64,000 nucleotides of DNA from Owenia fusiformis (taxonomy: Eukaryota > Annelida > Polychaeta > Sabellida > Oweniidae). A program made the translations under genes and the position numbers. The notes below the pieces were generated by a model. It did no database searches and was not told the origin of the DNA. It worked only from the letters and a program-made list of their open reading frames with translations. Position 1 is the stretch's first letter, and every line of letters starts with the position of its first letter. The stretch spans positions 34,992,867 to 35,056,866 of the forward strand of contig CAIIXF020000008.1 in assembly GCA_903813345.2 (NCBI GenBank), written 5' to 3'. Shown piece after piece: positions 1-64,000 of this stretch.

Positions 1-529
1 ACTATTTTCTCCTTTGATCCTGTCCCTAGCTCCGATTTCGTTACTCGGCTGGGAAAAAAGGTTTGTTGGTATCATTTTATTCCAGACACTCTCTAGAATA
101 AATTCATCTTGGGTGGAATAAAAATGTGTGGTAAACGAATTCGCTATGGGCAGTTAAAGAGGTGCCATCTATTCATTTTCAAACAGGGGGTAGGGGTATA
201 AAATAATTTTTTAACACATTTTAATAGTAAAATGACATTGAAATACTAATAAAATCTTATCAAAAACATTATTTACAATTAGTATGAATTTTCTTGTGTG
301 GATTAGGGTGAAAATAAGGGCATATCTTGAAATTCACTACAGGGGCGCCACCTATTTCTGTACGTGTAATAACTTATTTTAGATTCGTTAAGGTACGAAA
401 TGTACTGAAAAAATTCATTCTGAAGGACCTATCCATGTTCATACCACATACTTAAAATTAGATCAATAGCTTATGTACCAGCGGAGAAAAAATTTATTGA
501 AATTTAAAATTTTGGTATCATGCAGGATA

Positions 530-1243
530 GGGGTGACCATATCTCACATTATTAACTTCCAAAATATGGAGCATATGCATCTCAAATGTGCTCAAAATGT
601 TGTATGTACTGTTTCTTTGTCATAATATTACTAATAAGAAGTAGAAAAAATGATTGTACATTTTAGAAATATTAATTCTCATTTTGGCTTCTGACGTCCC
701 AGGGGTGACCATATCTCACCTTTATAACTTCCAAAATATGGAGCATATGTTTCTCAAATGTGGTCAAAATGGTGTATGTACTCTTGCTTTGTCATAATAT
801 TAGTAATAAGAAGTAAGAAAATGATTGTACATTTAAAAAAATATTAATTCTCATTTTGGCTTCTGACGTCCCAGGGGTGACCATATGTCACCTTAATAAC
901 TTCCAAAATATGGAGCATATGTATCTCAAATGTGGTCAAAATGGTGTATGTACTCTTGCTTTGTCATAATATTAGTAATAAGAAGTAAGAAAATGATTGT
1001 ACATTTAAAAAAATATTAATTCTCATTTTGGCTTCTGACGTCCCAGGGGTGACCATATGTCACCTTAATAACTTCCAAAATATGGAGCATATGTATCTCA
1101 AATGTGGTCAAAATGGTGTATGTACTCTTGCTTTGTCATAATATTAGTAATAAGAAGTAGAAAAATGATTGTACATTTTAGAAATTATTAATTCTCATTT
1201 TGGCTTCTGACGTCCCAGGGGTGACCATATGTCACCTTAATAA
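530..1243. repeat. 172-bp tandem repeat (about 4 units)
   Basis: The landmark AGGGGTGACCATAT recurs near 530, 702, 874, 1046 and 1218, a constant period of 172 bp. Each unit contains CTTCCAAAATATGGAGCATA and TGGCTTCTGACGTCCC. The last unit is split by the LINE and resumes at about 5325-5457. Confidence 0.9.
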
Positions 1244-1546
1244 TCAAACCCTAGCAACTGGAAAACAGCAGGCCCAAATGGAAAACACAATGTCAACAAT
1301 CGCCCCATAAACTGCCAAAGTGATAAACCCAAATCAAACGATGCTTCCAGACGATGCTTCAAATGCGGTGAGGCAAGTCACCTCGCCAATTCATGCTGGC
1401 ATCCTAGCACGGTGAGATGCCATTGGTGCAGAAAATTGGGTCACAAAAAATCCTCATGCCCTATGCTGGAGGAATATGAAAGGAGGGAACGTGCACATGA
1501 ACAGTTCAGCCACCACTGGACCCAATATTCAAATCAGGACTACTGA
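1244..1546 (+). pseudogene. LINE ORF1 C-terminal fragment with two CCHC zinc knuckles
   Basis: The frame is open from the element boundary to a TGA at 1544-1546. It encodes two consecutive C-x2-C-x4-H-x4-C knuckles (CFKCGEASHLANSC and CHWCRKLGHKKSSC), the nucleic-acid binding module usual near the C-terminus of LINE ORF1 proteins. The N-terminus was lost by 5' truncation. It is in the same frame as the downstream ORF2 and is separated from it only by the TGA. Confidence 0.8.
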
Positions 1547-1735
1547 TGGAGAGGCGACGAACACGCCTTCACCCAAGATGAGAAGCATGGCCCAACCCCA
1601 CGGCTCAGACCCAAATCCTATCCTAAAAAGATCAGACGTTCCAAAAACCATAACAAACATAAACCCAACATTATTAAGATAGGATTCAACAATGTCCAAA
1701 AGTTAGGGATAAGTAAACAACATGAACTGGTAAAA

Positions 1736-4700
1736 ATGTTGGACTCAGAGAAGTTTGATGTACTGGCAGTTGCTGAAACAAACTTCAGCGAAGTTAATAG
1801 CATTTCTATTATAAACAATAACTATAAGTGGTATCCTAAAAATAGGGTCAATAATTTAGGAGGTGGAATTGGATTTTTTATTAGAAATGATGTAACAGTC
1901 ACTAATGACAATGTGTTAGATTCCGGTATTGATGATTTAGAAAGGTTTTGGATTCAAGTTAAAGTCAATGACTCAGCTTTAAACATTGGGGTTACTTATT
2001 ATCCTGTTGACGGTAAAAATAAAGACCTCTGTGAAAAGATGACACTGGAACTCATAGAAAATGTCTCAAAGCTAGAAAATGATGGTATTCCTACTCTTTT
2101 ACTAGGGGATTTTAATGGTCGCATTGAAAGGCTTAGGAATAATGTACCAAGTCCAAATGGTGATTTTGTGGAAATTCTTGCTGAAAGTACTGGCATGGAA
2201 TTCCTAAACCTTAGCCCAAAATGCACAGGTCAAATAACATGGGCAAAAAATCAAATGTTCTCTTGCATAGACTATGCTTTAGCCAATGGTAATTTCCTTG
2301 ATAATTTTAAAAGTATGCTTATTGATGAAAATCATGATAGGGTCTCACTGGGAAGCGACCATTCATTCTTTATCATTGAATTCTTGATTAATAGGAGGCA
2401 ACGGAATAACCGCAAATGTTATGACAATCATGTTACTTTTACAAAATGGGATATAACTGATAATACTGATTGGAGCTCTTTTCAAAAAAGCCTCTCTGAC
2501 CAGTTTTCTGACTGGGATATATCGAAATTTCAAGGAATCAATGATGTGTGGGAAACTTGGAAAGACAAAATTACTAAAGCTGCATTAACGTCTATTGGGC
2601 GAAAAAAGGTCTCTTCCGATCAAAGATCGTTTTGGAATGACGAAATTAAAGAATTGATTCAGAACCGCAAAACGGCATGCCGCTTTTATAGATATTGGGC
2701 CCGCGCCAAAACTAGCGATCCAAATATTGTATCTGAAATGTGGGATCTTTATATATGTCGAAAACAGCAAGTTCAGGAAAAAATTAAAGAATTACATGTT
2801 CAATCCCATATCAAGACAATTGTGAAAAACGCGTCCAAAAAGTCAAAAAGCTCGAAGTCGTTTTGGAAAACACTTAAGATGTTCAATGCCAAATGTGACT
2901 ACCCCATTCAAATAAAGGATCCAGAGGATAATAGTAATATTATAACTGACCCAAAATTAGTGTCAAAGGCCCTAAGAGACTACTGGGGCTCTGTCGGTTT
3001 GAAAAATAGAAACCCCCTTTTTAAAGAAAATTCTAATGAACACATCATTGAGAAACTGGAAAAGGAAACTGTTTTCTCTAATGATGCAATGACCGACTTT
3101 ATATTTGACCAGGATGATATTCAAAACTCAATTAAAACCTTAAGTAATGGTAAGGCCTGTGGTACAGACCAAATCCCTAATGAATTTCTGAAAAATGGAG
3201 GAATGTTGTTGATTCATACGCTCAATGACATTTTTACAAAAGTGAGGTTGCTTGAAACTATGCCAGATGAATGGAAATATGGGCTCTTGAAACCATTGCA
3301 TAAGAATGGCGATACGGAGGACCTGAATAACTATCGCGGAATTACTATAAACTCGAATGTTTATAAGTTGTTTACTGCCCTTCTTGAGCGCAAAATAATG
3401 TTTTTCTGTGAAGAAAAGAACTTATTTGGTGATCTCCAGGGTGCGTTTCGCAGTAATCTACGTTTAGAGAATCACATATTTGCCCTAAAAGGTCTCTGTA
3501 GTATTCGTAAAAATAAACGCAAAAAGACCTTTTTGGCTTTTCTTGATATGACTAAAGCTTTTGATGTTATCGATAGAGATCTTCTTTTCATGAAACTCTG
3601 GGAAAAAGGTATCCAGGGTAAAACTTGGAGACTGCTCCGTGAATCCTATAAAGATGTCAAAAATAAGGTCTTATTTGGTAAGTCAAATGGTGATAATTTT
3701 GATAATGAACTTATGAAAAATCTGAATTTTGAAAATGACACTCCAATCACAGGTAACAACCCTGAGAGTGACTGGTATAGTGCTCCCACAGGCCTGAAAC
3801 AGGGCTGCTGCTTATCCCCTATGCTTTTTTCCTTCATAATGACAGAATTAATTGAGATGCTACATTCAGAAAACACAGGAATACCTTTTAATAACGAAAA
3901 TGTCCCTGCTCTGCTTTTTGCAGATGATATCGTCCTTTTGGCCGAATCTGAAGGGGAATTGAACAAAATGTTGCAAATTGCAAATAAATTTTCACTAAAA
4001 TGGGGCGTTAAATATAGCCCAAAAAAGTCAAAAGTAATGGTGATAGGTAAGCGCATCAATAAAGAAAAAATTTGGCATCTTGGTGATCTTCAACTAACTG
4101 AAGTTCAAAACTATAAATATCTGGGGGTCTACTTTGATAGGACATTAAAGGACACCTATCACATAGATGCCTTCCTTAAGCCAAAAGCTAAACGCATGCA
4201 AGGCATGTTGTGTTCAACTCTGAGTAAACACTGTAATGCAAAGCGCATAAGCTTTGGTGATACTATATATAATTCAATGTTTGTACCTGCAATTTTGCAT
4301 GGTTGTAGTACCTTCGTATTGAACAAATCAAATTGCAAAACACTAGCTACCTTTCAATATAAGATAGGAAAATCGCTATTACAACTCAAGTGTAATCCTG
4401 CTAAGGAGGCCCTGTTCGGTGACTTGGGATGGAGGCCTATATGTAATGTCATAGAAAAAAGAAAAATTGACTATTTTATCTACTTAAAGAGCTCTCTTAA
4501 AGCAGGGCTCCATAAGAATATTTTCAATTATATGTTTGAGGATTTTAAAAGGGGAAATACAGCCACCTGGTCTTATTTTTCTAGCATTAAAGATATTTTG
4601 ACCAACCATGGTTTAGACGATGTAATATACAGAGAGGACACAGATTGGTACTCGTCATATTTAGAAATATCTAATGATTTGTTACGCAATACATTTTTTG

Positions 4701-5152
4701 ACTCGATAAACCAGAAAAAGTCACTTACAGTATATAGTAATATTAAAAGAAACACACTTATGGAAAAATACCTTAAAACTGACTTTGACTTCTATGCTCA
4801 AAAACTTAAATTTAAGGCAAGATCAGGATGCTTTGGTCTCGCCATTGATCTTGAGAGATGGGGTATAAGTGATGGAACGTGTTCTTTTTGTAATATGAGC
4901 TGTAAAGAAACTCCTGAACATCGATTTTTTACCTGCCCAAAGTTTAAAGAGGAAAGGTTTATATTTTATAATAGCATTGAGAATAGACTTCCACACATTT
5001 ATAATTATTTTAAGACATGCATTCCCAATAATGGTTTAGAATGGGTGCTTGGGGATGCGGCCTATGCTATCTTGGGTCAAGAACAAGGTTATATTTTTGA
5101 TGCATGCTCAAAGTATTTTATCAAAAACATATATGTAGCACCAACAAGTTAA
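1736..5152 (+). CDS. LINE ORF2: APE endonuclease and reverse transcriptase
   Basis: This frame encodes 1138 residues from its first ATG. The same frame is open back to 1547, and the start of the endonuclease fold (IKIGFNNVQ) lies upstream of that ATG, so it is not the biological start. Endonuclease motifs visible are AETNF, LLGDFN and SDHSFF. The RT palm carries FLDMTKAFD, GLKQGCCLSP and the catalytic FADD at about residues 728-731. A C-terminal Cys/His cluster (CSFCNMSCKETPEH) follows. The product nicks target DNA and copies its own RNA. No frameshift interrupts the ORF2 frame, so the copy is fairly young. Confidence 0.9.
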   Translation: MLDSEKFDVLAVAETNFSEVNSISIINNNYKWYPKNRVNNLGGGIGFFIRNDVTVTNDNVLDSGIDDLERFWIQVKVNDSALNIGVTYYPVDGKNKDLCEKMTLELIENVSKLENDGIPTLLLGDFNGRIERLRNNVPSPNGDFVEILAESTGMEFLNLSPKCTGQITWAKNQMFSCIDYALANGNFLDNFKSMLIDENHDRVSLGSDHSFFIIEFLINRRQRNNRKCYDNHVTFTKWDITDNTDWSSFQKSLSDQFSDWDISKFQGINDVWETWKDKITKAALTSIGRKKVSSDQRSFWNDEIKELIQNRKTACRFYRYWARAKTSDPNIVSEMWDLYICRKQQVQEKIKELHVQSHIKTIVKNASKKSKSSKSFWKTLKMFNAKCDYPIQIKDPEDNSNIITDPKLVSKALRDYWGSVGLKNRNPLFKENSNEHIIEKLEKETVFSNDAMTDFIFDQDDIQNSIKTLSNGKACGTDQIPNEFLKNGGMLLIHTLNDIFTKVRLLETMPDEWKYGLLKPLHKNGDTEDLNNYRGITINSNVYKLFTALLERKIMFFCEEKNLFGDLQGAFRSNLRLENHIFALKGLCSIRKNKRKKTFLAFLDMTKAFDVIDRDLLFMKLWEKGIQGKTWRLLRESYKDVKNKVLFGKSNGDNFDNELMKNLNFENDTPITGNNPESDWYSAPTGLKQGCCLSPMLFSFIMTELIEMLHSENTGIPFNNENVPALLFADDIVLLAESEGELNKMLQIANKFSLKWGVKYSPKKSKVMVIGKRINKEKIWHLGDLQLTEVQNYKYLGVYFDRTLKDTYHIDAFLKPKAKRMQGMLCSTLSKHCNAKRISFGDTIYNSMFVPAILHGCSTFVLNKSNCKTLATFQYKIGKSLLQLKCNPAKEALFGDLGWRPICNVIEKRKIDYFIYLKSSLKAGLHKNIFNYMFEDFKRGNTATWSYFSSIKDILTNHGLDDVIYREDTDWYSSYLEISNDLLRNTFFDSINQKKSLTVYSNIKRNTLMEKYLKTDFDFYAQKLKFKARSGCFGLAIDLERWGISDGTCSFCNMSCKETPEHRFFTCPKFKEERFIFYNSIENRLPHIYNYFKTCIPNNGLEWVLGDAAYAILGQEQGYIFDACSKYFIKNIYVAPTS

Positions 5153-5324
5153 TGTAGTGCAAATGTTTTAGTTTTGTTTTTATGTCTTATTGCGCAAATG
5201 TTTTTAGCTCTGCTTTAGAATTGTACTTGCACACATGTATTGTATGTTTTAACTGCTGCACTAGTTAAACTATGTGCCACTGATTTAAAAGTGATTGCAA
5301 TAAATTAATAAAAAAAAAAATAAA

Positions 5325-5572
5325 AATAACTTCCAAAATATGGAGCATATGTATCTCAAATAAACTCAAAATGGTGTATGTACTCTTGCTTTGTCATAAT
5401 ATTATACTAATAAGATGTAGGAATATGATTATACATTTAAAAAATTTTAATTTTCAACTCAACAACCAAAAAAGTTTGTTTCCTTCGCTGATCTGACTAG
5501 ATAGAAGCTGCGGATTCAGTCTTAAATGATGCAGGATAGATGAAAACTGTTGTGCGTAACATGCTAAAATCA
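5325..5572. repeat. Remnant of the 172-bp satellite plus foldback loop
   Basis: Positions 5325-5457 continue the satellite unit that LINE copy 1 interrupted, with more divergence than the upstream units. The rest is unique loop sequence with nothing recognisable. Confidence 0.7.
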
Positions 5573-5832
5573 AATATCTTGAGAACCATTGACTTTTTTA
5601 AATACATATGTATTATTGACCCCCTATAATGTGGCCATTCCGGACATTTTGGGTGGTCACACAACCTTCTATGTCCAACGGTTCCGGAGATGCAAAAATG
5701 GGGGGGGGAGAATTCGCGTAAAAAAGGGCGTGGCCATTTGACCTATTTCGCCTTCAGTGGCAAATATGTTACCAAGCCAAAATTGATCAATGACCTTCAC
5801 ATAGATGATTTCTGAAGAGAAAATCTCTGGAC
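5573..5832 (+). repeat. 260-bp direct repeat, copy A
   Basis: This stretch is nearly identical to 6361-6621, including the phrase CCTATAATGTGGCCATTCCG, a poly-G run of variable length and the closing GAGAAAATCTCTGGAC. The right arm of the foldback element lies exactly between the two copies. Confidence 0.9.
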
Positions 5833-6360
5833 TTAAATTTTTTCTCCGCTGGTACATAAGCTATTGATCTAATTTTAAGTATGTGGTATGAACATGTATA
5901 GGTCCTTCAGAATGAATTTTTTCAGTACATTTCGTACCTTAACGAATCTAAAATAAGTCAGTACACGTACAGAAATAGGTGGCGCCCCTGTAGTGAATTT
6001 CAAGATATGCCCTTATTTTCACCCTAATCCACACAAGAAAATTCATACTGATTGTAAATAATGTTTTTGATAAGATTTTATTAGTATTTCAATGTCATTT
6101 TACTATTAAAATGTGTTAAAAAATTATTTTATACCCCTACCCCCTGTTTGAAAATGAATAGATGGCGCCTCTTTAACTGCCCATAGCGAATTTGTTTACC
6201 ACACATTTTTATTCCACCCAAGATGAATTTATTCTGAAGAGTGTCTGGAACAAAATGATACCAACAAACCTTTTTTCCCAGCCGAGTAACGAAATCAGAG
6301 CTAGGGACAGGATCAAAGGAGAAAATAGTGGAGTTTTCATTCTAAAATCAGTTTTTGGCC

Positions 6361-6621
6361 AATATCTTGAGAACCATTGACTTTTTTAAATACAAATGTA
6401 TTATTGACCCCCTATAATGTGGCCATTCCGGACATTTTGAGTGGTCACACAACATTCTATGTCCAACGGTTCCGGAGATGCAAAAATGGGGGGGGGGAGT
6501 ATTTGCGTAAAAAAGGGCGTGGCCATTTGACCTATTTCGCCTTCAGTGGCAAATATGTTACCAAGCCAAAATTGATCAATGACCTTCACATAGATGATTT
6601 CTGAAGAGAAAATCTCTGGAC
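6361..6621 (+). repeat. 260-bp direct repeat, copy B
   Basis: Second copy of the direct repeat. It differs from copy A mainly in the length of its poly-G run and a few substitutions. The short ORFs read in this segment are frames of the repeat, not genes. Confidence 0.9.
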
Positions 6622-7097
6622 ATAGAAGTGCATACTCAACCAGCATGAGCTACTAGAGTATAAACAAAAATGGCAGTCATAAAAAGGAAAATAAATCGCT
6701 TTTCAAATGAGTTTTTTCATTTTGTTTCTTTTTCCATAAATGATATCAAATTTTCAAAGATTGTATCATTTAGAGCAATATATTGGGCACATTTTATGAA
6801 AAATTCAAAAGATTCTGTTCAGTTACCTTTCCTACCCTCCTACTTTTAGCTATTTTTCAGTCACATTTTCATAGGGCTGAAAAGGTTATTTTATCATATT
6901 TAGGGTCATTCTGACCATGAACATTGTGATCCTGGACCTGTAAATGGTATTTGGAACTAGTTGAATTGACTGGAGGTCAAAACGGAACTCTGTTATCTTT
7001 GTTCAAAAAATGTCTAAAAAATGCAAAAAAATTTGTCACTTCCTGTTTTGTCATTTCCTGTTAACTTTCATAGCACCTTAAGTGTTTTTAAGTTTCG
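6622..7097. other. Non-coding stretch, nothing recognised
   Basis: AT-rich sequence without a credible ORF, splice-flanked exon or repeat structure. It lies upstream of the first visible PPP1R21 exon, so it is intergenic or first-intron sequence. Confidence 0.5.
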
Positions 7098-7440
7098 CAA
7101 GGATCCTGCCATGACCGTTGTAGTGTTATCGTGATAGCCTGGTATAACAGTGACAATGCTATATTATATTGCATGGCCTGTCATGACCATGGTTATGTTA
7201 AAGCCTGATATGACCGTAACAATGCTATACTATATTGCAAGGCCTGATATGACCGTGGTAATGTTGAAGCCTGATGACCGTAACAATTGTTGCAAGGCCT
7301 GTCATGACCATAGTAATGTTAAAGCCTAATATGACCGTGACAATGGTTGCAAGGCCTCAGGCCCTGTGACAGGCCCTGTCATGACTGTGGTAATGTTTAA
7401 GCACAATACGACCATGACAATGGTTATATTAATTGACATT
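7098..7440. repeat. Degenerate minisatellite (ATGACCGT.ACAATG)
   Basis: Phrases such as GCCTGATATGACCGT, GTAATGTTAAAGCCTGATA and TTGCAAGGCCTG alternate with irregular spacing for about 340 bp. The array is degenerate and non-coding. Confidence 0.75.
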
Positions 7441-7838
7441 TTCGCCTGCTGGAGCAGGTACAAAGGAGATCAGCCAGATTTGTTACCTAATGTCATTCAA
7501 AGAAACCAGGCTGTGTCAACCAAGCTCTCCACCTGGGGGTTTCACTCTGATATACCTCTTAATACTTATGTGCCGTGTCAAAGACCCCCTTTTACCATTT
7601 TTCCATGTCAATTTCCTCTTAAGATCTTGTTTGGGAATATGTCATCATAAATCTATTTTTATCTAATCAGAAAAAGTCATTTTTAACATTAGTGATGTTA
7701 AGCCGACCACATCTCAATGAATACGTGAGTACTATGGTTGAAGGCAAATGAACACGTATCCAGTATGAATTATGTCAACCATAAGTTATCCTTTAATAAT
7801 TCTTTAATAGCTATATAGTTGTGTACTTGTTTTTGTAG

Positions 7839-7907
7839 ATCCGGTCACAATTGCCAGTTTTGAAGGCTGCTGTTGTTGATGGACAAAAGAAGGAGGATCA
7901 CTTGAAG
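7839..7907 (+). CDS. PPP1R21: PPP1R21 exon (visible 1): KLRAQ region
   Basis: This 23-codon, phase-0 exon corresponds to the human segment beginning LRAQNQVLKK; here it reads IRSQLPVLKAAVVDGQ. It carries most of the motif that gave the KLRAQ domain its name, with R and Q kept and A replaced by S. It is preceded by TTTTTGTAG and followed by GTATGA. Confidence 0.9.
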
Positions 7908-10900
7908 GTATGAAGAGTGAATCTAATCTCAAAATTAGTAACATTCTAACCTTCTCGAAATATTCTCAGATCAAATATATGTAACTTAAAGAAAACATGT
8001 TCTATATTCAAACTTTGTAAATGGATTACTAGATAATTTTTACAAGAGCACTATTTATAGACTATTAGCAACCATAAAATTAATGTGTTTTTCTGGGAAA
8101 TCTAATACATTTGTGAGAATATACATCGACTAATTGATTCTAACTCTTATGCCTTATGTGTTTATTTATGACGGAATTAATTTGGAATACTGATTGTCTC
8201 CCTTTGATTTTTAGGAAGGCATAAAAGAGAAAGAAAAGTCGATCCGTAAGTTTGAACAGGAAATTGATAGTTTAACATTCCGTAACCAGCAATTATCTTC
8301 GCGCGTCACAATCCTGCAAGATGAGCTTAATGATGCACAGTTAAAGCAACGGAAAAACAAGGTACAATGGAGTCTTTGTATTTTGTTTTTATTAAAATTT
8401 TAGTTTCAGTTATATACTCTTACAATGTATGCATGCAATTTTTAGTTAAACTATACAAATATTTTGTCGTAATATTGATTTTATTAAATGTTTTCCCGAT
8501 ACTTATGTTAAATGCATACTATTTTCAAGGAATTTTTGCATGTGTATTTCATCGTTTGAAGTAGTTTTCACTGTTTTTTGAAACTTTAGTAATTTGTAGA
8601 TTGCCTTTGAATTGCTAATCTTTATGCTTTTGCGAACACACGGGGTTGTCCTAAAGTGTATTTGTAATCACAGAGGATTTCAAAATTGACTATGTTTTCC
8701 ATTCCTCTTACATATATACCAAATTCCCATATGGTGGAAATGGATTTTTAACGGTGCAAATGAATTTTCAACTTAGTGGTTTTTCAATTGCTTTGTGTAA
8801 ATACATTGTGAACTTTTGAATATCCCCCTACATTTCACAGTGTTTGTTCACATAAAATTGATACACCTTGGCGTTTAGAAATCTTACGGAGTAGAGTTGT
8901 CACACATCGGTGGCAGAAAAATGATAAAATAAAATGAATGAGTTGTAAATGCACGCTTCATTTTAGGGACACTTTAGTCGATGGGTAAGAAACCATAACA
9001 TTTTAAGTTCTGGTTAAAGCTTTCAATCCGTTATTTTGGGTACTACAGTATTTCTTTGGGAAGTAGCAATTCTCTTTGATATTCCACATGAAGCAAATGT
9101 ATTCTAAATTCATTTGTCTTGTACGCTGTCACCGTGTGTGTATCATGAAAGACAAGTAGATTTTGTGGTATCATTAAAGAAATACCTAAATTCTTAAAAA
9201 GTTGGATATATGCTTTGATATTTTTTGCTCAAAATGCTTTTGAAATTATATTTATGACCCCCTTGTCACTTTTCAGGTTCTTCTCTGTGTAATTATAATC
9301 ATGTTCAATTTATTTACATGAGAAACATAGTGAGAGTCATAGTAATCCTGTAGTCCTGTATTATATTTGGAGGTTATGTCACTATCGTGGCATATATGCC
9401 CGAGGTCTCAGTGATATATGGCCCGACCTTGGGAGGGACATTGATCTCTGAGAACCGAGGGCATATGTGCCACGATAGTGACATAAACGATTTATAACAT
9501 ACCTATGATGATGTAGACTGGTCAGAGAGTACCGTTTTCTTATAGAATTGACAAACAAATGGTTTGAAAATGATTGAAAAGAGTTTAGAAAAATTGCTCA
9601 AGCAGTTTTATCTTCGATTGATTGGTTATGACGTCAGTGCCTTGACCAATCAGAAAGTTAGCGGGCGCGGGCTTTTCAAAACTTATATTGGCCCGCTGTC
9701 TTGTGTACACTTTGCACTATACATCATCATAGGTATGTTATAATTGGCTATATCCATGTTTCTGCTTACGTTTTAATTTTGAGCAAATTTTATATTTTCA
9801 AATATGTTCCTAGACTAGACATGGAAACAAAGTTTGTGTATTTTATTTGTGAGCGTGTCTTCTCATTTATTTTCATGCTTTTCTTTTGTGTTGTTGCTAT
9901 TGCAGACGCATCATGTCACTGGAGTGGGGCCGGGATTGTTCCCTGTTGTCAGTGTGAGTGGGATTATGGTTGTTATGAACCTCCCCTGCAATAAATGTGG
10001 GATTATGGGCTCCATGTACCTCCCCTGTGGTGATGGGAAGTTTGGTTACCCTTTGGATGGTTACCCTTCACCCTCCCTCCTGTTTATGAAATTTTCTCCC
10101 TTGTTACAGTATAAGCAATTTAAAACCATGCTTGTAGCCCTGTGCACCACCCTCTCCTCCCCCCATAACCACCATTCCCTCTGAACTTAAGACAAGCTTG
10201 CATTACATATTATGTTACATACAGTTTTAAGGATATTGTATAAACTAGCTTGTTGTTCTGATAAAGTTAAGGCTTTAGTTAAGTTCTTCTGTAGAGTTAA
10301 ACCTCTGAATGTTCACATAATTTCATATGATGCTTATTGTGAACAACTTTAGGATATTCTAGCCTGAGACAGTGTTCTCATCAAAACTGATATGATAGTG
10401 TAAAAAATGCTGATGTTCAATTCACATAAATTAAATGTGATGATAAATGTGAAAAATGTGAAAAAATGTGATAAATGTGATGATGAAATTGTGAGCAACA
10501 TTTGCAATTGACCTACCAATGTATTCTGTACCATTTCAAATATCCACTCCCTTTAAAAAATCGAATTTGAATTTAGAATTTAAGTTGCAAAAATGTGTCA
10601 GTTTTCCAAAATGATAAATTTGGATATCCAATTATACAAAATAGACTCATGAATGTAAAAATCTAGTTTTCCTGGAATAGAGCAAAAACTGTTGAGATTT
10701 TCAGAATAGATATGACAAAGAAAAATATGAGCCAAAAATATTCTAAAACTTAAACAATTTTTGGGTTGCTCCCGAGATCTCATTCTGAATTTGAGTTCTA
10801 GAATGCATTGAACTTACAGATTTAAAAACTTATAATCCCATTTCAAAGTTTTCACCAGACATGCCTTCATCATTTGCGTCTTGATTCATAGTTTCTTTAA

Positions 10901-13900
10901 TGGTATTGTTGTTTTTGTTTTTCAGCAAGTTAACACAAGTCCCGCTCATGAACCAGTGACCAATAACAGCAATAGTGATGTCATAGGGGAAGAGTTACAG
11001 AACAAAATTGAAGAAAATGCAAGACTTCATAAGCAAGTAAGCAAATAAAAGTTTTTATGGTTCCTTTATTTAAATACAAGTATAATTACAGTTACCAAGA
11101 TCGGGGCTTGAACTAATGGTTCATAATGCCAATTTACCCAGGTGCTCTCAGAACCTTAGCTCAACCCCTGACCACATCTTCGCATGCTCGGTCTTCACTG
11201 CGACTGATGGGAGCCGAGTGAACAAAGATGCCCTGACCAAGTATCAGAAAAAGTTCTCCTAAACGTCAATTTCCACAAGATTTATTGGATCAGTTTTAAG
11301 AAAATCTTTTTGAGTTTTGATAATTTTACAATTGAAAATCTGTCCAATAAAAGAAAATATCTGCCCCAGAGAAGAAGACTAAAATTAAACAGTTAAACAG
11401 TTTTTACTTGCATCTAGTATTGTATTGTATTTTGTTTACCACCAATGAAGGTGAGCAATACCTCTTGGGTATGTCCCGTATATATACGGTCGTAATTTAC
11501 GTAATTAACATGGAAGATAGACCCAGAAACCCCTCCTTGAAGGAGCCCTGTGTTCTTTTATGTGCACTTATACATAGACATATAAGTACACACCACAGCC
11601 TTTTTGTACGAGTTGCGGACCACTCAGTCAAACACCCTGAAGTACTTCACGCAAACAAGCAAATTTAGTCTTGCCTGAACCGGGGATAAGTCTATTTATG
11701 AGTCATCTGAGCTTTTGCCCATTTTTGAGCAAAATGAAAATAGAATTACAAATAATGAAATAAAAAATATATAAATGTAATTTTGTATACATTGAAGTAA
11801 AAGGATTTTATTTGAAGGTATATGAAGCTGAACAGAAACACAGTCAGACAGTATTCCAACTGCAAGACAGATTAGACGTACTAGAAAGGGAGAAAAATCA
11901 ACATGAGCAAATACTCAACAATGCAGTCTCAAAGAACAAAAACCAAATTGAGAAATTACAGAATGAAAAGGCCTTACTGGAGGTAAGTTGTTATTTCTAT
12001 GTTGTTATGTTGTAATTTCTATGTTGTTTTATTGTAATTTCTTTGTTGTGATTTGGGGGTGAATTAGAATTACCATCGCATGAGTTGAATTACCACTTAT
12101 TAAGAAATTACCCTCACATATTATAAAATTAACAGACAATTGTCGCCTTAAAAATTCTTGTTTCGTACAATTGCATTGTCAATAATAAAATTACCATTTT
12201 GGAAGATTACTGCCTCATACAATGGAATTACCAAATTAGAACAGAGAATTACCATTACAACATAATATTCTCTATCAATTATCGCATTGTCCAATAAAAT
12301 AACCGCCTTGAAAAATACATGTAGGTTTACCAATTCATATTCATAACCAATTCTCTTTTGGAAGTAATGGGTGGTCCTGAAAAGGACCGTGTATTTGGTT
12401 TGTCCTTGACAGGACGTTTGGCCCTGAAAAGGGCCATTTGGTGTTTCTGGTTGTTGTGTCTTCTACTCATGCATATCAACGTCATCATCTTCATCGCTGA
12501 TGATCTCATAATCCGAGTCATCATCATCAGTATTGGTGAAGATGGGCAATGTTTGAGCTTTGGCCTTGAGTTCCTCCACTTTGGCAGCCTGCATCATAGC
12601 ATACTCGTACATCATGCACTTCAGTCCCCTCATGGCCGACAAGTCCAGGCGGATCTTGTATCGGAAGGACTGTTTCCCTCTCTTGGCAGCACGATCATAA
12701 CGAACTTGCAACTGGCGGACCTTGTTGTCAATTAATAGCAGTTGGTCACATGACTTGGTGAACTTTCTGTACTTGATTTCAATCTCGTTCAGGATGAAAC
12801 CGTCATCAATGGGGATGCCATGTGTCTTCTCCAGTTCTGTGAAATTGTAGTATGTTGGTTGCTCTTGGGTGGTCTCCATTGTTGTGTTGGGTTAAGCTGT
12901 TGTTAGACTGAGATGTTCGCTGTGTGATAGAATACTTGAATAATGATTTCTCTCAGAATCATCTTTGTATTTATAGCAATTATTCCATGACATCTGTCAG
13001 GATGTCCAGTGTCAACACTTGCCAATATTCAGTTGACATTTTCCTGTCAAAAAATAAAATTCTGCAATGGCAGGAATTAAAGATAAAATCAAATGTATGC
13101 CACTACTAATCACCTTTAATCTCTCTAATTTACACCTTGGAAGGAATTAGAAATTCCAGTTTATTGAACCATTCAACATTCATATGCACCTAGCTGTTGT
13201 GTTTACTTAGAAACTTACATGCTAATAATGTCTACTGACTTGTATTACAGGTATTTTTTAACTTTGATTGAAATTTTGATTTATTACTCTAAGTAAGAAT
13301 GTAAATAAAGGTTATGGTGGATTATGTCTCTTGGGATTTATTAAAAATTATAATAGTCTCAGATAGACAAAGAAAACAAATATTTCCACACCTATTTCAA
13401 CTCTTAAATTGATAAATATTGCCTGCACTGTATATCATGCCCATGGGGAATACCTAAAAGAAAAATATTTAATAGTTTATTCTATGTTCGAGCATGGGCT
13501 TTCAATTCGATAAAAGTAAACAAAAAAGACCAATAAGGAAGAGGTATCAAAATGTTCTCTTCGAGTGTTGCATTGAAAGTAATTATTCAAGAACACACTC
13601 CAATAAAAATACAATTGAAAGCCCATGGTTCGAGCAATGAATAACTGTAGCAACTTCAAGCATTTTGTATTCTGTGAAATTAATTTTTTTTTTATCAAAC
13701 ATGAAATAATAACTGAAATTAATATTTGCTTTATTAAAGGCAAGGAAAGGAGGGAATTTGAAGTGAGCCTGAAGTGACCTATATATATCACTTCATAAGC
13801 CATTGAAAAAGAAAGTTAAACATATCAGGACCGTAGCCAGGGGGAGTTCGATGGGTTCGACCAAACCCCCATGACCAAAAAATCGTTCAAAATCATGCAG

Positions 13901-16900
13901 TTTTTCACCATTCTGAGCACTTTTTAAGTGATTTTGGCCATTTTTGGACCAAAATTGTCACAAGTGAACCCCCCCTGGAATTTTTCAAAAAGTGAACCCC
14001 CTTTGGCAAATCCTGGCTACGGGCCTGCATATAATAGTTTAATAACAACCCAACCTGGAATGTTTTCCATGGTCTAATCCAATTGAGCTTTTATGCAAAA
14101 ACAGTTATTTAGATGCAAACTTTATTAACTCTTTGCAGTCCAAGTCCAGGCCCGAAGCCAGCTTTTGCCAAGGGGGGTTCACTATCAGAAAAAGTCAGCC
14201 TAAATTTGGCCCAAAATCACATGAAAATGCTTAGAATCCAAAAAAAATGCATGATTTTGAAAGACTTTGAAAAAATGCAATCAAAGTTAAGAATATCTAT
14301 AATGCAACACTGTTGACATTAAGCAATGTCTAAGCAATATACAACAGCTAGGTGCTTATGAATGTTAAATGGTTCAATTAATTAAAATTTCTAGGATGTC
14401 AATTAAAGAGATTAAAAGTGATTAGTGGTGGCATACATTTGATCTTATCTTTGATATCTGTCATGTCAGAATTTATTTTTTGACAGGAAAATGTCAACTG
14501 AATATTGACAAGTGTTGACACTGGACATCCTGACAGATGTCATGGAATAATTGCTATAAATACGAAGATGTTTCAGAGAGAAATCATTATTCAAGTATTC
14601 TATCACACAGCGAACATCTCAGTCTAACAACAGCTTAACCCAATACAACAATGGAGTCCACTCAAGAGCATCCAACATACTACAATTTCACAGAACTGGA
14701 GAAGACACATGGCGTCCCCATTGATGACGATTTCATCCTCAACGAGATTGAAATCCAGTACAGAAAGTTCACCAAGTCATGTGACCAACTGCTATTGATT
14801 GACAACAAGGTTCGCCAGTTGCAAGTTCGTTATGATCGTGCTGCCAAGAGAGGGAAACAGTCCTTCCGATACAAGATCCGCCTGGACTTATCCGCCATGA
14901 GGGGACTGAAGTGCATGATGTACGAGTACGCCATGATGCAGGCTGCCAAAGTGGAGGAACTCAAGGCCAAAGCTCAAACATTGCCCATCTTCACCAATAC
15001 TGATGATGATGACTCGGAGTATGAGATCATCAGCGATGAAGATGATGACGTTGATATGCATGAGTAGAAGACACAACAACCAGAAACACCAAACGGCCCT
15101 TTTCAGGGTCAAACGTCCTATCAAGGACAAACTAAATAAACGGTCCTTTTCAGGACCATCCATTACTTCCAAAAGAGAATTGGTTATGAATAACTCATGA
15201 ATTGGTGATCCTTTCTTCTGAATGGTAATTTGATTGCATGAGGCAGCAATTTTATAAGTGGTAATTACTACCGTATGTTACAGTAAAGTAATTTCATTAT
15301 ATGAAATGTCAATTTCATAAAGAGGTAAATCTATTTTTGAGATGGTAATTCTATTGAGATTTTGTCATGTTGAGGTGTGTACATTAGGAATTTTTGCAAT
15401 TTTGAAAAGTAGACTATTGAATATTCTATTTATTCGAACATTCTGAAGAATTATCAACCCTCAATTAATAATCTAGGTACACTATAATGCACCTTTCATG
15501 CAAACAGGAAAGATGTACCCCATTTGTGGAATGAGTTATAAATGGTTATCTGAAGATATAACATGGTCATGAAATTTCATCAAATTAGAAAATGGCCGAA
15601 AGAACACACTGATCTTAATGCCTTCTTAATTAATTAAAGAAAATGAATAACATCAAATAATTTGTTGTTTATATCTATAGGTTCAACTTCAGAAGCAAGA
15701 TAAAGATGTCAAAGATGCCAAAACAAGGGCTGAGCAAGCGTAAGTCAAAATTCTGATTATTTTGGTCAAGCAAAATCATGGATTGGAATGTTTTTCTCTG
15801 AGGAATATACAAGTATTAATGTGAATCGCATTTATCACAGACAAACAAGAATGTGTAAGTGCCAGCATTTGTTGTTGTATTCACATTACATGTACTTGGA
15901 ACATTTGTACTCAGATGTAGGCCTGTATGCCGTATCCAGAGGGAATGGGGGCGGGTTTCGAGTGACGTTAGAAAGTAGTAAATGATGGTTGCAATTTTTT
16001 TATTGATAACATAATCATTTAAAAAGAATGAAATGAAAAGATCAATCCAGTGAATCATGGTTTTGATGCCATTCCTACCACTTCAGAGCAGAAATAGGAT
16101 CAACTTATTGTCAACTAAATCTCTCAAGCTTTAGAGCCCTTTAGATAAAGAGAGACTCTGATAAATCAGAATGATCAAATTTGTTCACAATTATTGCTGC
16201 CTGAAAAGTATGACATCATAATCTAGTCAATGTACCCTGGTTTCCTGGTTACCAAAAGGTTTGTTAAATTGAATAATGCCCTTATATTATACATGGCAGG
16301 CCTGTAACCTGATTTTGCCAATGGGGTTCACTATTCAACAAATTCCAGGGAGGTCACATTTGACCATTTTGGCCCAAAACCACTCAAAAAGTGCACAGAA
16401 TGGTGGAAAACTGTATGATTTTGAAATTCTTTTTAGCCAGGGTGGGGTTCACTCGTACACCCTGAACCCCCCTCCCCCTCCCTAACTACAGGCCTTTATA
16501 AGCAGTGTCCTTTATTGTTTCATTGATTGAAGGATTGCATTTTTTTACTTTCAGGGAGTCTGAGTTGCACAAAATACAAAATGAACTAACTTCAAAGTTG
16601 GATGAGGCTACAAAAGTAATTAAAGATAAAATAGCATTTAATGATACTAGTAAGTTAAAGTGTTGTGTTTGAAATAAATAAAACACGCTAAAATACGCTA
16701 AAACAATATGTAAAAAAGACAAACCATGCATATGTGATGTAGATAAAAGTGAAATTGAACAACTGATTAGTGATTAATTATGTTTAGATTCCACACAAAA
16801 TTGCATCTTCTTTGAGCTTGGTTATTGTATGTTTTTTGTTTTATTATTGAAACTTAAAAATAAAGTATTATAAATTAATGATATTTTTTGAAAATTAAAT

Positions 16901-19900
16901 AGTACTTTGCATTCTGTTGGATGCAGAATATATAGCATTAAATAACTTGTAAGTTGAATTTATTTCTCTTTTATCTTTTCAGAAAATCGTGACTTTAACG
17001 CATTAAATATTCCCACCCATGATAGAAAGCACCAATTAAAAACAAGAGAAATCGTCACCCAGGCCGGCTCCTTGGTTAAAGAATTTGTACAATCCATGAT
17101 GAACTTCCACGCATATACTGAGCAACGGTCACAAATATACCCCAATGACAGTTCTAAGGAACCTTTAAGTGCAGTAAATAAAAAGGTATAATCATTTTGG
17201 CTGCAATTTAAATTGTTAACGGCAATGCCAGCTCAAGGTCAAGGTCATGGAATAATTACGCATTGTAGTATCACAGCTAAGAGAAGGGGCTACATGTACG
17301 TGTGGAAGTGACCATTAAGTTGATGACACAATTGTATTTAGTGTATTTTAAAGCAAACTAAAGGTAGAATGGGTCCTAACAGTACCCTTTGTCCTTGCCG
17401 TTAATGTTGGGATGATGTTTTTCTGGAGATTGCTTTATGCAGTTTTTATGTCACCACCAGATCACTAGAATTGGTCATATATTGTTATAGTCTCTAACTT
17501 TTTTGTGGATGGTGTTTGGTAATTTGTGTTCAGCATCTGTGACAAAGGCAGGTAGTTTCAAATTTACATGTTGAAATACCTAGTTTGTGAAAGTGCTGAA
17601 CTGTCATATATACTGTTCCACAACTAGTAGTTAGTGAGGTAGCACCGAAAAATGTACCCGCTTCTGAACAAATTGAAATTACTTGTTTCTTATTTATTCT
17701 TATGTGATACGTCAGAAATTTTTTGTCTGATGCGCCGTATCCGGGGCGAAAGTTGTCAAAATTGGATTTTTGACCCTAAAAAGGAAAATTACAGGGGGTA
17801 CATTATCATCATTGAATAATTCATTCAGTTGGTCTTCAATCATCATAATAATTTTATCGAGAGTTGATGAGATCATTTTTAAGTAGAATGCAAAGTTTCA
17901 ATGGTCTGTCACTCGTGGTTGCCATGGAAACCACAATTTTTGCTGAAAAAATCCTTAATTTTGGTAAAACCTGTACCTGTACATAATATAGAATGTGGAT
18001 TATTTTTCAAATCAACAGATATCAGAACATTTTAGCATTTTCAAAATTACAAGGGCAGTTCAAAGATTTATTTAAATATAAAGGATATTGCAATTAACAT
18101 AACTGGGGAGTGTCAAAGACCATACAATTACATAAGTGATCAAAAGTGGGCGTCGCCCTTATCATAGTAGATGATTGCCATTCTCTAAAAATACAGAGTT
18201 TTACTTGACTTTTGAGATACATTTATAATGATGTTCTTTGGTTATACTTAATATGAAGCATTTTTGGTAAATAATGTACATGGTAAGTGTTATACTTATT
18301 GCATTGGGGAGGGGGTAGATGGGGGGGTAACAGAATTGGAAGAGGGCAAAGCTAATCACCCTTAAGTATAAATCTCATCTACATAGTTCTGGATTTCATA
18401 GGGTTCATCTTCTGGGTCTTCTTCACATTCATCTTAATATATAGGATATCATAATTCTGCATGATTGATAAGTATAAAGACCATAGAATTACTCAAGTGA
18501 TCAAAAGTGGGCGTCGCCCTTATCATATATTCATTCTCTATAAATACAGAGTCTAACTTGACTTTTGAGATACATTTACATTACAACTTCTTTGATTATA
18601 CTTAATTTCAAGCATTTCTGGTTAGTAATGCACATCTAATTGTAATAGTTCTTACCTGGGGGAGGATGGGGGAGAGTAGTAACAGAATAGGGAATGGGCA
18701 GAGTTAATCAGCCTTAAGTATAAATCTCATCTGCATAGTTCTGGATTTCATGGGGCACCTCGTCTGGGTCTTCTTCATATTCATCTCAATATATGGGATA
18801 TTACAATTTACAGGATTTGTCAAACACCATACAATTACATATTTATAAACGATCAAAAGGAGTGTCACCCTAACAATAGTAGATGATTGGTTCTTTGTAT
18901 AAATACAAAATTGAACTTGACTTTTGAGATACATTCATTGTTATACTGAACTGCTGTTATTATAATTTATGTAAAGCATTTCTGGTAAATACATCTGTGT
19001 AAGTATTATAGTTTTTACATTTGGGCAGGGGTGAGTAGTAACAGAATTAGAATGTGTAGATCTAATCTGCCTTTAAGTATAAATCTCATCTTTTTAATTC
19101 TGGATTTCATAGGGTACATCTTCTGGGGTTTTCTGATTCATCTCCTGGTGTTGCTATATCACCAATCTCTTGTATGAGAATATCAGTCAATACCCACTGG
19201 AAAGATATGGAGTCATTTAGTTTCCATTCAAGTCCATCTGGTGGTTCACTACGAGGATTTGCAATATGGGCCATACAGACAATAAGTGCTTTATATGGAT
19301 GAGATGGTTACAACAATCAGACAGTCATTCATTAGACCAACTTAGGAAAATTATCTAGAGATGAGATGAGTGTGACACCCATAATGACCTTGGAAAGGCA
19401 CAAATAGCAAGTATAGAAGAAGACATAAAGATGACAAAAACCGCAATCAAAGACTTCCTTGATCCATTTACCATTGAGGATGAAGGTCATCTCTACGGTG
19501 TATCATAAGGAAAATCTGTGCCAAATGATGTTTTAGTCAAAAGGGGAAATTGCATGAAGAGATACCATCTGAGATTAGTTGAAAAAAAGATTTCATGATC
19601 TAATAAAACATATGAAATTGAAAACTATAGCAGCAAACTACAGCAGCAACAGTGACAGTGACAGTAAAAAAGTACTCAGAACAAGCTTATACAAATACAT
19701 TCTGAATGAAACATCTTTGAACAGCTTCGATCTTGCTTAAGAACATAAAATTAGCCTAGAATGTCTCCTGCAGTTCTTATTGAGCCCTGTGCCTTGGGCT
19801 CTAGGAACACTGACTGGACTTCTTGCAAGAACAGAGTAACGCATCCCTATGCATGAACATGTACCCACAAGTGCCAAAGGGAAAGGACCAAAATTTGTAA

Positions 19901-22900
19901 TAGAACCCAGCAAGAAAAAGAAAACTTCTAAATGTATACAAGTCATTAGGAAAACAAACCCCAACTATCCCAAACCATAATTCAACTTGAAAGGTAGTTT
20001 TGTTTCTGGATCTGGCGGAGACTGTTTCAAGATTCTACAATTGCAGATTGATTCGTTTTTGTATGTGATAATTACACCAAAAATTCTATAAAGGAACCTG
20101 AAAGAGGGGAGGGACACCTTGCCCTATTTAAGGTAGAAAAACACGAGTCCCTAAAGATTGGAATTAGTTCTTGTATGATGATGAAAACAAAAAGCAAATA
20201 CAGCAAAGTGTGCTGCTGGATACTTGAGTTGGAAACAAATGAAGACTGATGTCAGTGGTATTTCCTCCAATATAGACCCTGACATATATGCAGCCTTCCT
20301 AGCACTTCACACATTCACAGATGAAGTGCCAGGCAGAAGGGGCAATAGCAATAGCACCTTTTTAAAAGGCAAAGGTGGAGCGCCATATAGATACACTCAA
20401 CTGAATGACTCTCAAATCTGCAAGTGTAGTGGTATATTCTCCCACATGATATTATTAATAAATTAACATCGGGAGGTGAATGAAAATGATCAGACTATGA
20501 TATTAATACTTAAGACTGACTGGCCATTGGCTCTGCCCCCTCCCATTTCTGCTACTACCCCCCTTGCCCCCCCCCCCACAGGGAATAAATATTACAATAC
20601 TAAATGTAATCAAAGAAGTTTTAATTTAAAAAATAAATCTTAAAGTCAAGTTAAACTCCATATTCATAGAGAATGAATTATCTACTATTGTTAGAGCAAC
20701 ACCCACTTTTGATCACTTATGTAATTGTATGGTCTTTGACACTTACCAATCATGTAAATTGGAATATCCCATATATTGAGATGAAGAAGACCCAGAAGTG
20801 AAGAAGACCCAGAAGATGCACCCCTTGAAATCCAGAACTAAATAAATGAGATTTACATTTAAGGCTTATTAGCTCTGCCCATTTCCAATTCTGTTACTCT
20901 CCCCCCCTCCTCCACCCCCAGACAATAACTATTACAATTAGATGTACATATATAACTTACCAGAAATGCTTGACATTAAGTATAAATCAAAGATGTTTTT
21001 AAGTAAATGTACTTCAAAAGTCAAGTTAAACTCTGTATTTATAGAGAATAAACCATATACTATGATTAGGGAGATGTCCACTTTTGATCACATGTGTAAT
21101 TCTATGGTCTTTGACACTTACCAACCATGTAAATTCTTATATCTTATATATTGAGATGAATATAATAAGACCCAGAAGCTGTACCCTATGAAATCTAGAA
21201 CCATGTAGATGAGATTTACACTTAAGGCTGATAAGCTCTGCCCCCTCCCAATTCTGTTACTACCCCCCCCCCCTCCCCCCTGTATCCCCATGCAATAACT
21301 ATAACACTTAGATGTAAAAATGCTTGATATTAAGTATAACCAAAGAAATTCAATATAAATGTATCTCAAAAGTCAAGTAAAACTCTGTATTTATAGAGAA
21401 TGGCAATCAACTACTATTATGAGGGCGACGCCCACTTTTGACCACTTATGTAATTGTATGGTCTTTGACACTTACCAGTCATATAAATTGCAATATTCTT
21501 TCTCTTTAAACAAATGTTTGGAGAGCCCTGGTGATTTTTAGAGTGCTAAAATGTTCTGATATCTGTTGATTTGAAAAATAATCCACATTCTATATTATGT
21601 ACAGGTACAGGTTTTACCAAAATTAAGGATTTTCTCAGCAAAAATTGTGGTTTCCATGGCAACCACGAGTGACAGACCATTGAAAGTTTGCATACTACCT
21701 TAAAATGATCTCATCAACTCTCAGTAAAATCATTATGATGATTGAAGACTAACTGAATGAATTATTCAATGATGTTAATGTACCCCCTGTAATTTTCCTT
21801 TTTAGGGTCAAAAACCCAATTTTGACAACTTTCGCCCCGGATATGGCGCGTCAGACAAAAGGATGTGTCCGGGTATATGCCCTTTTGGTCCCTCAGTCAA
21901 ATGTATGTTAAATATGTTTTTTATTACTGTCCTAGTTATATTTGATAAGTATATGTACTTTTTCACGAGTTTTGATGCATAATTAACCCCCTGCTGAGAG
22001 TCAGAATAAGTATCTTAACAAAAACAAATAGTCATTATCATAGAAAAAAAACATCAATGGCAACATGTATGACTTACAAAGAAGAAATAACTTAAGACCC
22101 ATGAAGTATTTAAAAGAAAATCATATTTTTGAAATATATTTAAGGATTAAAATTTTTTTCAAATTTTTGAATTTCCCGCCAGTTTAATTTGAAGGGGGAA
22201 AAACAAGATGGCTGCCATTTGATGTAAGAAATATCAGAAAAAAAGTTGCTTCACTTTTAGTTTTCACAATGAGCACAGTTTTCCGGTTTAGGTTTTTTGA
22301 CTGATTCTGACTCTTCATCACCAGGGTCATGTATAGAGATTATAAAATTGAAACCGGAATGTTGTGCTCAGCATGAATTTGACTGAAATATGTGTAACTT
22401 CAACAACACAATTGAAGTCTCAAAACTGGATGCTCAGTAACTTTGAGTGACTATAATCCCTTGATTACCCAGATAAACACCAATTCACTTATCCAGAAAT
22501 GCCATTCAATGTCTATACAAAGAAAGTAAGCAATGTTTTGGAGGATATGTTTCAAACCTTTTGCATAAATAATTCATTTAATATTTGCCATTGATTTTTT
22601 TTCAATTCTGACAAAGTGATATGCACTGTCTTTGATGCCAATATTCTTCATTTATTGTGATACAAATTGATATTTTTGTACTCTCAGAAGAAGGATAAGA
22701 TATTGAAGTTTAATAATATGTGCGATTGAGTTGGTTTTTCAGACATTACAATTTTCAATATTTTCTAAGTCGATACCCAGACTCATTCCCAGACTCATCC
22801 TTTTTCTGAAGTATCACATAAAAATACATAAGAAACAAGTAATTTCAATTTGTTCAGAAGCGGGTACATTTTTCGGTGCTACCTCACTACCTATAGTTAC

Positions 22901-25900
22901 TTTGACGAAACGTCAATGTAACAAAATGGATGAACTTCCTGGTTACGAGTTTTTTCTTTTCTCGATTTAAACCTTCTTATAAGTCAAGTTGCAGACTATA
23001 ATTTCGGCATTAAGCTAGAAAATATAGTCTAGTTTTAATAAGTTTCTTCGATTTGGAATTTGTTTTGTAACTGAAGTTAAAATTCATATAGTATCTCTAT
23101 CTAGCCCCTTTTTTGTTACATTGACGAAAGTCTGTTATATAACCAATGTATTTTACTTTGACAACTAACGTCAATGTAACAAAAGCGATGGTCTAAATGC
23201 ATGAATTACAGCTTTATTTAAAAATCAAATTCCAAACCTAGAGCATTTCTTAAAGCTAGACTATGTTGTCTAACTTTGTACTAAATGATAATCCGCAAGA
23301 TGACTTATACGTACATAAGTTTAAATCGAGAAAACAAAAAACTCGTATCCATTAAGTTCATCCATTTTGTTACATTGAAGTTCTGTCAAAGTAACTAGTT
23401 GTGGAACAGTGATATAGAAAAATGAATGAGTGAAACCTGTTTCCATATTACTGCTCTCAAATTTTTGATTTTTTGTATATTTTAATGATCAATATAGAAA
23501 TGCATTGTACAGTATGTTAAGAATATTTATTTTTGGCTAATTTCAGTTTTGCCAATACTTACATGAAAGTGCTAGCTTTCTCCGACCAGTGCAACAGAAA
23601 TATGTCGCCTTCCAAGAAAGTTTAAAAGATGATGCACTAACAACATTGGTAAGTCAAGTTTAAATTTTGTTTAAACGAGGAGGGAAAGTATCGCAACAGA
23701 TTTCGGACAGTCATATGTTGGATTTTGGCTATATTCTGTGGATTTACTGATAATAAAAATTGAAAAAGCAGTGGTGGAAGGGGTTGAAAATCAGAACAAC
23801 ATTTCAGGAAAAACATGTAGGTTGGTTGTTTGCATCTCCCCTGTCTCAAAGTTGAAATTATGTTATCATCTCTATGCTTGCTTTTCCTGGAGATAATGCA
23901 TTGGCCTAACATATCTCATAGAGGTTCATTGAACATTAAGTCATTTGGTCTTTGGACTCTGAAAAGTGTTCCACTTACAGAGGTGTTCCATTTACAAAGT
24001 GCTCCACTTCTAAAGGTGTTCCACTTTACAGGCTTTATTAATTGAAATGATGTACAATGAAAACTGTATAGGTAAATAAACATGAACTTAGAATTAGTTT
24101 CAGGCTATACAACATGGAGACTAGGGAATGAGGTGAATTTAGTATTACATCAAATAGGAGGAGAAATTATAAACGAATTCAAATTAGTAAAGTATTCAAG
24201 TTAAGGGGTTCTTCCATGTTTTGATTAAAGTAGTCGGAATGAATAATTGGTGAATCTGATCTTCAAATTTGAGGCACGAATATACATGTGTAAGCCTCTC
24301 TTTTGAATCTTCTGACCCAGCGTGAAGGGGAAATCAGAGTACTCATCTGCCTTTAATGTTATCATTATCAAACATGAAGGCATTTGATGACGTAAATTGG
24401 AATTTACCTCTTCTGTACAAGGATGGTCATCATATAATGTCAATATGTTGTGTGATTAGAATTCCTTTATATCAATCGTCTGTAATTATTTTTAAGATTA
24501 TTCTATTTTGAAGCATCGTTAATTTTTCTTTTATTTCAATTAATTAGATAATTATTACTATTATGAATGATCTGTCACAGATGGTTGTTTATTATGTTGA
24601 TCTTAGCGTTTTATCAGGGATATTGAATATTTATATTTCATTTGATAAATTGTAGAGGTCCCAATGACGTATTTGCAATCATCAATTATTAATTCATTGA
24701 TTAAATTATGAATTCCAGGAAAATTAAAAATTTGGAATGTTTAGTTGCAATGTTTTGACATTCTTGGCATTTTTAGTTTTAATTAATTATGTTATAAAAA
24801 GTAGTTCCAGTAATCAGTTCTCCTCTGTTACATTAAAAAAATGATTGTGCCTTTTTAATTTTTTTTCAAATTCTGTTATTCTGCTCCACCAAATTTTTTT
24901 CACAAGATTCATGTCTTTTCACAGTGTTGTTATTAATTGGCTCATCAATCTTAATTTTAACACATTTTTTAATTTTCTCAGTATTATGATTAGCTACTTG
25001 TAAATTTCAATATAAATATTTTATATATAAGTGTAGTATAAACATACTGGTAAGTATGGAATCTAACAGGCATCCTTCAAGGGCTAACCTTTCCAGAACA
25101 TTTTATGAAAAAAATCTGCAGCTCTTTTTTTTACCTGCAGTGGAACTCAATTAAGCTGCTGCGAATTCAATTATACTTATAACATGGGATAAAAAGTGTC
25201 ATTGTATTGTGGTCGTGTTTGTATTAAGGTTTATCCCACGATTAATGTGTTATCTGTAAAATAACAGCTATTGATATTTCTGATATTATAGAAATCCGTG
25301 TGATATTTTCCAGAAAATCGTTTATCAAACTCATATGCGTGTGATATCGTTTATCTCACGCATATCCGTGTGATATCACATTTTTATTTCGCGCCACAAT
25401 ATTGTTGGAAATTAGGTCAGATAATTTATTCTCTTTTGAGAAAATAGGTCCGTTAATTTATTCTCTTTAAGTTTCATTGGTGTATTGAATTACGATTGTG
25501 TATATAATTTGATTAGAAGGCTGCTTAATAACGATTAAAAAATGGTATTTATGACGAACTATATCATGTACAGAAAGTAGTGCATATTACTGCGCAGTGG
25601 CCGGTGCAAATTCGTCTGACGAAGAATTGGCGAATTTCTAGTTTATATTGTCTGCCAGTGCCAATGTCCTGGAAATTGGATCAGAACATCACAAGGTGAT
25701 TGAAATCATGGGATAAACCCAATATCACATAATTTCTCGTGATATCATTTTATCGCCTCGTAGATATCAAATATCAACACTCATTCGCTTCGCTCACTCG
25801 TGTTGATATTTGATATCAACTCAGCGATAAAAATGATATCACTCAAAATGATGTGATATTCTGTATTTATCGTATGATCTGTAAAATGAAGCTTTCTGAT

Positions 25901-28900
25901 TGGTCAGTTCTTGTGCTGTACCAATCTGTATTGCTACTGAGATTGTCCCCATTGATCACCTCCGTCGCAATACAGAAAATATTGGTACGGAGGGAACAAT
26001 CTCAGTAGCAATACAGAGGATCACACGATAAAAACGTTATTGAATGATTTGAAATGCAATACAGGATATATTCTGTCTCGATATTCTGTATTGGCACTCG
26101 ACTTCGTCTCGTTCCAATACGGAATTTCTCGAGCAGAATATAGCCTGTATTGCACTTCAAATCATTCAATAACTTATAGTATTTCAATGTTCAGGATGGA
26201 GTTTTATCCTCTGTTGGTCAGAGATCATATCATCCCTTATGATCCATATCCTTCTCCTGGGGGATAATAATGCTGATAGCCTAGGCCCTCCACAATTGAT
26301 GAAATGTTACATTTAATTTAATATGCAAATGAACTTGATGAAAAAACCATATCCAGACCCTCCCTGCGGATAACCTTTTGAAATTCTTCACATTTATGAT
26401 TTGATGGATAACTCTAGAAAGCCATTGGACTAAGATACAAATGTAAATTAAAACTGGTATATTTTAAATCAGAATTAGAAGAAAGTATTGGCAAAAAAAT
26501 TCAGATATGACCATAAGACCTGCCTAGGTGAACACTTGTCTAATGAGAACACTTGTCTTATGAGAACACTTGTCTTATGAGAACACTTGTCTAATTAGAA
26601 CACTTGTCTAATTAGAACACTTGTCTAATTAGAACATTTGTCTAATGAGAACACTTGTCTAATGAGAACACTTGTCTAATTAGTACACTTGTCTAATGAG
26701 AACACTTGTCTAATGAGAACACTTGTCTAATGAGAACACTTGTCTAATGAGAACACTTGTCTAATTAGTACACTTATCTAATTAGAACACTTGTCTAATG
26801 AGAACACTTGTCTTATGAAAACACTTGTCTAATGAGAACACTAGTCTAATTAGAACACTTGTCTAATTAGAACACTTGTCTAATGAGAACACTTGTCAAA
26901 TTAGAACACTTGTCTAATGAGAACACTTGTCTAATGAGAACACTTGCCTAATAGAACACTTGTCTAATAAGAACACTTGTCTAATGAGAGCACTTGTCTA
27001 ATGAGAACACTTGTCTAATTAGAACACTTGTCTAATTAGAACACTTGTCTAATGAGAACACTTGTCTAATTAGAACACTTGTCTAATGAGAACACTTGTC
27101 TAATTAGAACACTTGTCTAATGAGAACACTTGTCTAATGAGAACACTTGTCTTATGAAAACACTTGTCTTATGAGAACACTTGTCTAATTAGAACACTTG
27201 TCTAATTAGAACACTTGTCTAATGAGAACACTTGTCAAATTAGAACACTTGTCTAATGAGAACACTTGTCTAATGAGAACACTTGTCTAATTAGAACACT
27301 TGTCTAATGAGAACACTTGTCTAATGAGAACACTTGTCTAATTAGTACACTTGTCTAATGAGAACACTTGTCTAATGAGAACACTTGTCTAATGAGAACA
27401 CTTGTCTAATGAGAACACTTGTCTAATGAGAACACTTGTCTAATGAGAACACTTGTCTAATTAGTACACTTGTCTAATGAGAACACTTGTCTAATTAGAA
27501 CACTTGTCTAATGAGAACACTAGTCTAATTAGAACACTTGTCTAATGAGAACACTTGTCTAATGAGAACACTTGTCTTATGAGAACACTTGTCTAATGAG
27601 AACACTTGTCTAATGAGAACACTTGTCTAATTAGAACACTTGGAAATGAGAACAATTTTGATGCATTTGAATAAATCCCATTCATTCCAATTTAGTCAAA
27701 CTCAAACACAAAGTCATCTAAAGCCTGATTTAGTTAAATGCCAATTGGGCTTGACGTTTATTTACGAGCTCTTCAAAACGTCATTGTTGTGTATACATGA
27801 AAGATGTTTACTGTTCATTAGAAAATCAATTTATAATGCACCTTCGAAAACCTTCGATATGTACATTTATATGGCAAACATGATCATGATTCATTGTGTG
27901 ATTTGAGTATAATTCGAAAACTTTTTATATTGGCTACCAGTATTTCAAATACTATCTTCATTGATTTGTGTATTAGCTTATTCTGAGTCAAGTTGTGTTG
28001 AAATAAATGCTACATGAATATAATAATATTAGGCAAACAGGAAGTATGTACATGTACAAGTGAGATTTTGTATAGATCCATGATGCAGGGATCAGAGGAG
28101 GAGATTTCCAAAGGTTCATAGATACATGTACATTCATAGTTCCTCCTCAGTCCTTTGCTCACTTATTAACCAAATCTTACCTTTTGTTAGTCGATCATTT
28201 TCACATTAGTTTACCGTTTACCATTTTTGAAATATTATCCCCATTTTTTAGAAATTAAATGTTGAAGTTTTCGATCATTTCAAAATTTCTTAAGTACAGA
28301 GCATACCGCACCCACATGAAACTGCATAAACGAACACAATAATCATGTCAAACACCATATAACGGAAGCCATATGATGCAATACACCTTTAAATGGATTT
28401 TAGAGCCATATAAAAAGTTAGAACGAATGACACTCTTTCTGGGAGTGACTCATTTCTTATGTGGATTGGGCAAATTTTTGGAAAAACAGGGAGCTGGGCT
28501 TGTCTAAAAATTTATATATTTAGTATAGACATGTGGAAGAAGATATTGTGCACTAAATAATGTATACCAGAATGAGGCTCTCAGATACACCAGAATGAGG
28601 CTCTCAGATACATCAGAATGAGGCTCTCAGATACATCAGAACAAAGCCCTAAGAGACAAATCAGAGTTGGCCCCTGAGATACATTAAAACAGAGACCAGA
28701 CCTTATGAAATGTATCCTAATTCTTTAGCTTAAATAGGCGAATCATTACAATGTTCATATGGGAGTCAAAACAAGATACTTGTGATTATATGAGTTATAT
28801 GATAGATAAGGTGAGATTGAATTCTGTGAAAGTGATCATGTGATTAATGAAATTCTAGTTAAGGCTTTAAGAAATGTGTGTTTAACAGTGACTACCTGTT

Positions 28901-31900
28901 ATTTCAAATCCACTCTGATCAAAGTTTTTCTTTGATATAAAAGTTATTTTTCATTTTTGCATACCATTTTGCCATGTAAAAGATGAGAGGAAAATATATA
29001 AGGTCAGTCACAGGTCTGTGTTTTTAGAAAAAAATCCACTAAACAGACAATTATCTGCAGTGGCCTTACTAACAGTGAACAGGGAGATAAACAATCTTAC
29101 AATGACACATATTATACAGAGACCTTAAAGTATTTATCGACTTGTCTTTTGTGTTTAAAAGAAACACGATCCTTTCATAGAAACACAATTTTTTCATAGA
29201 AACACAATCAGTGCTTGGTAGAAGATATAGTAGACTGTTGAACAAACTTCATGATATTTATGCATTTATGACAAATATAATCAATAGGAACAAGGCACCA
29301 ATGGTGTGATTGCATATTTGAGTTCCACATTGGAGCCTAACAGTGACCGGAATATATGAATGTACATGTAGTACATGCATGGTGTATTGTATAATCGCCA
29401 GAGAAAGTCGGACATTTGTATGATCGGAACATACGCCATAAAGTATATAAAAACGGGAAACGACATATACTGAAATACATGTTGGAGGAATGATGAAGAC
29501 TGGATTATTCAATCTGCAGGTACTGTAGTGATTTTGATTTTCATATACTTCAGAAAATGACCTCATACATAACCCTTGATTATGATGATATCAGCATTGT
29601 CAACATTTTTTATTAAGTTTTGCATTTCCAATAGGTATACATTTACACTTATGTTATTTTCACTGACTTCTTTATTTTGTTAATGGTTGAGCAAATAAAA
29701 TGTTGAAAGTCCACTCATTTAGGTGTAATAATTTTATCCAAATAGTGGAGTCAGTTATGACAATAGAACCCTTGAATTGCACATAATATATAATAAAGCA
29801 TAAGGGACTACTCTTTAACACTACTTTGGTAGATATCAAAAATATATGTATTAATGATACATTTACTTTGGTAAAATGGTGCTTTATATCTAGCATGTGC
29901 AAGTATACTGTTAACTGACTCCACTTAAAAGCTTTCCTGGTTTCTGTTTATCTACATGTAGTTCACATTTATCACACACATGTACACTAAGTTGTACATT
30001 GAATTGATTTGATAAAAAGTATTTATACAATATTATGATATATGATACAGTTTTTCATGATACACTTGATCACTGTTTTAATCAAGTAAGTTTTGGCCAC
30101 TTTGTTAAATGGATTCTATTTTTTATTTCAGAGAAGAGAAAAATATAATGTATTGTTATACCTTTAGTCTGATATTCTTTTTTGTGAATAAAGCTGAGTC
30201 AAACAAATTGAAAAATTGGCATGTATCTTAGGTTTTTCCCTTTTCCCGAAAATTTATTTTTAATTCTACATCTAATTTCCAATTTAACTTTTAATACATT
30301 GTATTCTTTTTTAGGACATTCTATCTACTATCTGCTCTGGGTGAAAGGAGGAATCACAAACGCGATGCCTTAAGGGGACATACCCACTTCGGAGGACTTC
30401 GGAACCATGCGCAAAGGTGTGGTTCAATTCGCATTTATCCAATTCGCAAGACTGCGTTTGGTGGATTCGTTCATATGTGAGGGGGCCTTATGTCATAAAA
30501 CTACAATAGCAAAAATGCCCCCTCTGCACTCTTGATAGGTTTCACTATAGTTATGATATTCAAAATCTATTTTATTTGATTCAATACTCCTTATCAGTTT
30601 AATTTGATCTGATTTCAATGTTACAAATACTTGTATCAAGAAGACTGAAGTAATTTTGATTTTGTTTGAGTGTCCTAACTATTTTTTTACTTCTTTATGA
30701 ATCATAGAGCATGAACTGACTGGCACATGTTCTTGCTCAGTTAGTTTTACTTTCAATTTATTATGAGATAATATGTCTTCAAAAATACTTCAAGTTCTAC
30801 TTTACAAAAATGTATATTTTAGTGCTTTTGCCTGTATCCAGAGGGCTCTGAAGGCTTGTTTGAGCGTTCCCCCTCTAAAGTGCACTATCGGAAATTCTGA
30901 TCTACCATTTCTTGAAAAATATGCATTATTTAAATGGTGTGAGTAAAAACAGCGATATAATAAGCTGGGTGGAAATGTTTAAAATCAAAATTGGGAAAAT
31001 TCAAATAATTTTGATTTTTTTTATGTGACATATATTTAGAAACCTCCTCAGAGGCAAAGACAGCTTGCTATGGGCCTACAGTGAATGTTTTATCAAAATT
31101 TCTAGGATACTCAGATAAATTCATACTTCACTGAAAAATGTAAACCCATTTGAATTTTAAACCCTACCTACTGAAGACTGGCTTTAAACTACTTGGGGAA
31201 TGTAGTGAATATTTTATCATATACAAAGATGGTAACATATAGATGTACAAGTTGTTTAGTGATTGTATTGTTTGGCTTTGTGCTTTCTGATGATATATCA
31301 GGAATCCATGATACTTGGCATGTTGAGTTGTTGACCAATCATATACCTTTATGATTTTTGAGTCTCCATTAAGGAATTACCAAAGTAATATACAGGGTGG
31401 TCAAAAAACGGCAAACCCTGTATTTTCCTCATATCTTTGTCATTTTAGGAAATTACTCCCTGTTTTTACACACTTGTACATCATTCTATTTCCTATTAGC
31501 CTACCATATTTCATGACAATCAGACAGATAGTCACAATGTTACAGCACTTTAAACAACATGCCCCTGGTGTGGCCATCATCGTGCCTATGCAAACCTGCA
31601 CAAGTTGTCTATGATCCAACTGCAATCCTCAGTTGGTATGGCCTGAATAACAATTATGATCTCCTCTCTAAGGTCTGTAATCGTCCTGAGGTCATTTTTG
31701 TACACTTTATCTTTGGCATATCCTACAGGCAGAAGTCAGGTATGAACATTTTGGATGACGGGTGCAAGTTTGCCCACCGTGCAATATTGACCTCTGGAGC
31801 ATGAAATACCTCATGAAATATTGTAGGTTGGAGATTGCTGGTAGGAGATTGAATTGTGTACAAATGTGCCAAATATCAGGGAGTAATTTTCTAAAATGTC

Positions 31901-34900
31901 AAAATATGAGGAGAATAGTCGCAGAGTTGCTGTTTTATTTCACCACCCTGTATTACATGACTTATGAAGTGACCAATATGACTAAAAGCTCTACTTGAAA
32001 AATGTTTCCATTTTTGTATGGAATATCCTATAAATGTAAAATATTATGTTTATATTATATCATACATAATCGTGATATATAAAATCATACAAGGAGAATG
32101 TACATGAATGTACATGGGTGGCAGTTGTTAACCTATGAGTGGCCATCTTTTTTCTGGCAGGAATTGAGTAGTTTTTGACAAATTTTGTCATTTTAATTCA
32201 TGGAATATATAAGCGCAAATGCCAAAGGGAAAGGACCAAAAACTCTAAAGAACGCTATAAAGAAAAGAAAACTTGAAGTGTGAACCTGTCATGAAACGTT
32301 AAAAGAAATAATGTCTAACACCCTCCTTCACCCCTCCAACTGAGAACCAATAAGTTAATCAGATTTTCTTCATATTCATACACATGTTAGGGGTACTGAG
32401 TTCTACAGTTGAATAACATTTAGGGGCCATCTTGTTTTCTGGCAGTCATATTTGAGATTTTTCCAACAATCCTTTCATTGCCTTTCCACCTTACCCAGTC
32501 ATCAACTTTTTTTCATAATAAAGATAACTTCATATTTACTTTACTAGGTGGTGTGATTTCATTCACTTCATGTGCCTTGTGTAACCTATAGATAACATTG
32601 CCACTTTAAACTATGTACTTCACTATCGATCTGATATTAATCAAGAGGATAAAGGAAGAGGTGCGATTATTGGCAAATATCCCTATGGTCAAAATGAATC
32701 ATTCTTAGGTGTAACATGAAGAATAAAATGTCATATAATACTTTGGAAAATATTAAAGTGCTCGGGCACACATAAGCTGAGATAGGGATCATTTCGTTCA
32801 GTAAGGTTGTATTGACTTACATGGGGTTGTGCACCATTGACTTAACATGAGAATATCAGCAGATCCCAATAGAGGCCATTGGTTTCCATTGATTATCACA
32901 GAAATACCAAAAATACACTATGACCTGAATCGATTGCAAACTTAATAATTTCACAATATGACACAAATGGTTTATCTCATCAAATGTGCAAATATGAAGT
33001 TTGCAATCGATTCAGGTCATACTTAAAATTAAAAGATTATACATTTTTTCATCATTTTTTTCCCCTACAAAATGGCTATAGAAAAATGCTCCAAAAACAA
33101 CTTTTACACTTATCAAATATCATACAACTTTGTAAAACCAAAGATTATACTATTATATTTCATTATGTAGTAACATATTTGAATAAGATGCAGGGATGCG
33201 TAGGATGCAAATGGATTTTGACAGACACAAAAATACTTCCTGGTTTGGAATCTATGCCTCTACACTTCATGATTGAATTATGACCCTAATAAGTGGCCTA
33301 TACATCAATGCAGTGCTGAATATAGGTCAACAAGATACTAGTGTGCATATAAATGTAATAATTGAAGCAGAATACTCATTTTGAAAAATCAGATGAATTA
33401 TTTTTTTCCCATGGGGAGATCACAATGGAGGGTGTATGAGGTCCTTTTCATTCATATATTCATACAATGAACTTCTTAAATTTACTGATATCTTATTGAG
33501 AAGCCACAGAGAGAAATATTGAATAATCCACATTTCTTTTTGTCCAGTTGAATTATCATCAAAATGCTAAAGGGAACATTGACCAGTGAAAGAGCACTGT
33601 ACAAAATCCCTTAAATGAATCATCAACATGTAATATTCAGTACATTGCTAATAATATTTGTTTATTTGTATTTGTTTGATTGTACAAGTAACAATTTTTC
33701 CATATAGAAATGGGTTCTAGTTCTAGTTCTAGTTCTAGCTGATTTTGAAAAAGTTCCTAGAATTTTGTTTGTATATCACGAATCTTGCTAATATGACCTA
33801 GTCCATTCAGTGTACCAAAACACGACAACATTCATAGTAATGTCATGATTACAAAAGGAATGCCACCAAGCCATAGTAATGCATGTTCAGTCGTACCTTA
33901 TCATAGTAATTCAAATGATTATTCAGATAACCAAAATGTAGCAGCTACCTTTTACTTGTACTCAAGATATGAGTACACAGTTTACCACATATTTGAGCAG
34001 TCAATCTCTTTATGAGGTAGCAATCTTAATACTTTTATGATAGTGTCAGTTCTAAGCAATGTAGATACAATGCATGACATGATTATGTAGTCTTACAAAA
34101 ATAATTCATTACATCTTGTAGGACTTGTATGTGGTGCCATTTCTTTTCATTAATTTCCATACTCAAAGTGTTTTTTTGATGCTTGAGCAATCTCTCAAAA
34201 TATAAATTTGTCGTTGATTTATTTTTATGATTATTCAATTGAAAAAGTAGAATTTTGCATCTTAACAACAGCACTTAATTTTCTAGTTTATATCCCTCCA
34301 ATGCATGTATAGTTCGAATCAATTGAAAATGTGGTTAGATCATTGAAATGAATTGCTTTATAAAAATGTAAACAAATATATAGAATACACCATATATACA
34401 TTCAACTTCTTCTAAGTGCTATACGAAAAACATAAAAATGAGTTAACAAAATTACCATGACTCATACAAATCAACCATCATAACATTAAATGAATCATTT
34501 GAAAATATGGATATTAAATATAGCAGTCCTCTTGTGAAAAGTATGTAAGTCAAAATGATTTACATAAAACAAAGATAAAAACATAATTTTGATAACTTGA
34601 GCTCATACAAATGCATATAGTCTTAAAATGTGCACTGACTATTTTATAGCCTCTTATAGCGATCAAATTTATCAAAAGGTTAATTGTTTTTCAAACTAGT
34701 GAACCAAAATACTTTTTGGTTCTTTTGCTTGACAATTATAAATGTTTAATATTTACACTTTTAAGAACATTAAATATGATGACTATTTATATGGCAGTTT
34801 ATTTAAGAAAATGCAAACTATTAATAAATACATAACTTGCAGATCATTTATGATCTTGAATTGTGTTATTTATAATTAAATTTGAAGGTTTCAATATACT

Positions 34901-37900
34901 TTTGTTTATTTTAAGGATGACTGCTTCTGACCAAGCTGTCTTATGGAAACTAGGAATTACACCTGCTTATGGGTACATTCAGAGTAGAGCAGGAAAGACT
35001 GCCAAAGAAAGGGTCCTCGGAACATCAACCCAGCCATGCAAAAGAACAATAGTGAACATTGTCGGAGAGCCAAGACAAGGAAAGACCAGTCTGAAAAAAC
35101 TATTAACACAATTACCATTTGATCCTGATGAGGCAAGCACTGTCTCCATTGAACAAGACTTGGTTGAAACATGCACTGTAGATTCAAAATGGACAATACT
35201 AGCCAACACCCATAACACTGCTGAGGAGTATAAGGAAATATTGAATGAACATGTCTATAAGCATTTGAGGTCAATGGACTGTGGAGTGTCAGAGAAAGTG
35301 AACTGCCTTCTGAAAGTTGCTTCATTGTTTGTCTTAGTTGTTTCATTGGTGTATTACTTTATCCACTTTAGTGACACATGGAATGAATTTCCTATTTTTC
35401 CTCTTGCAACTCTTTGCTCTTGCCTCATTGGATGGGTACTCCTTGGCATCAAAGATGGTCCGATTCTTGTAACCAGCATGTTGACAGGAATCATTTTCCT
35501 TGATTCTGTGATTTTACAACAGGTTGCCTTCCTACCTGACCAAGATGTTCTCTCATCTCAATGGAGTGTCATGCTAGCTTTACTACCAAATTTCATATTT
35601 GGTGCACTTACACCAACATTATTAAAGAGCTGTGGATCTCTTGTTTGTGCTGGGATTGCTGCAATGCTATTGTTAGCATCTCCCATAAGAGATACAACTA
35701 TGCATACCTGGCATTCTCTGATTGGCTTAGTTCTTCTTCTGTTTCGTTGGTTCATTTCAAAATGGCTGCCCATCAAGTGCCAGATATTGATATATGCTAT
35801 TCTTGGGCTTGGATTTTTCCATTTGAATGATAATCCAATCCCTATATTTTGTAGTTTCCTGGTATATGGAAGTTTTTGGTTCACCATACAACATCTTGGA
35901 AAAGCAGGTCAGATGAATATTGGACATAGATTATGGAAATTAGGAATAGCAAATCCTTATCGTAGATGGGTACTGTACTCAATTGGTATGGGAATGGGAT
36001 TTCTCTTTACCAAATACATCAAGTGGAATTATGAAAGGACAAGTCTCATTCATTGTGTGCTTTCATTCATGCTGTTGCTACTCATTGAAGGTTGCTATAT
36101 TTACACAGATACATATGCCAGCAGTAATGATTTGATGTCTTCGGGAGATGTCAGTAAGACAAGGATGTTTTTGGCATCAAAGCAAAGAAATGATATGAAG
36201 TTGGTAGTTCGTGACTTTGCTGGGCATAAGCTGTACCACTCTACACATCATGTGTTTATGACAGAACATGCCATCTATCTGATTGTGTTCAAATTGACAG
36301 ATGCTCAAAATGACAAAGAAAAGATGATGCAAGATATTATCTATTGGTTCAATTCTGTTATGTTCCACACCAATCATAATGAGCCTTGTATCATATTGGT
36401 AGGAACTCACCGTGATCAACAATCACTCTCTGATGAGATCATTCTGGAGCTGAGTGATCATATTGAGAAGAGGTTACCACCAGAATACTTGAAACTCTTG
36501 TTCTGTAACAAGTCTAGAGAACACTTCATATTCCCAGTTGAGAATTCCTTAAGACAATCTGATGACATTGACCACGTGGCTTTACATGAAACTATCCAAG
36601 GTGCCTCAACAAGTAGACCATTCAGGAAGCATGCATGGCCAGTAAGATATTACGCCTTCTGGAAACTCTTGGAGGAATTAAGAAATGGGCGGGAAAATGA
36701 TCATAATATAGACACTCGAAATATCATTGAATTGGAAACTCTTTATGAGAAATGCAAAGAAACTGAGTGCCAAATTGCAAACAAAGATCAGTTTAAAAGC
36801 CTGCTGAGATTTTTCCATGACATGGGAGAAATTGTGTATAAAGATATCCCAGGTTCTGATGGGTTGATAGTAATTGATCCAAGAGTACTCATTACATTGA
36901 TGACAGTTATTATCACCCCTCATAAGGTATGTGAAGTTAAGCCAGCTTTGGTTGCAGCTTATAAGACACTTACTTCTAGGGGTTTTGCATCCGAAAGTCT
37001 ACTTTTGCATCTGATCGCAAAAAAGTTTCCTGAAATGCCATGTAGTACAATGAAGCAGTTCCTGTCTCTATTAGATGAACTGAACTTGATATGTTCTATT
37101 TCACCTATGCCAAATCACAGTGAAACGGTTTACATTGTTCCACAACTTCTGCCAATAACTGACTTGGGTCACCAGGTATGGGTCCCAAAGCCCGTATCTC
37201 AGAACCATGAGTACTATATTGACTTCCAGCACTTTTATCCAGAGTCAATCTTCACAAGGTTGCTCTGTGTTTGTCTCAGGCATCAACTAGACTGCAATTA
37301 TTTGTCACCAATCAAAGATGCAACAATATACAGACACCAGGCATGGTGCACATATGGGACAACACATGCATACCACTTGTGTCTTAGCAAGGACATGCGC
37401 TGTAAATGTATCAAAGTGACAATACGATGTGATGACAGTGAATCTCCCCTAAGGGTCTTAGAGTTCCTGCACCATAACCTGACTGCCATAACAAATGGTG
37501 ATTTCCAGAAAGTGAAATACACAATTGGTCCTGCTTGTCCTGCCTGTAATGGAGAAAATGGGGAAACTGATGTAAGTATCTAAAATTGTCTCCAGATAAG
37601 AAAGTAGTATTTGGCCATATTTATATTTTTCTAAAATTTACTTTGTGAAATGACAGCATATACAGTAGTAACAAAAAGATGTAGAACATTTCATCTATTT
37701 TGATGTATAAATTGTGTTACAGGTGCATGTCCTTTCTCTTGCATCAGGGAATGATGTTGTCAGTGGAGCTTATAACCAGTTCTGGTGTCACGGGGTTCTG
37801 ATAACCATCAATGAAGGAAAGGTATGTGAGATATATATTGTTTGTCACATCAAACCTAAGTAGATTGTCTTCAGTTTAATCAAAACGATCATTGTATCTG

Positions 37901-40900
37901 TAAAGGCATGATATTGACCTAGATAGAAAACACCTTGGCAAAGCTTAAGTGTAATTTATGGTAATAGGAAGATTAGATAGGAAATATTTGTCCAATCAGA
38001 ATAGAACCTTGGAATAAAGAGGAAATGAAAATCCAAAATTCCATAAAGGGCCATAAATTTTCACTCACCAATCTGTCGAGTGTTATTTTTATTGTATTGT
38101 ATTTTCACAGATATACAGGGTATCCGGAAAGTAAAGATACAAATGATCTAATTTCATTAGATTTACCTGTTGTGAGATGAAATTGCTACAGATTGTAGAA
38201 TGACATTGTAACAATTTTTCCTGCCAATGTCATGACAAATTGTTTCAAAATAAAAAAGTTATGGTTGTTATGGTAGCAGGAGTTGCGGGTATGTGGAGCA
38301 GCGTCACAATTATGTTTTATAATTCTTTTTTCCTGTTCATATCATTTTGACACTCCGTCGTCTGTTGCTGTTATGCATCAAATTATGTACCACAACAGCA
38401 AAAGGACTGTAATATAATGTAATCATTTGACATTACTACTGTTATCCAGTATTATGTATTTTCCACCTTTATGTAAACATTCTTGGTGCATTTCGACTGG
38501 AGATTCAAGACCTGACAAAACCTTTGCTGTCAGTCTCTAAGATTGCTGATAACATTGGCTTCCATCCGAGTCTCATTTTTATGTTCAACTTCTCACAAAT
38601 TGCTTTTAACATATTCATTAATGTAGAAGTCCAACGGGATATTATCAGGGAAATATGGGCCAAAAAATATGTACAAAAAGGTTAATGTCAAGACATTCAA
38701 TTGTAAGATTTGTTTTCTTTGCTTTGTGCATTGGAGCATTGACTGTGGAGGTGGACTATTGACTTTCCTATTAATCCAGGGACCCTTTTTCTAAGCACTT
38801 ATATACTCTTTTTCATTGATTATACTTTACTTTACTTTGATTTTACATTACATAGTTCTGATATGTATCAATGATATCGTTATACTAAAGAGAATACTAT
38901 GGCAGCAAGAATACAATATTGAAAAAACAAAAAACTGATAAGAAATACAATAATAAACACTATTTCAAATGGCTATATTTTAGCAATTTATCACAATTTA
39001 TCGATATCCTGGAACTGCTCCGCGTACCCCTCACCACCGTAACCATGACAACCGTAACTTTAACACATTTAGACTATATGTTATAAAAGTTGGTAGATGT
39101 ATTGTAATGTAGTTCCTCTACAATCTGTAGTGATTTCATTACAAAAAAACTAAATCTCTTAAAATTAGAGTATTTGTATCTTTACTTTCCGGACACCCTG
39201 TATATCATGTAAATCTTGTACATGTTTTTTGATATATTGAAATCAGCATTCAAACAATTTTCCTGTAGTTAATATGGAGTTAAAGTTGATATGGACTTTT
39301 TCTCATGCAAAAGACAATGATGAAAAAATTAGAAAATGATTTATTTGTTAAATAAGGAAAGATTAATTTATTTCAATACTTTTAGATTAAGCCAGATGGT
39401 GAAACAGGTCAAATACCATCCAGTCCAATAAGAGAATCTAGAGGAGGCTCTTTCAATGGTAGCCCACTTCAGACCCTTGATGATGATACTCGCATCGAAA
39501 ATTTACCTCACTCCCTATACAGGGAGATTCGTGATACTCTTAGAATACCATCTATTAGAGGAAGAGATTACAAAGGGCTTGCAGGTAAAAGAAACTCTTA
39601 TTGCACAAATTATCACAAAGTAAGGAATGTAACTAATTTTTATAGAGATCTAGTAGTAGTTGAGTATCTGATTTACAGGGTGACCCAAAAATGCAACCCT
39701 CCATTTCTTCAATATTTTTCTTAAATGGAGGTAAATTGCTCTGAGATTTAGCACACAAGGACTTCATTCAATGTTGGATGAATGGAGGGTTGCATTTTTT
39801 GGGTCACCCTGTAAGTACTACTTTTTGTAGACTTTCCATTCACTGACTCTATTTGGTTTTTCATATTATCTTTAAATTTAAAAATTGTACAATGACCAGA
39901 ACTCATCAGAATTTTAAGGTGATGATTTGTGTTCAAATGTGTTTAAAATAACAATTGAACCATGATTTCAGGTCTACTGGGCAAGACATTCCGTGAGGTT
40001 TCATTACTTGAACTGGAACCCAATCCCTGCGATGCCCTTTTTAAAGACTGGATAACATATGATGATGCTACACTTGGACACCTCATCAATCATATGAAAA
40101 CATTGGAACACTATGATATCATTTCTGCTATTGATGAGTATAAGTCACAAATGTAAAAAAGTACTTGATATACATGAACTTACCTTATACTCAAGGGTAC
40201 CTACTTAAGTCCCCTGTATATGACAAGTGTTGACTAATAAGCATGCCTGTTTACCTTTGAATTGAACTATTTTTTTTAATGAATTTCAATATGTTATCAG
40301 ATTGATTAATTCCTATCTGCAAAATGTATGACAGCTAGCATGAATTCTTTGGGTAAAAATATGGTAATTTTGAAAAACTTGAATTAGTGCCAATGACTTG
40401 ACATGATATAATATTTCATTCATTGCTTCGGTGTACATATTGTAATGCAGTAATCTGAATACCTCCCCCCCCATCTTGGTTATTTTATGACTTATTTTTA
40501 TCAGTATTGCCAAATTTCATGCACTCACAAACACTCAAATGACACACGGAAGTTGATATAACATACCTAGTGAATAAAGTGAAGTGTTATTCTGCTCATG
40601 CAGCATGAATAAATATACTTGAAAAACATGATAAGTCAAGAAGTATTTTAGGGGTTAATCATCAATGATATAGATAATATCGATTAAAGATTAAATAAAC
40701 CATCAGTTATGTTCATGTAAACAAAACATATACAATAAGCAAACTTTGGAAACTACTACTACTACAGTATGTAGAAAAGTAGAACTAATTACATTAGAAT
40801 ACCTTACCCAAAGCCCTGGGGATAACAGTTGTAACTATTAAGCTGTTGATTTGGGATAACCCACAGCAATCTTTAAGGTAAAATTAAAATGGTAAAATAG

Positions 40901-43900
40901 TTTTGTTTGTGTATATAAAGATATATTTATTGTAAATAAAACAAATGTTTTTTGACATGTACAGAAGAAATTAGGTATCTTTATTTTTGAATAAATGATT
41001 GTTTAAACAAAACCTCTCTGTTGATTTGTGTATATATGTATGTATGATTTTTTGTGAGAGATTCACTGACCTGGTACACTACAAATGCTGTAACTTTTGT
41101 TTTGCATTATTCCTCACTCATTTGTTTATGCTTTTTAAGATTATGTAAAATCTTTCAATGATCCAATAAATTCTATGGTTTTGATTGACATGGGCAGGCA
41201 AAGGGATAAAATGCAATAAATGAAGTAATTTCTAGTTTCTTTTTGTCCCTACATTTTTTTAAGTTGACTCAGTTAGAAAACCAAACTTGGTACATAGTAT
41301 CACTAGTATGTTCAGTACAGATCTTATAATATATGCAGGTTGGTCCAGAAAGAGTGAAAAAATAAAGTTGTATCTAAAGTTTTTTGATCCGTGAAGAACT
41401 TCAACATTCACATTGCAGTGGTTATCCAGAGATGAGGCATGTCATTTGATGTCATGTAACTTCTACAAGATCTAAGACTGAGTAACTGTTATGATACCCA
41501 CAAAACTTTACACTTTGCTCTCAAACATGTGACAATAATAGCCCATGATTGCGGGTAATAACTGAGATATATCATGTTGCAAGGGCTCACTTTTTGATCA
41601 CCCTGTATGAAGATAACACCGGTGCTTGTAGGTAATTGAAATAATTTGCAGCAGTTGTCTTCGGGTACTCCAACAACTGTGAGAGCATGATGGCTCTGTA
41701 GTTGTTGATTGTCTTTATCTGGCCTCAAACCTGTCCTAATAGATCACAATTATTGTAACATAGAGCTGCATTTTTGGAATAATATCAAGGTTTTATCTAA
41801 TTAAAACATTTTTTAAAAATTGGAAGAGCCATTATAACCTCAAGTTTATTGGATTCTCTTAAGGTGGACTTTTTACATGTTAATTTGCATAGCAACATTA
41901 TGCACAAATGTGTCCAACTCTGCCCTCCTTAAGACATTAGAATAAAAATGTTTATGGTTTGATTTTATAGGCAACAGCTACAGGGCTTCAAGACTTTGCT
42001 TCTGAGTATCAACGTTATGTGAAGTATTCCAATAAGATATTACCATATCAGTTACTTAGGTAAGAAAAAAGTTTTTTTTTCAATTGTTAAAAATTTACAT
42101 GGGTTTTTGTTTTGCTTAGAATGGTCATTGGTAATTTTTTGATCAAAATTTATTCATGCATACCTCATTGGTTTGTGAAAAGGCTTACTACACTTTTCAA
42201 AATTATGTACCTTAAATGTTGAAGCCTCGTACATCAGACTCTAAATAGAAGAAATAAATATACAGTTTGTATTGAACAGAGAGCATACAAATCAGTTAAT
42301 GATTGTGTCGCTGGATAGAGATCAACCATATTTTAGTATTTTGATTGGCTAAATACATCAAACAGTATTTCTAACCATATGATGTTTGAACTCTTGTCTT
42401 GTTGTGAATTCCAAAAGGGAAATATTTTTGTTCTAGTATTGATGAGGAGTGTTCATTGTCGAGCTGTTCGACCACCCTGGAGGCCAAGAATAGGCTGCTC
42501 TACCAGTCTTTACAGGCTCTTCATGCCTCTCTTGATCATGTAGGAACATATGTCAGCCTAATAGCAGAGCAAAGTAAGTCTTTATTTCTTACTGTTATTT
42601 TGGACGGCCCTTGATTATATAAAGAAACAAGTTTTGCTTCTGTGTTTCCCCATTTTCTCTCAATTGGTCTTGTATGAAATCTGGAAAGTGTATTTATTTG
42701 CCCTTTTTTCCCATAGACGTGGAGGTTTTCATATTAGCAAAATTATCACTTATACCTTGGAGATGAAGAAAGGAAAAGATGAGAAAACTTATTTTGCCCA
42801 ACAGTGATTAATGAATAAACACAAGGAGCACACGCGTCTCGAACTCGCAACCTCGTGGTTACGGCGCCCAATCGCCTAGCCTGAACGTGCCGGTGCTCAA
42901 TCCCTCTTGGCCAAGTCAAGTTTCAATCCATTTCTTAAGTCCATTTCAAGTCCATGCCTGTACAGTATGTTTATGATTTGACAATATTTTTCAGGTAAAA
43001 AAGGTAGTGACCATCCAAGATGTAACCACAGTGCAATGTTCAGTAAGCTCTCCAGTGCAGTAACACACCTTCATGAGGTTATTAAAGGTACAGTACATAT
43101 GAATATCAACCATGTACCACTGAATCAAAAAATCAAATACAATGTACATGATGTGAGCCTAAATAACAAATTTGATTTTTATGAATTTTAATTCAGAATG
43201 CAATGTATTAGATTAAATGGTATACATTCATATTTTATGTGTTCCAACTAAAATGGATTGAAGCCTGTATTATATACATGTTTATATAATTTTTCCAGAT
43301 GTCTCAAAACATTACAATGCCAAAGTTACCCAAGAGCACCAGTTACCAACTGCCACTCAAAAGTTGAAGACGACAGATGAATGCGTCGTGTCGTCTCTTG
43401 TTTCATTGGTTGCATGCACTGGAAAGGTACGATAAAATGTTGAATTGTGTAGTTGCAAATCTAGAAAGTTACAATCACATATTCTTGATATTTAGGACAA
43501 TGTAACTCTCATGCTTTATTGAAAGTTGAAACATGTTTGTGCTGAATTAGTAATTTCATTGAAAAAATGAAAGTGAAAGACACCCATATCCATAACATAG
43601 TTTTTTGTGAAGGATCATAAGGATCAATGCAACATTTTTTACTTAAATTCAACACATACTATAATGTTCCTCTGGATTTTTTTCTCAAGTGAGTGCATTC
43701 TCAAGATTTCAAGAAAGTTCAGTGCCCACTTGGTTTAATGCTGGGAAGAACACTGGGATATTTCAAAACAAAAGCATCTAGTATTCTTATATTTGTATTA
43801 CATGCTTTTCTATATCATTTTTATCCAATGAGTTTGGCTACATGCCTAAGTTGGTCAGAGTATGCAAATTTTTCATGATTTTTCTCATTTTTAGTTGTTT

Positions 43901-46900
43901 CAAATTGGGGCTTCCGTAGAGTGTATACATTCCTTCAAAATCTCAAGTGCATCACCCACTTGCTCCAATGCTAGGAGATCACTGGATTATAAATTATGTT
44001 TTTCTGTTCCAGTTTTCCACATTCCTGACCAATAACATTGAGTTCTTCAGTGCTTCGGTTGGCTATAGGACCAGAGGAAGCAGCGTATCAACTGACCAAT
44101 CAACAGACGGCCCAGCATGTAATCCAGCAGTATCAGGATTCCGTCAGAGGGCAGCTAATTATATAACATCTCTGAATAAGGTAAAAACTTAAATTTAGTT
44201 TACCTACTAGATATGTTTGTACACTCGTTTCTTATTTCATAATTCTGACCATAGTTCTATTTTTACGATTTTTATAATTTTCAAAGAGTGCAAATTTGTC
44301 CATAGTTGCAAGCTAAATGAGTGATGAAAGAAATATTAACATGTAATGCTTTCTTATTCAATAGTGTTTCACTGTTTTTGTAAAGCTAGAGCGTTTCTAA
44401 CAGGAATTTTCTATTCTGATTCTTTAATGCTTATAAGTTATATGCTTTGAGTTAATCTAAGCTCTGAATGACCTTTTTGAGTTCCTTGATTTTCAGCCAT
44501 GTCCAGACTCTGTCCCATACAAAGTGGCAATACAGAACCGAAGAACATTGTTTAGTTCCACTGAAAGCAGAGAGAGTCTGGCTCAACAGGTATGTAAGCG
44601 AACACCATGTTTCAGAAAAAGTCGGGCAATCTGGTAATTGAGCAAATAAGTACCATTGTAAGTTTATTTCAAATGAAAATAAATGTTATTTTTGCAATTT
44701 TTTGAAATCTGGTAGTTGAGTAATTACGTACCATTGTAAGTTTTTTTTCAAAGGTAAATAAATGCTATTTTTGCAATTTTTTGAAATCTGGTAGTTGAGT
44801 AATTACGTACCATTGTAAGTTTATTTCAAAGGAAAATAAATGCTATTTTTGCAATTTTTTTAAATCTGGTAGTTGAGTAATTAAGTACCATTGTAAGTTT
44901 ATATCAAAGGAAAATAAATGCTATTTTTGCAATTTTTTGAAATCTGGTAGTTGAGTAATTACGTACCATTGTAAGTTTTTTTTCAAAGGTAAATAAATGC
45001 TATTTTTGCAATTTTTTGAAATCTGGTAGTTGAGTAATTAAGTACCATTGTAAGTTTATTTCAAAGGAAAATAAATGCTATTTTTGCAATTTTTTGAAAT
45101 CTGGTAGTTGAGTAATTAAGTACCATTGTAAGTTTATTTCAAAGGAAAATAAATGTTATTTTTTGCAATTTTTTGAAATCTGGTAGTTGAGTAATTAAGT
45201 ACCATTGTAAGTTTATTTCAAAGGAAAATAAATGCTATTTTTGCAATTTTTTGAAATCTGGTAATTGAGCAATTAAATACCATTGTAAGTTTATTTCAAA
45301 GGAAAATAAATGCTATTTTTGCAATGTTTGGAAATCTGGTAGTTGAGTAATTACGTACTATTGTAAGTTTTTTTCAAAGGAAAATAAATGCTATTTTTGC
45401 AATTTTTTGAAATCTGGTAGTTGAGTAATTACGTACCATTGTAAGTTTATTTCAAAGGAAAATAAATGCTATTTTTGCAATTTTTTGAAATCTGGTAGTT
45501 GAATAATTAAGTACCATTGTAAGTTTATTTCAAAGGAAAATAAATGCTATTTTTGCAATTTTTGAGCAATTGAGTGGTAGATCTTCAATACTAAAGTATC
45601 TTATTCACATTAGGACTTCTGCCTAGCATGGCCTGTTTTGGCTAAAATATTTAGCCTATAGAATCCCCCTCATCTATCTTTCAACACTTTGAGACAATTG
45701 AAAATTGCAATATCATATTCATTGTGCTCCATACTCATCGTGGCTCCTACTCTTGCTTTATTTCAAAGAAATCAGCTTTTTATGTCACCATCACAATTAT
45801 AGTTATAATCTCCATCTTTTTGTGGATGGTGTTTGGCATCCAGTGGTTAGTGTTTGGTGGTCACCATTGTAACAAATGGCAGGTGGTGACATTTTGCATG
45901 TTTATGCCTTGTGAGCCAACTGAGTGATGCTGATATAAGTAAAACTAACATATATGTTTATGTTATAAAGGTTTATATAATATACTCTATCTGTGTGTTG
46001 TTAGGTTTCTGAGTTCCAAGATAAGGTTTCCCAAATCGAACAAGAGAAAGAACACTGGATGCTGGAGTCACAGCTACTAAAGATCAAACATGAAAAAGAG
46101 GTGGATAAAGTCGCTCAACTCGAACAGGATTATAAAAAACTTCAAGCTAGATTAACAGGTACTGTTGATTCAAAATTTCAGTTTTATCTTGATTTTGTTA
46201 TTCCAGAAACTCTCGCATTTTTAATTTCAGATGTTATGGGTTAATGGAATCTGGAAATCTTTATTTTTACACCGTAATATGTGACTTTTGTGTCACCATT
46301 AAGAAATTATAGACACCATTTTTGTGACCTGTGTTTTATGGTTGGAGTTCAGCATTGATGATTGGCATCTGTAACGAATTGTTACATTTTTGTAACCATT
46401 TCGATGTAGTTACATTTTGTCATGTTAATGCTTCATTCATATTGTGAGAGAAAATGTTTGTTCAAGATAAAATATTTCATCATTTGGAAAATGCTATGCT
46501 GATGCAATGTATACCTTACTTGTTTCTCTATTTATAGGGTCTATAGAGGACAATTTGGATGTAATACCCGAGGCAGCCAAGTCTCCTGTCTCCCCTGGTG
46601 CTCCAATACAGATAGACACTTCCATGGTAAGTGGTTTATTGCCAATACCCCAAGTATAAAGTGTAGTTACAAACTTACTGCAGATGAGCCTCTTTTTGAG
46701 TCAATAGTTTAAAATTTGACGAGTGTAAAGTAACACCCATGAATTAATGACACTTCGTGAACTGCCATCTTTGTGGATAGTGTCCAATTATTGACAGTTG
46801 TGGTAGCCTAGCTACAAGCCCTTGTGCCCCCCCCCCATTACAACAAGTAGAGGGGGTCACAGAGGCTTATAGCTAGACTACAGTTAAATTTTAATTAAAA

Positions 46901-49900
46901 TTTAAGTTAATTTTACAATGGTTTCCCATCTCCAAATAGGATGATCTTTCAAAATGTTGAGTTTTTGTTTTACTTGAATACAAAATCATCATTTACCCCT
47001 TCCCCTAATGAAAGTAATTTAATGCTTTGACCACCCTTATAACATCTTTCACTTTTCAGACTAGCATTACTCCTTGTACCGACAAAAGGCCGTCATCTCT
47101 AGCGATGAAATTTTGTTGACTGTTTTTTAGATCTATAATTCTAAAATCGTGATTATTGCTTTACAGCTAGGCCGACTTGACTCTGGACCAAGAGGTAGAA
47201 GTTCCACGTCTGATATGGACAGTCGAGAACAACTCATCAAAGACCATTTTACACAAAGAATACAACAACTCACCTCTCAGCTTCAAGTTGCAGATAGTAA
47301 AGCTGTTAATTTTTACGCAGAGGTAAGATGTTGATTTGAGGTTTACACGGGGGTAAAGCAGACCCGATGATGCAATGAGCTTGCTCGGCGGTATCATGAC
47401 TGTGTAACGGGTCTTGATGTATAAGTGAGCTCGTCGGTAGGTTCAAACAACACGGATGCTCAAAGCATGTGCTCATGGTATCATCGTGGCTTAACACCCG
47501 TGTTTACTGTTAATGCCTGTTTTACAATAACTATCTGTACTAAAGTAACACCCATATTTTACAACAGGAAGTTGAAAACGCATTACACGCTGCTAAACGA
47601 GGAAAAGCACCAGGAATGGATCGTATACCAATGGAGGTTTTATTATCGGTACAGTCTAAGAGATTTTTCACGTCGTTCTTCAACTACTGTTTCAAATCTA
47701 GGATTACTCCATCAATGTGGAATAATTGCGTTAAAATACCCATCTCAAAAGGCTCAAGCACCATACCGAATGAACCGCTGACATATCGAGGGATTACTTT
47801 ATCGTCAGCTGTGTGCAAATTATACTGCTGGATTTTAAACGACAGATTGTCATCGTTCTGGCTCGAACATGGTTTAATAGACGACGAACAAAATGGTTTT
47901 ATGAGCGGCAAAAGTTGCATTGATCACATATATAGTTTGTCTTCTATTGTCGAAAATCGTATCAAGGGGGGCCAAAGCACGTTTATTTGCTACGTTGACG
48001 CGGAGAAGGCCTACGACAGGGTCGATCGAACGCTCTTATGGTGTAAACTTGCCCAACTTGGAGTTAACATCAACGGTGACTATATGGGTGCTCTTCGCGC
48101 TTTATATCGGGAAGTGAAGAGCTGCATCAATATCAATGGATTTTTCACGGATTATTTTCCTATTAACTATGGTTTAAAACAGGGGTGCCTCACATCTTGC
48201 CTTATGTTCAATATATATGTGAATGATTTATCCGACACCATTAAGTCATTGCACAAGGGTGTTATTGTTAACGGCGAGGAAATATCAATACTTCTATATG
48301 CCGACGATGTTGCGTTAATATCTAGCACAGAAGATGGAATTCAACGTATGCTTGATGAACTAAACATTTGGTGTAACAAATGGCGTCTTTCCGTAAATAT
48401 TAAGAAAACGAACATTGTGCACTATCGACCGAGGCGTATTCCGAGAACTAATACCGTTTTTCGGTATATGGCCCACCAGATTACTGTTGTTGACCGGTAT
48501 AAATACCTTGGTCTTTGGTTGAATGAGTTCATGGACTATTCCGAAATGGCCAAGTCTGTAGCAGCGGCAGGTAGCAGGGCACTAGGTTTACTAATAGCAA
48601 AGTACAAGTCTATGGGTGGCATACCATACGAATGCTATACTCAGTTGTATAATAGTTTAGTACGTCCTATTTTAGAATACGGCTCTGAGGTATGGGGCCT
48701 AAAAGAACATTCCTCAATTAATGCAGTTTTCCACCGTGCATGTCGAGTTTTCCTGGGACTTGGTAAATACGCACCTAATGCAGCAGTATCTGCCGAGATG
48801 GGTTGGACTGCACCCTACGTACGCCAAATTACGGTTGCCGTCAAATACCGGGACAGATGTCTTTCTTTGAACACGGATCGAATAACAAGACGCATTTTCG
48901 ATTGGAATTTAACAGTGGGTGTATCACGTGCTAAGGCGAACTGGTTTTTTAACCTTAACAGGATCTTGACAGCGGATCTTGATTTGGGGTTCGATTCTCC
49001 ATTGGAATCTGTCCTGCACACGCTGAAAACCATTCGATTAAATGCATGGAGAGCCAATTTGTGGAATGACAACCGCCGTGATCCAAACCAACGGAACAAA
49101 CTTAGAACTTATAGAACGTTTAAAGACAACTGCGACTGCGAGCCCTATCTTAAATCTAGTCTATCACTATTGGATAGAAGGGCATTTGCATCTTTACGCT
49201 GTGGAGTCGCCCCAATCCGAATTGAAACGGGCAGATATGAACGCCTGGCTGTCCAAGATAGACATTGTGTGATTTGCAATGAAGAGGTCCCACTCGTAGA
49301 GGATGAACAGCATGTTATAATGGACTGTAGTGAATATGATGTGTTAAGGCGTGATATGTTGCATAAAGTGACATCTAAATTAACATTATTTCCAGAAAAT
49401 CACGAAGAACAATTTAAAATACTTATGAGTGAGCCTGGAATCTACCTATACGTTGCCAGGGCCTGTGGCCAAATGCTCAGGACCAGGGAGCGGGTTCTAT
49501 ATAGATAAGACAGGTGTCTTATAGGCCGATGTCGGCCCGGGGTTCGTTTTAATTGATATTTTATGTATACTTTTACCCAAGACACTATAATAAATTTTAC
49601 AATTACAATTACAATAATTACTAATAGACAATACTGCGATCATTAAACTTTTTAGTTTCCATTTGCATTCAAACGTCTTTGAATGCAACTGGTCCACAGT
49701 TACAGGGTGGTAAATAAAACAATGAAAGATGTATGTGGAACAGCTGTGTATGTGGAACAGCTTTGTAAGTGGAACAACTCTGTAAGTGGAACAGCTTTGT
49801 AAATGGAATCTTTGTAAGTTGAACAGATTTGTAAGTGGAACAGCTCTGTTAAGTGGAACACTTTCAAGTTATGTGAAATATCCTCCAATTTGAAAAGCAT

Positions 49901-52900
49901 TCTTGTTGGGTACCATAGGCTTAGCATTTACATAGGTTTTACAAAGTTTATCAATAACTTATTTCTTTAATAAGATGGTGTTAAATTCACATTTCAATAT
50001 GGAATTAAATTATTATAATAAAATTATATAAAAAGGGCCTTTTCTTTCTTGTGACAGTGACAAACAGGGAAAGGGGAGGGATGAAATTTTGTTCGATTAT
50101 TAAAAGGATGAGAAGAAGCATAGTAAAGCAGTTGCAGATACAATGTTTCTACTACATAGATTATGGGTAAGATAAAATTCTGTAGTGTAAACTGTCAAGG
50201 GCTTTGCGATCCTGTAAAACGAGCAGATGTCTTTAATTACTTGAAGCAAAAACGCATAGATATATTATGTTTACAGGATATACATTCTTCAAAACAATCT
50301 GAAATGAAATTTGAACAAGATTGGGGAAGCAAGGCCTTTATCAGTTCATACAAAAGTAACAGCAGAGGGGTAGGCATTTTTATTAGGGAAAATCTCACAT
50401 ATAAAGTGTACAATAGTGATATTGATGCAAATGGTAATTTTGTAATTCTAGATATTCAGATAGAAGATAGGAGATTCTCATTGGTCTCACTTTATGGACC
50501 AAATACTGACTCGCCTGTCTTTTATACTGATCTCAAGGCAAGACTCGAAATTATTGAGAATGCTTCTATATTAGTTATGGGAGATTGGAATCTAGTTCTA
50601 GACACTGACCTGGATACTTTCAATTATAAGCACATTAATAATCCGAATTCAAGAAAAAAGGTTCTAGAGCTCTGTGAACAATTAGAATTATTTGACATTT
50701 GGAGAGAATTGAATCCGGAAGTGAAAAAATTCACTTGGCTGAGAAGGAAACCGCGACAAATGGCAAGACTTGACTTTATACTTGGAACAGAAGATTTCAT
50801 TAATTTAACACATATATGTGATATATCATCTAGTTATCGGTCGGATCATAGTCCGATTCTTTTGATTATAAATAATGATTTGCCAGAAAGAGGGAATGGG
50901 TTTTGGAAATTCAATGTGTCTTTACTTAGGGATCCGGTGTATGTTACCATTGTAAAAAATTCCATTGAGAACATTAAAAATCAATACGAAATAAGAATCC
51001 CTGAGAATGACCAAATAGATTTTGACCTCTCAATAAATGATCAACTGTTTTTTGAGATGCTTAAACTAGAGATAAGAAGTCAAACTATTAAATATTCATC
51101 AGAAAAGAAAAAATTAAAAGAAAAGGTTCAACGTGATCTTGAAAATAAGGTCTTGGTTATAGAAAGGGAAATAGAAAATATTATTAATTCAGGTGATGCT
51201 CAGGATGACGATCAGAGAATCATTTTAGAAAAAAGATATGAAAATTTGGATAGCGTCAAACAAGAAATTAAAGAATATAGAGATATTTATGTAAAAGGTC
51301 TTATGACAAGGGCCCGAGTCGAGTGGTACGAATCAGGAGAAAGAGCTACGAAATATTTTAGTAGTCTCGAAAAGCGAAATTTTCTAAATAAACTTATATG
51401 CCAAGTAGAGGTAGATGGAGAACTTATTACTGATCCAAAAAAAATACTTCTGGAACAGAAAAAATTTTATGAACTCCTTTACAGCAGAAAAGTAAATTGT
51501 GCTGATGAAAATATAGACCTCTTCCTTAATGATAATAATATCAAATCACTAAACGAAGAACAAAAACAGTCTTGTGAGGGTATTTTAACGGAAAAAGAAT
51601 TAATCTTTGAATTAAAAAATGCAAAAAATGGTAAATCCCCTGGATCAGACGGCTTTTCTGTAGACTTTTATAAATTCTTCTATAGGGATATTGGTAAGTA
51701 CCTACTCAAATCTCTAAACGCGGCTTATACTTTAGGTGAACTATCAATCACACAGAAGCAAGGCGTTATTACTTGTTTACCAAAATTAAACAAAATTAGA
51801 AAATACTTTAAGAACTGGCGACCGATATCTTTATTGAATGCGGACTATAAACTTCTCTCATCAGCTTTAGCAACAAGGATGAAATCAGTTTTGCCACATA
51901 TAATTTCCGTGGAACAGAAAGCATATTTAACGGGTCGAGAGATGGCTGAAAATACAAGACTTGTGTATGACGTTATGGACTATCTTAATAGAAACGAGCA
52001 AAAGGGTCTTTTACTTTTAGCAGATTTTGAGAAAGCCTTCGACAGTATCGAATGGGTCTACTTAGAAAAATGTCTAAAAAAATTCAATTTTGGAGATAGC
52101 TTCTTGAAATGGTTTAAGATTTTATACAATGGAAGCGAAAGTTGCGTAATAAACAACGGTTTCTTTTCAAGTTTTTTCAAATTAAAGAGAGGTTGCAGGC
52201 AGGGAGATTCGCTCTCTTGCTACGCATTCATCTTAGCTCTAGAGCCTTTATGTTCAAAAATTAAAAAAGATGTAGAAGTTAAAGGGGTCAAAATATTCGA
52301 TAAAGAGATAAAGGTTGGCATGTATGCAGATGATACGTTTATCTTCCTAGATGGAACTCCGTCTTCCTTGAGACATTGTATGTACATTTTTGATAAGTTT
52401 CATGAAACATCAGGGTTAAAACTTAATAAAGAGAAAACATCAGCAATATGGTTAGGAAGTAAAAAAAACTCAGAAAAAATGTGTGAAGACATTCCACTCA
52501 CATGGGAATCTAAGTTTAGGTTACTCGGGTTGAATTTAACATCAGATCTTCAAAATATTGAATCCATTAATTTTGAAAATAAAATTCAGGAAATGCAAAC
52601 TGTAATAAGTAGATATAAAAAAAGAAACTTATCAATACTAGGAAAAATAACGGTTCTTAAATCATTTGTTTTGCCTAAAGTAGTACATTTATTTCTAGTG
52701 TTACCCAAATTGTCATGTGCAAATCATAAAAGAATAAAACAACTGTTTACTTCTTTTATATGGAATTCCACAGTAGCAAAAGTAAGCTTCTCACAATTAG
52801 TTCAAAATGTTGAAGATGGAGGTTTGAGAATGATTGAACCAACGCTCTTTGAACAATCCCTCAAACTTACATGGATGCAAAAACTTTTTAGAGATGGCTC

Positions 52901-55900
52901 TTGGCAAGAAACTGCTTTAAAAATCATCAATGTAAGATCAAGAAACGAGCTTTTTATGTATGATTCAAAATCAATTCAAAAAATTGAGGAAAAAATTTCG
53001 AATAATTTCTGGAGAGATTTTGTTCATGTTCTGAGAATTTACACACAACAGAAAGAAAAAGAAGCTGAACATAATACTAAACTGAGAGCTGAACAAGCTA
53101 TGTGTAATACATGGGGGAAACATACCAAAAATCAAAATGTTCAATATATACTGCAAAATACAAAGGTTAACAATGAAGTAATTGTACTACAAGATGTATT
53201 TCATAATTCAAAAAGACTTCTAACGCTTTTAGAATTCAATGACAAATTCCACAGTAATATTAATTTTTTAGACTATTTGAGTCTAAAAAACACTATTCCA
53301 AAATCTTGGCTAAGAGACGTCATGGAGAATAATCAGAATATCACTGATTATGAAAGAAATAAAGCACACGTACAAAAGTTCCTTACTCAGTCAAAGATTA
53401 GTAAAATAATATACTGGGAATTTGTTCAGAATTTAGAAAAGAATTCAAAATATATAGAAGGATGGAATAAAGATCTGAATTTGTCACTCAATCAAAATGA
53501 TTGGAAGAAGATAAATAAACTTAACAAACTGAGTAACTATGAACCTAAATTATCATCCTTCACTTATAAAGTCCTTCACAGATTTTTAGCAACTAATACA
53601 TACCTAAAAATGTGTGGACTCGTAGAGTCAAACATTTGCACTTTTTGTAAAGCAAATCCTGAAACGATTTGCCATCTTCTGTATGAATGTACGATTGTAA
53701 GTGCCGTATTAAATGACATTAAACAATGGCTTCCTTTAGAGCTCACATTGCTATGCACTAAACAAAGTGTATTGATAGGACCTGAGAGTATAAATGAGAA
53801 GACAATCATCTTAAATAATATGCTATGTATTTTTAAAAGGTATGTTTATTTGTGCAAATATTCTATGCTAAAACCAACACTTAAAGGTTTTATAAGTAAT
53901 GTGAAGGAATATTTTATTATGGACAAACGGGTTGGCAGAGGCGATAAGTGGAAAATCATGGAAACAAAATTAAACAAATGAAACTGATGATTTTTTCCTT
54001 TAAATAAAAAAATGCCAATGGTATAACGTCTCTTAAGACGAAATATTTAACCACTGTACTGTATTGTAAAATTGTTAAATGTAGGTTTACCATGTAACTG
54101 TACTGTAATTGTTTTTTGCAATTGCTTTAACATGCTTATTCTTTGAAATAAAAAAATTATAAAAAAAAAAAAAAAAAATTATTATAATTACTTTGTGCTA
54201 TAATTTAGATATCACCATTATTATAATCATGGGGATAATATTTGCAAATCTACCCACAGGACAAAAAGCTATTTTAATGTCTAACTTGAAGCAGTATCTA
54301 AAGCTCTAATTTTTCTTCCAGTGTCGAGCCTTGCACAAAAGATTGAATATTGAAGAGAAGTCTAAGAAGAAATTACAGGAAGAAGCTAATGCTCACAGTC
54401 AGACCATCATTCAACTGAAGGTAAGTGTGAATCAACATGGGTAGGTAAAAGCGCATAATTTTGAGATAGGTGTGTAGTTTTTGAAGCAGTATGTGTATAG
54501 AATTTGACATAGATGTGTATAATTTAAAGGCAGAATCTGATCTATAGGGGGTGACAAAATTACAAGCAACATGTATAATTGACCTACCAATCTATTCCTT
54601 ACACTATCAAATACAATATCTCCGAAAAGATTCACAATATGTTATAAATTGGTGAAGTTATTAATGATTCAAAGTGCAAAAATGGGTCAAAAATGTTTAA
54701 ATTCTCCCAAATAATAAGAATGGTAACCATTCTTATAGAAAAATAGTACATTATTGTAAAAATCATAAATTTTCCTGGAATAAAGTATGCACTTTTGTGA
54801 TTTTTAGAAAATAGACATGACAAGGAATGACATGAGCCAAAAATATTCTAAAACTGAAACAATTTTTTGTTTAGCCTGCTCGCTATATCTGATTCTCTCT
54901 TTAAGTAGATGTTCAGTATTACATTGAAAAACCTTCAATCATTCCATACGGATCATTTGACCTCAGAAAAAAAATTTCAGTCAAGTTCTAGAATAGAACA
55001 CACAAATAATCTTGGAATTTTCTACTATTTCGTGGTCAGCTTCTTCATTCAAGTGAGCCACAATCTAGTGGCTGTTTAATCTATGTGGCTTGTAATCTCT
55101 TGGATATACTGGGGCATTTTTCATATCTATCTTAAATGCAATGTTTGGTGTACAATTGGGTTAAATTACTGAATATAGAAAAATAACACTCATTTCAATA
55201 CATATTTTGTATACATGTGTATCTCATACTTGAGTCGGTTTGGGGTAGATATCACCCAGGAATATATATCATATCTGAGGAGTGGGCAGGATATATTGTA
55301 TATGTCCCGCTCCAGACCAATTGCAGGCAGATATAATATATCCATCCCGCTCCCGGGAATTTTTCAAAGGTTAAAAAAATTTATATTTTATCTCCCCATG
55401 GTCCCTTCGGTCCCTCGGGAGATATAAAAATATTCCTCAGGATATACCCTATATCCAAAACCTCCCAGTACATAACCCTTATATATTCTGTGACTGGTAT
55501 AGTTGTCATTCTGGATATTTTAGGAGTTAAATACAACTTGACCTATTTTGTTATTAGGAGGATTTGAATCTCAAAAATATACATTTATAACTTGTATTTT
55601 TAGGATGACCTACAGACAACTACAAAGAGCTATGAGTCGCAACTTAGTATGATGAGTGAACATCTAGCCGGGATGAATGAAAAGCTGGCCAATCAGAAAG
55701 ATGAGATAGATTCTTTAAGGTTGCAACTTAACCAGAAGGTAATGGAGAGGTTGAACTAATTGGTATAGATACTGTATTTCTCACTATTTTAGCATTTTGG
55801 CTATTTTTTATATTGGTGATATTTCATCAGATATAAAAGATAAAATAATGATCTGAGAGAAATGTAATAATTCCATGAATAAATATATGCCAGATATTTT

Positions 55901-56031
55901 TGAAATCCCTCTTTGGGCCATTCCTAAGGAATTCACAAAACTATCATCATATCTTCTTCATATGTTGCCGTTATTGACTTTCTTCATATGTTTTTGTTTT
56001 TCAGCCTGTAAAGAAGGGCAAGAAAAAATAA
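7839..56031 (+). CDS. PPP1R21: Protein phosphatase 1 regulatory subunit 21 (FERRY subunit Fy-2), 20 visible exons
   Basis: Exons: 7839-7907, 8215-8361, 10926-11036, 11818-11982, 15681-15739, 16555-16649, 16983-17185, 23547-23648, 41971-42059, 42437-42573, 42995-43087, 43299-43426, 44013-44180, 44497-44589, 46005-46158, 46538-46626, 47167-47322, 54322-54420, 55604-55738, 56005-56031. All phases agree, every border is GT/AG, and the sum is 772 residues plus stop; human PPP1R21 is about 780. The family is known as a coiled-coil protein that binds PP1 and, in the FERRY complex with TBCK, FERRY3, CRYZL1 and GATD1, links Rab5 early endosomes to mRNA and ribosomes. Diagnostic stretches are DSLTFRNQQL, IEENARLHKQ, NFHAYTEQR, QEKEHWMLE, LTSQLQVADSKAVNFYAE and TTTKSYESQLSMMSEHL. 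The first exon, with the start codon, was not found. Introns carry transposons and at least three other genes. Confidence 0.94.
8215..8361 (+). CDS. PPP1R21: PPP1R21 exon (visible 2): N-terminal coiled coil
   Basis: This exon has 49 codons in phase 0. EIDSLTFRNQQLSSRV is nearly the same as the vertebrate sequence and makes this the strongest single N-terminal match. The exon ends in a basic run (KQRKNK), as in human. Confidence 0.95.
8362..9373. other. Intron sequence, nothing recognised
   Basis: AT-rich intron of PPP1R21 without credible ORFs, exons or clear repeats. Confidence 0.5.
9374..9743. repeat. Two nested-type hairpin repeats
   Basis: Arms 9374-9401 and 9459-9486 form a 28-bp inverted repeat (TTATGTCACTATCGTGGCAT...). 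Next to it, 9492-9515 and 9720-9743 form a perfect 24-bp inverted repeat (TTATAACATACCTATGATGA...). Both look like MITE-type elements or their fragments. Confidence 0.75.
9744..10479. other. Intron sequence with low-complexity GTGATAAATGTG run
   Basis: Overlapping open frames near 9700-10180 have no recognisable domain and run straight through intron sequence. Around 10434-10490 a short AAATGTGA-type simple repeat is visible. Confidence 0.5.
10480..10800 (+). repeat. Dispersed repeat, copy 1
   Basis: It shares ordered phrases with 54555-54900, for example GAGCAACAT/CAAGCAACAT, TGACCTACCAAT, TTTTCCTGGAATA and GAGCCAAAAATATTCTAAAA, at similar spacing and in the same orientation. The two copies are diverged and sit in different introns of one gene. 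Confidence 0.75.
10926..11036 (+). CDS. PPP1R21: PPP1R21 exon (visible 3)
   Basis: 37 codons. The first half is a low-conservation linker rich in N, S and P. The second half (LQNKIEENARLHKQ) restarts the coiled coil at the point where human has LQKKIEENERLH. Confidence 0.92.
11090..11270 (-). repeat. Possible tRNA-derived SINE fragment
   Basis: On the minus strand the segment contains GAGCTAAGGTTCTGAG, resembling a pol III A box, and TAGTTCAAGCCCCG, resembling a B box (GGTTCAAATCC type), at tRNA-like spacing. The rest of a tRNA fold is not evident, so this is tentative. Confidence 0.35.
11818..11982 (+). CDS. PPP1R21: PPP1R21 exon (visible 4): coiled coil
   Basis: 55 codons, heptad-like throughout and ending IEKLQNEKALLE (human IEKLQNDKAKLE). 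The donor is GTAAGT. The 138-residue gene palindrome starts about 340 bp downstream, in the intron that follows. Confidence 0.92.
12040..12324. repeat. Degenerate AATTACC repeat flanking the palindrome
   Basis: The phrase AATTACCA/AAATTACC recurs irregularly (for example at about 12069, 12089, 12106, 12188 and 12233). A matching set in the opposite sense (GGTAATT) follows the other side of the palindrome at about 15224-15360, so it appears to belong to the same element. Confidence 0.55.
12373..12435 (-). terminator. Histone-type 3' stem-loops of copy 1
   Basis: On the minus strand the order is GGCCCTTTTCAGGGCC (12420-12435), a GTCCTGTCAAGGAC hairpin (12402-12415), and GGTCCTTTTCAGGACC (12373-12388). 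The outer two have the 6-bp stem, the pyrimidine-rich loop and the flanking A/C of the replication-dependent histone stem-loop. A purine-rich AAAAGAGA (12352-12359) follows about 13 nt downstream, at the position of the histone downstream element. Confidence 0.85.
12463..12879 (-). CDS. Unrecognised 138-residue protein with histone-type mRNA 3' end, copy 1
   Basis: An intact, intronless frame with a start well placed behind a TATA box. The protein has a polar N-terminus (METTQEQPTYYNF), a long predicted helical and partly coiled-coil middle (about residues 28-108) with a basic patch KRGKQSFRYKIRLDL, and a strongly acidic tail from about residue 117 (DDDDSDYE, DEDDDVDMHE). It is not a histone. 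Acidic tails are common in histone chaperones and other chromatin proteins, but that is only an analogy. Codon use is GC-richer than the AT-rich surroundings. It differs from the other copy at about 6 of 138 residues, and neither copy is broken. The function is unknown. Confidence 0.85.
   Translation of the reverse strand: METTQEQPTYYNFTELEKTHGIPIDDGFILNEIEIKYRKFTKSCDQLLLIDNKVRQLQVRYDRAAKRGKQSFRYKIRLDLSAMRGLKCMMYEYAMMQAAKVEELKAKAQTLPIFTNTDDDDSDYEIISDEDDDVDMHE
12968..12975 (-). promoter_or_regulatory. TATA box of copy 1
   Basis: TATAAATA on the minus strand, about 90 bp before the ATG at 12879. The sequence from TATA to ATG is almost identical to that in the other arm, with a CATTATTC initiator-like site about 30 bp downstream. 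Confidence 0.75.
13487..13633. repeat. Hairpin element in palindrome spacer
   Basis: Arms 13487-13507 and 13613-13633 (core ATGGGCTTTCAATT) are inverted copies with one or two mismatches; the whole is about 147 bp, MITE-sized. Confidence 0.65.
13827..14027. mobile_element. TIR element of the GCCCGTAGCCAGG family
   Basis: It begins CAGGACCGTAGCCAGG and ends CCTGGCTACGGGCCTG, which are inverted copies. The inside is non-coding with runs such as AAGTGAACCCCC. Relatives in this window are at 14147-14280 (fragment), 16293-16495, 58661-58835 and perhaps 62485-62590. It is non-autonomous; no transposase is present. Confidence 0.75.
14147..14280. mobile_element. Fragment of the GCCCGTAGCCAGG family
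   Basis: CAGGCCCGAAGCCAGCTTTT and GGGGGTTCACTAT, followed by AAAATGCATGATTTTGAAAGA, resemble one end of the neighbouring TIR element. The other end is missing. Confidence 0.5.
14459..14562 (+). promoter_or_regulatory. Promoter of copy 2: TATA box and TGACA/TGTCA cluster
   Basis: TATAAATA lies at 14555-14562, so transcription should start near 14585-14592 and leave a leader of about 60 nt. In the roughly 85 bp just upstream, TGACA or its complement TGTCA occurs eight times (14459-14542), and most occurrences are kept in the other arm. Confidence 0.7.
14651..15067 (+). CDS. Unrecognised 138-residue protein with histone-type mRNA 3' end, copy 2
   Basis: This is the inverted partner of the copy at 12463-12879, transcribed away from it, so the pair is divergent as histone genes often are. 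Replacements relative to copy 1 are few and mostly conservative (T3S, Q7H, I22V, G27D, K36Q and one D to E in the acidic tail). This suggests either a recent duplication or arm-to-arm gene conversion with selection on the protein. The stop at 15065-15067 is followed after 27 nt by the first stem-loop. Confidence 0.87.
   Translation: MESTQEHPTYYNFTELEKTHGVPIDDDFILNEIEIQYRKFTKSCDQLLLIDNKVRQLQVRYDRAAKRGKQSFRYKIRLDLSAMRGLKCMMYEYAMMQAAKVEELKAKAQTLPIFTNTDDDDSEYEIISDEDDDVDMHE
15095..15178 (+). terminator. Histone-type 3' stem-loops of copy 2
   Basis: GGCCCTTTTCAGGGTC (15095-15110, one G-U pair), a GTCCTATCAAGGAC hairpin (15115-15128) and a perfect GGTCCTTTTCAGGACC (15142-15157), then AAAAGAGA at 15171-15178 as a candidate U7 target. 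This copy also has AATAAA at 15135-15140, absent from copy 1. It could therefore be processed either way. Confidence 0.85.
15216..15680. other. GGTAATT repeat and intron remainder
   Basis: The first ~150 bp carry irregular GGTAATT phrases that mirror those on the far side of the palindrome. The rest is AT-rich intron without visible features. Confidence 0.5.
15681..15739 (+). CDS. PPP1R21: PPP1R21 exon (visible 5)
   Basis: A short 59-nt exon encoding VQLQKQDKDVKDAKTRAEQ plus two bases of an Ala codon completed by the next exon. It continues the coiled coil. Confidence 0.85.
16293..16495. mobile_element. Diverged GCCCGTAGCCAGG-family element
   Basis: It starts GGCCTGTAACCTGATTTTGC and ends CTAACTACAGGCC, an imperfect inverted pair, with the family's GGGGTTCACT motif near both ends. 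Older than the copy at 13827. Confidence 0.5.
16555..16649 (+). CDS. PPP1R21: PPP1R21 exon (visible 6)
   Basis: 95 nt, entered in phase 2 and left in phase 1. It encodes the end of the first coiled coil; KDKIAFNDT matches the human NEKVPFNDT stretch that leads into the globular middle part. Confidence 0.88.
16983..17185 (+). CDS. PPP1R21: PPP1R21 exon (visible 7): start of the central domain
   Basis: 203 nt. It contains ALNIPTHDRKHQLKTREI and MMNFHAYTEQRSQIYP, close to human ALNVPLHNRRHQLKMRDI and LLNFHTYTEQRIQIFP. This is one of the best-conserved parts of the protein. The following intron is filled by the large foldback element. Confidence 0.95.
17186..17604. repeat. Intron with a GTCACC / TTTGTGGATGGTGTTTGG repeat
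   Basis: About 17450-17600 resembles 45780-45925 and 46290-46450, sharing TTATGTCACCA, TTTTTGTGGATGGTGTTTGG and ACATGTT at matching spacing. It is a diverged dispersed repeat present in three introns of the gene. The rest is featureless. Confidence 0.5.
18100..19150 (+). repeat. Three ~350-bp tandem units, left arm
   Basis: Each unit has CCATACAATTAC or a variant, CAAAAGTGGGCGTCGCCCTT, TTGACTTTTGAGATACATT, a G-rich run and TATAAATCTCATCT in the same order. The third unit is more diverged. Confidence 0.85.
19380..20463 (+). pseudogene. Decayed transposon-associated coding region
   Basis: Three coherent stretches survive in different frames with stops between them: IKDFLDPFTIEDEGHLYGVS (about 19440-19510), LECLLQFLLSPVPWALGTLT (about 19755-19815), and SSNIDPDIYAAFLALHTFT then FLKGKGGAPY (about 20256-20390). 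From memory, this order resembles a large family of repetitive invertebrate proteins with an LHAFTGCDxTSxF-GKGK signature; the GCD part is altered here. It is non-functional and lies at the centre of the foldback element, so it may be a remnant of that element's own gene or a captured one. Confidence 0.5.
20464..21500 (-). repeat. Three ~350-bp tandem units, right arm (inverted)
   Basis: Mirror image of the left-arm units: TGTATGGTCTTTGACACTTA, GGGCGACGCCCACTTTTG and variants, and poly-C runs in place of the poly-G runs. The units at 21060-21200 and 21400-21480 are the best preserved. Confidence 0.85.
22895..23396. mobile_element. 502-bp TIR element inside the foldback right arm
   Basis: It starts AGTTACTTTGACGAAACGTC and ends with the complement (TTCTGTCAAAGTAACT); the inverted match continues for about 75 bp, to CGATTTAAA/TTTAAATCGA. 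The left arm of the foldback lacks it, so it inserted afterwards. Confidence 0.8.
23547..23648 (+). CDS. PPP1R21: PPP1R21 exon (visible 8)
   Basis: 34 codons in phase 0: QYLHESASFLRPVQQ aligns with human QYLHENASYVRPLEE. The donor opens the 18.3-kb intron that contains the ROCO/death-domain gene. Confidence 0.93.
23649..25720. other. Intron 8, first part
   Basis: At 23963-24033 a short array of GTTCCACTTACA-like units appears, the reverse complement of the array at 49730-49865. From 25230 to 25400 there are repeated GTGTGATATC phrases. Otherwise this is very AT-rich intron without coding signal. Confidence 0.5.
25721..26173. repeat. Cluster of three long hairpins
   Basis: Hairpin 1 spans 25721-25860 (arms of about 60 nt around TTCGCTTCGCTCACTCG). 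Hairpin 2 has perfect 21-bp arms at 25926-25946 and 25996-26016. Hairpin 3 has ~40-bp arms at 26035-26074 and 26134-26173. All three have short loops and no coding content. Confidence 0.85.
26529..27645. repeat. 17-bp minisatellite, about 66 copies
   Basis: The unit GAGAACACTTGTCTAAT repeats almost without length change for 1.1 kb. The main variation is one position in the join (AATGAGAAC versus AATTAGAAC), with rarer TTATGAGAAC and TTAGTACAC forms. There are no spacers, so it is not a CRISPR-like array. Confidence 0.97.
27646..31390. other. Intron 8, middle part
   Basis: It contains a 23-bp tandem repeat (CAGAATGAGGCTCTCAGATA..., about 3.5 copies, 28567-28650). Small open frames here lack domains, splice-consistent borders or codon bias. 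No exon of PPP1R21 or of the nested gene was found. Confidence 0.5.
28567..28650. repeat. 23-bp tandem repeat
   Basis: CAGAATGAGGCTCTCAGATA plus CAC or CAT, three full copies and one diverged copy. Confidence 0.9.
31391..31952. mobile_element. Mariner-like TIR element (562 bp)
   Basis: It begins TACAGGGTGGTCAAAAAACG and ends CACCACCCTGTA; the inverted match extends about 75 bp, with ATTTTAGGAAATTACTCCCTG on one side and its diverged complement on the other. TACAGGGTG ends are typical of Tc1/mariner-type elements. The inside holds no recognisable transposase. Confidence 0.75.
31953..34862. other. Intron 8, stretch before the nested gene
   Basis: At 32218-32285, GCCAAAGGGAAAGGACCAAA and following bases repeat part of the decayed coding region at 19866-19930. 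A perfect 25-bp inverted repeat lies at 32919-32943 and 32997-33021, and TTCTAG is repeated four times at 33715-33738. No leucine-rich-repeat exon or other upstream exon of the nested gene was recognised. Its promoter could lie here, but none stands out. Confidence 0.45.
34917..40156 (+). CDS. Membrane ROCO-type GTPase with death domain, nested in PPP1R21 intron 8
   Basis: Exons 34917-37571, 37723-37821, 39386-39584 and 39972-40156 give 1045 residues. The start is the first ATG after a good acceptor (TTTATTTTAAG), so a 5' UTR exon, or even coding exons, may lie upstream. Order: P-loop GEPRQGKT (50-57); switch I-like STVSIEQ (74-80); ten hydrophobic segments (about 132-396); DFAGHKLYHSTHH (433-445) with the DxxG motif; VGTHRD (495-500) in place of NKxD; COR domain (about 567-885: KHAWPVRYYAFWKLLEEL, winged-helix part around 620-665, CPAC near the end); death domain (about 956-1043: GRDYKGLAGLLG, LELEPNPCDALFKDW). 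ROCO proteins are GTP-dependent dimeric switches; death domains recruit partners such as MyD88/IRAK- or caspase-type adaptors. A role in membrane-based innate or stress signalling is inference. Most of the protein is one large exon. Confidence 0.88.
35310..36104 (+). other. Ten-segment transmembrane insertion inside the Roc G domain
   Basis: Hydrophobic stretches at about residues 132-151, 160-178, 183-205, 216-236, 238-257, 266-284, 286-303, 308-324, 351-368 and 376-396. They lie between the switch I/beta-2 part and the strand with DxxG. An even number of passes would return the chain to the cytosol, so both halves of the G domain could still assemble. Segments 5 and 8 are short, so the count is uncertain by one or two. 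Confidence 0.8.
38114..39202. mobile_element. Mariner-like TIR element, 1.09 kb, degenerate
   Basis: TACAGGGTATCCGGAAAGTA at the left end is mirrored by TACTTTCCGGACACCCTGTA at the right. The inverted match runs on, more loosely, for about 100 bp, and TA flanks both sides as expected for the target duplication. The length suits a decayed mariner, but I could not read a transposase with confidence. It lies in an intron of the ROCO gene. Confidence 0.75.
39386..40153 (+). CDS. Death-domain exons of the membrane ROCO gene
   Basis: Two exons joined within a Gly codon (phase 1, 39584/39972). After a Ser/Pro-rich linker they encode a six-helix death domain of about 88 residues with the usual landmarks: DYKGLAGLLG (helix 2), LLELEPNP (helix 3) and the Trp in FKDWITYDDATLGHLI (helix 4-5). 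A mariner-like miniature element (39674-39813) sits in the intron between them. Confidence 0.87.
39674..39813. mobile_element. Mariner-like MITE (140 bp)
   Basis: TACAGGGTGACCCAAAAAT and TTTTTTGGGTCACCCTGTA are the two ends; inverted copies of about 37 bp leave only a short middle. It is non-coding and sits between two ROCO exons. Confidence 0.85.
40157..41333 (+). other. 3' region of the membrane ROCO gene
   Basis: AATAAA occurs at 40573-40578, 40694-40699 and 40935-40940; any could end the transcript. No further coding signal is seen. Confidence 0.45.
41334..41607. mobile_element. Diverged mariner-like MITE
   Basis: GCAGGTTGGTCCAGAAAGAG at the left resembles the complement of CACTTTTTGATCACCCTGTA at the right. 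The ends match less well than in the other three elements of this type in the intron. Confidence 0.5.
41971..42059 (+). CDS. PPP1R21: PPP1R21 exon (visible 9)
   Basis: 89 nt, the first exon after the 18.3-kb intron. It encodes ATATGLQDFASEYQRYVKYS and then NKILPYQLL; human has RKILPYQLKSLEEECES across this and the next exon. Confidence 0.92.
42437..42573 (+). CDS. PPP1R21: PPP1R21 exon (visible 10)
   Basis: 137 nt. SIDEECSLSSCSTTLEAKN corresponds to human SLEEECESSLCTSALRARN, followed by a helical stretch that ends in YVSLIAEQ. Confidence 0.92.
42826..42905 (-). repeat. tRNA-derived SINE head or tRNA-like relic
   Basis: On the minus strand, GAGCAC and GTGCTC could pair as an acceptor stem about 70 nt apart, with GAGTTCGAGAC resembling a B box between them and CTAGGCGATTGGGCGCC resembling an A-box region. 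The anticodon arm is unclear, so a functional tRNA is unlikely. Confidence 0.4.
42995..43087 (+). CDS. PPP1R21: PPP1R21 exon (visible 11)
   Basis: 93 nt. A short variable segment is followed by MFSKLSSAVTHLHEVIKD, where human has VLTNVGAALHGFHDVMKD. Confidence 0.9.
43299..43426 (+). CDS. PPP1R21: PPP1R21 exon (visible 12)
   Basis: 128 nt. VSKHYNAKVTQEHQLPTATQ and then KLKTTDECVVSSLVSL are close to human ISKHYSQKAAIEHELPTATQ and its continuation. Confidence 0.95.
44013..44180 (+). CDS. PPP1R21: PPP1R21 exon (visible 13)
   Basis: 56 codons, phase 0. FLTNNIEFFSASVGY aligns with human FFSNNLDYFIASLSY. The remainder is a Ser/Thr-rich variable loop and a helix ending YITSLNK. Confidence 0.92.
44497..44589 (+). 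CDS. PPP1R21: PPP1R21 exon (visible 14)
   Basis: 31 codons. SVPYKVAIQNRRTLFSSTES and RESLAQQ follow human SVPYEEALANRRILLSSTES and REGLAQQ. A 78-bp tandem array begins only about 40 bp after its donor. Confidence 0.95.
44629..45565. repeat. 78-bp tandem array, about 12 copies, in intron 14
   Basis: The unit contains GTACCATTGTAAGTTTATTT, AAAATAAATGCTATTTTTGC and GAAATCTGGTAGTTGAGTAA. It begins some 40 bp after the exon 14 donor and is highly uniform. Each unit contains a GTAAGT, which matches a strong donor site. Confidence 0.95.
45566..46004. repeat. Intron with second copy of the TTTGTGGATGGTGTTTGG repeat
   Basis: About 45780-45925 matches the repeat near 17450-17600; a third, poorer copy lies at 46290-46450 in the next intron. 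Confidence 0.55.
46005..46158 (+). CDS. PPP1R21: PPP1R21 exon (visible 15)
   Basis: 154 nt. KVSQIEQEKEHWMLESQL is nearly human KISKLEQEKEHWMLEAQL. It opens the second coiled coil. Confidence 0.95.
46538..46626 (+). CDS. PPP1R21: PPP1R21 exon (visible 16): variable linker
   Basis: 89 nt of low-complexity linker (SPVSPGAPIQIDTSM). It was placed by phase and by its GT/AG borders rather than by conservation, so it is the least certain exon. Confidence 0.78.
46627..47166. repeat. Intron 16 with a short hairpin
   Basis: GTGGTAGCCTAGCTACAAGCC (from about 46799) and GGCTTATAGCTAGACTACA (to about 46883) are imperfect inverted copies around a poly-C stretch, MITE-like. Nothing else is recognised. Confidence 0.5.
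47167..47322 (+). CDS. PPP1R21: PPP1R21 exon (visible 17)
   Basis: 52 codons. DSREQLIKDHFTQRIQQLTS and QLQVADSKAVNFYAE match human VESREDLIKNHYMARIVELTS and QLQLADSKSVHFYAE. The donor leads into the intron with two LINEs. Confidence 0.96.
47560..49620 (+). mobile_element. 5'-truncated LINE (copy 2), RT only
   Basis: The frame is open from 47544 and becomes RT-like at about 47568 (EVENALHAAKRGKAPG); the endonuclease is missing. After the stop codon come two adjacent perfect hairpins (TAAGACAGGTGTCTTA at 49506-49521 and GGCCGATGTCGGCC at 49524-49537) and a tail of AATTAC units (about 49596-49620). A hairpin plus short-repeat tail is typical of L2/CR1-like rather than L1-like elements. The exact 5' junction is not evident. 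Confidence 0.8.
47616..49508 (+). CDS. LINE ORF2 fragment: reverse transcriptase
   Basis: 630 residues from the first ATG, with no internal stop. RT motifs are YRGITLSSAVCKLY, CYVDAEKAYDRVDR, NYGLKQGCLTS and YADD (about residues 228-231), then the thumb region and a C-terminal CVICNEE...H...C cluster. It is GC-richer than the intron around it. As an isolated RT without endonuclease it is unlikely to be mobile. Confidence 0.88.
   Translation: MDRIPMEVLLSVQSKRFFTSFFNYCFKSRITPSMWNNCVKIPISKGSSTIPNEPLTYRGITLSSAVCKLYCWILNDRLSSFWLEHGLIDDEQNGFMSGKSCIDHIYSLSSIVENRIKGGQSTFICYVDAEKAYDRVDRTLLWCKLAQLGVNINGDYMGALRALYREVKSCININGFFTDYFPINYGLKQGCLTSCLMFNIYVNDLSDTIKSLHKGVIVNGEEISILLYADDVALISSTEDGIQRMLDELNIWCNKWRLSVNIKKTNIVHYRPRRIPRTNTVFRYMAHQITVVDRYKYLGLWLNEFMDYSEMAKSVAAAGSRALGLLIAKYKSMGGIPYECYTQLYNSLVRPILEYGSEVWGLKEHSSINAVFHRACRVFLGLGKYAPNAAVSAEMGWTAPYVRQITVAVKYRDRCLSLNTDRITRRIFDWNLTVGVSRAKANWFFNLNRILTADLDLGFDSPLESVLHTLKTIRLNAWRANLWNDNRRDPNQRNKLRTYRTFKDNCDCEPYLKSSLSLLDRRAFASLRCGVAPIRIETGRYERLAVQDRHCVICNEEVPLVEDEQHVIMDCSEYDVLRRDMLHKVTSKLTLFPENHEEQFKILMSEPGIYLYVARACGQMLRTRERVLYR
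49730..49865. repeat. ~19-bp minisatellite (GTAAGTGGAACAGCTTT)
   Basis: About seven irregular units between LINE copies 2 and 3. The same motif occurs inverted at 23963-24033 in intron 8. Confidence 0.8.
50007..50019 (+). repeat. Target-site duplication, 5' copy, of LINE copy 3
   Basis: AAATTATTATAAT, repeated exactly at 54176-54188 after the poly(A) tail of the element. Confidence 0.85.
50020..54175 (+). mobile_element. L1/Tx1-like LINE (copy 3), intact ORF2
   Basis: The element is bounded by a 13-bp duplication. It has a leader of about 140 bp, a complete endonuclease/RT frame, a short 3' UTR with the hairpin CGTCTCTTAAGACG (54027-54040), an AATAAA-type sequence and a run of about 18 A's. 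ORF1 is absent, which suggests 5' truncation just before ORF2. The exact TSD and open frame mark it as recent. Confidence 0.9.
50163..53981 (+). CDS. LINE ORF2: endonuclease and reverse transcriptase (L1/Tx1 type)
   Basis: 1272 residues, the usual length for Tx1-like ORF2. The endonuclease has VNCQG, LCLQDIHSS (Asp where Glu is usual), VMGDWNLVLD and YRSDHSPI. The RT has KNGKSPGSDGFSVDFYKFFY, LADFEKAFDSIEW, RGCRQGDSLSCYAFILALEP and YADD at about 721-724. A C-terminal CTFCKANPETICHLLYEC cluster follows. No stops or frameshifts. The Asp variant may also be normal for this clade. Confidence 0.93.
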   Translation: MGKIKFCSVNCQGLCDPVKRADVFNYLKQKRIDILCLQDIHSSKQSEMKFEQDWGSKAFISSYKSNSRGVGIFIRENLTYKVYNSDIDANGNFVILDIQIEDRRFSLVSLYGPNTDSPVFYTDLKARLEIIENASILVMGDWNLVLDTDLDTFNYKHINNPNSRKKVLELCEQLELFDIWRELNPEVKKFTWLRRKPRQMARLDFILGTEDFINLTHICDISSSYRSDHSPILLIINNDLPERGNGFWKFNVSLLRDPVYVTIVKNSIENIKNQYEIRIPENDQIDFDLSINDQLFFEMLKLEIRSQTIKYSSEKKKLKEKVQRDLENKVLVIEREIENIINSGDAQDDDQRIILEKRYENLDSVKQEIKEYRDIYVKGLMTRARVEWYESGERATKYFSSLEKRNFLNKLICQVEVDGELITDPKKILLEQKKFYELLYSRKVNCADENIDLFLNDNNIKSLNEEQKQSCEGILTEKELIFELKNAKNGKSPGSDGFSVDFYKFFYRDIGKYLLKSLNAAYTLGELSITQKQGVITCLPKLNKIRKYFKNWRPISLLNADYKLLSSALATRMKSVLPHIISVEQKAYLTGREMAENTRLVYDVMDYLNRNEQKGLLLLADFEKAFDSIEWVYLEKCLKKFNFGDSFLKWFKILYNGSESCVINNGFFSSFFKLKRGCRQGDSLSCYAFILALEPLCSKIKKDVEVKGVKIFDKEIKVGMYADDTFIFLDGTPSSLRHCMYIFDKFHETSGLKLNKEKTSAIWLGSKKNSEKMCEDIPLTWESKFRLLGLNLTSDLQNIESINFENKIQEMQTVISRYKKRNLSILGKITVLKSFVLPKVVHLFLVLPKLSCANHKRIKQLFTSFIWNSTVAKVSFSQLVQNVEDGGLRMIEPTLFEQSLKLTWMQKLFRDGSWQETALKIINVRSRNELFMYDSKSIQKIEEKISNNFWRDFVHVLRIYTQQKEKEAEHNTKLRAEQAMCNTWGKHTKNQNVQYILQNTKVNNEVIVLQDVFHNSKRLLTLLEFNDKFHSNINFLDYLSLKNTIPKSWLRDVMENNQNITDYERNKAHVQKFLTQSKISKIIYWEFVQNLEKNSKYIEGWNKDLNLSLNQNDWKKINKLNKLSNYEPKLSSFTYKVLHRFLATNTYLKMCGLVESNICTFCKANPETICHLLYECTIVSAVLNDIKQWLPLELTLLCTKQSVLIGPESINEKTIILNNMLCIFKRYVYLCKYSMLKPTLKGFISNVKEYFIMDKRVGRGDKWKIMETKLNK
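54176..54188 (+). repeat. Target-site duplication, 3' copy, of LINE copy 3
   Basis: AAATTATTATAAT directly after the A-run; its first three A's could equally belong to the tail, so the secure part is 10 bp. Confidence 0.85.
54322..54420 (+). CDS. PPP1R21: PPP1R21 exon (visible 18)
   Basis: 33 codons starting CRALHKRLNIEEKSKKKLQE (human CRALSKRLALAEKSKESLTE). It restarts the conserved frame directly after the LINE-filled intron, which confirms that the intron is spliced across both elements. Confidence 0.95.
54555..54900 (+). repeat. Dispersed repeat, copy 2
   Basis: Partner of the repeat at 10480-10800, in the same orientation, with shared phrases TGACCTACCAAT, TTTTCCTGGAATA and GAGCCAAAAATATTCTAAAA. 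Confidence 0.75.
55250..55460. repeat. Palindromic repeat in intron 18
   Basis: Inverted phrases such as CAGGAATATAT / ATATTCCTCAGGATATA and CTCCCGGGAA / TCGGGAGATATA form an imperfect hairpin around GGTCCCTTCGGTCCCTCGG, similar in style to the hairpins at 25721-26173. Confidence 0.55.
55604..55738 (+). CDS. PPP1R21: PPP1R21 exon (visible 19): TTKRSYEDQL domain
   Basis: 45 codons containing TTTKSYESQLSMMSEHLAGM, the signature of the C-terminal domain (human TTTKRSYEDQLSMMSDHL), followed by a short coiled coil. Confidence 0.97.
56005..56031 (+). CDS. PPP1R21: PPP1R21 exon (visible 20): basic C-terminus and stop
   Basis: This exon encodes PVKKGKKK and TAA. Human also ends in a short basic tail (KGNSKKNKSR), so a tiny last exon with a lysine-rich end fits the family. 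Confidence 0.9.
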   Translation, partial: PVKKGKKK

Positions 56032-56880
56032 CACGATGAACTGAAGAAGGACTGAATAAATTGTTGAAAAAGTAATAAAATTATTCGCTATGGTCATGAA
56101 AATAGGAACAAAAATATAATAATGTATGACACTGATATAATATTCAGACTGTGTCTTAAAATCAGCTGCCACATTGCCAGTAGTGAACCTGAGTTGTCCT
56201 AAATCCATTCCTGTTGCCATGGAAACCATGATGTCATAATCAGAGCATCCGTATAGATTCATTATCAAGCTGAATCATTCCTCACTTCCAAGGTGGGGCG
56301 TATTGGATTGGCAAACTGGCCTTTTAAAGGAACATTAATTGACGCTATACCAAGCAATTTTACTTTATTTTGATTTCAAAAATATATTAACACATATACT
56401 CATATGTGTCTATTGTATGTGAACCTTATACTAATTGACCCATAATGATGAAATCCACTGAAAGCCATTGAATTGCAATTTCGGGAAACAACCGCCAGCT
56501 TGAGGCCATCTGTTATTTTCATCATACCCATAATCCTTTGCACATTAAAAGCAGACGTTTGATGACAATTCTACCTTCTTTGATCCTGATGTGCAAAGGG
56601 TTATGGTCAATTTAAAAATGGTGGATGGAAACATTTCTCAAGGTTGGGGTCAGTAACACATACCCTAAAGTTGTTTCAATCAAGAATCTGAAACAGTTGT
56701 GTTATTTAAAGTTATTTTCAAATTGGTTTCAATTACACAATATTCAAACTGATTTTCTAATTTTTGAACATAATGATGTGCAATAACAGAAGAAACTAAT
56801 TTTGACTAACTGTAATGTGAATGTGACTGTTTGTATTTGATAATGTAATTACAGTATATTGAATAATTTAAAATAAAGGG
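56032..56880 (+). other. PPP1R21: PPP1R21 3' UTR with candidate poly(A) signals
   Basis: After the stop codon, AATAAA occurs at 56055-56060 and 56074-56079, giving a very short UTR, and again at 56872-56877. Which signal is used cannot be told from sequence. No other coding potential is seen in this stretch. Confidence 0.5.
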
Positions 56881-58660
56881 AAGAAATATATTAAGAATAC
56901 TTAAAAATTGTTTGTTACAGTACCTTGACTTTAGGGTCTTGTCCATCATTTTCATCATACAATAATTTTTTGGGATGCCCAGATACGTTCATATGACAGT
57001 AAGAACTTAAAAATTTTGATTTTGATATCGGCAACTCCCACAGTAGCACATCCAACCCAAAAAAAACATTTTCACCAAATCAGATGACAGAAATAACAAG
57101 GCAATTATTCACCAGGCATAATCTACACCAATGATGTGACATGACAAAATTGTAAATTCCTTCTCGATCAAGTAGCCTAGATGTCCTATGACTACCATAC
57201 ATGAGAGCTCTTCAAACGGGAGGTAGCTAAACTGAACTAAATTAAACGTTATCGTGTATTGGTATATTAGTCTTTATAACCTGAATAAAATCTGACAATT
57301 GGTAATGGAGTTACCAAAGGACATATCAAAAATTATTTCTCTAGCAGAGATGTTTTCTGGCCATATAAGGTATCAGACTTTCTGGAACCTCGTCAATCAA
57401 CTATTTGAGCTATGGCCTTGACATACAAACGGACAGATGGCTTCTCTGTATCCCTGCAAACTTTGTTCCAATGGATAAAAATTATATCTTTTACATAGAC
57501 TACATTTATATTAAAATAAATGCATCACAGGTGATGGTTGTGCTTTAGATTGTGATGTCCATGAGAATGAGGGAAGTGGGTCATTATTTTAATTCTGTTT
57601 CTTTGAGCCATCAATTGATGGAATAAAATGGTCGGTTTTCTTTTATAGACCAGTTGTTTTTCAGTATCTAGTTTATTTCTTCATCCAAGTTGTATCTTTT
57701 CTTCTTTGGGCATTGCACTAGATATTCACTGACCCATTGAAATGATAGATTTGCCCAATTCAAACCTTCACACATTTTTACAAAAGCAATCTCCTCAGTT
57801 TTGCCATCTTTAGTCCTTCCAGTAAAACAACATAAAACAAATTATTTATAAAGAGCCTCGGGGCATTTATTTGGCATATTTACATGTTATGGTAGGTTGG
57901 GGGTTAAACTTTGCCCTCCACCTTACTCCCCTCTACAAATAAATGAACTGGTCCATTACCATTTGTAACAATGAACACATTTCATGAAATAAAACCTTCA
58001 CTCAACTTTACATTGTAATATTCCATAGAACCTGATCTGTAAAATACATCAATTAACAAAGGGGTAAAATACAATACCGCAGAATATGAGCATTATGACA
58101 TGTGATTGGTCAATGTTCTTATAAAGCAATGATACCTTTGTTAAATAATGCAGTCAATGCAAGGGCGGGCTTTTTGTCAATGTGTTTTATTGCGTCTTTT
58201 TTTGCAGTAACCTAAATAGACAACTTTTAAATGTTTTAGAATTAGTTGTTCTAAAAATTTAATACAGTGATTGCTCACGAGTGATATCGCATCAATTCAA
58301 CCGAGAGCATTTTATCCCAATGTTAACTCCATGTTTGATGGTACAGAGAACAGTATATAGGACTTATCTTGAAGTTTAAAACAGAGCAAATATTGACTGA
58401 AGTATAAAAATCTTGGCAAAACTGTCTCAATTTCTATTACACAATTTTTTCCTATTTCATGGACTACCACATATATTGTATTTTCTTTGTATATGTACTG
58501 TTGTTAAGGCAACCAGAAATTACATCATTCCAGTAATAGCAGAAATGAAATTGAAACTTGAAAATAAGGTCTTCATTAACAGTTTAAAAACCATTTTCAA
58601 ACGCAAACATTCAAGGATCAATACAAATTGAAGATATAGTATGAAGAAAATATCACACCA
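56881..58660. other. Intergenic stretch after PPP1R21
   Basis: No exon, RNA gene or ordered repeat recognised. The small frame at 58413-58631 has no domain and no supporting signals. Confidence 0.5.
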
Positions 58661-58835
58661 CAGGCCCGTAGCCAGGGGGGTCTGAGGTGTCTAGCCCCCT
58701 GGCTAAAAATTCTTTCAAAATAATGCAGGTTACATCATTTCAAGCACTTCAAAGTGAATTTGGGTCACAATTGTCAAGTTTCAACCCACCCCGAATTTTT
58801 TAAAACTCATCCGCCACTTGCTGGCTACAGGCCTG
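58661..58835. mobile_element. GCCCGTAGCCAGG-family TIR element
   Basis: CAGGCCCGTAGCCAGGGGGG at one end and GCTGGCTACAGGCCTG at the other, 175 bp, non-coding; same family as 13827-14027. Confidence 0.75.
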
Positions 58836-59132
58836 TATCATGCATTTTACACACAGGGGTGCATTACTGAAAAAATAATGCATGGAAATTTAACTCATTG
58901 TTCTGGCCATAGAAACATGACGTCTTTGGCTTATAGAACAATTATGAAGTTTCAATATACGTTCAGTAATACACCTCTGATTACAATTATATTTAACATT
59001 TGGTTCTAACATCTGTAGTTATTTTCAACATCTGTACTTCATTCAACACCTGTACTTCCTACTTGACCAGCTGTATTTCAACATCATTGCGTTTTTACAA
59101 AGCGTTTCCTGAATAATCATTTGAGCTTAAAT

Positions 59133-59306
59133 ATTTGACATTGCAATAAAGTGCAATATATATACATGTTTATGTATTGCTTTTTCAATATAACAAAGTG
59201 CAATTTATATTGCAATGAGATTACAATAAGGTGCAATACACATTGCCACTTTATCATTATGAAATGCAATAATATGCTGTCAAGTGCAACTTATATTGCA
59301 ATGTCA
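59133..59306. repeat. GCAAT-rich foldback repeat
   Basis: TGACATTGCAATAAAGTGCA and CAAGTGCAACTTATATTGCAATGTCA (its diverged complement) enclose several more TTGCAAT/AGTGCAA phrases. Confidence 0.6.
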
Positions 59307-62300
59307 TTGGTTGTAGTGATATATAATAAGCTAAAATGCTGGATTTTATTTGTGCATAAATATTCATTTAGAAAGAATGTACAGCGACTTTACATACAAT
59401 TTGCACTAAACCGGCCGGGGTTCGCAAGTTGCACGTTATGGTCTCCAGTCTGCTTGTTTACCAATAGATGGCTCTCTAGTCATATCCATTGCAACAAATA
59501 AATGTGAATGTTTTGAAATATGAAATTATTCAATTTCAGTTTTGAGGGAGTTTCCCGCATACTTTACATTTACAGTAACTTGAGAGCCATCTATTGGTTG
59601 ATTGCTGAAACCGATTTAGGCAATCTGGTTTCGGGCCCCTTTTGGGAAAATAAATCTGTCAACTATGATAACTTTCAAATGATTCTTTCTCATGATTTCT
59701 ACATCCAGAAATTTCAAAATTGATTTCTTTATTGCTTTTAATTCAATTCACTCCTACAAATCTTGTATTTTCTCTTCTTTCATAAATAGTAACATGTGTA
59801 AAATTGAATTTGAACGAAATCAAAATACACACCTCAACATATGTAGAAAAGAATGGTAAAATAAATTGCACTTGTGTTTGTATTATCTCATATTAAATTA
59901 TACTCAAGTATAGAATCTTAGAAAAAAGTATCTCTAGCTGAACACAATCATACATAACATTGCACCAAATGTGGAAAATATGCACCAATATGAACAATAT
60001 TGCATAATTTGTAAAGAACCACCAAAAACAATGTACATGTGGTCTTTCATGGAACTCATCAAACTTTCAAGCCAATCAGAACGCAAGAAATATTCAACCC
60101 TGATTTCTCATATCAGTGAATCAATAATAAAGTGCAAATATGTGTAGAAAAGTAAAATCTGAATCCAAAGGCAGTTAGAAGTAATTAAATTTACTTCCAA
60201 CTTTGTCATTTCTGAGCAATGTATACATAAACCCGAACCTTGGAAGACTTTAACCACCAGGACAAAATTACCACGTAATGCTGTGCAATGAGATATGCGT
60301 TAAACATGGCATTTTTGTAAAGGTGAAAATGGTTGAATATTTCTTAGTTCTACAATGATCTATAGTTGGGAACAGATCATGACCTCAAATACAGTTTACA
60401 ATTGTCACGATTTCAGGAGTCTGGGCAATGTTAACATTTTGAATGACATTAAAAACTCAATGTATCATATTATTACCGCTTATGTACAGTTTGAATGCCA
60501 TAAAATGTTCAATTTTACCTAAAAGAACCCTGATATTTTTTATGACATATTTTAGAAGTACTGAACAGTTCCCAACACTAGAAATGTACGGCTAAATGTG
60601 ACAGATAAAATTCCATTTTAATTCAGATCCAAAACTTGACATGGTACATAAACCAACAATAAATATATACACATACATATGCTATCGTCTCATATTGAAT
60701 ATATACAAATGTCCATATACGTGTTTTAGATGTGCTAAAGTTTATTTCAAATTAAAGTACTAATCTACAAATAAAAGCTGCTATCTGTTCTGTGTTAGTA
60801 ATCTTTCATATCTATATACGTATATCTTGGGAAGATGTAGCATTATAAACGAATTCAGTTTTACCCCTACCTTTCTACAACTTTCACCGTTTAGAAAGCC
60901 TTTAAAGGCCAGGTTTCCCTGCCATATGGTTGAGTTCAGCCCACCTCATTAATAGCCATTAATGACTAGCCAATCGTGTGAAAGATCATCTTACCATATA
61001 TGGCAAGATTAATTTATGCCAAAATGTTTACAAACACAAGCACATGTATCTAGAGGATTAAATCTTTCTCTGTCTTATTGGGGGAAACATCAAAATTAGT
61101 GTGTGAAATATTTTTGGAGGGATTTAATATAGGGTACAGAGTTAAATTTTGAAATGCAGATATGGTCCCTTCTATGCAGATTAGAAATCTTTAAAATTGA
61201 CATCCCTGGCATTTCTCAAGGGACATATTATTCTTGGATCTGATGAGATCCACAGAGTGATTCAAAATTTGAATCTAGGGTTTCACTTGATCTTGTCAAT
61301 TACTATTCATCATGTGAGCATTGAACTTTGAAAATGAGATTTTAATTGTAACTCACTTCAATGTTGCAGCATGATTTCCTTTGGTCTGTTAGAGATAGGC
61401 CAAATATAACTTAGGGAAGAACCCTTTAGCTATCATTCCTCACTAACTGAAGTATACCCTATGTATATATGTATATCTTACTAGATCAAATGCCCCCTCC
61501 CCTCACACTCTTGGTGTCAAGAGAAATCAAGTACTATTTGAATCAATTTTCTCAGTTTCACTGACACATATACAGCTAACTTGAACAGAACCAAAGTCTA
61601 ACCAGAAAAAGAAATGGCAAGTGAACTTGAAGTGAACAAAATCAATTAGGAAAGTGAAAACAATAGTATAGTCGACAATCACAAAATTACACTGATGCAA
61701 TTGTCATTTTTACGAAGAAAGTTACAAAATGTTCTGAATATGTTTCATGATAAGCGAATTTAGTTTGGAAATGATTGTGCAATATAAGGTGACAGATCTT
61801 ACCACACTATACTGGAATGAAAATGTAGAAAGGGATTTACCAGTGTTCAGACTAAAGATGTTGCTCCTCGCAGGAAATTACAAAAAAATAATTTTGAAAC
61901 TTAAAATATTTAAACATGGAATTAATCTGGGATTCTAATTTATGTGATTGTTTCATAATAATCTTGTAAACATTTCACCCAAATTCGCCCATGACATTGA
62001 ATTTATAGCTAAAATTTTAACAAGTGGAAGTATACACACTATCAACCTGTATACAGCCGGGGATATATAATATGAAAAATACAAATCAAGTGGTAAGTTT
62101 TTACTTTAAATTTTTTAAACTTCTATGTTTTGCAAATAGCTGATTTCTTAGAATGATACAATGTGCTTGTGTTTGCAAATATCACATGACAAATTTATAG
62201 CATTCTCATTGGTCAGATATTTAAATCCCTGTCTTATGACTCCTCCCCTAAAACCAGTACATTTTAAAATAAAAATACTTAATTACACAAAATATAGTGT

Positions 62301-63730
62301 TATTTTGAATAAAATAAAGCAAGATATTAAATTGACATATGTTCATGCAAAACTGTGACAAAAAGTAGCAAGAACTGTTCAGTAGTTTTCAAGTTATGAG
62401 GGAAAAACAAAGTAAATCCTCTGCAGCTCTGATTTTCAAAATTATCAAATCATCATATGATGTAATTCCTAACTGCCACTGGCCTTTTATACCCGACCCT
62501 GGCCTTTAAAGTAATTTTGGGCCAAAATTTTTACAACCCCCTTGGAAACTTTGGAAAACCGAAACCCCTTGGCAAAAGCTGGATACGGGACTTGGCAGCT
62601 TCCCCTTACGTATATGAAGAATAAAATATCCCATAAAGAAAACATCCTAAAATTTAGTTTGTTGAATGAAATCCTAAAATCTTGTCGTGAAATAAAGTTC
62701 GCCCAGGGAACTTGTGGACTGACAACTCGGGAATTGCAAAACAGATGTTCAATTCATAACAGCCTTATAAAATATAATTCCTGTCATTTCTTCAAGAATA
62801 AAGATTTAGGGTATTTTACAACGGATTGTATATATCAGATTCCCAAACCTAAAGATTGCTCTAAACAGCACACTATATCACTATTAACATAAGCTACAAA
62901 AATATTCCTACATCTACAGTTTTGTGAACGTGTTCTGTTGAGAAAAATGTTTATAAATGACTTTCGTTAACATCGATATTCTAGTACTAACAAGATAGAT
63001 ATATCAAATTGATTTTTTTAATAACAAAAATAGACATTTATAAGATATTGGAAGACGTTAGAGTTATCTTTATAATACCACAATCTGTACAAATCCATAT
63101 ATGGTCATGCCTGCTACCATATAAGGCAAGTATGACCTCTGACCTGCTGTCCTAGCTAGTTATTGGCACTGAATGAGCCTATAGATGTCCCTCCATGTAT
63201 CAGGATAATACTGTTGTCTAATTCTCCACTCAGCAAATTTATGTAACAGTACGATCATGATGGTCTTCTCTGCACATATTGTGTGTTCCATTTCTTTGGA
63301 TTCTACACATGATCTTCATACCCTTATAAGCATCCCATTTCGTCGAACCCAACTTGCACTATGCAAATCACAGTAACCTATAATTTGCACAGAAAACCAC
63401 ATCATGAAAAATGGAATTTTAAAGATATCAAGTGAACAGGCTTGTTCTCTATACATATTCACATACTTTATAATTGTATGAAATTCCAAGACATCGAAGA
63501 CACATATTTTTGTATTTCAAGATCGTATCTGCTGAGTGTTATTGGTCCTGATTGTTGCTCTAATTATACACACACGCCACCTATCTGTATTTCATTATTC
63601 CCGCTACATCAAACTACTGTACTTTTACGAGAACTTTTTGCACGTTAATTTTCCGTTGCACGATTTTAGAACACATACTACATTTGCACTGATTTAGCAC
63701 TAAATCCATGATTTGGTTGAATCTTTCCTC
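59307..63730. other. Intergenic stretch, no gene recognised
   Basis: AT-rich sequence with scattered short frames only. About 62485-62590 resembles part of the GCCCGTAGCCAGG element family (CCTTGGCAAAAGCTGGATAC). It could be the 3' UTR or an intron of a neighbouring gene, but nothing in it shows that. Confidence 0.45.
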
Positions 63731-63751
63731 GATTCCTACATTGCACCGACG

Positions 63752-63835
63752 CCTCCTTGCACATTTATGCCCCCATGCACATTTATGCCCCCTTGCACAT
63801 TTATGCCTTCTTGCGCATTTAATGCCTCCTAGCAC
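63752..63835. repeat. ~19-bp minisatellite (TTGCACATTTATGCCCCC)
   Basis: Four to five imperfect units; the open frames crossing it on both strands are by-products of the repeat. Confidence 0.85.
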
Positions 63836-64000
63836 AGTTATCTTTGTTGTGCATTTACAATCCAAGATCCTGTTTACTGTGCATGTTGTTACGAACACTT
63901 CCATTTAAATGGTCTATATGTACAAAAACTTCATCCACCACAGATCTCTATACACCGTGACCACAGATTTGATACCTACGCTAACTTGCGCTAGTATGCA

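Follow-up and report, generated by a model that had tools for sequence, protein, structure and literature searches.

Among the closest described systems are the replication-dependent histone genes, whose hairpin follows the consensus GGYYYUHHUHARRRCC, and the replication-independent histone variants, which are polyadenylated, single and often intron-containing. Of all protein-coding mRNAs of metazoans, only core histone mRNAs (PMC6303110) or histone mRNAs (PMC12775136) are described as ending in a hairpin in place of poly(A). The window analysed here, a 64-kb stretch of DNA from the annelid Owenia fusiformis, contains an inverted pair of genes with histone-type 3′ signals. We are fairly confident that they are members of a large multigene family which does not encode histones but uses the replication-dependent histone pathway to form the 3′ ends of its transcripts.

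The inverted gene pair and its 3′ signals

The features of the pair are listed in Table 1. An intact palindromic pair with a TATA box and no introns in either copy had been described at this place, and all of this holds: two full 138-aa ORFs lie in 721-nt arms that are 97% complementary, TATAAA stands 96 nt ahead of either ATG, and each copy is one uninterrupted ORF from ATG to stop. Between the two copies, dN is 0.018 and dS is 0.106. The identity of the arms drops to 0.60 and 0.52 immediately outside the processing signals.

Table 1. Positions of the genes and signals of the inverted pair within the window
Feature	Copy	Position	Strand	Remark
ORF, 138 aa, intronless	1	12463..12879	-	non-histone family, two-helix hairpin (predicted) + acidic tail
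ORF, 138 aa, intronless	2	14651..15067	+	96% identical to copy 1
TATA box (TATAAA)	1	12970..12975	-	96 nt 5′ of ATG
TATA box (TATAAA)	2	14555..14560	+	96 nt 5′ of ATG
Left arm of inverted pair	1	12338..13058	.	721 nt, 97% complementary to right arm
Right arm of inverted pair	2	14472..15192	.	homology ends directly 3′ of ATGAAT element
First hairpin GGCCCTTTTCAGGGCC	1	12420..12435	-	25.0 bits RF00032, under gathering; without own HDE
Middle hairpin, 5 bp, 4-nt loop	1	12402..12415	-	sequence reading; in centroid fold, not in minimum-energy fold
Last hairpin GGTCCTTTTCAGGACC, histone type	1	12373..12388	-	35.0 bits RF00032
AAAAGAGA, HDE (putative U7 target)	1	12352..12359	-	sequence; R1
ATGAAT element	1	12339..12344	-	common to histone 3′ flanks
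First hairpin GGCCCTTTTCAGGGTC	2	15095..15110	+	21.3 bits RF00032, under gathering; without own HDE
Middle hairpin, 5 bp, 4-nt loop	2	15115..15128	+	sequence reading; present in minimum-energy fold
Last hairpin GGTCCTTTTCAGGACC, histone type	2	15142..15157	+	35.9 bits RF00032
AAAAGAGA, HDE (putative U7 target)	2	15171..15178	+	sequence; R1
ATGAAT element	2	15186..15191	+	common to histone 3′ flanks

The preliminary description gave each copy two hairpins and a histone downstream element (HDE). Both named hairpins exist, but there are three per copy, the middle one of 5 bp having been missed. It also let the hairpins be followed by AAAAGAGA. This is true of the last hairpin, 13 nt past which AAAAGAGA starts in both copies, but not of the first and middle hairpins. 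The gathering score of the Rfam family RF00032 (Histone3, the histone 3′ UTR stem-loop) is 34; it is passed by the last hairpin alone in each copy, the first hairpins scoring below it, and the genes that carry these hairpins in the window are non-histone. The last hairpin thus has the 6-bp, 4-nt-loop form of the histone mRNA class a short way past the stop codon, with a purine-rich HDE at the distance usual for that class (about 10-15 nt).

The R1 model was trained on the histone 3′ ends of this genome only (17 H1 and 4 core), that is, on 21 of 25 such ends, the four omitted being repeats or near-repeats of others. R1 scored 62.1 bits in copy 1 (12341-12393) and 60.6 bits in copy 2 (15137-15189), with E of about 1e-12 each, and the best other score in the rest of the 64 kb was 21.0 bits. 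The hairpin string, with up to 3 mismatches allowed, matched four times in the window; these are the four named hairpins, three of them with 0 mismatches. Since 3.2 such matches are expected by chance in a sequence as long as the window and at least 4 were reached in 35 of 100 shuffles, the count alone is little proof. The fold of the 3′ UTR of L042 was not better than its shuffles (z -1.3).

The signal in the family and elsewhere in the genome

A genome-wide search for more copies, suggested in the preliminary description, returned 84 protein matches to the 138-aa protein, mostly in tandem clusters and spread over eight large contigs. An R1 match lies downstream on the same strand at 82 of the 84 places, the window pair included. 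At 79 of the 82 non-window places it scores 24.4-67.9 bits and lies 9-145 nt past the protein match, at L110 a match of 54.4 bits was found once the flank was added, and at two places, L038 and L043, the R1 signal is absent. R1 replaced an earlier 3′-end script, which had found a hairpin at 56 of 85 ORFs. Hairpin and HDE are 12-14 nt apart in 74 of 76 family ORFs. An ATGAAT no more than 35 nt from the HDE is present in 57 of 78 copies against 2.8 expected (an earlier count, which took in 27 of 85 copies, is superseded), and a TATA is present within 170 nt upstream of 77 of 85 ORFs as a raw count.

Stem pairs were counted in 76 of the 85 ORFs with a script that, like the one used for ATGAAT and poly(A) hexamers, required an HDE and a hairpin in which 5 or all 6 pairs form, so that the following counts are biased towards pairing: pair 1 is G-C in 54, A-T in 17, A-C in 4 and G-T in 1, and pair 3 is T-A in 59 and C-G in 17. 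The stems of the family covary, with compensatory changes. Conservation of the stem-loops in other copies had been set as one of two points on which the proposal would stand or fall, and they are conserved, with the signal at 82 of 84 places and covarying stems. The same two observations give strong support, as far as the sequence can tell, to the claimed histone-type layout of the window pair with an SLBP hairpin and a U7 target. The cis-module of hairpin, spacer, HDE and ATGAAT is that of this genome's histones and is kept across the family.

In the tested pairs, including old copies, the coding sequence of the family is under purifying selection (dN/dS 0.07-0.37 in 13 chosen pairs). An in-frame stop is present in 9 of the 84 matches, so some copies have decayed. 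In the family tree, for which 39 rows were chosen, the branches are long, and signal loss is not separated from original absence in L038 and L043.

The strict hairpin-plus-HDE pattern, whose coverage leaves out the core histones, has 90 sites in the 498 Mb searched, whereas its reversed control has none. Thirteen of the 90 are at H1 genes and 50 at members or remote relatives of the family; the other 27 take in an ORF-less repeat and unfetched sites. At least 74 RF00032 sites were found, of which 25 belong to family clusters and 5 adjoin PF00125 matches, while 40 were fetched and 4 are similar but unfetched; because the scoring covered 75 of 98,227 first-look candidates, sites have been missed. 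The 40 fetched sites comprise 20 H1 and 20 non-H1 sites, and in 11 of the latter an ORF of at least about 50 aa ends just upstream. L061 contains a mariner-type transposase ORF (DDE_3, E 4.9e-18) with the full signal after the stop (47.2 bits). Broken or partial relatives, L076, L082 and L084, have signals of 49.7, 48.9 and 30.1 bits, and a dispersed repeat without long ORFs bears the signal as well (L066-L069, L071). We lean towards the view that the histone mRNA 3′ pathway is a general regulon in this annelid, serving at least four unrelated gene kinds plus orphan proteins, with mRNAs that would be poly(A)-free, SLBP/U7-processed and tied to replication or the early embryo. Its members would be the helical-hairpin superfamily, cysteine-rich RING-like proteins, SGNH-like hydrolases and the mariner-type transposase.

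The protein product

AlphaFold models the product as a hairpin of two helices, which usually bears an acidic tail. The earlier statement that it is not a histone agrees with this model and holds as far as tested. Pfam searches with 32 members matched no histone family at E ≤0.1, and H1, H3 and H2B are absent from the best 25 rows of the family HMM run against 16 proteins and shuffles. The basic helical core and the acidic tail may hint at a chromatin factor. A tubulin-cofactor-like product is a possible lead of equal rank, and a distant kinship with tubulin cofactor A is possible. TBCA (PF02970) is among the Pfam matches of 12 of 32 members and was obtained for 9 of 10 rescanned members; no family place reaches the curated Pfam cut-off, the best score being 23.6 bits against 30.3. 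Of 38 TBCA matches genome-wide at E ≤1, three are true TBCA stretches above the cut-off, and the remaining 35 all lie inside family clusters, nearly full length and below the cut-off. The window proteins gave no TBCA match in Pfam at E ≤10. With the family HMM, the TBCA of this genome scored 2.1 bits against 11.8 for the best of 1000 TBCA shuffles, and in phmmer with TBCA as query the family members rank among the shuffles. The histone-type 3′ end is absent from the fetched TBCA locus.

Superposed on plant TBCA (3mxz), the protein model aligns along 89 residues at 1.9 Å with a Z of 9.2, tied with many unrelated hairpins. VIA-align gave Z 9-10 to many of these, such as the LSD1 tower, prefoldin, Rad50 and PspA, and itself rates such matches common among helical folds. 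Foldseek against PDB and BFVD returned no match at E ≤0.001. A profile search of PDB sequences returned the BAP31 coiled coil alone (E 7.6e-5), and a single member searched against the same sequences returned a ribosomal protein alone (E 0.14). Rhamnogal_lyase, matched by the window proteins below the Pfam cut-off (E 0.013 and 0.025), was taken as noise. PHROGs with 5 proteins and NCBIfam with 4 gave one match at E 0.09 and nothing else. A viral origin was rejected within IMG/VR, where none of 19 hairpin-plus-HDE pattern stretches has the full stem before CTTTT; in this collection R1 gave one match, of 15.7 bits, and a search with the window protein yielded no relatives.

Proposed transcript processing and comparison with histone genes

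We propose that an intronless pre-mRNA would be bound by SLBP at the last hairpin, and that the U7 snRNP would pair with AAAAGAGA about 13 nt downstream of it. Cleavage between the hairpin and AAAAGAGA would then leave an mRNA that ends in the hairpin and not in poly(A). By analogy with histones, expression would be tied to S phase, oogenesis and cleavage, and the product might be needed in bulk during fast replication and division, perhaps to handle chromatin or histones, or in a role like that of a tubulin cofactor. The genome has an SLBP gene, whose RNA-binding domain scores 58.7 bits (cut-off 27). For the U7 snRNA, the best RF00066 match has 24.2 bits, under the cut-off and with unfitting letters, and the base-pairing pattern gave 2 candidates against 7 in the reversed control; L112 and L113 were inspected, and no credible gene was found with RF00066 and this one pairing pattern.

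Three other explanations were weighed. The histone-type 3′ end might be cargo spread with transposons or repeats, the family being or deriving from a selfish element that takes advantage of being expressed in S phase without poly(A). The mobile gene of the preliminary description has a counterpart in the transposase gene that bears this 3′ end, whose relatives and the ORF-less dispersed repeat also bear the signal, and the distribution of the family over eight contigs would fit. However, the family copies are mostly tandem, no transposase was recognised by Pfam in the proteins of the window pair, its inverted arms are gene copies rather than short terminal repeats, and the coding sequence between old copies is under purifying selection, so that we consider this origin unlikely. 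It is highly improbable that the family is a divergent histone, an H1 or core gene changed past recognition with its ancestral 3′ end kept. Such a gene would explain a 3′ module equal to that of the H1 and core genes, as well as the many intronless copies, but not the absence of histone families and of H1, H3 and H2B from the searches above, the two-helix hairpin model or the lack of the H1 promoter motif TTCTCTRACGTCCGYG.

The remaining alternative concerns the mRNA itself, which might use both ends: SLBP would bind the hairpin, yet most mRNA would be polyadenylated farther downstream, as in Oikopleura. The histone genes of this animal are reported to have a hairpin plus a poly(A) signal and to lack the HDE (PMC3156773). 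In the Owenia family, 32 of 78 copies have a poly(A) hexamer in the 150 nt downstream against 28.9 expected, which is chance level; as they are neither enriched nor depleted, back-up polyadenylation is possible. Nevertheless, the family has, unlike Oikopleura, an HDE at a fixed distance, and the homology of the window pair ends directly after the processing module. Predominant polyadenylation is in our judgement quite unlikely.

If processing by the histone pathway is true in RNA, about 80 non-histone gene copies would form a large exception to the histone-only rule. As a natural experiment, they could show what has kept the pathway confined to histones and which genes can join it, and would bear on the benefit of replication coupling to a non-histone protein and on the origin of new clients. 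In practice, poly(A)-selected RNA-seq would overlook such genes. A genome, embryos and RNA time courses of Owenia are published (PMC12153100). With these resources, histone-type 3′ ends are directly testable.

The replication-dependent histone genes are, like the family, intronless, multicopy and equipped with a TATA box and a hairpin of the GGYYYUHHUHARRRCC form. The HDE AAAAGAGA is common to the family and to the H1 and core genes of this genome, as is the downstream ATGAAT to the family and the histone genes; it follows 17 of 20 H1 hairpins. The loop is mostly TTTC in the family, whereas it is TCTC in the core histone genes. The A-T and T-A variants of the first stem pair and the three consecutive hairpins of the window group are also unlike the histone genes. 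The TTCTCTRACGTCCGYG motif stands ahead of 19 of 20 H1 genes and upstream of 0 of 85 family ORFs, which indicates that promoter control differs from that of H1. Linkage to histone clusters had been raised as a check, and none is seen to the core-histone arrays (C8 9.8 Mb, C10 7.9 Mb, C11 19.7 Mb): the family clusters lie away from them, the nearest family place being about 3.8 Mb from an array. Lone PF00125 matches are located at C10:14945944, 0.42 Mb off a family place, and at C8:35967024, 0.96 Mb off the window pair. The replication-independent histone variants are single and polyadenylated, and L038 and L043 are single and signal-less. The division between these two genes and the rest of the family might resemble the split between replication-dependent and replication-independent histones.

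The inverted pair and its 3′ ends

The preliminary description of the inverted pair as a palindrome of two intact 138-residue genes was confirmed, as was the presence of a TATA box in both copies (TATAAA, 96 nt upstream of the ATG). The identity between the arms spans the promoter, the 5′ UTR, the coding sequence (0.966), the hairpins and the histone downstream element (HDE, the putative U7 target), and falls to 0.595 and 0.518 immediately beyond the HDE. Coiled-coil-like coding stretches with splice-like borders are located on either side of the pair (11818-11982 and ~15681-15739), from which the pair appears to lie inside an intron belonging to a different gene. The spacer that separates the copies contains 45-50-nt inverted repeats (13879-14268), part of which matches locus L084; judged by their sequence, these are a MITE-like insertion.

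Features of the inverted gene pair (positions in the window)
Feature	Position	Strand	Remark
Intact ORF	12463-12879	minus	138 codons
Intact ORF	14651-15067	plus	138 codons
Arms of the inverted pair	12338-13058 and 14472-15192		97% complementary across 721 nt
ATGAAT	15186-15191 and 12339-12344		

Three hairpins follow the stop codon in each copy, with stems of 6, 5 and again 6 bp. The last hairpin is GGTCCTTTTCAGGACC, with AAAAGAGA 13 nt downstream and then TTATGAAT. Against the Rfam histone 3′ hairpin model RF00032 (gathering score 34), the last hairpins reach 35.9 and 35.0 bits; the first ones stay below it at 21.3 and 25.0 bits. A 3′-end model, R1, was trained on 17 H1 and 4 core-histone ends, all from the same genome. 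Across the entire window it assigns 62.1 and 60.6 bits to the last hairpins, 21.0 and 15.3 bits to the first hairpins and at most 14.2 bits elsewhere. All three hairpins are retained in the RNA fold of the plus-copy 3′ UTR (z -3.0). For the minus copy (z -3.8), the centroid structure includes them, but the minimum-energy fold lacks at least one. The 3′ UTR of the relative L042 folds no better than shuffles (z -1.3).

The core-histone genes of one repeat unit carry GGTCCTTCTCAGGACC with CAAAAGAGA, H4 having CAAGGGAGA, and the H1 genes mostly carry GGCCCTTTTCAGGGCC with CAAAAGAG. Since the core and H1 ends of the genome read likewise, the signals of the window pair are, at the level of sequence, a local dialect of the histone signal. 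The core-histone arrays were located on contigs C8, C11 and C10; single histone matches lie closer to family copies than these arrays do. The available excerpt of the published account of O. fusiformis reports large histone clusters on chromosomes 5 and 8, a four-gene cluster on chromosome 7 and a unit H4-H3-H2A-H2B with H2A on the opposite strand (PMC12153100). The motif TTCTCTRACGTCCGYG was found upstream of 19 of the 20 H1 genes (L045-L058, L062, L063, L065, L070, L073, L083), and within 400 nt upstream of none of the 85 family ORFs. In those H1 genes inspected, it stands directly 5′ of the TATA region.

The gene family in the genome

The search for further copies covered 498 Mb in 525 contigs, twelve of them large. 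It returned 84 matches to the family protein (E up to 10) on eight large contigs, mainly in tandem clusters, and 75 of these lack an in-frame stop. An R1 signal of 24.4-67.9 bits lies on the same strand, 9-145 nt past the match, at 79 of the 82 non-window places. With L110 (54.4 bits) and the window pair, the signal is present at 82 of the 84 places, so the stem-loop is conserved in nearly all the other copies. It is missing at C1:29302177 (L043) and C6:24490414 (L038), which are possible polyadenylated, replication-independent counterparts.

A hairpin script requiring at least 5 of 6 pairs plus an HDE accepts 76 of the 85 ORFs. Among these, the first stem pair is G-C in 54, A-T in 17, A-C in 4 and G-T in 1, the third is T-A in 59 and C-G in 17, and the spacing from hairpin to HDE is 12-14 in 74. 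Three L032 copies not accepted by this script have T-A as the first pair. A looser version accepts 78 ORFs, and 57 of these copies have an ATGAAT no more than 35 nt away from the HDE (2.8 expected), 45 of the 57 having it 9-10 nt past the HDE. The same hexamer was found 3′ of the hairpin in 17 of the 20 H1 genes and after all five core-histone ends inspected, one of which is a repeat of another; to our knowledge, no role of ATGAAT downstream of the HDE has been described. Poly(A) hexamers occur in the family 3′ flanks at chance frequency (32/78 versus 28.9 expected). For 13 chosen family pairs, dN/dS is 0.07-0.37. The histone-type reading of the family 3′ ends, which extends the layout originally noted for the pair, is strongly supported by R1, by the recurrence of the signal in the family and by the covarying stems.

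Other genes with the same 3′ end

The strict pattern CTTTTCAGGRCC-N6-18-AAAGAG, which misses the core histones with their TCTC loop, occurs at 90 sites in the genome; its reversed control occurs at none. By coordinates, 13 sites belong to H1 genes, 50 to the family of the window pair, distant relatives included, and 27 to others. In IMG/VR, 19 stretches match the pattern, all of them with an incomplete stem. Forty RF00032 sites were fetched apart from the known family copies and the core-histone (PF00125) matches; half are H1 genes. All 20 non-H1 sites score 30.1-65.3 bits with R1, and 11 of them have an ORF, at least about 50 aa long, that ends just upstream of the signal. Five further strict-pattern sites score 43.3-56.2 bits.

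Several kinds of proteins are encoded before these signals. By HMM, the window family has distant relatives at three loci: L031 (E 7e-16), L036 (8e-10) and L088 (4e-11). Small helical-looking orphan proteins are encoded at L072, L074, L075, L060 and L089. L074 has four matches in the genome, including its kin L072, and L072 is perhaps, from its HMM score (E 8e-4), a remote relative of the window family. The family HMM detected no kinship for L060, L077 and L089. Cysteine-rich RING-like proteins of 92-100 aa (L077 and L081, C10) and 61 aa (L090, C4) have 12 matching stretches in the genome. GDSL/SGNH-like ORFs precede the signal at L059 (C12:29026420-29027550; 5.4e-8, above cut-off) and L079 (C1:55258340-55259465; below cut-off). 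By eye, L064 holds an apparent tail of such an ORF, and L078 has DNA in common with L064. A dispersed repeat (L066-L069, L071) also carries the signal, with extra hairpins in some copies. It lacks a long ORF within about 1 kb, and any of at least 60 aa in a further 5 kb at its C9 copy; it is possibly a non-coding transcript or repeat.

The signal also follows a mariner-type transposase ORF at L061 (C3:1551225-1552350; DDE_3, 4.9e-18) and its broken or partial relatives L076, L082 and L084. The suggestion that the window gene is a mobile gene using the histone pathway is unsupported for the family itself; it is raised again by these transposase genes.

Product, processing and known systems

Neither protein of the pair matches a Pfam family above cut-off. 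The AlphaFold2 model (32-sequence alignment) is a two-helix hairpin of helices 26-67 and 70-108 with disordered ends (block pLDDT 90-98 over residues 31-100, pTM 0.61). Together with a core charge of +9 and a tail charge of -13 (family medians +4 and -10.5; tail at most -4 in 63/74), it bears out the helical basic middle and acidic tail first described. Two positions, Q46 and A64, never vary among the 32 aligned sequences, and R60, R63, Y74, L78, Y93 and A94 are nearly invariant. Structural neighbours are generic helical hairpins, plant tubulin binding cofactor A (TBCA; 3mxz) being among the overlaid folds (89 residues, 1.9 A).

Remote homology searching yielded one lead standing out. At an E limit of 1, a genome-wide scan with Pfam TBCA found 38 matches. 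Three of them exceed the cut-off and are genuine TBCA stretches; the other 35, all in family clusters (C3, C6, C12), are the sole sub-threshold matches in the genome (best 23.6 bits versus the 30.3 cut-off, E 0.022). In the reverse test, however, the family HMM ranks the TBCA of the same genome below shuffles, and a distant kinship to TBCA is at most possible.

The genome contains an SLBP gene (58.7 bits); no credible U7 snRNA gene was found genome-wide with RF00066 and a base-pairing pattern. Because the family combines the cis-module with a lack of introns, and the hairpin-binding protein SLBP is encoded, we propose that its pre-mRNA is processed by SLBP and U7 into an mRNA without poly(A). 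Expression through the histone-type pathway follows S phase, and oocytes can store the resulting mRNAs for use in cleavage; by analogy, the same would hold for the family. The charge pattern and the co-regulation would suit a product acting on chromatin or histones, and the TBCA trace one acting on tubulin. Both guesses concern roles that would be needed in bulk during cleavage.

The original observation is thus confirmed and extended to a larger family and to unrelated genes with the same 3′ end. In the available excerpts of two papers, histone mRNAs are described as the sole poly(A)-free, hairpin-ended mRNAs (PMC6303110, PMC12775136). Judged by titles and abstract openings, no non-histone gene with a histone-type end was among the literature matches listed, in which subscription journals are thinly covered, and nothing was found for Owenia together with stem-loop. 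A known variation of the histone processing pathway is seen at the histone 3′ ends of Oikopleura, which, according to the available excerpt, have the hairpin plus a poly(A) signal, the HDE being absent (PMC3156773).

Follow-up and report, generated by a model that had tools for sequence, protein, structure and literature searches.

ROCO proteins (LRRK1/2, DAPK1 and MFHAS1/MASL1, together with the AP-GTPases) combine a Roc GTPase domain that has a THxD-type G4 motif with a following COR domain. In the sections of PMC6337361 considered here, the DAPK1 group has a protein kinase domain before Roc as well as a death domain, and LRRK2 activation at membranes is described as incompletely understood. 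The interswitch strands of Arf move with the nucleotide, a movement linked to the release of a membrane-interacting helix (excerpts of PMC4635315), and the interswitch of LRRK2 Roc can flip (excerpts of PMC12889809). We analysed a window of Owenia fusiformis chromosome C8, i.e. the whole stretch of 64,000 nucleotides, that contains a gene for a protein with Roc, a G4 of this type, COR and a death domain. No kinase domain like that of the DAPK1 group was matched, and unlike in the ROCO proteins above, Roc is interrupted by a domain that is hydrophobic and probably polytopic.

Gene structure and the divided Roc domain

The gene model comprises the following features:

34860-37583, + strand: open frame of 907 codons, stop to stop, with ATG at 34917 and a splice donor after 37571
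34917..37571, + strand: exon 1, residues 1-885, with Roc half 1, membrane domain, Roc half 2 and COR (basis: open frame, splice donor)
35064..35087, + strand: G1/P-loop GEPRQGKT, residues 50-57
35139..35141, + strand: T75, candidate G2 threonine (switch I)
35301..36107, + strand: membrane domain with 8-10 passes predicted, residues 129-397 (basis: hydropathy, family-averaged topology)
36213..36224, + strand: G3 DFAG, residues 433-436, aligning to DFAG of LRRK2 Roc
36399..36416, + strand: G4 VGTHRD, residues 495-500, aligning to VGTHLD of LRRK2
36537..36548, + strand: VENS, candidate G5, residues 541-544
36675..37151, + strand: COR-A, residues 587-745
37723..37821, + strand: exon 2, 33 codons (basis: splice sites, a piece of like length in the paralogue)
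39386..39584, + strand: exon 3, death domain start at about 39524 (basis: splice sites, Pfam Death)
39972..40156, + strand: exon 4, death domain end at about 40138, stop codon 40154-40156

The initial annotation had described one 885-codon exon followed by three short exons, and the open frame and splice joins bear this out: joining 34917-37571, 37723-37821, 39386-39584 and 39972-40156 yields 1045 residues. An open stretch of 923 codons in an Owenia paralogue is the counterpart of exon 1. Along the window protein, Roc half 1 is followed by about 270 hydrophobic residues, Roc half 2, COR and the death domain, and the motif positions given earlier (GEPRQGKT at residue 50, DFAG at 433, VGTHRD at 495-500) were recovered.

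On exon 1, the Pfam Roc profile matches in two stretches (PF08477, E 5.6e-14). Joining the halves without the insert produces one continuous match over profile positions 3-119 of 119 (E 6.3e-16); alone, half 1 covers positions 3-42 with 20.5 bits, under the cut-off of 27, and half 2 covers 49-119 with 39.6 bits. Roc was matched in all nine members of the family described below. Their G1, G3 and G4 motifs are intact, except that the final D of G4 is replaced by N in the Owenia paralogue P0001. Invariant in the nine-member alignment are G50, R53, G55, K56, T57 and S58 of G1, which is located at residue 49-54 in eight members, D433, A435 and G436 of G3, and V495-R499 of G4. T75 and VENS are likewise invariant in nine of nine; by comparison with the general fold, the former is a candidate for G2 of switch I and the latter for G5. 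Roc half 2 aligns to LRRK2 structures through beta3-G3-G4. By sequence, the insert lies in the beta2-beta3 hairpin (interswitch) of Roc, after switch I and before the DxxG of switch II.

COR-A directly follows Roc in eight of the nine members (not in P0007). The PF16095 match of the window protein (E 1.8e-8) scores 34.8 bits at a cut-off of 35.3, that of the paralogue 47.8 bits. The death domain (PF00531, E 1.2e-8) was matched on the last 168 residues, across the junction of exons 3 and 4. Death matches were obtained for seven of the nine members, namely the window protein and six further rows, one of them below the curated cut-off, with none in P0003 and P0007; the count is 6/9 in the nine-row member alignment, where the window row is without exons 2-4.

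The predicted membrane domain

Seven of the eight non-overlapping 19-residue windows with a Kyte-Doolittle mean of at least 1.6 in the window protein fall in the insert, some of them above 2.0. Over the nine proteins, 54 of 58 such strongly hydrophobic windows lie between G1+40 and G3-10, a region that covers about 31% of the length by hand calculation from the protein lengths. We considered whether these stretches could instead be the buried helices of a soluble domain, as several segments peak at only 1.4-1.8 and the window counts alone do not exceed those of whole-protein shuffles in several members. The strongest windows in the insert of the window protein and the concentration of 54 of 58 in the insert argue against such a fold, which we regard as very improbable.

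The initial annotation had counted about ten transmembrane segments. A hydrophobic insert of polytopic type was indeed found, but the number of passes is not settled at ten. Our homemade topology model, averaged over the family, scored 10 passes at 26.9 and 9 passes at 26.7, and a rising helix penalty shifted the preference from 10 to 9, 8 and 3 passes. Single-sequence runs of the same model with a strong helix penalty gave best answers of 3-7 passes, odd in eight of nine proteins and with the N side inside in six of nine. In the window protein, lysine and arginine account for 12 of 69 residues in inside loops versus 3 of 48 outside, under a 10-pass model that already takes this signal into account. 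P256 and G270 are invariant in all nine members, and conserved glycines are found within the predicted bundle.

For the membrane domain, searches of Pfam, NCBIfam and PDB sequences returned no convincing relative; the PDB profile search had no match at E up to 10. YlaH, DUF2231, CrgA, GtrA and STING_TM were rejected as candidates, each reaching only E 0.068 or worse and in single members.

Relatives and age of the architecture

Three protein searches, which scored 7999, 7999 and 3564 candidates sharing words with the query, recovered the split Roc with a hydrophobic insert in nine proteins. Two are encoded by Owenia genes that are 15 Mb apart and have the same domain order; the other seven come from seven source organisms (three gastropods, Lingula, Ptychodera, Branchiostoma), so that Annelida, Mollusca, Brachiopoda, Hemichordata and Chordata are represented. 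The earlier proposal of a split, polytopic ROCO protein with a death domain is thus supported by the sequence itself, the paralogue and seven related proteins in four other phyla, and the wider occurrence in invertebrates that it had suggested looking for was found. The P0005 model seems to be missing the final part of the membrane domain, and P0003 carries a SAP-domain tail that no other member shows, which indicates that gene models of this group may err.

Such errors would count in favour of an artefact, be it an assembly fusion, a wrong gene model or a retained intron. However, the 907-codon frame is uninterrupted, the paralogue and the seven proteins from other organisms show the same order, and the insert is homologous among the members with codon-position bias: between the Owenia paralogues, codon positions 1, 2 and 3 of the membrane domain differ at 52, 39 and 67%. 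An artefact therefore seems hardly credible, and a fusion by assembly is contradicted by the layout common to paralogue and relatives. Splicing-out of the insert is also unlikely, judging from its conservation and codon-position bias.

A profile of the membrane domain from five of six protostome rows matched that of all three deuterostome rows with a score of 65.9 (E 1e-8), compared to a maximum of 19.5 in 60 column shuffles and 11.9 for the reversed control. Comparisons of sub-clade profiles were weak (annelid-gastropod probability 4.5%, annelid-deuterostome 21.5%). In a tree of Roc and COR without the insert, a branch with support 100/99 sets off the membrane group, within which lophotrochozoans (97/97) and deuterostomes (87/89) were recovered. 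Because the membrane domains of protostomes and deuterostomes match by profile, the bilaterian ancestor probably already had the split architecture. Its occurrence in snails, a brachiopod, an acorn worm and amphioxus points to an ancient, so far undescribed class of GTP switches built into membranes. A prokaryotic or viral origin or spread was not supported: pattern scans of genome contigs (21 pattern matches) and viral contigs (25) and a phage tblastn revealed no relative, the contig scans being weak evidence since each used only one or two short patterns.

Four relatives without a membrane domain, P0008, P0010 and P0011 of Acropora corals and P0009, keep Roc and have a long insert separating G1 from G3. 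Their G1-G3 gaps of 178-195 qualify the expectation, stated at the outset, that ROCO G motifs lie within about 200 residues: long spacing at this site occurs already without membrane segments. Unlike in the window protein, the insert is hydrophilic, with a hydrophobic window in none of the four. As in the window protein, COR-A is listed for P0008 and P0009; the three Acropora proteins differ in that NACHT is listed, and they are described as NACHT, Death and Roc proteins. These relatives would fit a membrane domain that only tethers a ROCO-death protein at one membrane, with nucleotide cycling uncoupled from it. So would the lower conservation of the membrane domain compared to the G domain and COR (34% between the Owenia paralogues versus 52-82% for the rest). 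Still, a tether would need only one helix or a lipid rather than a conserved many-pass domain with P256 and G270 invariant, and no placement in the interswitch hairpin, the moving part of the G domain. We consider a passive anchor rather unlikely.

Possible coupling and comparison with known systems

We infer pass number, topology, coupling and function from sequence and lean, with moderate confidence, towards a ROCO-type GTP switch built into the membrane, with the bilayer domain coupled to a death-domain output through movement of the interswitch. If the passes are even in number, the chain would return to the cytosol, and one folded G domain would require both an even number and cytosolic location of both halves. 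The G domain would then sit on the membrane domain via two linkers, which in the window protein have about 30-36 residues each, and the interswitch hairpin would tie membrane domain and nucleotide state together mechanically. We propose this coupling because the interswitch shifts with the nucleotide in Arf and is able to rearrange in Roc of LRRK2. The bundle might sense a lipid, ligand, ion or membrane state and thereby alter GTP binding or Roc-COR dimerisation, upon which the death domain could recruit death-domain partners in innate immune or cell-death signalling.

The signal could also run in the opposite direction, with the GTPase gating a membrane domain that acts as transporter, channel or membrane-damaging effector, FeoB-like in principle. 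The anatomy and the glycines conserved in the bundle fit equally, and a switch role in bacterial conflict systems is described for AP-GTPases and KAP ATPases (excerpts of PMC8195603). On the other hand, no transporter, channel or pore family was convincingly matched in Pfam, NCBIfam or PDB sequences, and the death domain at the C-terminus offers itself more readily as the output. We deem gating by the GTPase quite improbable and prefer signalling from membrane to switch. A more specific version of the membrane-built switch is possible but tentative: undescribed bilaterian membrane receptors with the bundle threaded through the interswitch, in which a bilayer event would directly set the nucleotide state, with no separate GEF involved, and lead to death-domain signalling.

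To our knowledge, this would be the first case of a polytopic domain splitting a Ras-like G domain, with the KAP ATPases as a parallel in another P-loop class. A Roc with a membrane domain set into its interswitch would demonstrate that the hairpin can carry membrane input, a point of interest for a protein family that includes LRRK2 and DAPK1. The split-Roc proteins offer a natural construct for testing interswitch coupling and also provide invertebrate innate immunity and cell death with a conserved class of candidate receptors.

Pfam scans gave no match to kinase, LRR or ankyrin families; neither a kinase family nor, at E up to 10, KAP_NTPase is among the 17 families listed for the nine members. 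In FeoB, G domain and membrane part are separate domains, whereas here one lies inside the other. Both kinds of domain occur in one protein there too (excerpts of PMC3153494). In Arf/Arl, the coupled element is an amphipathic helix at the N-terminus rather than an inserted bundle. Brown algal ROCOs share insertions within ROC, with domain lengths up to 467 aa (PMC11378527), and C-terminal parts of Ectocarpus ROCOs are homologous to other ROCOs or to transmembrane proteins (PMC4104024), but membrane segments inside ROC are not reported in the parts of these two papers considered. The KAP P-loop NTPases (Kidins220/ARMS, bacterial Tmn) have membrane segments inside the P-loop domain, a likeness that is one of sequence and an analogy rather than membership. 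Aravind reportedly described these inserted segments in 2004. KAP NTPases such as Tmn and Kidins220 are also linked to defence or signalling, but they belong to another P-loop class, and the segments described number two for Tmn and four for Kidins220. As a precedent for the principle, the KAP NTPases come closest, and the window protein is a variant of ROCO.

Gene structure and the interrupted Roc domain

The initial annotation described a ROCO GTPase of 1045 residues encoded by one 885-codon exon plus three short ones. The open frame proved to be as claimed, and the predicted splicing agrees:

34917 (ATG) to 37571 (donor follows), + strand: exon 1, open frame of 885 codons
37723-37821, + strand: short exon
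39386-39584, + strand: short exon
39972-40156, + strand: short exon, completing with the other two the 1045 residues

When aligned, the start of the protein matches those of the Owenia paralogue P0001 and the Batillaria model P0003. The T-rich stretch 34900-34916 ends in an acceptor-like AG directly 5' of the ATG, and an upstream untranslated exon is possible. The second intron contains an inverted repeat (38110-38301 and 39015-39206; 192-nt arms, 72% complementary) that looks like a foldback or MITE-type element. Elsewhere in the window lie three long reverse-transcriptase frames (RVT_1) of the non-LTR retrotransposon type on the + strand (1547-5152, 47544-49508 and 50160-53981), two of which also match the endonuclease Exo_endo_phos, and, some 2 kb from each other, two near-identical 142-codon frames that form an inverted duplication (12463-12891, - strand; 14639-15067, + strand).

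Residues 1-923 of P0001, the nearest match among database proteins, are encoded on chromosome C8 at 19.8 Mb with 99.7% identity. This paralogue has the same gene plan, with an open stretch of 923 codons followed by pieces for residues 919-953, 952-1029 and 1029-1057. When the own genome was queried with the whole exon, 20 candidates were scored and 12 matched; of these, the membrane domain is covered only by the window and the paralogue. None of the three protein database searches returned the window's own protein, which may thus have no annotation or one of another length.

Pfam matched Roc in two stretches (E 5.6e-14), Death on the spliced C-terminus (E 1.2e-8) and COR-A with a score slightly under the cut-off, which bears out the proposed split G domain with COR and death domains. 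Queried as one joined sequence, the halves (residues 35-102 and 421-569) matched Roc continuously from profile position 3 to position 119 of 119 (E 6.3e-16). By itself, the first half covers positions 3-42 at 20.5 bits (cut-off 27); the second covers 49-119 with 39.6 bits. Roc is thus complete and is broken in the β2-β3 turn (strands named after the Ras fold). Residues 411-503 align with LRRK2 structures, whose chain runs unbroken through the β2-β3 hairpin.

Distribution and age of the architecture

Besides P0001, the protein searches returned seven proteins in which a hydrophobic domain lies between G1 and G3: from the gastropods Babylonia, Batillaria and Nucella, the brachiopod Lingula, the hemichordate Ptychodera and, as two records, Branchiostoma lanceolatum and a B. 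floridae x japonicum hybrid. The insert is present in all nine members, as are G1, T75, G3, VGTHR and VENS, a pattern from which GTP binding would be expected in most of them. P0001 carries THRN instead of THRD as its G4 motif, a change of the last D that may have altered guanine specificity. COR-A was matched in eight of the nine (the exception is P0007). Death was matched in six of nine rows, to which the window adds its own via exons 3-4, and neither in P0003 nor in P0007; the match in P0004 (20.8 bits) lies under the cut-off of 22.6. The membrane domain of the Nucella model is apparently cut short at its end; a SAP-domain tail in the Batillaria model is taken for a gene-model fusion.

Judged by profile comparison, the membrane domain is homologous across the protostome-deuterostome divide. 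With hhalign, five of six protostome rows (the truncated Nucella model P0005 was omitted) aligned to three deuterostome rows over 223 columns with a probability of 95.7%, an E of 1e-8 and a score of 65.9; the highest score among 60 column shuffles was 19.5, and the reversed profile scored 11.9. Comparisons of smaller sub-profiles gave lower probabilities (annelid-gastropod 4.5%, annelid-deuterostome 21.5%, gastropod-deuterostome 68%). In a midpoint-rooted tree of the soluble parts (13 rows, two flagged as long), a branch with 100/99 support separates the nine members from the remaining rows; within them lophotrochozoans (97/97) separate from deuterostomes (87/89), with inner branching only partly resolved. 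Over 275 codons of the membrane domain, the Owenia paralogues differ at 52, 39 and 67% of first, second and third positions, a sign that the protein is under constraint. Their protein identity is 34% in this domain as against 52% from G3 to COR. Overall, we are highly confident that the original observation holds and that the architecture is real and old. The protein is a variant member of the ROCO family.

Five further hits (P0008-P0012) were treated as non-membrane, and four were compared, P0012 being omitted because the motif pattern found no G3 in it. In these four (three from coral, one other), G1 and G3 are 178-195 residues apart, with no hydrophobic window in any of the inserts, which are hydrophilic. 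Relatives therefore possess a long hydrophilic insert, which the membrane domain could have replaced or within which it could have grown, a tentative direction of change.

Predicted topology of the membrane domain

Seven of the eight strongly hydrophobic 19-residue windows of the protein fall within the insert, and so do 54 of 58 in the nine members pooled, in about 31% of the length (share calculated by hand). Counts do not exceed those of whole-protein shuffles in several members (5 in P0004, shuffle mean 3.9); clustering and conservation, rather than number, are thus the evidence for a membrane domain. No relative of it was found at meaningful scores in Pfam, NCBIfam or PDB sequences.

The initial annotation counted about ten segments. 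The clustered hydrophobic domain stands; the number is less firm. Family-averaged hydropathy has about ten humps by eye, and a homemade segment model, applied to the averaged family, at its most lenient penalty favours ten passes with both ends inside (26.9), but nine score almost equally (26.7) and stricter penalties favour nine, eight or three. Applied to single sequences, the model prefers 3-7 passes, odd in 8/9, with the N side inside in 6/9. Lysine and arginine make up 12/69 residues inside and 3/48 outside; as the model itself uses charge, this is consistent with the topology rather than independent support. Our working answer is 8-10 passes. An even number is expected, not measured, because the G-domain halves must reunite.

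Possible function and relation to known systems

The insert hangs from the interswitch hairpin, and an attached membrane bundle should sense or impose its movement. Published work describes such mobility: in Arf, two strands shift by two residues when GTP binds, which releases a membrane-interacting helix (PMC4635315); the interswitch is flipped open in a crystal of the isolated LRRK2 ROC (PMC12889809, preprint); and GTP-bound CtRoco has switch 2 shifted towards the P-loop (PMC11052575). Mechanical coupling of the bundle to the GTP switch is, in our estimate, slightly favoured but unproved. Given the C-terminal death domain, a signal from membrane to death domain would be the simplest reading. 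In certain bacterial conflict systems, a STAND NTPase is described as replaceable by a KAP ATPase or AP-GTPase (PMC8195603). Because of these roles and the KAP segments inside a P-loop domain, our best guess is a role at a membrane in signalling for defence or cell death.

Among the titles and abstract openings searched, none describes a membrane-split Roc domain; the search covered few subscription papers, so an earlier description is possible. Near cases are brown algal ROC domains with internal insertions (PMC11378527) and Ectocarpus ROCOs whose C-terminal part resembles transmembrane proteins (PMC4104024). The known case of membrane segments within a P-loop domain is that of the KAP proteins, and the window Roc is likewise interrupted. 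Aravind and colleagues (2004) reportedly placed the membrane segments inside the KAP P-loop domain. The scale differs: Tmn is described with two such segments and Kidins220 with four, whereas 8-10 are predicted here.
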